A stretch of 26,523 bases of DNA, taken from IMG/VR virus record IMGVR_UViG_3300009605_006727, positions 1 to 26,523 of that record; one strand, 5' to 3'. Position 1 is the stretch's first letter. The number at the start of each line of letters is the position of its first letter. The translations under genes were made by a program, and so were the position numbers. Below the pieces are notes generated by a model, which saw nothing but the letters and a program-made list of their open reading frames with translations, had not been told where the DNA came from and searched no databases. Of the stretch, positions 1 to 26,523 are shown piece after piece. This DNA is from a virus.

Positions 1-39
1 AAGATTGTTGAAAAATTACAAAACACGGAGGAAAAGTAA
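1..39 (+). CDS. C-terminal end of an upstream gene (partial)
   Basis: Reading frame 1 is open from the window edge to a TAA and encodes KIVEKLQNTEEK, a charged, probably helical tail. The Shine-Dalgarno sequence of the next gene (GGAGG at 27-31) lies inside this tail, and the next ATG begins one base after the stop. This tight coupling matches the rest of the strand. Nothing can be said about function from 12 residues. Confidence 0.5.
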   Translation, partial: KIVEKLQNTEEK

Positions 40-40
40 G

Positions 41-430
41 ATGGCATCGCCAAAGAAAAAGAAATTAGCTAGAGCACGAAGAAGACTAGAAGCCGAACGT
101 GCTGCCGCAGCAGCGACGACAGAGGTTGTCACTGCAGCTGCAACAGAAACAGTTGCCACCACAGCAGATACTACTACTGAGACTTCAACTACTACAGAAG
201 CCACAGAGACTGTTACTACAGAAACCGCAGAAACCGCCGCCACTACGGGCGCCGTTGCAACAGCGACTGCGACTGTAGAAGATGCTGCTACCGTAGCTGC
301 TGTTACTGAAACTGCGAAAGCAACTGTAACAACTGCTGCAACCGAAGAAGCAACCACTACTTCGAAAGCAACAACTACCGCAAAGTCGACTTCGAAAAGT
401 ACAGCAAAGAGAACAAGAAAAACGTCTTAA
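41..430 (+). CDS. Low-complexity Ala/Thr/Glu-rich protein with basic ends
   Basis: This 129-residue protein has no recognisable domain. The start at 41 is chosen over an in-frame ATG at 5 because GGAGG at 27-31 sits nine bases upstream of it. The N-terminus is lysine/arginine rich (KKKKLARARRR). It is followed by about 85 residues made almost only of Ala, Thr, Glu and Val. The tail is again basic (KSTSKSTAKRTRKTS). Basic ends around an Ala/Thr-rich middle recall histone H1-like or linker proteins, but low-complexity composition is a weak guide. It heads a run of genes with short spacings (6 bases to the next). A nucleic-acid or scaffold-associated role is only a guess. Confidence 0.6.
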   Translation: MASPKKKKLARARRRLEAERAAAAATTEVVTAAATETVATTADTTTETSTTTEATETVTTETAETAATTGAVATATATVEDAATVAAVTETAKATVTTAATEEATTTSKATTTAKSTSKSTAKRTRKTS

Positions 431-436
431 TTTAAA

Positions 437-685
437 ATGGACTTCGCATCACTTACAAGACGGTTTTTAATGAATGAAACCAAAGAGCCGGGTATACAGA
501 GTTATATCCTAGCTCTCGGTGAAATTATCCATAATGTAAAACCAGGGACTCAAAGAGACTCCCGCCGTCTTGAAGTGGCTAAGACCCACCTAAGAGAGAT
601 AAAACGCCACACAAAGCGGCTACAGGAGCGTGTGAACGTCCTAGAAGAGCGTGTTAACGTCTTAGAAGAACAAAAAGGAGACTAA
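437..685 (+). CDS. Small coiled-coil protein, unknown function
   Basis: This 82-residue protein is not recognised. The C-terminal half is strongly helical and charged and ends in a tandem duplication of the heptad ERVNVLE (about residues 65-78), typical of a short parallel coiled coil. The N-terminal part (about residues 15-45) contains a moderately hydrophobic stretch, IQSYILALGEIIHNV. No good Shine-Dalgarno sequence precedes the ATG. It begins 6 bases after the previous stop, so translation may depend on coupling. It sits directly upstream of the large bifunctional nucleotidyltransferase gene (2-base gap). Confidence 0.7.
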   Translation: MDFASLTRRFLMNETKEPGIQSYILALGEIIHNVKPGTQRDSRRLEVAKTHLREIKRHTKRLQERVNVLEERVNVLEEQKGD

Positions 686-687
686 TC

Positions 688-2697
688 ATGGGCGTGACCC
701 ACATGATGCATCCGTTTGATCTACCCAATGTCAAAACGGGAAAAGACTTATTAAACTTTTTTCAAGACGCAAGTCGGTGGCTTAAAGAGAACTCCGCTGC
801 ATTGAAAATTGATGGTACTAATATACCCGTTAAGCTAATCGATGGCGACTTCGGAAAACAATTCGCTGGTGATCGTGGTTCTCTCCATCATGCAGATGTG
901 GCCGGCCTAACAAGTAAGAATGTAGCTACAAGATTCAGAGAAGGACATGGGTTTATAGAAACCATACCTGCCGTAGCTGCGGTTTTTGACGCGGTACTTC
1001 CCAACATTGAAAAAGAATTAGAAGCACTTGGAATGATGGATGATCCATCAATTTACTTAAATACCGAATACGTACCCGCTTCCGGAAAAGGAAATGTCAT
1101 ACAATACGGAGATCAAGAAGAGGGTGAAGAGTCAGTCAACACAATTGCAATTCATAACTTAAGCCAGTTTTATGCTAAAACAAGCAAAATTAAAGGCAAA
1201 GCTGTTCGGCCGGGCTTACCTAGGCCGATTGATCCGATAACAAAGCGCGCAACGACCACAGATGCTGCAACTGAAATTCCATACGATGAGGGTGTTATGA
1301 AAAGCCTCATTGCAAAGATGAACGCAACACTACAGAAACAAGAGTTGCCCTTTAAGGTTTTCGGAAGTGTGCCAACACACAAACTAAAGGCAGATATTAA
1401 CTTAAGTGAAGTTTTAGAATCTCCTGTCTCAATATTATTAGACGAAGAAGTTACCACCAAATCTCTTGGAGAATGGCTAGCTCATGCTGTTAACCCAAAG
1501 CGAGAAACCATGGAGCTGAGTAACGGTAATGTAGTGGCAGCTGTACATAAAGAAATATACCAACGTATTATTCCGGAAGATCCCAGTAACGCCTTGGCAG
1601 TAGCAAAGCTTCTTGCGAATCCCGAAAGAGACTATAAGAAGGCAATCGATGGGGCTATATTCTATCACGCGACCAGATTACTCGGACAAGCTATATTGGA
1701 TCCTCTCGATAGTGAACTTGGTTCTGTCATGGATCATGAAGGCATTGTGCTCCGCGATAAGACTTTTGGGCCCAATCCGGTTAAGATTACTGGCAATTTC
1801 ATATTGGGTGGCCTCGTGTCTTCATTCAAGCGCAACGAATCTTTAACCGAAGAGGACGATTCGCCGGTTGGTGAGAGTTCTGTTGTTTTCATTCCGGGCG
1901 GTTTCAAACCTCCACACAAAGGGCACGTATATCTCATAAAGAAGGCCATTGAACTAGCAAAAGACTCAAAACCTTACATAGTTACAGGAGAAACTTCAAG
2001 AGATGGTATAACATTAGATCAATCTAAACGTATACTTGACCTTTACCTTAAAAATGAGGATGTTGCCGTAGGTTTTTCGCGTGATGAAGTAGATATCTTG
2101 TTTGTTCCTGAAACCGGAGTACCAAAGCTTGATGCCGAAGGTCGCGAAATGCTTAGGAAAGATGGCCAACCAATAATAACAAACAGTCCCCTTCAAGTAA
2201 TTTATAACAAATCGATGGAACTACCTCCAGACACAACAGTTTTTATTGCTTCAAGTGCGGCTGATCCCGGACATGCGTCTGTTGGGACTTCAATTAAGGA
2301 TTCTAGGGAAGATCTAGATGTTAGACCATTAATCATCCAGATTCCAGAAGAGTACATGGATGCCAAGACGGGACAGAAACTAAGCGCCACAGTGTTAAGA
2401 AAAGCTATTAAAAACAGTGATTTTGAGAGATTTAAGGACTTCGTGCCTGAAGCTTCTTTGAAAAGCGCTGGCTTTGTATTCCATGAGGTGCTAGGTGCCG
2501 GATTTCCATCGAATGCGGCCGATAACCCATTTGAAATCTCAGATGTTGGTCATTCTATTGAACATGACGAAGAGCTAGAAGAGATGAGCGTGTCTACTGG
2601 AGTTGGTGCTATGGGTCATATGGGGACATCAAGAAAAAGAAAGAAGCAGTTAAAAGAACTATTTATTAATGATGTTCTAGACTATTTAATAAGATAG
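688..2697 (+). CDS. Fusion of ligase-like nucleotidyltransferase and HxGH cytidylyl/adenylyltransferase
   Basis: The 669-residue product has two enzyme-like parts. The N-terminal about 380 residues carry signatures of the covalent nucleotidyltransferase (DNA/RNA ligase) fold: KIDG at 40-43 as motif I with candidate nucleotidyl-lysine K40, EGIVLRDK at 351-358 resembling motif IV, and VKIT at 365-368 resembling motif V. The second part (about 395-610) is a class I nucleotidylyltransferase. It starts at GGFKPPHKGH with the HxGH signature at 410-413 and carries SATVLR (566-571) where such enzymes have their ISxTxxR motif. The start follows AGGAG at 676-680, seven bases upstream. The ligase-like reading rests on short motifs spread over a long region and is the less certain half. 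The C-terminal about 60 residues are acidic, then basic (SRKRKKQLKELF), and unassigned. The substrate is unknown; NAD-type, CDP-sugar or RNA-end chemistry are all possible. Confidence 0.8.
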   Translation: MGVTHMMHPFDLPNVKTGKDLLNFFQDASRWLKENSAALKIDGTNIPVKLIDGDFGKQFAGDRGSLHHADVAGLTSKNVATRFREGHGFIETIPAVAAVFDAVLPNIEKELEALGMMDDPSIYLNTEYVPASGKGNVIQYGDQEEGEESVNTIAIHNLSQFYAKTSKIKGKAVRPGLPRPIDPITKRATTTDAATEIPYDEGVMKSLIAKMNATLQKQELPFKVFGSVPTHKLKADINLSEVLESPVSILLDEEVTTKSLGEWLAHAVNPKRETMELSNGNVVAAVHKEIYQRIIPEDPSNALAVAKLLANPERDYKKAIDGAIFYHATRLLGQAILDPLDSELGSVMDHEGIVLRDKTFGPNPVKITGNFILGGLVSSFKRNESLTEEDDSPVGESSVVFIPGGFKPPHKGHVYLIKKAIELAKDSKPYIVTGETSRDGITLDQSKRILDLYLKNEDVAVGFSRDEVDILFVPETGVPKLDAEGREMLRKDGQPIITNSPLQVIYNKSMELPPDTTVFIASSAADPGHASVGTSIKDSREDLDVRPLIIQIPEEYMDAKTGQKLSATVLRKAIKNSDFERFKDFVPEASLKSAGFVFHEVLGAGFPSNAADNPFEISDVGHSIEHDEELEEMSVSTGVGAMGHMGTSRKRKKQLKELFINDVLDYLIR

Positions 2698-2710
2698 AGG
2701 ATTTTACTAT

Positions 2711-3607
2711 ATGTCAATTGAAAGAGAAACATTCATAAAAGAACTTGAACTTCGCGAAAACATTCGCCGAGCAGTTCGAATCGTTAAAGCCAACAAGATA
2801 CAGGCGATTAACGAGCAAAAAGCTCAAGAGCAGCATCTTCGCACCTTGATCAACAGAACAATAACGGAGCAGAAATTAACAGATATCGATTCTGTGTTCT
2901 CTTTCCTCTTCGAACAGGAGCAAGTCGACCCAGACGAAGCGCCACACCGTTCGACTGCAATCAACAAGCTAGAAACGCTTCTCAAGGCTATCATAGACAA
3001 GCTAGAGGACGGATATAAATCTCTAACAACTGCGCCAGAGCAGCGAGAGTCATACAGAGCCCATATTGTCAATGGTGTAGTAAACGCCTTATCGGTAGTT
3101 GATTCTAAGGATGAGAAGCAGCATGGGGGCGGAAAAACTCCTATAGTTCCTGTGACCGAAGAAGTCGGCGTTGATATCGGAACGGAGCCAGAAGAAGATG
3201 AAGCTTTTCTTGCAGTCCGAGATGTAGATAAACAGAAATTAGAAGACCCGGATCCGGAAATAGAAAAAGCTGCAAATTTCGGGATCGAAGGTATGGATGA
3301 GACCGGCCGCGATTTCGCCATTGAGGCGTTCGATGAAATTGATTCGCAGATTGTCAATGTTTATTCAAAGCTTCGAAATACTGCCGATAAAAAAGAATTT
3401 CAAGATTATCTAGTAACGAACCTCAAGTTGCATTTTGATATTTTTGAGAAGGAGCTGGACGCTAAGATAGCCGAGCCTACAACTCCGGAATATGAAAGGG
3501 AGCAGGATGCCAACGCGGCAGGGATGGAAGAACCTCCCATGGCCGAAGAAGATATCAGCCTAGATCTCAACGAAATTAAGCAATGGCTCAAAAGTCAAAA
3601 AAGATAA
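2711..3607 (+). CDS. Acidic helical protein, unknown function
   Basis: This 298-residue, highly charged, mostly helical protein has no recognised domain. The N-terminal 60 residues are rich in Lys, Arg, Glu and Gln and look like a long helix. A second helical block lies near residues 80-125. The centre is acidic and Pro-containing, and the C-terminus ends in a basic amphipathic stretch (IKQWLKSQKR). Composition would suit a scaffold or core-type structural protein, but this is inference. GAGG at 2697-2700 lies ten bases before the ATG. The gene overlaps the next start by 25 bases, indicating co-translation with the HTH-like protein downstream. Confidence 0.75.
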   Translation: MSIERETFIKELELRENIRRAVRIVKANKIQAINEQKAQEQHLRTLINRTITEQKLTDIDSVFSFLFEQEQVDPDEAPHRSTAINKLETLLKAIIDKLEDGYKSLTTAPEQRESYRAHIVNGVVNALSVVDSKDEKQHGGGKTPIVPVTEEVGVDIGTEPEEDEAFLAVRDVDKQKLEDPDPEIEKAANFGIEGMDETGRDFAIEAFDEIDSQIVNVYSKLRNTADKKEFQDYLVTNLKLHFDIFEKELDAKIAEPTTPEYEREQDANAAGMEEPPMAEEDISLDLNEIKQWLKSQKR

Positions 3608-3948
3608 GAGGCAAGAACCAATCTCATAGTATTTCTAGAAAGTTACGACTAGAGAGAAAGTCCTCAGACGAATTCGAAGTGATGCTGAACTCCTTAACTC
3701 TGGAGGAAATTGTCGGACTTAAGTTAGAGTTGGCATCAAAAGCAGTCAAAGGCAAGATGTATGGAATCCCTCTCTGGAGTAAACTTCCGGAAATAGCCCG
3801 GGACGCAGCATTTAAATATGCGGCCTCTGCCACGAAATCCAAGTCTGAAGCTGCAAAGTTCTTAGGTATCAGTGTCTTAAGGTATAACAAGTTATATTAT
3901 CGTTATACAATTGATGAGTATTTTACTGAGAATAAAGAGGATTTGTGA
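3583..3948 (+). CDS. Small HTH-like protein, possible DNA-binding regulator
   Basis: The 121-residue product has a basic N-terminal 25 residues (KSKKIRGKNQSHSISRKLRLER), a middle helical region, and a C-terminal segment KSKSEAAKFLGISVLRYNKLY (about residues 86-106). That segment looks like the helix-turn-helix of Fis/AraC-type short domains, where 'EAAKFLGIS' forms the first helix and turn. Known families with this motif bind DNA. A regulatory role here is inference and weak. The start lies inside the end of the previous gene. The stop overlaps a downstream ATG (ATGA). Confidence 0.7.
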   Translation: MAQKSKKIRGKNQSHSISRKLRLERKSSDEFEVMLNSLTLEEIVGLKLELASKAVKGKMYGIPLWSKLPEIARDAAFKYAASATKSKSEAAKFLGISVLRYNKLYYRYTIDEYFTENKEDL

Positions 3949-4019
3949 TGTCAGGGTCTCAGGAAGAGGATATAGTGGATAATTATCTTGATATCAATAC
4001 TAATTGGTGTTATAATTAA
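3948..4019 (+). CDS. Possible 23-residue micro-ORF before the tmRNA
   Basis: An ATG overlaps the preceding TGA and opens a short frame encoding MSGSQEEDIVDNYLDINTNWCYN, ending at TAA. The ATGA overlap is the typical coupling seen elsewhere on this strand. However, the 3' half coincides with a good sigma70-type promoter for the tmRNA, so the frame may be incidental. There is no homology to invoke. Confidence 0.25.
   Translation: MSGSQEEDIVDNYLDINTNWCYN
3988..4016 (+). promoter_or_regulatory. sigma70-type promoter of the tmRNA gene
   Basis: TTGATA at 3988-3993 and TATAAT at 4011-4016 are separated by 17 bases, with a TGGTG just upstream of the -10. Expected initiation near 4023 gives a leader of about 15 bases before the mature tmRNA 5' end, which RNase P would remove. 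Confidence 0.6.
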
Positions 4020-4037
4020 AGCTAATAACTAAAAGAA

Positions 4038-4355
4038 GGGGGTGACTAGGTATCGACAGGGTATAAAATATTGAATGGTGCAAGCTGTGCAACTACTGAA
4101 TATAACACATAAAACTTAATTCAGAACTATAATAACTGCCAATAACGCAGATTACGATCTAGCCTTAACCGCTTAATCCTTGGTTGCTCTTCATACCAAG
4201 TGTCCAAGAAGAGTCTAATAAATAAAACGTTTGTTTTTTAGTTTTTGTCGGATTGAAAAAAAGCTAAAACAATTGCCACATTGTGGCCAAGCTTGTGAAT
4301 GACCTGAAAATATGTATATTTCTGGACGACGGTGCAAGTCCGTCCACCTCCACCA
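4038..4355 (+). ncRNA. ssrA: tmRNA (transfer-messenger RNA), phage-encoded
   Basis: The tRNA-like ends are clear. GGGGGTG (4038-4044) pairs over seven bases with CACCTCC (4345-4351), including a G3-U wobble, the alanine identity element. A discriminator A and an encoded CCA (4353-4355) follow. The T stem is GACGG (4328-4332) with CCGTC (4340-4344). The 5' segment GACTAGGTATCGACAGGG and a GGTGCAAGC block match the conserved tmRNA start, and TATATTTCTGGACG matches the conserved approach to the T arm. The resume frame starts at GCC 4138 and encodes ANNADYDLALTA before TAA 4174-4176. Downstream, CTTGG/CCAAG and CTCTTC/GAAGAG interleave near 4178-4216 as an H-type pseudoknot. Length is 318 nt. One oddity: the T loop reads TGCAAGT, with G where T55 is usual. 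tmRNA is charged with alanine and rescues stalled ribosomes together with SmpB; no smpB gene is visible here. Confidence 0.93.
4138..4176 (+). other. tmRNA tag-peptide reading frame
   Basis: The resume codon GCC is followed by codons giving NNADYDLALTA and TAA, so the full tag is ANNADYDLALTA preceded by the alanine delivered by the tmRNA. The start AN and the A-x-Y core match bacterial tags. The C-terminus is LTA instead of the usual LAA recognised by ClpXP and ClpAP. The stop lies in the loop of a short AACC/GGTT hairpin, as in other tmRNAs. Confidence 0.85.
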
Positions 4356-4406
4356 TATTAAAAGGCGTTTCCACCTTTCATAGACTACTTACTATGGAGG
4401 GTGGAT

Positions 4407-4949
4407 ATGTCCAAAATTACATTAACCTGTCCTATATGTGGGATGCATTTTGATAGAAACAAAAAAGAATATAATAGAAGTCAAAGGGTTGGCCGGCCAA
4501 GTTATTGTTCTAGATCTTGTTCTGGTAAGGCCAATATTCAAAGTTTAGGACGCTATGTTGGCGACGACAGCCAGCTTCGGCTTCATGGATATAAACGAAA
4601 AGCAGATGAGTTTTCTAAATTTAGATATTTTTTAAGACGTATAAAATCTAGAGATTATAAAAAAGGTAAAAGCGATATTGACTTACCCTATCTCAAAGAG
4701 TTATGGGTAAGTCAAGAAGGTAAGTGCCCTTTTACCGGATGGGATCTCATCCTTCCAAATAACTCATCGAAACGAAATGATAGATCCGCAATGAGAGCAT
4801 CTATAGATAGAATTGATAACAATAAAGGTTATATAAAAGGAAATATTCGTTTTGTAGCTGTGATGGCTAACTACTGCCGAAATTCTTTTTCTGATGATGA
4901 AGTTAAGATGTTTTGCGAAGCAGTTGTAAGAAATAGAAATATATTATGA
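4407..4949 (+). CDS. HNH homing-type endonuclease, adjacent to tmRNA
   Basis: The 180-residue protein starts at ATG 4407, six bases after GGAGG (4396-4400); a GTG at 4401 is in frame but overlaps that signal. The N-terminus has a zinc-finger-like set of cysteines (CPICGMHF, then CSRSC). A basic linker follows, then an HNH-type core: CPFTG at 107-111, SIDRIDNNKGYIKGNIR from 132, and a final asparagine-rich helix (ANYCRN). This arrangement is common in free-standing phage HNH endonucleases, which nick DNA and promote spread of their own locus. It begins about 50 bases after the tmRNA, suggesting the tmRNA region as cleavage or insertion site (inference). The stop overlaps the next ATG. Confidence 0.85.
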   Translation: MSKITLTCPICGMHFDRNKKEYNRSQRVGRPSYCSRSCSGKANIQSLGRYVGDDSQLRLHGYKRKADEFSKFRYFLRRIKSRDYKKGKSDIDLPYLKELWVSQEGKCPFTGWDLILPNNSSKRNDRSAMRASIDRIDNNKGYIKGNIRFVAVMANYCRNSFSDDEVKMFCEAVVRNRNIL

Positions 4950-5497
4950 AGAAGATCTTATTATATATAATATTAATATTAATAATACCTAATACTATAT
5001 TAGCTGGTAATTTAATTACTAACTTTTCTAGAATTCATGCAATAGACTCTCAGCCATATAAAATTGGTAAATGGATCGATATTCCTCAGATTGTTGTTTG
5101 CAGTACTGCTCCCATCACCCTAGAAGGTGTAAAGGCCGCAATCGATTGGTGGACTAAAAGGGGTCACAAACTTAATAAAAATATTATATTTAAGAATAAA
5201 GAAGCTGATATTATATGTAATGAAGCTACTCCTATAGGTTATATAACAATTGATATAGGAGATGAGAATACATTACAAAAAGACACCTCTCTGGGCACTT
5301 CATATGTCTCAGTATTAGATCCAATTGGTGAAATCGTATGGACCAGAATATATCTTAAATTTACTCCCAATCCAATGGTCTTAGAACATGAACTAGGTCA
5401 TGGTTTGGGATTTCTTCATTATAATAAAGTTGGCCATTTGATGCATGAGAAGTGGGCTGAAAGCGGCTGGTCTGATATAGGCTTAAATTTAAAATAA
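4946..5497 (+). CDS. Secreted zinc metalloprotease (metzincin)
   Basis: The 183-residue protein begins with a classical signal peptide (MKK, then a hydrophobic stretch to about residue 20, ending TILAG). The catalytic site is HELGHGLGFLH at 148-158, the full HExxHxxGxxH zinc signature with three histidine ligands and E149 as the general base. HLMHE follows, with M166 as the metzincin Met-turn. It therefore should act outside the cytoplasm, in the periplasm or on the envelope, as a peptidase resembling M10/M12 families. The substrate is unknown: a host envelope protein or lysis function are options. It overlaps the HNH gene by four bases (ATGA). Confidence 0.85.
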   Translation: MKKILLYIILILIIPNTILAGNLITNFSRIHAIDSQPYKIGKWIDIPQIVVCSTAPITLEGVKAAIDWWTKRGHKLNKNIIFKNKEADIICNEATPIGYITIDIGDENTLQKDTSLGTSYVSVLDPIGEIVWTRIYLKFTPNPMVLEHELGHGLGFLHYNKVGHLMHEKWAESGWSDIGLNLK

Positions 5498-5546
5498 TTT
5501 GTGGGCTGCATAACTCGACACTAGTTAGCTGTGGAGGGCGCCCCAC

Positions 5547-6638
5547 TTGCGTAAAAAGAAGCTTAAAATTGGCCTTGTATCGGGTCATGATGAGAACATC
5601 TGGAGTAACGGCCTCGTACAGAATGTTTGGAACCTATATAGGCTTTTAAAATTAGCTGGTTACAACGTACATTGCGTATCTCAGAGTAGTAAGATAGCCG
5701 GGAAGAGCCTCTTTGACGCAAAGATCAAACCTCTACTAATAGAAAATGCAAATCAATATGATCTCATTATTGAGATTGTCCACGGCCTCACAACTAAATT
5801 AGCAGACAGTTATGTTAAGAAGGGTGGCATAGTTGTTGGTGTACAGTATGGAAACAATCTCCTAATCCACACAGAAAATATGTTATTCAAGGACGATCTG
5901 CTTCCAAAGCATGAGACCAGAAGGTCCGAAATATGGACTAGCCCTCACTACGATTTTGCAGTTCCAGCATATGAAATTTTAGAGAAAATGCCAGTTAAGA
6001 TATGTCCATATGTTTGGGATTCAGATATATTTGATTTAGCATGCAAGAACAAAAAATATGATCCATTCTTCAAACAAGGGCAAGATATCAAAACATTTGC
6101 ATCGTTCGAACCAAACATCAATATGGTGAAAACTAGTACAATTCCTATATTAATTGCTGAAAAGTACGCCGATATGACCGGTGATTATGACAAAGACGTT
6201 TATATATTTGGAGCTGAGAAACTTAAAGGAAATCCAACGTTTATCGATTTTATTCGCAAACTAGAATTACATAAAAAAAGAAAGATTTCTTTCGAAGGCC
6301 GTTGGCACACGCCCTTTGTAATGCATAAAGGTTTTGCGGACGTAATTATATCACATCAGTGGCAAAATCACTTAAATTACCTACAGTTAGAAGCAATGTA
6401 TACAAATAGGCCATGTGTTCATAATAACCCTAGGCTTGCAGAATATGGGTCTTTTTATAATGAATTTGATGTTACTGAGGGCGCCTTGCAGTTGCAGAAC
6501 GCTCTGGAGACTCATAATGAGAATTTTGAAGAGATATCAGAGATGAACAGAGAACGCCTTTGGCGGTTCAGTCCGATAAACAAAAAAAATGTACAGGGAT
6601 ATAGCGAACTAATCGAGGAGCTGATGGATAAAAGATGA
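5547..6638 (+). CDS. DUF2827-type glycosyltransferase-like protein, TTG start
   Basis: The 363-residue protein resembles DUF2827 proteins, a GT-B-like glycosyltransferase group. The N-terminus KKLKIGLVSGHDENIWSNG fits a first Rossmann strand. The C-terminal half holds SHQWQNHLNYLQLEAM (from residue 269, H270) followed by PCVHNNPRLAEYGSFY, which resembles the family's donor-site region. Translation appears to start at TTG 5547: GGAGGG at 5533-5538 is eight bases upstream and no early in-frame ATG exists. It overlaps the aminotransferase by four bases, so the two are co-translated and may act in one pathway, such as making or attaching an amino sugar. The target (base, virion glycan or host surface) is not visible. 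Confidence 0.8.
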   Translation: MRKKKLKIGLVSGHDENIWSNGLVQNVWNLYRLLKLAGYNVHCVSQSSKIAGKSLFDAKIKPLLIENANQYDLIIEIVHGLTTKLADSYVKKGGIVVGVQYGNNLLIHTENMLFKDDLLPKHETRRSEIWTSPHYDFAVPAYEILEKMPVKICPYVWDSDIFDLACKNKKYDPFFKQGQDIKTFASFEPNINMVKTSTIPILIAEKYADMTGDYDKDVYIFGAEKLKGNPTFIDFIRKLELHKKRKISFEGRWHTPFVMHKGFADVIISHQWQNHLNYLQLEAMYTNRPCVHNNPRLAEYGSFYNEFDVTEGALQLQNALETHNENFEEISEMNRERLWRFSPINKKNVQGYSELIEELMDKR

Positions 6639-7876
6639 AAAATGTATTCACTAAAATACCAAGAACGGGTGTAATTTATGTTACACAAAGAGCCACGGCC
6701 GAAGGATTTTATCGCGGCCATCCGGAGTGGTGCAACTTGGGTCAAGGCCAACCGGAAATAGGAAAACTAGTAAATGGTGTCGATAGGATCGAAGAGATTA
6801 AAATAGATCCATTGGATCATGAATATTCTCCAATAAGTGGCTTAAAGCCCCTCCGCCAAGCAATTGCAGATCAGTACAATGCACTATACAGAAAAGGTAA
6901 AAAGTCTAAATACACATATGAGAACGTCTCAGTCTGCCCCGGCGGCCGCGCGGCTTTAACAAGAGTAGTGGCATCGATAGGAAATATCAACCTAGGCCAC
7001 TTCATCCCGGATTATACTGCCTATGAAGAACTCTTAGCTTCATTTAGGACGTTCAATACAATCCCTATATTATTAGATCCAGAGAATGGATATAATATAT
7101 CGACACAGGATCTTAAAAAAGAGATTCACGGCAGGGGATTAGGCGCGCTGCTAGTTTCGAATCCCTGCAATCCAACAGGAAAAGTAATATCAGCTGATTC
7201 TTTAAACAAATGGATCGAGCTGGGTAGGGAATTTGATTGTGTTATGCTCATGGACGAGTTTTATAGTAGCTACATATATTCAGGCGCAAAAACAAATAAA
7301 ACATTGAGTTCTGCGGCTTATGTAGAAGATATCAATTCAGATCCAGTCGTCATAATTGATGGAATGTCTAAAAACTGGAGATATCCAGGCTGGCGTGTTG
7401 CTTGGGCGATTGGGCCCAAAAATATCATTAGTTCCATTAATAGTGCCGGCAGTTACTTGGATGGCGGCGCCGCAAGGCCTCTACAAAGAGCGTGCCTGCC
7501 ACTATTCGAAGATAACAAGATAGCTGTAGAAACTGCAGCTATCCAAAACACCTTCCGGAAAAAGAGAAGAGTGCTCCTCGATGGATTACAGAATATTGGC
7601 GTTTTTTTCGAAAGAGAGCCCGAAGGAGCGTTTTACGCATGGGGTAACATATCAAACCTCCCATCTTCCATCAACACCGGCCAGAACTTCCTTGAGGCGT
7701 GCCTGAAAGAGAAGGTAATTGTGGTACCCGGAGAGTATTTTGATGTCAACCCGGGAAAGAGAAGAGACAACAAGTCTAGATTCGCCAATCACATACGTTT
7801 TTCTTTCGGACCATCTGAAGATGTGATCGAAGAAGCCATTGGAAGATTGGAAAAGGTAATTCAGAGAGAGGGATGA
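6635..7876 (+). CDS. PLP-dependent class I/II aminotransferase
   Basis: The 413-residue length is typical of fold-type I aminotransferases. Visible motifs include NLGQGQPE near the N-terminus, the SNPCNPTG segment, the LMDEFYSSY aspartate/tyrosine pair, and the PLP-lysine region GMSKNWRYPGWRVAW with K246 as Schiff-base lysine. Near the C-terminus, HIRFSFG supplies the carboxylate-binding arginine. These are the classical aspartate/aromatic aminotransferase-like signatures. The amino donor and acceptor cannot be deduced. It overlaps the DUF2827 gene upstream and a small membrane-protein ORF downstream by four bases each. Transaminases are uncommon in phages; here it is probably an auxiliary metabolic or modification enzyme. 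Confidence 0.9.
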   Translation: MKNVFTKIPRTGVIYVTQRATAEGFYRGHPEWCNLGQGQPEIGKLVNGVDRIEEIKIDPLDHEYSPISGLKPLRQAIADQYNALYRKGKKSKYTYENVSVCPGGRAALTRVVASIGNINLGHFIPDYTAYEELLASFRTFNTIPILLDPENGYNISTQDLKKEIHGRGLGALLVSNPCNPTGKVISADSLNKWIELGREFDCVMLMDEFYSSYIYSGAKTNKTLSSAAYVEDINSDPVVIIDGMSKNWRYPGWRVAWAIGPKNIISSINSAGSYLDGGAARPLQRACLPLFEDNKIAVETAAIQNTFRKKRRVLLDGLQNIGVFFEREPEGAFYAWGNISNLPSSINTGQNFLEACLKEKVIVVPGEYFDVNPGKRRDNKSRFANHIRFSFGPSEDVIEEAIGRLEKVIQREG

Positions 7877-7977
7877 TGCTAGGTAAGATTTTCTTTACAA
7901 CTGCATCTTTAATTGTTATTCTACTTTTAGCAACCATGCTGACAGATGAAGGAAGTCCCACCAGATGGAAGAAGTAA
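7873..7977 (+). CDS. Small single-span membrane protein
   Basis: A 34-residue frame begins at an ATG overlapping the aminotransferase stop (ATGA), after the purine-rich AGAGAGAGGG. It encodes one hydrophobic segment (about residues 6-22, IFFTTASLIVILLLATM) followed by a short polar, basic tail ending TRWKK. The size fits small phage inner-membrane proteins. It overlaps the next gene's start by 13 bases. The function is unknown. Confidence 0.5.
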   Translation: MMLGKIFFTTASLIVILLLATMLTDEGSPTRWKK

Positions 7978-8213
7978 CTGAGCCAACACCCCACGTTGAT
8001 GGGCCCCCATGGACCATCGCCGCGCGCTTCGCAGAATTCGAAGAAGCTGATCGAAAGAGGAAAGAACTAGCCCAAGAGGAAGATCTGCAAGTAAAAGTGC
8101 ACTATATGACACCTTTGCGCAAAGATCCCTTCTTTGCCGTAAAGACAAGGATAGATCCAACTTCTCAGCTGACAACAACTAAAAATAAGAAGAACAAGAA
8201 AAGAAAATCTTGA
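7965..8213 (+). CDS. Small protein with basic tail, unknown
   Basis: The 82-residue protein is not recognised. The N-terminal half is Pro-containing, then helical and charged (FAEFEEADRKRKELAQEEDL). A short beta-like stretch follows, VKVHYMTPLRKDPFFAVKTRI. The last 13 residues are mostly Lys/Asn/Arg (KNKKNKKRKS), which could bind nucleic acid. Its 3' end overlaps the -35 box of the promoter for the SpoU gene. Confidence 0.6.
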   Translation: MEEVTEPTPHVDGPPWTIAARFAEFEEADRKRKELAQEEDLQVKVHYMTPLRKDPFFAVKTRIDPTSQLTTTKNKKNKKRKS

Positions 8214-8238
8214 CAACTAGTCATTTAAGCGCTATTAT
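8210..8238 (+). promoter_or_regulatory. sigma70-type promoter, leaderless SpoU mRNA likely
   Basis: TTGACA (8210-8215) is a perfect -35, with 17 bases to TATTAT (8233-8238). The expected transcription start falls at about 8245, which is the A of the downstream ATG. A transcript from here would carry essentially no leader. Confidence 0.6.
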
Positions 8239-8244
8239 GGTGGC

Positions 8245-8769
8245 ATGATTCGTAGTGAGACTAGACGAGAGCGTTATAACGGAAAACTAGTCGATGCAAA
8301 GACGTACCCGATATCTCTTTGTGCCATCAATTTTATGTTCGATGACAACATTGGGTACTTGATCCGCGCCGCAGCCTGCTTTGGCGCCAAAAAATTGCAT
8401 GTAATAGGCAGAATGCCCCTGAGAGGCGCTGTGAAAGCCACTAGCGGCAGTCTGTATGACTACGTAGATATTGAACCTCACAGTTCACCAACGGCATTCT
8501 TAGAGCGGATGACAGAGGAAAATGTGCAATTAATTTGTGCGGAACTGGCCAATAGCGCCGTTTCCATTGAAAATTTCAATTTTTCCTATGAAAAAGAGAT
8601 ATGCATCGTCGTTGGTAACGAAACAACAGGAATTCCACCGGAGATTCTAAAGAAAAGTCAGAATATATTTATTCCAATGCCCGGTGTGGGATTTTGTTTG
8701 AATACTGCGCAAGCAGCGAACATCATGTTATACGAAACTGTTAAACAATATGAAAGGTTAAACAAATGA
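8245..8769 (+). CDS. SpoU/TrmH-family RNA 2'-O-methyltransferase
   Basis: The 174-residue protein has the three SPOUT motifs in order: NIGYLIRAAACFGA with N35 and R41 (motif 1), IVVGNETTGIPPEIL with G124-N125-E126 (motif 2), and IPMPGVGFCLNTAQAANIMLYE with N153 (motif 3), which forms the SAM-binding knot. This family methylates ribose 2'-OH groups of tRNA or rRNA. The compact length without an N-terminal substrate domain is like TrmL-type enzymes. The canonical S before L in motif 3 is replaced by C151. The neighbouring tRNA and tmRNA genes suggest phage or host tRNA as substrate, but rRNA is equally possible. The stop overlaps the next ATG. Confidence 0.88.
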   Translation: MIRSETRRERYNGKLVDAKTYPISLCAINFMFDDNIGYLIRAAACFGAKKLHVIGRMPLRGAVKATSGSLYDYVDIEPHSSPTAFLERMTEENVQLICAELANSAVSIENFNFSYEKEICIVVGNETTGIPPEILKKSQNIFIPMPGVGFCLNTAQAANIMLYETVKQYERLNK

Positions 8770-8993
8770 GTTTTAAAATTGAAAGAGTGGAGAATGGCTG
8801 GATGGCCACCCAAAATGCAGACATGTGGGTTTTTCAGGACGAAGACGGAGAAGTCGAAGAGAGGCTATCTGAATCTGAGAGCCTAGGCCGAACGCTAGAA
8901 TTTTTATTTTCTGATTTCTTGCAATCGAAAGAAAATGGTGGTATAGTCTTGGGACACACTAGCGAGAGTTTAGAAGTAAATGAAGAGTCTTAA
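8766..8993 (+). CDS. Small acidic protein, unknown
   Basis: The 75-residue protein is unrecognised. It opens with a beta-rich stretch (FKIERVENGWMATQNADMWVFQDEDGEVEERL) that looks like a small strand-turn-strand fold, followed by a helix (LGRTLEFLFSDFLQ) and an acidic tail. It overlaps the methyltransferase stop by four bases and the lipoprotein start by 14, so it belongs to the same transcription unit. Confidence 0.65.
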   Translation: MSFKIERVENGWMATQNADMWVFQDEDGEVEERLSESESLGRTLEFLFSDFLQSKENGGIVLGHTSESLEVNEES

Positions 8994-9246
8994 GCTAATA
9001 TTAATAGCAATGCTGTTTTCGACCGGTTGCGCGCATGGCGTGATATATCAATTGAGTTTCAGCGCTGTCCCCACTTTGTCTGGGAACTGCAATCATTCAT
9101 TCCCGATTAAAGGGAACAATGGTAACTATGGTTTTATATACCACACACATGAGAGCCCCTACTATGATAGGGTGTTGGCCGAACAGTGTTTCGCCGACGA
9201 AGCTACTGCAAGAAAGTTGGGATATCGTAGATATAAGCACCCGTAG
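8980..9246 (+). CDS. Small predicted lipoprotein
   Basis: The 88-residue product starts MKSLKLILIAMLFSTGC, a signal sequence ending in a lipobox-like STGC with C17 as the lipidated residue; Ser at -3 is less common than Leu. The mature part is polar with two more cysteines (residues near 36 and 69). Its last codons and TAG stop lie inside the 5' end of tRNA-Arg: the stop uses tRNA bases 8-10. Phage lipoproteins often act in superinfection exclusion, but no family is recognised here. Confidence 0.7.
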   Translation: MKSLKLILIAMLFSTGCAHGVIYQLSFSAVPTLSGNCNHSFPIKGNNGNYGFIYHTHESPYYDRVLAEQCFADEATARKLGYRRYKHP

Positions 9247-9314
9247 CTCAGTCTGGATAGAGCAACGGTTTTCTACACCGTTGGTCGCAGGTTCGAATCC
9301 TGCCGGGTGTGCCA
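9237..9314 (+). tRNA. tRNA-Arg (anticodon TCT)
   Basis: GCACCCG pairs with CGGGTGT (a G-T first pair). The D arm is GCTC/GAGC, the anticodon stem ACGGT/ACCGT carries the loop TTTCTAC, and the T arm is GCAGG TTCGAAT CCTGC. A discriminator G and an encoded CCA follow. It reads AGA/AGG-type codons. It overlaps the lipoprotein gene by 10 bases, so both must come from one transcript with processing. Confidence 0.93.
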
Positions 9315-9330
9315 CCCTTCACTTTTCATT

Positions 9331-9669
9331 ATGATCAAACTAGAGAAAATCTTATTATTTACTATTTGTGTGATCCTCGCGATCATTCTTCGTGTTACTT
9401 GTGTGGGCGCCCAAGAAACTACAGCAAAACTTGATAAAGACACGTGCTTTGCATTATTTCAGCAAATCATAGAAACTCAGAATACTAGGCGAGCCTATCA
9501 GCTTGGATTCGAAGAAACGCTCCTCCGCCACGAAGAAAACAAAATTTCGAAAGAGCAGTACGATGCTTACCTTACTACTTGGAAAGACAAGGAAAATGAG
9601 TTAAGAACCAAGGTCACAGCGCTTTATAATCATGCATATGCCGGGAGCTGCTTCAACTATAAAAAGTAA
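9331..9669 (+). CDS. Small exported protein
   Basis: The 112-residue product begins MIKLEKILLFTICVILAIIL, a long hydrophobic segment ending in VGAQ, a plausible signal-peptidase site near residue 28. The mature part is helical and charged, with Cys at both ends (DTCFALF and GSCFNYKK) that could form a disulfide in the periplasm. ATG 9331 is chosen because the upstream in-frame GTG (9307) lies in the tRNA. No clear Shine-Dalgarno sequence is present. The family is unknown. Confidence 0.65.
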   Translation: MIKLEKILLFTICVILAIILRVTCVGAQETTAKLDKDTCFALFQQIIETQNTRRAYQLGFEETLLRHEENKISKEQYDAYLTTWKDKENELRTKVTALYNHAYAGSCFNYKK

Positions 9670-9670
9670 T

Positions 9671-9698
9671 TTGAATTTTTCGAATACTATTATATTAT
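9671..9698 (+). promoter_or_regulatory. Candidate promoter
   Basis: TTGAAT (9671-9676) and TATTAT (9693-9698) are 16 bases apart in an AT-rich gap, just upstream of GAAGGGG and the next gene. The match is moderate and the AT richness raises the chance of coincidence. Confidence 0.35.
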
Positions 9699-9713
9699 GA
9701 GAAGGGGCCGCAT

Positions 9714-9968
9714 ATGAAAATCACAGAAAAAATAAAAAAAGAGATAATTCTTAAAGCCATGGCCGAGTTCGGAAGTGAACCCGACTGGTATATAAAAAAT
9801 AGTTCAGATATGGGCCTCACTCTCTACGCCGACTGCTGGGAAAACACAGATTTGTCTGGAAAACTAAGAATCGACTTGCCTGAAAGGTACCATGGATTAA
9901 GAACAGTGGTACTTCACAGAGAATCCCCGTCTTACGCGGAACCCGAAGGTAAAAAATTTACAATTTAG
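9714..9968 (+). CDS. Small protein, unknown
   Basis: The 84-residue protein has no recognised domain. It starts with a lysine-rich amphipathic helix (ITEKIKKEIILKAMAEF), followed by a mixed polar region with a likely beta hairpin (KLRIDLPERYHGLRTVVLHRE). GAAGGGG at 9700-9706 provides a Shine-Dalgarno-like sequence seven bases before the ATG. It lies between two candidate promoters and so may be a single-gene unit. Confidence 0.65.
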   Translation: MKITEKIKKEIILKAMAEFGSEPDWYIKNSSDMGLTLYADCWENTDLSGKLRIDLPERYHGLRTVVLHRESPSYAEPEGKKFTI

Positions 9969-9969
9969 T

Positions 9970-9998
9970 TTGACATATGCTTGGTTTGATCTTATAAT
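9970..9998 (+). promoter_or_regulatory. Consensus sigma70 promoter
   Basis: TTGACA (9970-9975), 17 bases, TATAAT (9993-9998): both boxes match the host sigma70 consensus perfectly. Initiation near 10005 leaves a 10-base leader containing AGAGG. It should drive the HVGH nucleotidyltransferase early in infection without a phage factor. Confidence 0.75.
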
Positions 9999-10014
9999 AA
10001 AGCAGAGGTTATAA

Positions 10015-10515
10015 ATGAGTAAAAAAACAATTGTGGTTAGTGGCGGTTTCGATCCGGTACATGTTGGCCATGTAAGAATGATTCGTGCAGCGGCCGAGTA
10101 TGGAGATGTGATTGTTGTTATCAACAGTGACGACTGGCTCATGAGGAAAAAGGGTTATATCTTTATGCCATGGAATCAACGCCGCGAAATCATTGAATCG
10201 ATAATTGGAGTACACGAAGTTGCAACTGTAGATGATACAGATGGCACTGTGTGCGAGGCGTTAAAAAGGCTGCAGCCGGCATTGTTTGGAAATGGTGGAG
10301 ATCGTACAAATAAAAATACTCCGGAAATGCAAGTTTGTGAAGACTTGGACATCGATATGCTCTGGGCTCTAGGCGGTGACAAGGTTCAAAGTAGTTCTGT
10401 ATTAGTTGCAGCTGCTGTAGGCCTGCAGCCCTCCGTACATGAAGAAAATAGCTTGACAACTCCATCTGAATCCTATATACTAACACCAGAACATATGATT
10501 GGGGAAGAACGATGA
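10015..10515 (+). CDS. HxGH nucleotidyltransferase (cytidylyltransferase-like)
   Basis: The 166-residue protein starts VVSGGFDPVHVGHVRMI with the HxGH signature at residues 16-19 (HVGH), the mark of class I nucleotidylyltransferases. Following strands (GDVIVVINSDDWLMRKKG) match the glycerol-3-phosphate cytidylyltransferase and heptose-1-phosphate adenylyltransferase (RfaE C-terminal) group, where Asp/Asn and Lys contact the substrate. NGGDRT and KVQSSS stand where the family has its GGDR and S-rich nucleotide-binding loops. It would activate a sugar phosphate or polyol phosphate with CTP or ATP; which one is not resolvable. It overlaps the next gene by four bases. Confidence 0.88.
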   Translation: MSKKTIVVSGGFDPVHVGHVRMIRAAAEYGDVIVVINSDDWLMRKKGYIFMPWNQRREIIESIIGVHEVATVDDTDGTVCEALKRLQPALFGNGGDRTNKNTPEMQVCEDLDIDMLWALGGDKVQSSSVLVAAAVGLQPSVHEENSLTTPSESYILTPEHMIGEER

Positions 10516-10868
10516 AATTTAATCTAGAAACTCAACCCGACGCCGGCGCCTATTTCATCAACTTTACACACGTGAAGGGTGGAAATTACTATCATGCGTA
10601 TGTTAGGTTAGACGATGTGGTTTCCTGGGAATCGGAGATAGTAACATATGCAGATTCTGCAGAGAAGCGCTCCGCATATAGTAATGGTCAAGAAAACTGG
10701 GTTTTAACCACGAATCACAGATCTTACAAAACGGTTCAAAATTTTAATGAAATTATGGACACGTGCAATTGGCACTCACCCCGAACGACATCGGTCGGCT
10801 CGCCCACTGGAAGATTAGATGATGTGACTGTTGCTAATAGAAAGGAATCCCATGGAAAACTTTCGTAG
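10512..10868 (+). CDS. Small protein, unknown
   Basis: The 118-residue protein is not recognised. The sequence is mostly polar and beta-like, with aromatic-rich stretches (AYFINFTHVKGGNYYHAYVRL) followed by a Ser/Thr-rich, probably disordered C-terminus. It overlaps the nucleotidyltransferase stop by four bases and the next gene by 17, so it is part of that operon. Confidence 0.65.
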   Translation: MKFNLETQPDAGAYFINFTHVKGGNYYHAYVRLDDVVSWESEIVTYADSAEKRSAYSNGQENWVLTTNHRSYKTVQNFNEIMDTCNWHSPRTTSVGSPTGRLDDVTVANRKESHGKLS

Positions 10869-11130
10869 TATCATATCGAGTTCATTAATGCGATTAAACA
10901 ATTTTATCATCATGTCTGCAGCTTGGTTGCTAATGTTTGCTATTGTTTCTTGTTACGTCGTTACAATGTCTGGAACAATCTCTTATATTTGTAATTCATA
11001 TAAGATGGACGGATATATGGATATTCGTTTTGGTATGACTGTGTTTGTGGCGATTGTTGGCCTAGTTTGGGTACCCTATTATATTAAGGATATCTCTAGA
11101 TTCATCTTCGTACGAGATCACAGACAATAA
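10852..11130 (+). CDS. Small membrane protein with two spans
   Basis: The 92-residue product has two hydrophobic segments, about residues 18-40 (IIMSAAWLLMFAIVSCYVVTM) and 60-78 (GMTVFVAIVGLVWVPYYI), with a short polar loop between and a basic C-terminus (RFIFVRDHRQ). ATG 10852 is preferred over an upstream TTG (10831) because AAAGGA at 10841-10846 lies at the right distance. The stop is one base before tRNA-Val, so gene and tRNA share a transcript. An inner-membrane role is likely; function is unknown. Confidence 0.65.
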   Translation: MENFRSIISSSLMRLNNFIIMSAAWLLMFAIVSCYVVTMSGTISYICNSYKMDGYMDIRFGMTVFVAIVGLVWVPYYIKDISRFIFVRDHRQ

Positions 11131-11131
11131 T

Positions 11132-11207
11132 AGGCAGGTAGCTCAGTTGGTAGAGCAGTGCCTTTACACGGCACCGGCCGCAGGTTCGAATCCTGTCCTG
11201 CCTACCA
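11132..11207 (+). tRNA. tRNA-Val (anticodon TAC)
   Basis: AGGCAGG pairs with CCTGCCT over seven bases. The D arm is GCTC/GAGC, the anticodon stem GTGCC/GGCAC carries the loop TTTACAC, and the T arm is GCAGG TTCGAAT CCTGT. Discriminator A and encoded CCA follow. The minus-strand gene's stop codon abuts the CCA. Confidence 0.94.
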
Positions 11208-11561
11208 TTAAATAATAGTTGTAGAAATTCCAGCTTTCTTTGCATCGATTTGAAGTTGCAAAGTTTCAGCATATTCTCTGAATACGTCTGATGTGTTGAG
11301 AGTGATTCTCATTTTATTAAGAATAAGTTGTGTTGTCGGCGGGTAGTAAGCTTTTTGCCGGCCAATCATTTGATTCAATTCTTGGACTTTATCGTGTGCG
11401 TAATAAAATGCGCGCCCTGGTTCTCTAGTGTTAACGAAATCTAATCCGCGTTGTGCTTCTTCTAAGAAATCTAATATTCTTTTATTTTGCGCGTTCGTTG
11501 GTTCCGGCGCATTATCGAAAAATCTGAGATAACTAAAAAGGTTTTGAATGTTGTTGGCCAT
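11208..11561 (-). CDS. Minus-strand helical protein, unknown
   Basis: The 117-residue protein runs against its neighbours. It is mostly helical and charged (QNKRILDFLEEAQRGLDF, ELNQMIGRQKAYYPP) with no recognised family. On its strand a purine-rich AAGGA/AAGAGA stretch precedes the ATG. Its stop lies directly next to the 3' CCA of tRNA-Val. With the 218-base gap on its 5' side it forms its own transcription unit, divergent from the repeat-protein gene. Confidence 0.7.
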   Translation of the reverse strand: MANNIQNLFSYLRFFDNAPEPTNAQNKRILDFLEEAQRGLDFVNTREPGRAFYYAHDKVQELNQMIGRQKAYYPPTTQLILNKMRITLNTSDVFREYAETLQLQIDAKKAGISTTII

Positions 11562-11631
11562 ATTCTCTTGGTTTCCTTGTGTAGTCTAATTATTTTTAAA
11601 AAAAACAAATAGCCGTTTTTTTCCCATCTTG

Positions 11632-11660
11632 TTGAATTATAACGGCATTATTTTTACAAT
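11632..11660 (+). promoter_or_regulatory. Candidate promoter of the repeat-protein gene
   Basis: TTGAAT (11632-11637), 17 bases, TACAAT (11655-11660) in the 218-base gap between divergent genes. Initiation near 11667 would give a leader of about 113 bases. GCCGTT and AACGGC in the same gap could pair around the -35 region. Confidence 0.4.
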
Positions 11661-11666
11661 GACATA

Positions 11667-11779
11667 AACGAAAAAAAAATAAAAGAGAATAGATTTTCAT
11701 ACGTCTATGTAATGCGAGTGGTCCGTGTCTTTGCGGGCATGGGTACACTCATTTACCATAAATAAGGAGAAAATAAATT
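11667..11779 (+). promoter_or_regulatory. Structured 5' leader of the repeat-protein gene
   Basis: After an A-rich stretch, GAGTG (11716-11720) can pair with CACTC (11746-11750), stacking directly on GTCCG (11721-11725) with CGGGC (11734-11738), leaving a 3'-side bulge. AAGGAG at 11764-11769 is the Shine-Dalgarno sequence. CATAAATA (11757-11764) resembles a T4-type late element but lies too close to the start codon to be sure. A stabilising leader would suit an abundant structural protein. Confidence 0.4.
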
Positions 11780-13432
11780 ATGGCTTTTGAATTAGGACAA
11801 GTAATTCAGGGACGCCACCTCGTAGCAGGTGACATGTCCGGTGAACTACAGGTATCCGCAGTAGGCGGACACAGCGGCGACCTTGATGCCGTTCTCGCTG
11901 GCTTGAACAGCGACATTGAAGCAGAGGAAGTTGCTCGCGCAGCTGCCTTTGCAGCAGGTGAAGCAGCAACAAACGCTGGCTTTACATCCATGGGCGCTCG
12001 CGTCGATGCACACGAAGCTTCTGCTGACACTCGTATGGGTGCTGAAGAAGTTGCACGTGCTGCAGCCGACACATCTCTCACGACTCGTCTCGCAGCGGAA
12101 GAAGCGGCTCTCGCAGCAGAAATCGCAGCAACAGCAGCAGACTTCGTGTCTGCAGACGCTCGTTCCACAAGCGGCGAAGCAGCTCTCGCAGCTGAAATCG
12201 CAGCAACAGCAGCAGATTTCACATCCGCTGACCTCCGCGCTTCCAACGGTGAAGCAGCTCTCGCAGCAGAGATTGCAGCAACAGCAGCAGACTTCGTGTC
12301 TTCTGACGCGCGCGTTCTCGCTGACGAGGCTGCTCTCGCAGCTGAAATCGCTCGCGCAGGTGGTGTTGAGTCCTCTTTAGAGACTCGTCTCGCAGCTGAA
12401 GAAGCAGCTCTCGCAGCTGAAATCGTAGCAACGACAGCAGATTTCGTATCTGCAGACCTCCGCGCTGCCAACGGTGAAGCAGCTCTGACGGCCTACTCTG
12501 GCTCGCAGGCATCAGTCCGTGCTTACGATCAAGTAATCATCAATGACCACTTCACTGATGTATACGTAGCTATGGGTGCTCACGAAGTATCTGCTGACGC
12601 ACGCATTGGCGCTGAAGAATCTGCCCGTGCAGCTTTCCAGACATCTTCTGATGCGCGCCTCAGCGCTGACGAGATTGCCTTGAACGCAGCTGACGCTTCC
12701 ATTGAGACTCGTCTCATTGCTGAAGAAGCAGCTCTCGCAGCTGAAATCGCAGCAACAAACGCTGATGTCACTTCTATCGATCTTGCAATTGCAGACGAAG
12801 TAGCCCTTCGCGGCGGAGCCGACGCGTCTCTCACGACTCGTCTCGCTGCAGCGGAAGCTAAAGAAGCAGCAGATTTCGTATCTGCAGACGCAGCTGCAGC
12901 AGCTGAGCACGTAGCAGTAAGCGCAGCCTTCGCATCCGGTGACACTCGTCACGGTGTGGAAGAAGCAGCCCGAGCAGCAGGCGACTTATCTTTGGAAACA
13001 AAGATTGACGCTGACATTGCAGCATTGGTTAACTCTGCTCCAGCACAGCTTGACACTCTCTTAGAGATTGCAAACTCTTTGAACAACGATGCTAACGCAT
13101 TCAACACTCTCAATGGACTCATCTCCACCGAGAATGCTGGCCGTGTAGCAGCACTTGCTTCCGCAGACGCTCGTCAGGGTGTAGAAGAGGCAGCACGCGC
13201 AGCAGCAGACGCATCTCTCACGACTCGTCTCGCAGCAGCAGAAGCTGAAGAAGCAGCTGATATGATCAGCTCTGACGCACGCGTTCTTGCAGTAGAAGAC
13301 ACTGGTGTCCAGAAGGTTTCCTTCGACGACGCAGCTGGCATCTACAGCATGAGCTTCGGCGCAGGCAAGCCATCGATGGAAATGTCCCTCGACGGTGGTC
13401 AGATCAAGGTTGAGTTCAAGGTTGCTGTATAA
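11780..13432 (+). CDS. Ala-rich 25-residue-repeat fibrous structural protein
   Basis: The 550-residue protein has a short globular-looking N-terminus (MAFELGQVIQGRHLVAG) and a long helical body. Five near-perfect 25-residue repeats of the type EAALAAEIAATAADFVSADAR lie at residues 108-232, with diverged copies to about residue 510. APAQLDTLLEIANSLNND (around 415-432) matches a motif frequent in marine-phage tail-fibre proteins. The end (about 510-550) is beta-like (IYSMSFGAGKPSMEMSLDGG). The periodicity and composition fit a trimeric coiled-coil fibre or head/tail decoration. Codon choice (GCA/GCT, CTC, CGT) and higher GC differ from the neighbours, suggesting high expression. It has its own leader and a strong 3' hairpin, so it is probably monocistronic. 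Which virion part it forms is not visible. Confidence 0.85.
   Translation: MAFELGQVIQGRHLVAGDMSGELQVSAVGGHSGDLDAVLAGLNSDIEAEEVARAAAFAAGEAATNAGFTSMGARVDAHEASADTRMGAEEVARAAADTSLTTRLAAEEAALAAEIAATAADFVSADARSTSGEAALAAEIAATAADFTSADLRASNGEAALAAEIAATAADFVSSDARVLADEAALAAEIARAGGVESSLETRLAAEEAALAAEIVATTADFVSADLRAANGEAALTAYSGSQASVRAYDQVIINDHFTDVYVAMGAHEVSADARIGAEESARAAFQTSSDARLSADEIALNAADASIETRLIAEEAALAAEIAATNADVTSIDLAIADEVALRGGADASLTTRLAAAEAKEAADFVSADAAAAAEHVAVSAAFASGDTRHGVEEAARAAGDLSLETKIDADIAALVNSAPAQLDTLLEIANSLNNDANAFNTLNGLISTENAGRVAALASADARQGVEEAARAAADASLTTRLAAAEAEEAADMISSDARVLAVEDTGVQKVSFDDAAGIYSMSFGAGKPSMEMSLDGGQIKVEFKVAV
12101..12475 (+). repeat. Tandem 75-bp coding repeats (five copies)
   Basis: Copies start at 12101, 12176, 12251, 12326 and 12401, each 75 bases and in frame, so each encodes one 25-residue unit beginning EAALAAEI. 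Copies 1-3 and 5 are closest; copy 4 is diverged in its second half. Such repeats can change copy number by recombination. Confidence 0.85.
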
Positions 13433-13478
13433 TACAGCTTAGTTCTTGTGAACTACTTAATCTTTTAGATTAAAATTT

Positions 13479-13508
13479 GAAGGGGGTGGTCTTTAGGCCA
13501 CCCCCTTC
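13479..13508 (+). terminator. Strong hairpin terminator of the repeat-protein gene
   Basis: GAAGGGGGTGGTC and GGCCACCCCCTTC form a 13-bp stem (one T-G pair) with the loop TTTA, 46 bases after the stop. No T tract follows, so it may act with Rho, be phage-specific, or protect the 3' end of the mRNA. Confidence 0.75.
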
Positions 13509-13510
13509 AT

Positions 13511-13520
13511 CTATATAATA
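13511..13520 (+). promoter_or_regulatory. CTATATAATA element, candidate phage late promoter
   Basis: CTATATAATA directly follows a terminator and precedes the J-domain gene by 28 bases. No -35 box is visible 15-18 bases upstream. Near-identical elements at 17432 and 19024 also head transcription units. It resembles the TATAAATA element read by T4-type late sigma factors. Confidence 0.45.
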
Positions 13521-13548
13521 TGAAACAATACAACGAAGGGTGTCAAAA

Positions 13549-14157
13549 ATGAACAAAAACTATAAAAAGTTAATATTGAAATATCAATATCTCTTAGAAG
13601 AATTACAAGACACAGAAGACGATCTACAAACAGTTCAAACTCTCTTCAATAAAGAAATTGAAGATGATGAGCGTACATCAGCTTGGAACGATCATGCTGA
13701 AGAATTGAACGAAAATGAAGCTGCAGAAGAAAAACAGGAAGCCTCTGACGATGACGATTGTGGCGACGATGAATCCATGGTACATCCAAAAATAATGAAA
13801 ACAATATATAGGAGATTGTCTAGAGTTTGCCACCCTGATATATCAGCTGATCCTAGCTCCGAAGCAACGTTCGTGGAGCTATCCGCTGCATATGCCGAAC
13901 AAAATTATCTTCTCATGCTAATATTGGCTATCGAACTAGATGTCAATATAGACGATCTTAAGAGGCAAATATCAAAAAAACACTTCAAACATTTTAAAAA
14001 ATCGATAAATAAGCTTGAAGAAAAAATATCCAAACATCAAGGTTCTTTCGCATGGATGTGGTATAACGAAGAAGATGAGAAAAAGAAAGAGGCGATCAAA
14101 GAACTGTTTTTGAGAACAATTGACAATATGAGACAAAAAGAAGGGAGATCGAAATAA
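13549..14157 (+). CDS. J-domain (DnaJ-like) protein
   Basis: The 202-residue protein has a central partial J-domain: IYRRLSRVCHPDISADPSSEATFVELSAAY, with the HPD tripeptide at 95-97 between helix II and a helix III-like segment ('F.ELSAAYAEQNYLLML'). The N-terminal about 75 residues are acidic coiled coil (EELQDTEDDLQTVQTLF); the C-terminal about 70 are basic and helical. J-domains stimulate Hsp70 (DnaK) ATPase through HPD, so this protein could recruit host DnaK to virion assembly or replication proteins (inference). ATG 13549 is chosen over GTG 13540 because AAGGG (13536-13540) is then eight bases upstream. The stop overlaps the next ATG (TAATG). Confidence 0.8.
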   Translation: MNKNYKKLILKYQYLLEELQDTEDDLQTVQTLFNKEIEDDERTSAWNDHAEELNENEAAEEKQEASDDDDCGDDESMVHPKIMKTIYRRLSRVCHPDISADPSSEATFVELSAAYAEQNYLLMLILAIELDVNIDDLKRQISKKHFKHFKKSINKLEEKISKHQGSFAWMWYNEEDEKKKEAIKELFLRTIDNMRQKEGRSK

Positions 14158-14609
14158 TGTCAGAAAACAATGAAATAGAAAATTACATCTTAAAGCATAT
14201 GGAATATGTGGATGTAACTCTCACGGTCCGCGCCGACGACGCTAAATTGCTATGTCGTTCTGCTTTGGCCATGATGGTCAATAATTATGAAAAAGAGCAT
14301 TCCAAATATGCTGTAGCTATCAACAATCTACTAACTGAAGGAAATGCAAAACAAGTTGAAAAAAATATAGTGGAATATATTGCTTTTATTGATGAATATA
14401 GGGATTCTTTAGTTGAACTCGACCGCGCCGTAAAAGCGTATGTTGCAAGAGAAACAGCTGAAGTTTCTGCAAACTTCCCCCTAGACGAAAAAATTGATTT
14501 AGATGATTTTAACGCACAACTAGCGGAAGCTTCGAAAAAACAACAAGAAGAGATCAAGAAACATAATTCAAAAATTAAAAAATCAACAAAGAGAAAAACA
14601 AAGAAATAA
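14157..14609 (+). CDS. Helical protein with basic tail, unknown
   Basis: The 150-residue protein is almost wholly helical (heptad-like EYIAFIDEYRDSLVELDRAVKAYV) and ends in a Lys-rich tail (KKHNSKIKKSTKRKTKK). No family is recognised. It overlaps the J-domain stop by one base (TAATG), and GGGAG lies upstream, so it is co-translated with it and may be its client or partner. Confidence 0.7.
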   Translation: MSENNEIENYILKHMEYVDVTLTVRADDAKLLCRSALAMMVNNYEKEHSKYAVAINNLLTEGNAKQVEKNIVEYIAFIDEYRDSLVELDRAVKAYVARETAEVSANFPLDEKIDLDDFNAQLAEASKKQQEEIKKHNSKIKKSTKRKTKK

Positions 14610-14631
14610 CACATAGATAGGAGTAAAAGAT

Positions 14632-15066
14632 ATGCCAGGAGGAAAAACAAATTCATCGCCAGTCGGTACAAGTTTCATATCACACAATGTAGGCCTTTAT
14701 AACGTTGGGTCGTACCAAGTTAGTAGTGTACCATTCTTGTCGAGTTCGATAACTGCACAGGCGGATGGAGATATAATCGCCGTTGAATTCCCAAAGGTTA
14801 CTAAATTCATAGTAATAAGAAATCTACGGCCGGCGTCTCAAACATCAGCGCCACTTAGGTTTGGATTCTCAGAGAATGGGATCAACCGGGCAAATTATAT
14901 AACCCTTTTTAACGACGAATCATTCACAGCCGATTACAAAGTTTCAAAGATGTATATACGTGCCGATCTTGCCGCAGCAGCAACTGCCTCTGTTTATGCA
15001 GGGTTAACTGGAATTCCCGCAAGTCAACTTACGCACAACTGGACTGGATCCAAGGGTGTTGGGTAG
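14632..15066 (+). CDS. Probable virion protein, beta-rich
   Basis: The 144-residue protein is Ser/Thr/Gly-rich and predicted beta, with no signal peptide. AGGAG lies 8 bases upstream of the start. The repeated hydrophobic-polar alternation (TKFIVIRNLRPA, APLRFGFSENG, KVSKMYIRADL) and the position between the repeat-protein/J-domain genes and a fibre-like gene suggest a decoration or tail-associated protein. No family is recognised, so this is inference from composition and neighbours. Confidence 0.7.
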   Translation: MPGGKTNSSPVGTSFISHNVGLYNVGSYQVSSVPFLSSSITAQADGDIIAVEFPKVTKFIVIRNLRPASQTSAPLRFGFSENGINRANYITLFNDESFTADYKVSKMYIRADLAAAATASVYAGLTGIPASQLTHNWTGSKGVG

Positions 15067-15068
15067 AA

Positions 15069-15977
15069 ATGAGCTTCGGTACATTCAGATCGAGGGTACC
15101 TCGTGATATTCTGGCCACTTTAGAGAACACTAAAGAGGAAGCGAAACAATACGCCCAAGAACAAGTTAATCAGTTTTCAAGCTCTATTATGACAGAGGTT
15201 CTTCCGAACTTGACAGTTTCCGGGGGAATCTCACCAACTGAATTTGCAGCGTTCAGCGCCTCGTTCTCTCAAAACTTAGTAGCGGTAGAAGTTGGGACGA
15301 TGGCGTACGCCGATCAGCAGGTTACTAACTTTTCAGCATCTGTCAATGGGAATTTTTCTGACGGCATATCTGCAACTGAATTTGAAGCATTCAGTGCCTC
15401 TTTTGCACAAAACTTAACAGCAGTTGGTGCAGCATCAATGGCTTACGCGGATCAACAAGTTCAAGCCGCAACAGGGTCGATGATTGTATCCGGCGCCGTA
15501 GACACCACTAGTTTGACCACATTAAGTGGTTCAATGGCGGCGGCCGTCGCTGCAATGGAGCTACAAATGAACACTAATATTGGAAACATTGATACTGGTG
15601 CCTCTTCGGCCGAAGTAACAGCTTTAAGTGGCACAGTTGGAACAGAAATAAATCAACTTGTTGACGCTATAGCGACGTTAGAATCAATATCTTCACAATT
15701 ACAATCCCGTGTATCTTACAATACTGCAATTATTGGAATGCCTGAACATATCATACTTACAAATGACACAGGTACCGAATACTCACTCCACGTTAATGAC
15801 GATGGAGATCTCCTCTTTGATGCATATGCAAACACTGGTTCGGCATGCAACACTCAACTGGTTGCTCTAGAATATTTGACACTCAAAGCTCCAAATGGCC
15901 AGCATTATCAATTGAGCGTTCAACCAGACGGCGGCTTAACATTCGATATCAGCACTCTGCCCACTGGAAGCTGCTAG
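15069..15977 (+). CDS. Fibre-like protein with internal repeats
   Basis: The 302-residue protein has an N-terminal helical segment. Two copies of a 33-residue unit beginning GIS.TEF.AFSASF and ending MAYADQQV (residues 53-85 and 99-131) follow. Next comes a long Ala/Ser/Thr coiled coil, then a C-terminal domain with two related beta motifs (TGTEYSLHVNDDGDLLF and NGQHYQLSVQPDGGLTF). This layout is typical of trimeric phage fibre or appendage proteins. It starts two bases after the previous stop. Its TAG stop shares the palindrome CTAG with the stop of the converging minus-strand gene, leaving no terminator between them. Confidence 0.8.
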   Translation: MSFGTFRSRVPRDILATLENTKEEAKQYAQEQVNQFSSSIMTEVLPNLTVSGGISPTEFAAFSASFSQNLVAVEVGTMAYADQQVTNFSASVNGNFSDGISATEFEAFSASFAQNLTAVGAASMAYADQQVQAATGSMIVSGAVDTTSLTTLSGSMAAAVAAMELQMNTNIGNIDTGASSAEVTALSGTVGTEINQLVDAIATLESISSQLQSRVSYNTAIIGMPEHIILTNDTGTEYSLHVNDDGDLLFDAYANTGSACNTQLVALEYLTLKAPNGQHYQLSVQPDGGLTFDISTLPTGSC

Positions 15978-16486
15978 TGCTCTTTGTAAAATACGTCACC
16001 GTTGACTAGTTCTGATATTTGATCATAATCTATAAATAGAGAGAGATGTTTTTCATCTTCTCCCTCTGGGCGCCATATTAAAGAGAGTCGGCGCTCCTCA
16101 TCATACCAGATCCAATCAAACTCATTACCTAGGTTTATCTCTCTAGAAAAAATACAACTGTATTTGTTTTGAGTCATTCCGACGACTAGATCATCATGAA
16201 GTGAATATCCTGTGTTTAATATTAGGTCTTCGCCACAGAATGCTAAGGTATCCTTATCAACTAATTCTAGAAACAAATAGCCAGTAATCATCGTGGTGGA
16301 TACATCAGCCTCGCACCACCACGTGGAAAGCTCATCTTCGTGACTAATCCAAGAACAATCCATGGAAAAAAAGTATTCTCCAAATTCATTATAGTCATCA
16401 TCTATCGGCCCACTGCATCCGGATAGAATAGACAAAACAAGTAATGTTATTGATTTATTAATTGTATCTCCTATAGTAATTATCAT
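15974..16486 (-). CDS. Minus-strand lipoprotein
   Basis: The 170-residue frame encodes a signal peptide ending LSILSGC, a standard lipobox, followed by an acidic, Trp- and Cys-containing domain. It should be exported and anchored in the host membrane. The ATG at 16486 has no Shine-Dalgarno sequence. AGGAG lies inside the frame, five bases before an ATT codon (residue 9, 16462-16460). Initiation at that ATT would give MNKSITLLVLSILSGC, a textbook lipoprotein leader, so the true start is uncertain. Orientation opposite to the virion genes suggests early or accessory expression, for example superinfection exclusion (inference). No family is recognised. Confidence 0.7.
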   Translation of the reverse strand: MIITIGDTINKSITLLVLSILSGCSGPIDDDYNEFGEYFFSMDCSWISHEDELSTWWCEADVSTTMITGYLFLELVDKDTLAFCGEDLILNTGYSLHDDLVVGMTQNKYSCIFSREINLGNEFDWIWYDEERRLSLIWRPEGEDEKHLSLFIDYDQISELVNGDVFYKEH

Positions 16487-16518
16487 AGATTACAAAAAAA
16501 CAATTTTTAATAAAATAC

Positions 16519-16548
16519 TTGCAACACTAGGTACTATTGTGCTAATAT
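16519..16548 (+). promoter_or_regulatory. Candidate promoter of the first tRNA cluster
   Basis: TTGCAA (16519-16524), 18 bases, TAATAT (16543-16548), with expected initiation about 16 bases before tRNA-Glu. The region is AT-rich and also lies 5' of the minus-strand lipoprotein gene. Confidence 0.35.
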
Positions 16549-16570
16549 TGATTTTGATAATGAATATTGT

Positions 16571-16645
16571 GCTTCCTTCGTCTAACGGTTAGGACATCGG
16601 GTTTTCATCCCGGAAATAGGGGTTCGATTCCCCTAGGAAGTACCA
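16571..16645 (+). tRNA. tRNA-Glu (anticodon TTC)
   Basis: GCTTCCT pairs with AGGAAGT (G-T first pair). The anticodon stem TCGGG/CCCGG carries the loop TTTTCAT, and the T arm is AGGGG TTCGATT CCCCT. Discriminator A and encoded CCA follow. Confidence 0.93.
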
Positions 16646-16651
16646 AAAAGA

Positions 16652-16725
16652 TGAGATGTGATGTAATGGCAACATGGAACGCTTTGACCGTTCTTTTCTA
16701 GGTTCGAATCCTAGCATCTCAGCCA
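16652..16725 (+). tRNA. tRNA-Gln (anticodon TTG)
   Basis: TGAGATG pairs with CATCTCA. The D stem is ATGT/ACAT, the anticodon stem GAACG/CGTTC carries the loop CTTTGAC, and the T arm is CTAGG TTCGAAT CCTAG. Discriminator G and encoded CCA follow. Six bases separate it from tRNA-Glu. Confidence 0.93.
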
Positions 16726-16747
16726 TGGAGGGGGAGAAGGGAGAAAA

Positions 16748-16870
16748 ATGGATACTTTAGGCTTAGTCAGCACTGTCGCTCTAGTGTTTATTTCATGTCG
16801 AATGATTTGGAAAATACACGCCAATGAAGCGAGCATAAAACGAATCCTCGATGAATTAAACAAAAATTAA
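16748..16870 (+). CDS. 40-residue membrane protein between tRNA genes
   Basis: A purine-rich ribosome-binding region (GGAGGGGGAGAAGGGAG) precedes ATG 16748. The product has a hydrophobic N-terminal segment (LGLVSTVALVFISCRMIW), then a polar, charged helix ending ELNKN. It sits between tRNA-Gln and tRNA-Thr, six bases from the latter, so it shares their transcript. The strong start signal supports it as a real gene; the function is unknown. Confidence 0.6.
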   Translation: MDTLGLVSTVALVFISCRMIWKIHANEASIKRILDELNKN

Positions 16871-16876
16871 AAAATA

Positions 16877-16952
16877 GCCGGTATAGCTCAGTTGGTAGAG
16901 CACTTCACTTGTAATGAAGATGTCCCGCGTTCGATTCGTGGTGCCGGCACCA
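16877..16952 (+). tRNA. tRNA-Thr (anticodon TGT)
   Basis: GCCGGTA pairs with TGCCGGC (one T-G). The D arm is GCTC/GAGC, the anticodon stem CTTCA/TGAAG carries the loop CTTGTAA, and the T arm is CCGCG TTCGATT CGTGG. Discriminator A and encoded CCA follow. Confidence 0.94.
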
Positions 16953-17024
16953 ATAATTTCTTTAAAATTTAGTTTTTGAAGTTAAATGTAGTGAAACCCG
17001 ATTATGGGTTGTATATAAAGACAT

Positions 17025-17100
17025 GGGGGTGTAGCTCAGTTGGGAGAGCAGTTGCCTTGCACGCATCAGGTCGTAGGTTCGACTCCTATCACCTCCACCA
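17025..17100 (+). tRNA. tRNA-Ala (anticodon TGC)
   Basis: GGGGGTG pairs with CACCTCC, with the G3-U70 wobble that AlaRS reads. The anticodon stem GTTGC/GCATC has one T-T mismatch and carries the loop CTTGCAC. The T arm is GTAGG TTCGACT CCTAT. Discriminator A and encoded CCA follow. The acceptor stem is base-for-base the same as that of the tmRNA at 4038-4355. Confidence 0.93.
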
Positions 17101-17106
17101 TCTTCT

Positions 17107-17136
17107 AAAAGGGGCCCTCGCGGGCCCCTTTTTTTT
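17107..17136 (+). terminator. Rho-independent terminator after tRNA-Ala
   Basis: AAAA GGGGCCC TCGC GGGCCCC followed by eight T: a 7-bp GC stem with a tetraloop and T tract, extended by A-T pairs. It ends the first tRNA cluster. Confidence 0.92.
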
Positions 17137-17151
17137 AATAAATTTAGTGAA

Positions 17152-17180
17152 TTTACAAACATAGCCAAAGCTGATAAGAT
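17152..17180 (+). promoter_or_regulatory. Candidate promoter after the terminator
   Basis: TTTACA (17152-17157), 17 bases, TAAGAT (17175-17180), placed just after a terminator and about 30 bases before the next tRNA-like gene. It would restart transcription for the Ser tRNA and the amidinotransferase-fold gene. Confidence 0.35.
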
Positions 17181-17210
17181 ATATCATATTGAATAGTAAA
17201 AAAAGAACCA

Positions 17211-17284
17211 GCGGGTGTAGCTCAGCGGTAGAGCATCGCGTTGCAACGCGAAGGTCGTGAGTTCGAATCCTACCACCGAGACCA
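17211..17284 (+). tRNA. Degenerate tRNA (eroded Gly-GCC or Cys-GCA type)
   Basis: The D arm (GCTC AGCGGTA GAGC), TTCGAAT T loop and terminal ACCA are intact. The acceptor stem GCGGGTG/CACCGAG loses its three outer pairs, and the T stem GTGAG/CCTAC is mispaired. The anticodon stem TCGCG/CGCGA leaves only a six-base loop, TTGCAA. Adding back one C (TTGCCAA) gives a normal tRNA-Gly(GCC), and GCGGGTG is a common tRNA-Gly 5' end. Read as it stands, it looks like Cys (GCA) without base 38. It is probably a decaying gene. Confidence 0.6.
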
Positions 17285-17327
17285 TCTTTCTGTCTTTACG
17301 CAGCTATTTAAAATAATTAATTGTTTT

Positions 17328-17416
17328 GGAAGCGTGTCCGAGAGGCCGATGGAGCACGATTGGAAATCGTGTGTAGTTCATAGCTACCGAAGGTTCGAAT
17401 CCTTCCGCTTCCGCCA
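17328..17416 (+). tRNA. tRNA-Ser (anticodon GGA)
   Basis: GGAAGCG pairs with CGCTTCC. The anticodon stem CACGA/TCGTG carries the loop TTGGAAA. A long variable arm (GTAG/CTAC) is typical of serine tRNAs, and the T arm is GAAGG TTCGAAT CCTTC. Discriminator G and encoded CCA follow. Confidence 0.94.
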
Positions 17417-17431
17417 ATAATTTTCCCGCGT

Positions 17432-17441
17432 CTATATAATA
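17432..17441 (+). promoter_or_regulatory. CTATATAATA element, second copy
   Basis: This is identical to the element at 13511 and lies between tRNA-Ser and the amidinotransferase-fold gene. It ends one base before the ATG, so initiation from it would fall at or inside the start codon; it may instead be a processing site or serve a leaderless message. Confidence 0.4.
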
Positions 17442-17442
17442 T

Positions 17443-18231
17443 ATGAATGACAGCAATACAGTGCTTCTATGTCCACCCATGTTTTTTGATGTGAAATATT
17501 CAATCAATCCATGGATGAAGGGTGAAAAAGTCAACACGGCCATGGCAAGAAAACAATGGTTTGAGATGAAGTGGGTACTGGAAGATCTAGGTATAAAAGT
17601 GAAGCTCATAGGGCAGGAAAACTATCTGCCAGATATGGTTTTCACAGCCAACGCCGGAACAGTTAAAGACAAAAAAGTAGTCTTAAGTAATTTTAAGCAC
17701 TATCAACGACAGCCGGAAAGAGAAGTATTTCAGCGTTGGTTTGAGGAATTCGGATATGAAACTCACAAGCTACCAGACGGCATGCACTTTGAAGGCTGCG
17801 GAGACACGATTCTATCGGGCAACAAGCTGATTGCGGGGTATGGATATAGATCAGACCTCCGGGCCCTTAAAAAGACCGCTGAGATCTTAGAATTGCAATT
17901 AATTTCTCTTAAGCTAAAGAATCCCAACTTTTATCACCTAGACACCTGTTTTAGCCTCCTAAGAGAAGACTTGGCCATATATTATCCCGGCGCATTTAGC
18001 GATCACACAATATCGAAAATTAAAAACATAGAACTGTTACCGGTAACGGAGAACGAAGCTAATCAGTTCGCATGCAACTCTATCGTGTACAAAGACAACA
18101 TATTAATGCCGGCAAAGAATAATCGCCTTGTTGATGAATTGGCAAATTATGGTTACACTGTTAGGCTGATCGACACTTCTGAATTCTTAAAATCCGGTGG
18201 ATCATTACAATGTATGTCTTTATGGATTTAA
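17443..18231 (+). CDS. Amidinotransferase-fold enzyme, dimethylargininase-like
   Basis: The 262-residue protein has the motif order of the guanidino-modifying (DDAH/arginine deiminase-type) family: LLCPPMFFDVKYSINPWM at the N-terminus, LPDMVFTANAG around D64, HFEGCGD with E117, HLDTC with H165, NQFACNSIV, and SGGSLQC with C257 as candidate nucleophile close to the end. Glu, His and Cys form the catalytic set, and Asp64 may hold the guanidinium. Length suits a single-domain DDAH-like hydrolase. It could hydrolyse arginine, a methylated arginine or another guanidino/amidino compound, releasing ammonia or citrulline-type products; the exact substrate is unknown. No Shine-Dalgarno sequence precedes the ATG, which suggests leaderless translation or coupling to processed tRNA transcript. 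Confidence 0.82.
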   Translation: MNDSNTVLLCPPMFFDVKYSINPWMKGEKVNTAMARKQWFEMKWVLEDLGIKVKLIGQENYLPDMVFTANAGTVKDKKVVLSNFKHYQRQPEREVFQRWFEEFGYETHKLPDGMHFEGCGDTILSGNKLIAGYGYRSDLRALKKTAEILELQLISLKLKNPNFYHLDTCFSLLREDLAIYYPGAFSDHTISKIKNIELLPVTENEANQFACNSIVYKDNILMPAKNNRLVDELANYGYTVRLIDTSEFLKSGGSLQCMSLWI

Positions 18232-18299
18232 ATATTAATAGGAATAATATATACTTAATTCGAACCATAAAACTACTTATTACATAAGAGGATAATATA

Positions 18300-18863
18300 A
18301 TGAGTAGATCATCGGAGAACGTCAAGCGCTGGCGTAAAGCCACAAAAGATAGAATAGTTGCAGCTTTTGGCTCCCAGTGTGGTGTTTGTGGATATGATAG
18401 AACCTCTGCAGCTCTTGAACTCCATCATCTCGACCCTGAAGAGAAGGAATTTTCGTTAGGGTCTGTACGAGCTAACATACGTTCGTGGGCTAAAATCGTA
18501 ACTGAATGTAGAAAGTGTGTACTTTTGTGCGCAAATTGTCACCGTGAATATCACCAAGGTTTGCTTGAGCTACCAAGCGGTATTGCACGCTTTGATGAAA
18601 ATTATGTAGACTACAAAGAAGTGAGAAGACGCGACAAAAAAGACATATGTCCTATATGTAATGGTGAGAAATTGGTCGGCTCGATAACCTGTTCACGACA
18701 ATGCGCGGCCAAAAAGAGGCATAAGATTAATTGGGAAATATATGATAGTGTCTTAAAAGAAGAGTTAAAAAGAGGAAGCTCTTGGGTTAAAATATCGGAT
18801 AAGATAGGAAACATTAGCGACGTTGCTGTTAAAAAGAGAGCAGTAAAAATAGGATTAATCTAA
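18300..18863 (+). CDS. HNH endonuclease with zinc motif and HTH tail
   Basis: The 187-residue protein holds an HNH core: CGVCGY near residue 27, LHHLDP with H42-H43, and CANCHREYH at 77-85; the CxxC pairs bind structural zinc. A second zinc-like pair (CPICNGE and CSRQC) and a C-terminal helix-turn-helix-like segment (WVKISDKIGNISDVAVKKRA) could supply DNA specificity, as in free-standing phage homing endonucleases. AGAGGA lies seven bases before the ATG. It sits between the amidinotransferase-fold gene and an atypical tRNA-Asn, a usual kind of niche for such mobile genes. It differs from the HNH gene at 4407 and is not a copy of it. Confidence 0.88.
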   Translation: MSRSSENVKRWRKATKDRIVAAFGSQCGVCGYDRTSAALELHHLDPEEKEFSLGSVRANIRSWAKIVTECRKCVLLCANCHREYHQGLLELPSGIARFDENYVDYKEVRRRDKKDICPICNGEKLVGSITCSRQCAAKKRHKINWEIYDSVLKEELKRGSSWVKISDKIGNISDVAVKKRAVKIGLI

Positions 18864-18872
18864 ACTTGACAT

Positions 18873-18959
18873 TCCGGAGTGGCGAAACTGGTAACCGCAC
18901 TTGACTGTTAATCAAGCGTCATTTATGACTTGGGAGTTCAAACCTCTCCTCCGGAGCCA
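18873..18959 (+). tRNA. tRNA-Asn (anticodon GTT) with long variable arm
   Basis: TCCGGAG pairs with CTCCGGA. The discriminator G and CCA, and the loop CTGTTAA on CTTGA/TCAAG, are all as in tRNA-Asn. The variable region is about 15 bases and folds as GTCAT/ATGAC, and the D arm GCG/CGC has a long loop, both features of class II (Leu/Ser/Tyr) tRNAs. The T arm is GGGAG TTCAAAC CTCTC. Confidence 0.85.
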
Positions 18960-19023
18960 AGATTAGACCCCATCCTGCCGCCGCAGCCAAAAATATTATT
19001 AGTGTTCGTAAGAAATACCGGCT

Positions 19024-19033
19024 CTATATAGTA
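19024..19033 (+). promoter_or_regulatory. CTATATAGTA element, third copy
   Basis: This differs by one base from the elements at 13511 and 17432. It is followed by ACATATGAGGAAG, whose GAGGAAG is the Shine-Dalgarno sequence for the YeaH-like gene. It heads the YeaH-SpoVR-PrkA-PhoH operon. Confidence 0.45.
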
Positions 19034-19049
19034 CATATGAGGAAGTCTA

Positions 19050-20282
19050 ATGAGTATTTTTAGAGAACACAAATCAAAAGTTGATAGAAGTGCAACTGAC
19101 AGAAAGCGCCACAAAGAAAAGATTGAAAAGGCTATCAAGGAAAGCATAAAAGATGTTGTAGCAGAAGAGAGTATTATTGGCCAGAGTGGCAAAAAGAAAA
19201 TAAAAATCCCTGTAAAGGGTATAAAAGAATATAGGTTTGTCTACGGTGGCAACGAAAAGAATCAAAAGGTTGGATCCGCCGGCGACATCGACGTTAAGAA
19301 GGGCCAAAGGATCGGCAAAAAGACGGCAGAAAGAATGCAACAGGGAAACAAGCCCTCCGACAAAGCCGGCGAAGAATCCTATGAAGTAGAGATAAGCTTA
19401 GAAGAGTTAGCTAGTTACCTGTTTGACAGCCTAGAGCTTCCGGAACTAGAAAAGAAGAGATTTAAGTTTGTAAATCAAGAAAAGCTAAGAAGGAAGGGCC
19501 ATCGCCTCAAAGGCATCCGTTCCAGACTTTCAAAGAAGGAAACTCTTAAGAGAAAAATTAAGAGAAAGAAGCGGGCTATAGCGGCTGGTACCTATAATCC
19601 CGACAGCGACGAGCGCTTTCCGTTTCACAAGGACGATTTAAAGTATCACCACGTTAAGCCAAAAAATAAAGAAAATACTGCCGCTGTCATTTTCTTCTTA
19701 ATGGATGTATCCGGTTCTATGGATCAGGATAAAAAATTCTTGGCAAGAAGCTTCTGTTTCCTCTTGTATCAATTCATTAGGCACAAATACGAAAACGTTG
19801 AAGTTGTATTTATCTCACACACCACTGAAGCAAAGCAGGTAAATGAGCAAGAGTTCTTCACTAGAATAACGTCCGGCGGTACGATAATGTCGACGGCCCT
19901 AGAGTTAGAGAAAGACCTAATTGAGAAGCAATATCACCCAAGTTCTTGGAATATATACACTTTTTATGCCGGCGATGGTGAAAATTGGCCGGCCGACATC
20001 AAAAAGTCTGTAGATCTGCTAGCCGAACTCAAAGAAATTAATCAACTAATTTCATATGCAGAAATAACGCCATGGGATACCAACGGTTGGCAAGATCCCA
20101 CGTGGGTAGATCCCATGGTACCAAAACCATACCATGCCAGAAGGACCAATCTGAACCCCATGGCGCTGTCGATGTGGGAAGAATTAAATTTAATTGAGGA
20201 CTCCTCTTTGAAGAGAATAAAGATAGTTAACTCAGAGTCAATATGGCCCGCATTCAACAGGCTGTTCGGAGTAAAGAAATAA
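19050..20282 (+). CDS. YeaH/YhbH-family protein (VWA-like, DUF444)
   Basis: The 410-residue protein matches the bacterial YeaH/YhbH family in length and layout. It has a basic helical N-terminus beginning MSIFREHKS, a lysine/arginine-rich middle, a conserved YHHVKPKNKENTAAVIFFLMDVSGSM region and a von Willebrand A-like domain. The MIDAS motif DVSGS is at 219-223 and SGGTIMSTAL follows later. In bacteria this gene is usually linked to prkA/yeaG and spoVR/ycgB and acts in stationary-phase, starvation or sporulation control. GAGGAAG precedes the ATG. Its stop overlaps the next start by one base (TAATG). The phage copy keeps the metal-binding residues and is probably functional. Confidence 0.9.
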   Translation: MSIFREHKSKVDRSATDRKRHKEKIEKAIKESIKDVVAEESIIGQSGKKKIKIPVKGIKEYRFVYGGNEKNQKVGSAGDIDVKKGQRIGKKTAERMQQGNKPSDKAGEESYEVEISLEELASYLFDSLELPELEKKRFKFVNQEKLRRKGHRLKGIRSRLSKKETLKRKIKRKKRAIAAGTYNPDSDERFPFHKDDLKYHHVKPKNKENTAAVIFFLMDVSGSMDQDKKFLARSFCFLLYQFIRHKYENVEVVFISHTTEAKQVNEQEFFTRITSGGTIMSTALELEKDLIEKQYHPSSWNIYTFYAGDGENWPADIKKSVDLLAELKEINQLISYAEITPWDTNGWQDPTWVDPMVPKPYHARRTNLNPMALSMWEELNLIEDSSLKRIKIVNSESIWPAFNRLFGVKK

Positions 20283-21598
20283 TGAACGATTGGACTATAG
20301 GAGAATTAGAGGACTGGGATAATAAGATCTGTAAGATCGGCGAATCATACGGCCTAGACTGGTTTGACATTGATTATGAAATAATCGATTATCATGAAAT
20401 GATCGGTGCGATGTCCTACACCGGCATGCCTACGCACTATAGACATTGGTCTTTTGGAAAGTCTTTTGAACTTACTCATGCAAAATATACAATGGGTCAG
20501 ACCGGCCTACCTTATGAGATGATTATCAACTCAAACCCGAGCATCGCTTATTTGATGAAAGAGAATCCACTAAGCACACATTTGTTAACCATGGCACATT
20601 GTGTCGGCCATAGTGATTTCTTTAAGAACAACAGAATGTTTAAACATACAGATCCAGACAACGTGATCAATAGGTTCAAGTTAGGCGCTAAGAGGATTCA
20701 AGAATATCTCGGAGATCCATCGATAGGTGTAGAGAAAGTAGAAAACATTATAGATGCATGTCATGCAATAAAGTACCAAATCCCCAGAACCCCTGGTATC
20801 ATAAGACGAAGCAATGATGAACTTAGGGCAATTTATGCGGAGAAGATGCTTGATGATGAGGATGGGATATACGATGATATTAATCTGGATAAGGTGCCCC
20901 TAGAACGAGATTATAATTTACTAGCATTCATCAGAGAAAACTCTCGTAATCTTACAGATTGGCAGAGAGATGTAATGTTGATTGTAGAAGAGAATTCTCA
21001 ATATTTCCTTCCACAAGCTTATACGAAAATTATGAACGAGGGTTGGGCCGTCCTAATTCATGAAAAAATAATGAAAGAATTAGATCTCCCACATAAACAT
21101 CATTTGGCTTTTATAAAATTACATAATCAGGTCGTCCGCCCACATTTGGGTAGTGTAAATCCTTACCACCTAGGCTATACAATTTTTAAGAAGATAGAGG
21201 AAGCTGAAGGCCTAGACGCTTGTTTGTTAGCCCGCGAAGTACATAATGATGTTTCATTTTTAAGAAAATACTTAGATGAAGAAACTTGTAGGGAGTTGAA
21301 TTTATTTGCTTTTTCCTTTAAAAAAAGAAACAATCAGCATACTATAGATGATGTTTCTAATGAAGACGGGTGGACGAACGTCCGCGACGCTCTAATTAGT
21401 ACAGTTGGATTGAACTCTGTGCCGGTTGTGTATGTGGAAGAGCTAATGAAGGACAGCACACTACGTATTATACATGAGCACGATGGTCGCGATATAGACC
21501 TACGTGACGCGCAAAGAGTGTATGACCATATAAAACAACTGTGGGGAGACGATGTACTCTTTACAACAATAATTGAAGAGGAGCCATGGGAATTCTAA
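20282..21598 (+). CDS. SpoVR/YcgB-family protein
   Basis: The 438-residue protein shows the SpoVR hallmark block MPTHYRHWSFGKSFELTHAK, followed by TGLPYEMIINSNPSIAYLMK and MAHCVGHSDFFKNN. The later VQRPHLG-like segment (VVRPHLGSVNPYHLGYTIF) is also typical. ATG 20282 is chosen, overlapping the YeaH stop; an in-frame ATG at 20243 lies within the YeaH gene. It is somewhat shorter than bacterial homologues such as E. coli YcgB. SpoVR was named for a role in Bacillus spore cortex formation; its biochemical activity is unsettled. Position between YeaH and PrkA repeats the conserved bacterial trio, with order changed. Confidence 0.9.
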   Translation: MNDWTIGELEDWDNKICKIGESYGLDWFDIDYEIIDYHEMIGAMSYTGMPTHYRHWSFGKSFELTHAKYTMGQTGLPYEMIINSNPSIAYLMKENPLSTHLLTMAHCVGHSDFFKNNRMFKHTDPDNVINRFKLGAKRIQEYLGDPSIGVEKVENIIDACHAIKYQIPRTPGIIRRSNDELRAIYAEKMLDDEDGIYDDINLDKVPLERDYNLLAFIRENSRNLTDWQRDVMLIVEENSQYFLPQAYTKIMNEGWAVLIHEKIMKELDLPHKHHLAFIKLHNQVVRPHLGSVNPYHLGYTIFKKIEEAEGLDACLLAREVHNDVSFLRKYLDEETCRELNLFAFSFKKRNNQHTIDDVSNEDGWTNVRDALISTVGLNSVPVVYVEELMKDSTLRIIHEHDGRDIDLRDAQRVYDHIKQLWGDDVLFTTIIEEEPWEF

Positions 21599-21599
21599 A

Positions 21600-23534
21600 A
21601 TGAAAAAATCAACAAAATTTCTTAAGGAAATAGACAAACACAGCAGTCGTAAAAGAGCTGAAAAATTTGAAGGAACTTTGGGAGAATATATCAATCTTCT
21701 AGAAGTCAATCCTTCAGCTTGTGATTTAGCTCACAAGCGACTCTATGAGGCTCTTGCTGGCCATGGTATCACTACTATGGCGGAGTCCGACACTAGGTGC
21801 AATAAACTTTTTGGCGGAGAAGCAGTAAAAACTTATGATTATTTTCAAAGTAAGTTCTTTGGAATGGAGCGTTCTTTAGCAAAAATCATGAGATTCCTGA
21901 GATCAGCCTCTTTAAAAGGTGAAGAAAGCCGACAGGTTTTGCTTTTACTCGGCCCAGTTGGCGCCGGCAAATCTGCCCTTGTAGAACACATCAAGCGCGC
22001 CCTAGAGAATTCCGGCCCGATGTATCACATTGCAGATTGTCCAATACACGAGGAACCCCTCCATTTGATCCCGCGTGGTTTAAGAGCCTCTTTCCAAGAA
22101 ATTTATGGCATCAAAATCGAAGGTGATTTATGTCCCGTCTGCCGGCACAATCTCTTGAATGAACACGCCGGCGATTACATGAATGTTCCAGTTTCAGAGT
22201 CGACCTTTTCAATTAGAGGCCGCCGCGGCGTCGGTGTTGTACCACCAATGGATGCCAATACACAGGATACATCGATCTTAATAGGTACTGAAGACATTTC
22301 GAAATTGGATCTATATCCAGAAGATGATCCCCGTGTCTTGAGTCTTAATGGGGCATTCAACGTAGGTAATCGCGGCATTGTAGAGTTCGTTGAGGTCTTC
22401 AAGAATGAAATCGAGTTCTTGCATACCATGATTACGGCAACTCAGGAAAAATCAGTCCCTTCCCCGGGCAAGCAGGCCATGATTTATTTTGATGGTGTAA
22501 TCCTCTCTCACTGTAACGAAGCAGAGTGGAATAAGTTCAAGTCTGAGCACACTAACGAAGCAATCTTGGATAGAATTGTACGCGTTAACGTGCCGTACTG
22601 CTTAGAATACGCAGAAGAAGAGAAGATTTACAAAAAATTAATTGGTGAATCTGATTTTGAGTGCCATTTTGCGCCTCACACACTAGAATTTGCCTCCATG
22701 TTTGCTGTTCTTTCCCGCCTCAAGCCAACGAACAAAGTAGATCTTCTTACGAAGATGAAAATATACAACGGTGAAGAGATTGTTGAAAAGGGTTCTGTTC
22801 GCAAACTTGACATTGATGATCTCCGCGAAGAGGTAGTTGATGAAGGGATGACGGGTATTTCTACACGTTTTATCATGAAGGCTATCGACAATGCATTGTC
22901 GGACTCAGATAAGAACATGATAACTCCAATCTCTATTCGCGACTCACTTGTAAAGCAGGTGAAGGACCAGATTGTAGATCAAGAAACTAGAGAAACATGC
23001 TTGATTTTCTTACAGAAAATTCTTCACGAAGAGTACCTAAGAATTCTAGAGAAAGAAATAACAAAGGCTTTTGTTTCCGCATATGACGAACAGGCCGAAG
23101 CTTTATTCAATAACTATCTCGACCATGCCGAGGCTTACGTGAACGCCACAAAGGTTAAGGATCGGGTTACGAAAGAAGAGATCAATCCCGATGAGAACTT
23201 CATGAAATCAATCGAACAGCAGATCGGTATACAGGGTAGCGCTAAAGATAATTTTAGAAGCGACATTACTGCTTACATGTTTGCTATGCTCCGCCGCGGC
23301 GAAGTCATTGACTGGAGAAGTTACGGGCCCCTACGTGAAGCAATTGAGAACAAATTAGTAACATCAGTGAAAGATATAACAAGAATCGTTACAAAGTCTA
23401 AGAGTAGAGATAAGGGCCAACAGAAGAAATACAATGGTATGGTAGAAACTCTAATAGAAGACTATGGATACACCGAAGACTCTGCAGAGGAAATTATCAA
23501 ATTTGCTGCTAATAATTTGTGGAGAGATTCGTAA
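21600..23534 (+). CDS. prkA: PrkA/YeaG-family AAA+ serine protein kinase
   Basis: The 644-residue length agrees with PrkA/YeaG proteins. The Walker A motif GPVGAGKS is at 118-125. The PrkA-specific region follows: HEEPLHLIP, then the cysteine-containing CPVCRHNL. Family blocks NRGIVEFVEVFKNEIEFLHT and FDGVILSHCNEAEWNKF are present, and a C-terminal regulatory domain ends the protein. PrkA proteins are AAA+ ATPases reported as serine kinases, and protease activity has also been proposed, acting in starvation and sporulation responses. ATG 21600 lies one base after the SpoVR stop; an upstream in-frame TTG (21573) is possible but less likely. Together with YeaH and SpoVR it should act as a unit on host regulators or envelope (inference). 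Confidence 0.92.
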   Translation: MKKSTKFLKEIDKHSSRKRAEKFEGTLGEYINLLEVNPSACDLAHKRLYEALAGHGITTMAESDTRCNKLFGGEAVKTYDYFQSKFFGMERSLAKIMRFLRSASLKGEESRQVLLLLGPVGAGKSALVEHIKRALENSGPMYHIADCPIHEEPLHLIPRGLRASFQEIYGIKIEGDLCPVCRHNLLNEHAGDYMNVPVSESTFSIRGRRGVGVVPPMDANTQDTSILIGTEDISKLDLYPEDDPRVLSLNGAFNVGNRGIVEFVEVFKNEIEFLHTMITATQEKSVPSPGKQAMIYFDGVILSHCNEAEWNKFKSEHTNEAILDRIVRVNVPYCLEYAEEEKIYKKLIGESDFECHFAPHTLEFASMFAVLSRLKPTNKVDLLTKMKIYNGEEIVEKGSVRKLDIDDLREEVVDEGMTGISTRFIMKAIDNALSDSDKNMITPISIRDSLVKQVKDQIVDQETRETCLIFLQKILHEEYLRILEKEITKAFVSAYDEQAEALFNNYLDHAEAYVNATKVKDRVTKEEINPDENFMKSIEQQIGIQGSAKDNFRSDITAYMFAMLRRGEVIDWRSYGPLREAIENKLVTSVKDITRIVTKSKSRDKGQQKKYNGMVETLIEDYGYTEDSAEEIIKFAANNLWRDS

Positions 23535-23548
23535 ATAAAAAGTGATAT

Positions 23549-24889
23549 ATGACAAAGACTATCTATGTGCTAGACACTAGTGTTTATTTAACAAACGCTG
23601 ATTCAATTTTTTCCTTCAACGATAATGATATAATTATTCCGCTGAAGGTATTAGAAGAGGTAGACAAGCATAAGAAGCGCCAAGATGGCGCCGGCTTGAA
23701 TGCTAGAACGATAATTCGAATATTAGATTCCCTAAGAGAAGAGGGCAGCCTCTATGAAGGCGTCGGCTTGGGCCCGGGCCTGGGAAAAATCAAGGTAAGA
23801 GGGATAGAGACAGTTCATACAGACCAGTTCCCTAAAGATCTGAATATGAACGTTCCCGACCATATGATCATCGCGACAGCTCTGTCTGAAAAGATAGATA
23901 GTCCCGAAAGCGAAATTGTGGTTGTCACGCGTGACATTAACATGCGCGTAATCTGTGACTCTCTGGGTCTGTCCTGTGAAGATTATATTGACAATAAGAT
24001 TGTTAAGAGTGGCGAAAGTATTTTTACAGGTCACGTGGCGCACAGCATAGAAGACTCAGAAATCGATGCACTCTATAGCGGTGAAGAGATATACTTAGAT
24101 CCTGAAGAGATTGAAGTCTTTCCAAATCAATTTGTAATGTTGAAATCAAACATCAATTCAAAAAGAACGGTTTTGACACGATTTGTAAATTATGTTAGCC
24201 CTCTCGTCCGCGTCGCCGCTAACAGGGCTGGTGTCTGGGGGGTGAAACCTAGGAACAGGGAACAGACGTACGCCCTAGATATCTTGATGAACCCAGATAT
24301 ATCCCTAGTTACGTTGATAGGCAAGGCCGGCTCCGGTAAGACTCTTTGTGCTATAGCCGCGGGAATACAGCAAACTTTAGATCCAACATCGGGTGATGCT
24401 GGCGAACCTAGATACACTAGAATGATCGTTTCTCGCCCCGTTCAGCCGCTAGGAAAGGATATTGGTTTCCTTCCCGGCACCCTGGAAGAGAAGATGCACC
24501 CATGGTTGATGCCGATTCAAGATAATCTGCAGTTCTTAATGGGTAACGACAAAGCAACGCTAGAAATGTACATGGAGCAGGGCACAATTGAGATAGAAGC
24601 TCTGACCTATATCCGCGGCCGCTCGATAGCAAATGCTTTTATTATTATTGATGAGGCTCAGAACTTAACAACTCACGAATTAAAGACTATTATTACAAGA
24701 GTTGGTGAGGGTACTAAAATTGTATTGACCGGTGATGTCGAACAGATTGATAATACATATATCGATGCTACTAGCAACGGTTTAACGCATGCAGTTGAGA
24801 AGTTTAAAGAAGCAGACCTAGCAGCCCACATCACCCTCTTGAAAGGTGAGAGATCTAAAGTTGCAACCCTCGCCGCAAAAATCTTATAG
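23549..24889 (+). CDS. phoH: PIN-PhoH fusion (PhoH2-type RNase/helicase)
   Basis: The 446-residue protein joins an N-terminal PIN ribonuclease domain (YVLDTSVYL with D9, acidic E36/E37, and VVTRDINMR) to a C-terminal PhoH ATPase. The ATPase has Walker A GKAGSGKT at 258-265, Walker B IIIDEAQN with D368-E369, and the VLTGDVEQID sensor. PIN-PhoH (PhoH2) proteins unwind and cut RNA in bacteria. Phage PhoH is common in marine phages, often as the ATPase alone. It starts 14 bases after prkA without a clear Shine-Dalgarno sequence, and so probably belongs to the same operon. It could degrade host mRNA or manage RNA during starvation-like physiology. Confidence 0.93.
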   Translation: MTKTIYVLDTSVYLTNADSIFSFNDNDIIIPLKVLEEVDKHKKRQDGAGLNARTIIRILDSLREEGSLYEGVGLGPGLGKIKVRGIETVHTDQFPKDLNMNVPDHMIIATALSEKIDSPESEIVVVTRDINMRVICDSLGLSCEDYIDNKIVKSGESIFTGHVAHSIEDSEIDALYSGEEIYLDPEEIEVFPNQFVMLKSNINSKRTVLTRFVNYVSPLVRVAANRAGVWGVKPRNREQTYALDILMNPDISLVTLIGKAGSGKTLCAIAAGIQQTLDPTSGDAGEPRYTRMIVSRPVQPLGKDIGFLPGTLEEKMHPWLMPIQDNLQFLMGNDKATLEMYMEQGTIEIEALTYIRGRSIANAFIIIDEAQNLTTHELKTIITRVGEGTKIVLTGDVEQIDNTYIDATSNGLTHAVEKFKEADLAAHITLLKGERSKVATLAAKIL

Positions 24890-24898
24890 GAGAATAGA

Positions 24899-25207
24899 AT
24901 GAGCACAGAAGAGAATCCAATATTAAAAGAAGTAGTCGAGCAGGATTCACCATTAAAAACTTTAGTGGTTAATTATGTCGGCACAGTACACAGTCCAGAA
25001 AACGGAGAAATTACCGTAGAAATGATTGTAGACACCATGGTTAAAGAATTTCCAGAATTTTTGATGGTTATCGCAGAAGAAAACTGGATTAGAGGATATC
25101 ACCAAGCGCTGGGCGATGTCGAAGAGGGCGAACGTTTGGCACAGGAACAATCCACTACTCCCGAGCAAACTGAAACGACTGAAGAAGTCCCCGCCGCAGC
25201 AGAATGA
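24899..25207 (+). CDS. Small acidic protein, unknown
   Basis: The 102-residue protein starts after AGGAG and is acidic throughout. The ordered part (about residues 15-80, including VNYVGTVHSPENGEITVEMIVDTMVKEFPEFLM) looks helical, and the tail is Glu/Thr/Pro-rich and probably disordered. No domain is recognised. It overlaps the next start by four bases and thus is co-translated with the metallopeptidase-like protein. Confidence 0.7.
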   Translation: MSTEENPILKEVVEQDSPLKTLVVNYVGTVHSPENGEITVEMIVDTMVKEFPEFLMVIAEENWIRGYHQALGDVEEGERLAQEQSTTPEQTETTEEVPAAAE

Positions 25208-25872
25208 TGAGAGATTTTGTAAAAGAGGCCGCATCACAGCCTAGGCGTGAATATCATATATACAATGATATCAACGTCTTAATCAAGGATTTCCCGCAGT
25301 CCGAAGAGGTTGATATTCCGGCCCTTTTATCAAAAATAGAATACACACTACCCAGATACTACTTCGATAATATTGACGTTGTTTATGTCGGCGAATTCGA
25401 AGATTTGGGTGATCGCAATGCTGCATTTTTAGATGGCGCTATCTATATGACGAGCACAGAACCAACAACACATGATATGTTAGAAAATATTGTACATGAG
25501 GTTGCGCACTCCCTAGAGGGCGATCATGGTGATATGCTGTATGGCGACCAGAAGGTTATTAGCGAATTCCTAGGAAAAAGAGAAAGACTTAGGTTAATTC
25601 TAGAACAAGAAGGTTACACAATCCCTGAAGAGTTCTACGAGCAGACCGAATACAACAGAAATTTTGATAAATTCCTAATGAATACGGTAGGGTACCCTAC
25701 ATTAACATATCTGACAATGGGCCTGTTTGTTAGCCCATACGGTGCCACTTCTTTGCGAGAGTATTTTGCAAATGCTTTTGAGCATTTTTATATCAATGAT
25801 CGCGAAGATGTTAAGAAAGTAAGTCCGCAAGTTTACTTGAAGATTGACTATTTACATAAAACAGGAGAGTAA
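25204..25872 (+). CDS. HExxH metallopeptidase-like protein
   Basis: The 222-residue protein has the zinc site HEVAH at 98-102 within NIVHEVAHSLEGDHGD and a later helix SLREYFANAFEHFYI that could give a third, acidic ligand, as in gluzincin-type peptidases. There is no signal peptide, so it should act in the cytoplasm or virion. A putative role is processing of a phage or host protein (head maturation or host shutoff are possibilities). The substrate is unknown. It overlaps the upstream gene (ATGA). Confidence 0.75.
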   Translation: MMRDFVKEAASQPRREYHIYNDINVLIKDFPQSEEVDIPALLSKIEYTLPRYYFDNIDVVYVGEFEDLGDRNAAFLDGAIYMTSTEPTTHDMLENIVHEVAHSLEGDHGDMLYGDQKVISEFLGKRERLRLILEQEGYTIPEEFYEQTEYNRNFDKFLMNTVGYPTLTYLTMGLFVSPYGATSLREYFANAFEHFYINDREDVKKVSPQVYLKIDYLHKTGE

Positions 25873-25873
25873 T

Positions 25874-26317
25874 ATGTTAAACACATTCAACGAACTTAAA
25901 AAGGAATTATCCCTAGATACCAGCACGAACACCTTGACAGTGACAATTGGCGTACCAAAGAAGACCAGAAGAACCTCATTGATTGTCGTAAAGGGTAAAA
26001 CCGTTAAGAATTGGGTAGAGAATTCTGGCTATGTTGTTGTCGATACAATTAAATCAAATCGTATCGACAATAGCGAAAGCGTAGCCGACAACACTTGGGT
26101 ATATGAAGTGGAGAAATTGATTCAGGCCACCCAGCCGACAAAAAATGAAAAAGAAGACCCTCAGTTGGCCGCAAGACCAGAAAATCAAGAAAAAGAAGAA
26201 AAAGCTATTGACAATTCTGAAGCAGAGGCTATAATAGAGACTAAGACAGTGCAAAAGCGACCTAAAACTCGCAAAAAGGGAACTAAGACAGTTCGGAGCA
26301 CTAGAAAAGAGGATTAG
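25874..26317 (+). CDS. Small protein with charged disordered tail
   Basis: The 147-residue product starts at ATG 25874, after GGAGAG; an in-frame ATG at 25844 lies within the previous gene. The first 85 residues look like a compact alpha/beta domain (TLTVTIGVPKKTRRTSLIVV, NWVENSGYVVVDTI). The remainder is Glu/Lys-rich and ends in a basic cluster (RPKTRKKGTKTVRSTRKED). No family is recognised. Its stop overlaps the next gene's GTG start by one base. Confidence 0.7.
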   Translation: MLNTFNELKKELSLDTSTNTLTVTIGVPKKTRRTSLIVVKGKTVKNWVENSGYVVVDTIKSNRIDNSESVADNTWVYEVEKLIQATQPTKNEKEDPQLAARPENQEKEEKAIDNSEAEAIIETKTVQKRPKTRKKGTKTVRSTRKED

Positions 26318-26523
26318 TGTCTGCAAAGAAACATATATCTTTTAGCGAGCTAAAGGATTGGAAATTATGTCCGTTTTATCACAACTTAGCATGGATCAAG
26401 AAATTAAGCTCGTTTGAGGGCAATGAATACACCGCTTTTGGTACGGCTATCCACGACACCTGTGAGAAAAAGCTTCTAGAAAAGGGTTTTGACGAGAAGG
26501 AGCATTTTCTGACTTCTTTCAAG
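26317..26523 (+). CDS. PD-(D/E)XK (RecB/Cas4-like) nuclease, N-terminal part
   Basis: A frame opening with GTG (overlapping the previous TAG) runs to the window edge, 69 codons. It reads SAKKHISFSELKDWKLCPFYH, then GTAIHDTCEKKLLEKGF. The 'S-S-L--CP--Y' start and the 'G--IH---E' motif are the standard first two signatures of PD-(D/E)XK_1 nucleases of the RecB/Cas4 type found in large phages. The catalytic D..ExK motif lies beyond the window. It probably acts on DNA ends during recombination or host DNA degradation. Confidence 0.8.
   Translation, partial: MSAKKHISFSELKDWKLCPFYHNLAWIKKLSSFEGNEYTAFGTAIHDTCEKKLLEKGFDEKEHFLTSFK

Follow-up and report, generated by a model that had tools for sequence, protein, structure and literature searches.

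In the window, the 26,523-nt stretch of DNA analyzed here (IMG/VR virus record IMGVR_UViG_3300009605_006727), genes for a YeaH/YhbH-type DUF444 protein, a SpoVR family protein, the AAA+ ATPase PrkA (YeaG), and a putative RNase/helicase of the PIN-PhoH type follow each other closely (Table 1). The longest ORFs of spoVR and prkA begin at 20243 and at a TTG codon at 21573, respectively; using the ATG starts listed in Table 1, the gaps of −1, 1, and 14 bases given in the original prediction were reproduced. ORFs, Pfam profiles, and alignments likewise bore out its claim that all four genes are intact, as each was full length with its motifs present. The three small downstream ORFs were retained in the five closest records; the 222-aa product matched Pfam ATLF and Peptidase_M90 only below cut-off.

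Table 1. Features of the analyzed locus (positions refer to the window).
Feature	Position	Strand	Length	Basis	Remarks
YeaH/YhbH-type DUF444 protein	19050..20282	+	410 aa	ORF	VWA domain (MIDAS complete) plus N-terminal part
SpoVR family protein	20282..21598	+	438 aa	ORF	ATG 20282; HxxxH (106, 110), NEGxA (252-256), H260
AAA+ ATPase PrkA (YeaG), including C-terminal PrkA domain	21600..23534	+	644 aa	ORF	ATG 21600
PIN-PhoH (PhoH2-like) putative RNase/helicase	23549..24889	+	446 aa	ORF	
Three small ORFs downstream of PhoH	24899..26317	+	102, 222, 157 aa		Outside conserved unit

Pfam profiles recognized DUF444 in YeaH (350 bits; cut-off 27), SpoVR (388.5 bits; cut-off 27), and both AAA_PrkA and the C-terminal domain of PrkA (458.5 and 271.1 bits; cut-off 25 for each), while the SpoVR C-terminal domain, SpoVR_C, scored 26.2, slightly below its cut-off of 27.6. 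The MIDAS of YeaH (D219, S221, S223, T278, and D309) is complete as predicted and was invariant in 44/44 aligned sequences. PrkA is full length and retains its Walker A motif (GPVGAGKS) in the alignment, also as anticipated. The expected two-domain architecture of PIN-PhoH was recovered with PIN_4 (89 bits; cut-off 21.9) and PhoH (175 bits; cut-off 27), its catalytic residues being conserved: D9, E37, D104, D129, and the core Walker A/B residues showed conservation of 97% or more across 57 rows. Scores against curated equivalogs stayed below the cut-offs for PrkA (PRK15455, 397.2 versus 576 bits), YeaH (YhbH equivalog TIGR02877, 371.6 versus 467.95 bits), SpoVR (PRK11767, 265 versus 679), and PIN-PhoH (PhoH2, 273 versus 680). 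By sequence score, PrkA is classed as a member of its family and not as an equivalog of the curated protein PRK15455. PADLOC gave no match for YeaH and SpoVR; PrkA and PhoH were matched only weakly.

The analysis covered 106 distinct viral loci. In 101, the genes stood next to each other on one strand in the order YeaH-SpoVR-PrkA, and in the remaining 5 the trio was truncated by contig ends. The trio thus behaves as an all-or-none unit, and its order across loci is far from chance. Since dS between the window and its nearest distinct relative (L005) was saturated for the trio, pN and pS are given instead: pN was 0.07 to 0.10 and pS 0.76 to 0.82 for the trio genes, with pN of 0.11 for PhoH and 0.20 to 0.30 for three other nearby genes. 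The trio is under strong purifying selection. Terminase alone was also used to collect loci (80 in total); in the 15 longest records from this set, PrkA and SpoVR were both present in 2 and both absent in 13, which ruled out the trio as a core feature of the whole terminase-defined group; it is therefore not essential to this wider group, although these records may be fragments.

PIN-PhoH had been placed in the same unit, an assignment that we could not uphold. It lies 14 bases behind the trio in the window and 13 in a close relative (L004); outside the window's close kin it was located 2.8 to 9.3 kb downstream where seen, and overall it was seen in 35 of the 106 loci. Moreover, phages commonly carry PhoH relatives (3,623 of 50,697 records, versus 16 with PrkA relatives). 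PhoH is not part of the trio unit. The larger distances outside the close kin and the frequency of PhoH in phages also weigh against a joint role of PIN-PhoH and the trio in remodeling or degrading complexes of RNA and protein (stalled ribosomes, for example). We consider such a role quite unlikely, even though PIN-PhoH directly follows the trio in the window and in L004, a tmRNA is present in the window, and SpoVR of Bacillus subtilis was reported to crosslink to RNA in vivo (PMC12456014, available portion). The latter lends weak help to an RNA link.

Twelve virus records that carry the trio and measure at least 165 kb were probed, and all 12 contained T4-type genes for the gp23 capsid protein, the large terminase, and the gp21 prohead protease. 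The window record (26.5 kb) and its close records G001 to G004 are all fragments; no tail sheath match was obtained in any of these five, and gp23 was not found in G001 to G004, but the terminase was present in G003, a syntenic relative of 100 kb. Three bacterial metagenome-assembled genomes (MAGs) yielded matches at 63 to 66% identity (L161, L162, and L163). The 63% match, L163, was rejected as a bacterial gene, as its 305,838-base contig (G019 C5, assigned by coordinates) holds gp23, terminase, and SpoVR. The MAG of L162 has gp23 on a different contig, and an additional SpoVR of bacterial type is encoded on yet another; the MAG of L161 matched neither gp23 nor terminase; both copies are probably viral, judging by their position in the trees. 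Enterobacter phage LAU1 was dismissed as a trio carrier, because its yeaG-yeaH genes occupy the end of a record of prophage type and were read as host flank. Although LAU1 suggests that host flanks may enter phage records, and the window gave no sheath match, the joint presence of gp23 and terminase with the trio in 12/12 large records, the purifying selection, and the L163 contig make it hardly credible that the trio is misfiled bacterial chromosome or a useless passenger block. For the lineage, a bacterial-chromosome origin of the records, which the original prediction had named as a possible refutation, is already refuted.

In trees of PrkA, SpoVR, and YeaH, the copies from the T4-like lineage formed one clade (support 99/100/99, respectively), separate from Thermus phages (100/98/95) and from huge uncultured phages of 595 to 642 kb. 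Three of the latter grouped with Pseudomonadota (100/100/100) and one (L198) joined a group made up mainly of Myxococcota (100/100/99). Given these separate clades in all three trees, the trio is held by phages in at least four lineages. A single clade of T4-like and Thermus phage copies was rejected for PrkA (AU test, p=0.0005). Among 46 viral rows, 19 to 26 splits were shared between trees, compared with at most 2 in shuffles, and the PrkA tree conflicted with the SpoVR tree in 5 pairs of starred viral splits and with the YeaH tree in 4. The three trees agreed in the main, which speaks against separate acquisition of the genes; inactivating changes, the other proposed objection, were not apparent either, as Walker A, MIDAS, and the metal-like residues of SpoVR are retained. 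These results indicated that the trio is a viral, intact unit inherited as a block in a lineage of large T4-like phages. A Bacillota trio was recovered as its sister with strong support for PrkA only (99, versus 72 and 69 for SpoVR and YeaH), and the nearest chromosomal trio shared 58 to 59% identity in PrkA and 42 to 47% in SpoVR and YeaH. Most simply, an ancestor of this uncultured lineage would have taken up the trio in a single block from a chromosome of Bacillota type, the direction of transfer presumably being from bacterium to phage.

Bacterial prkA-yeaH-spoVR loci (yeaG-yeaH of Escherichia coli, and loci of Rhizobium etli, Bacillota, and Chloroflexota) encode the same three families at full length and mostly adjacent. 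Their usual order is PrkA-YeaH-SpoVR, in contrast to YeaH-SpoVR-PrkA in the T4-like phages; among the bacterial loci read, the latter order occurred only in two Bacillota ones (L277 and L278). Relatives of the trio genes are also carried by Thermus phages YS40, TMA, phiLo, MN1, and Lalka, which branch separately in all three trees. The same 11 Thermus phage records were matched by both the PrkA and the DUF444 search, and 4 of these by the SpoVR search; SpoVR is annotated in YS40 too. YS40 and MN1 share the gene order of the T4-like phages, but in YS40 an extra gene separates SpoVR from PrkA. All four huge phages (LR745206, LR756502, LR756504, and LR756511) have relatives of the three genes, three of them in the order PrkA-YeaH-SpoVR, whereas in LR756502 SpoVR lies about 245 kb away from PrkA-YeaH. 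In the Ralstonia jumbo phage RsoM2USA, the published table places SpoVR (ORF28) and PrkA (ORF30) close together, while the main text names neither YeaH nor DUF444; its authors found bacterial proteins as best matches and guessed at a role of SpoVR in control of the cell cycle or division (PMC8504454).

Within the window's own 14-row subclade, capsid or tail sheath genes adjoin the trio on the same strand in 10 of 13 other representatives, placing it in a virion gene operon of these sister phages; no virion gene was present near the trio in the other three (L011, L016, and L018). In the other subclades, capsid or tail sheath genes were found beside the trio in 0 of 29 representatives and a chaperonin-like neighbor in 25 of 29. 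Across the 101 full-trio loci, gp23 was nearby in 22, the sheath gene in 13, both in 8, and either in 27, and a chaperonin-like gene in 35. The window's trio is itself adjoined by tRNAs, an HNH gene, and PhoH, amid tRNA, tmRNA, and metabolic genes, and the T4 late-promoter word TATAAATA occurred once in the window versus 1.7 matches expected. Since the window copy and 3/13 clade mates have no virion neighbors, a late function for the window's trio is borrowed from relatives. The sister-phage neighborhood (capsid, neck, and tail genes; elsewhere a chaperonin-like gene) points to virion production or protein handling no less than to control of starvation or dormancy.

The idea that the phages use the trio as a stress module, either keeping starved or slow hosts in a state of low activity or lifting them from it, fits the metabolic surroundings of the window copy as well as bacterial data. 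In R. etli, prkA was the top ppGpp-induced gene of the array and is the first gene in an operon prkA-VWA-spoVR, but its mutant had no clear stress phenotype in the portion of the report available (PMC3188799). In E. coli, YeaG was described as required for adaptation to nitrogen starvation and linked to a metabolically split population, with a starvation phenotype of yeaG mutants (PMC4664914, in part), and in the virome of an oxygen-minimum zone, spoVR was listed as the commonest viral gene of sporulation type (PMC8940887, in part). Because the trio adjoins virion genes in most clade mates of the window, we regard such host-state control as possible but doubtful.

The structure model of SpoVR (pLDDT 91) was closest to zinc peptidases: VIA-align listed 50 entries, of which 47 were zinc peptidases or ACE/ACE2 by title (28 of the 50 being ACE family), and the other 3 titles were uninformative. 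The best Z score, 10.4, falls within the range that the tool states for helical models; plain Foldseek with this model gave nothing better than an E value of 0.57, and the SpoVR profile had no believable match among PDB sequences. Both His residues of HxxxH were present in 102/102 sequences, as was E253 within NEGxA, a candidate third metal ligand; NEGxA resembles the M1 motif NEGFA. The second position of HxxxH was Cys (50), Val (40), Ala (10), or Ser (2), and never Glu. With the catalytic Glu of HExxH missing from all 102 sequences, we did not file SpoVR as a peptidase; judging by the model, it may be a zincin-like metal-site protein. An ATP-dependent protease, in which PrkA unfolds and a zincin SpoVR cuts host or phage proteins to clear them, would agree with the fold, the retained HxxxH and NEGxA, and an earlier report of weak ATP-dependent protease activity of B. 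subtilis PrkA (cited in PMC13001217). The missing Glu argues against it, as does PrkA of Bacillus anthracis, which lost its weak activity upon further purification and, in the part of the report available, showed no detectable kinase or protease activity when purified (PMC13001217). The phages, moreover, keep their own prohead protease in 12/12 records, so SpoVR is no replacement for gp21 and was ruled out as its substitute. We consider a protease unlikely.

According to the original prediction, the virus makes its own copy of a whole signaling unit. The whole unit was confirmed; signaling was not, since PrkA is an AAA+ protein whose protein kinase activity is disputed in the literature and was missing from the B. 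anthracis protein, as far as this source was available (PMC13001217). The signaling or starvation reading is thus weak. PrkA has homologues in the PDB (9xip/9xiq/9xir; E=4e-101), and structure comparison assigned a VWA fold to the YeaH model (Z up to 19.1), with the longest aligned stretch to the MIDAS domain of Rea1 (Z 16.4 over 201 residues). The Rea1/Midasin MIDAS domain is part of an AAA+ motor, and the phage PrkA is likewise an AAA+ protein. Unlike in PrkA/YeaH, motor and MIDAS are combined within one protein in Midasin, and we know of no counterpart of the third partner, SpoVR, in that system.

We give about an even chance to the reading that the trio, captured as a block, is an ATP-driven protein-remodeling machine acting in phage production. 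The three proteins would act as one: PrkA would form an AAA+ motor ring, YeaH would bind and couple the substrate via its MIDAS, and the zincin-like SpoVR would act on or hold the target. Most likely, such a machine would handle proteins or protein-RNA complexes in phage production and not serve as a kinase signaling relay, plausibly acting late in infection. More specifically, and only tentatively, the phages may have turned it into a machine for virion assembly or late folding, which would remodel head, neck, or tail proteins or clear failed assemblies, with all three components made from the capsid-neck-tail operon. If so, the role of the bacterial trio would be protein remodeling too, and not kinase signaling.

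PrkA-YeaH-SpoVR is common in bacteria and linked to stress, without an agreed molecular function. Its presence in phages limits the possible functions, and its compact arrangement in several phage lineages, within virion genes in one subclade, argues that these genes belong with one another. A bacterial machine that is poorly understood thereby becomes testable from the phage side, with the Thermus phages, in laboratory strains, as a tractable system for finding its function. The results caution against taking spoVR and prkA of viromes for "sporulation" genes. E. coli does not sporulate and strain K-12 carries yeaG-yeaH; sporulation is therefore not the common role of the trio.

The viral record of 26,523 bases holds intact genes for YeaH, SpoVR, PrkA and PIN-PhoH, and their order and spacing were as first described, with gaps of -1, 1 and 14 bases and ATG starts. 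The MIDAS of YeaH was complete and the Walker A motif of PrkA was kept. All four proteins matched their Pfam families far over the cut-off, and none reached the NCBI equivalog cut-offs, which places them inside the families but apart from the curated bacterial proteins. The trio (YeaH, SpoVR and PrkA) is flanked here by tRNA-Asn and PhoH, with neither virion nor chaperonin-like genes next to it.

Coordinates of features in the window and at viral trio loci
Location	Feature	Remarks
Window 4038-4355	tmRNA	tag peptide ANNADYDLALTA
Window 5547-8769	DUF2827 protein, class I/II aminotransferase and, slightly further, SpoU-type RNA methylase	
Window 13540-14157	Partial J-domain-like match	Pfam DnaJ E 4.5e-6, just short of cut-off
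Window 17443-18231	Arginine dihydrolase/dimethylargininase-like protein	Pfam DDAH_eukar E 9e-21
Window 19050-20282	YeaH	
Window 20282-21598	SpoVR	ATG start
Window 21600-23534	PrkA	ATG start
Window 23549-24889	PIN-PhoH	
Window 25204-25872	Small protein	Sub-cut-off Pfam matches to Peptidase_M90 and ATLF metallopeptidase domains
L112:3029-19569; L038, L013, others	Trio between capsid/neck and tail sheath/tube/hub genes	One strand
L070:12218-13597	Divergent chaperonin-like protein, ~450 aa	Downstream of PrkA; relatives in 25/44 representative loci

Among public phage genomes, PrkA was found in 16 of 50,697 records: 11 from Thermus phages, 4 from uncultured huge phages (595-642 kb) and one from Enterobacter phage LAU1, which was rejected as a trio carrier since its PrkA copy was read as host flank. 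Two scans of IMG/VR, based on short peptide words and thus not a census, returned 156 PrkA and 120 SpoVR relatives, from which the top 80 per gene were retained; the 157 viral loci were reduced to 106 distinct ones. YeaH, SpoVR and PrkA were complete, in this order and on one strand, in 101 of these 106, and the remaining 5 run off the contig end. The viral trio predicted from the window is a real, intact and conserved copy of the bacterial three-gene unit. In two of the 101 full sets YeaH is divided into two ORFs. Two-ORF YeaH was noted at loci L104, L126 and L154, where a frameshift, a real break or an assembly error are all possible.

To judge from its hallmark genes, the trio-bearing lineage looks like uncultured T4-like phages, because the terminase of one viral record (G005) shared ~41% identity with its nearest listed isolates, Flavobacterium phage immuto and Microcystis phage Mel-JY01 (best 20 of 2,531 records, all below 60% identity). 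Hallmarks were probed in 19 trio-bearing items (16 virus records and 3 bacterial MAGs), with gp23 present in 14 and terminase in 15. In virus records of at least 165 kb, gp23 and terminase were found together in 12/12, as was the gp21 protease; for this lineage, an origin from bacterial chromosome, one of the objections foreseen in the original prediction, thus fails. Among the window's four nearest records (44-100 kb), gp23 was found in none and terminase in one. Scanning with terminase turned up 522 relatives, and the top 80 were retained. Fifteen contigs selected by terminase (61-267 kb, some of them fragments) carried either both PrkA and SpoVR (2) or neither (13), indicating that the trio is accessory; no partial unit was seen among those 15.

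Trees of all three genes, as the original prediction had called for, shared their main groupings. They comprised 43 viral representatives including the window (less than 86% identical in PrkA, drawn from 92 full-length sets), three MAG-binned copies, Thermus phages, huge phages and bacteria, the latter being genome contigs, E. coli K-12 and 40 regions chosen among the hits in genomes sampled evenly from three phyla. Excluded beforehand were eight loci whose copies were partial, solitary or duplicated (L165, L166, L174, L184, L186, L187, L201 and L251). Quick IQ-TREE runs with SH-aLRT support were made on 110 (PrkA), 102 (SpoVR) and 108 (YeaH) rows; support values below are in this order, and long branches (Thermus phages and the locus L198) make exact positions unsure. 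The T4-like viral set formed one clade (99/100/99), which adjoined the chromosomal trio of three Bacillota genomes (99/72/69; a FastTree built on the 101-row concatenated alignment gave 1.0). PrkA of these Bacillota loci was 58-59% identical to that of the window, and of 20 neighbouring ORFs 17 had Pfam matches, none of them to phage families. Three huge phages grouped with Pseudomonadota (100/100/100; two of them contributed SpoVR rows), a fourth with a set dominated by Myxococcota (100/100/99), and the Thermus phages formed a separate branch (100/98/95). A single clade of T4-like and Thermus phages was ruled out for PrkA (AU p = 0.0005). These separate placements, concordant for the three genes, indicate at least four phage lineages with the unit. 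Within the viral clade, starred splits of SpoVR and YeaH did not conflict; PrkA may occasionally have been exchanged there, since its splits conflicted at 5 pairs with SpoVR and at 4 with YeaH. The order YeaH-SpoVR-PrkA is common to T4-like and Thermus phages, though the PrkA tree parts them, and is also present at two Bacillota loci (L277 and L278). Three of the huge phages follow the usual bacterial order, and in the fourth SpoVR lies far away. At the Bacillota loci L268, L269 and L270 the chromosomal trio resembles that of phages, and a second PrkA, scoring like ordinary ones, is present in at least two of these genomes (G363 and G414).

In the sub-clade of the window, the trio often lies inside a virion gene cluster on a single strand, in the order scaffold-position gene, gp23, head-tail adaptor, two ~280-aa genes, YeaH, SpoVR and PrkA, followed by a 376- or 831-aa gene in some, then tail sheath (PHROG E 6.5e-64), tail tube and baseplate hub. 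At L112, the gene upstream of YeaH overlaps it by 4 bases. The window's PrkA clade has 14 rows; beside the trio, capsid or sheath genes were present in 10 of its 13 other members and absent in 3. The other 29 viral representatives had such a neighbour in 0/29 and a chaperonin-like gene in 25/29. Over the 101 full-trio loci, we counted gp23 in 22, sheath in 13, both in 8, either in 27, a chaperonin-like gene in 35 and PhoH in 34 (24, 14, 8, 30, 37 and 35 when the 5 cut loci are included); all are minima, since loci spanned at most 10 kb on each side and many contigs end sooner. Virion and chaperonin-like genes never co-occurred at one locus, and none of the genes searched for lay on the opposite strand. 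The chaperonin-like protein matched PHROG groEL (E 4.8e-16) and solved chaperonins (E 3.2e-9), and no Pfam family. At L070:16786-17958, a weak tubulin/FtsZ match under the cut-off (E 3e-5) is possibly a phage tubulin. PIN-PhoH, originally placed in one operon with the trio, does not belong to the unit: the gene stands directly behind the trio (13-14 bases) only in close kin of the window, and where seen at other loci PhoH lay 2.8-9.3 kb downstream. PhoH relatives occurred in 3,623 of 50,697 phage records. A link to RNA is possible, B. subtilis SpoVR being reported to crosslink to RNA (PMC12456014).

A relative of PrkA is represented by solved structures (30 chains over entries 9xip, 9xiq and 9xir). 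PMC13001217 describes B. anthracis PrkA as having no kinase activity, as lacking detectable protease activity in pure form and as forming oligomers with ATP. The YeaH model had a pLDDT of 73 over its whole length, and its VWA domain matched other VWA domains with Z up to 19, the longest alignment being to the Rea1 MIDAS domain (Z 16.4, 201 residues). For SpoVR (pLDDT 91), plain Foldseek and sequence searches gave no credible match. In a second structural alignment, 47 of the 50 entries listed were by title zinc peptidases (M1, M3, M32, M61 and collagenase) or ACE/ACE2; the titles of 3o0y, 7a03 and 7l0n were non-informative. The 28 ACE-family rows among the 50 are non-independent, and the best Z was 10.4, middling values being common for helical models. 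H106, H110, E253, G254 and A256 were invariant in 102 aligned SpoVR sequences, and N252 and H260 were kept in 100. The second position of HxxxH was Cys, Val, Ala or Ser, and Glu in 0/102; NEGWA resembles the M1 motif NEGFA. Such motifs agree with a metal site and not with a normal peptidase. For this reason we propose that the trio would act as an ATP-driven remodelling machine including a zincin-like part, more probably than as a protease.

The trio family and single genes of it in phages are already known. The YS40 annotation includes SpoVR and a serine kinase; spoVR was reported to be abundant among the viral genes of an oxygen-minimum zone (PMC8940887), and SpoVR and PrkA were reported in jumbo phage RsoM2USA (PMC8504454). 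On the bacterial side, sweeps listed for E. coli under T7 selection include a change in yeaG (PMC10044975). In the portions of the open PubMed Central literature covered, no description was found of the trio as a phage unit or in a virion operon; within that scope, the novel points are that the trio is inherited as a block in several lineages, its gene order in phages and its place in a virion operon.

Elsewhere in the window, eight (ARAGORN) versus nine (Rfam) tRNAs were detected. The arginine dihydrolase/dimethylargininase-like ORF sits between tRNA-Ser and an HNH gene, and the small protein at 25204-25872 is kept in the five closest records. At 12001-13000, GC content rises to 56% versus 41-43% on both flanks, within a 550-aa ORF with weak tail-fibre matches.
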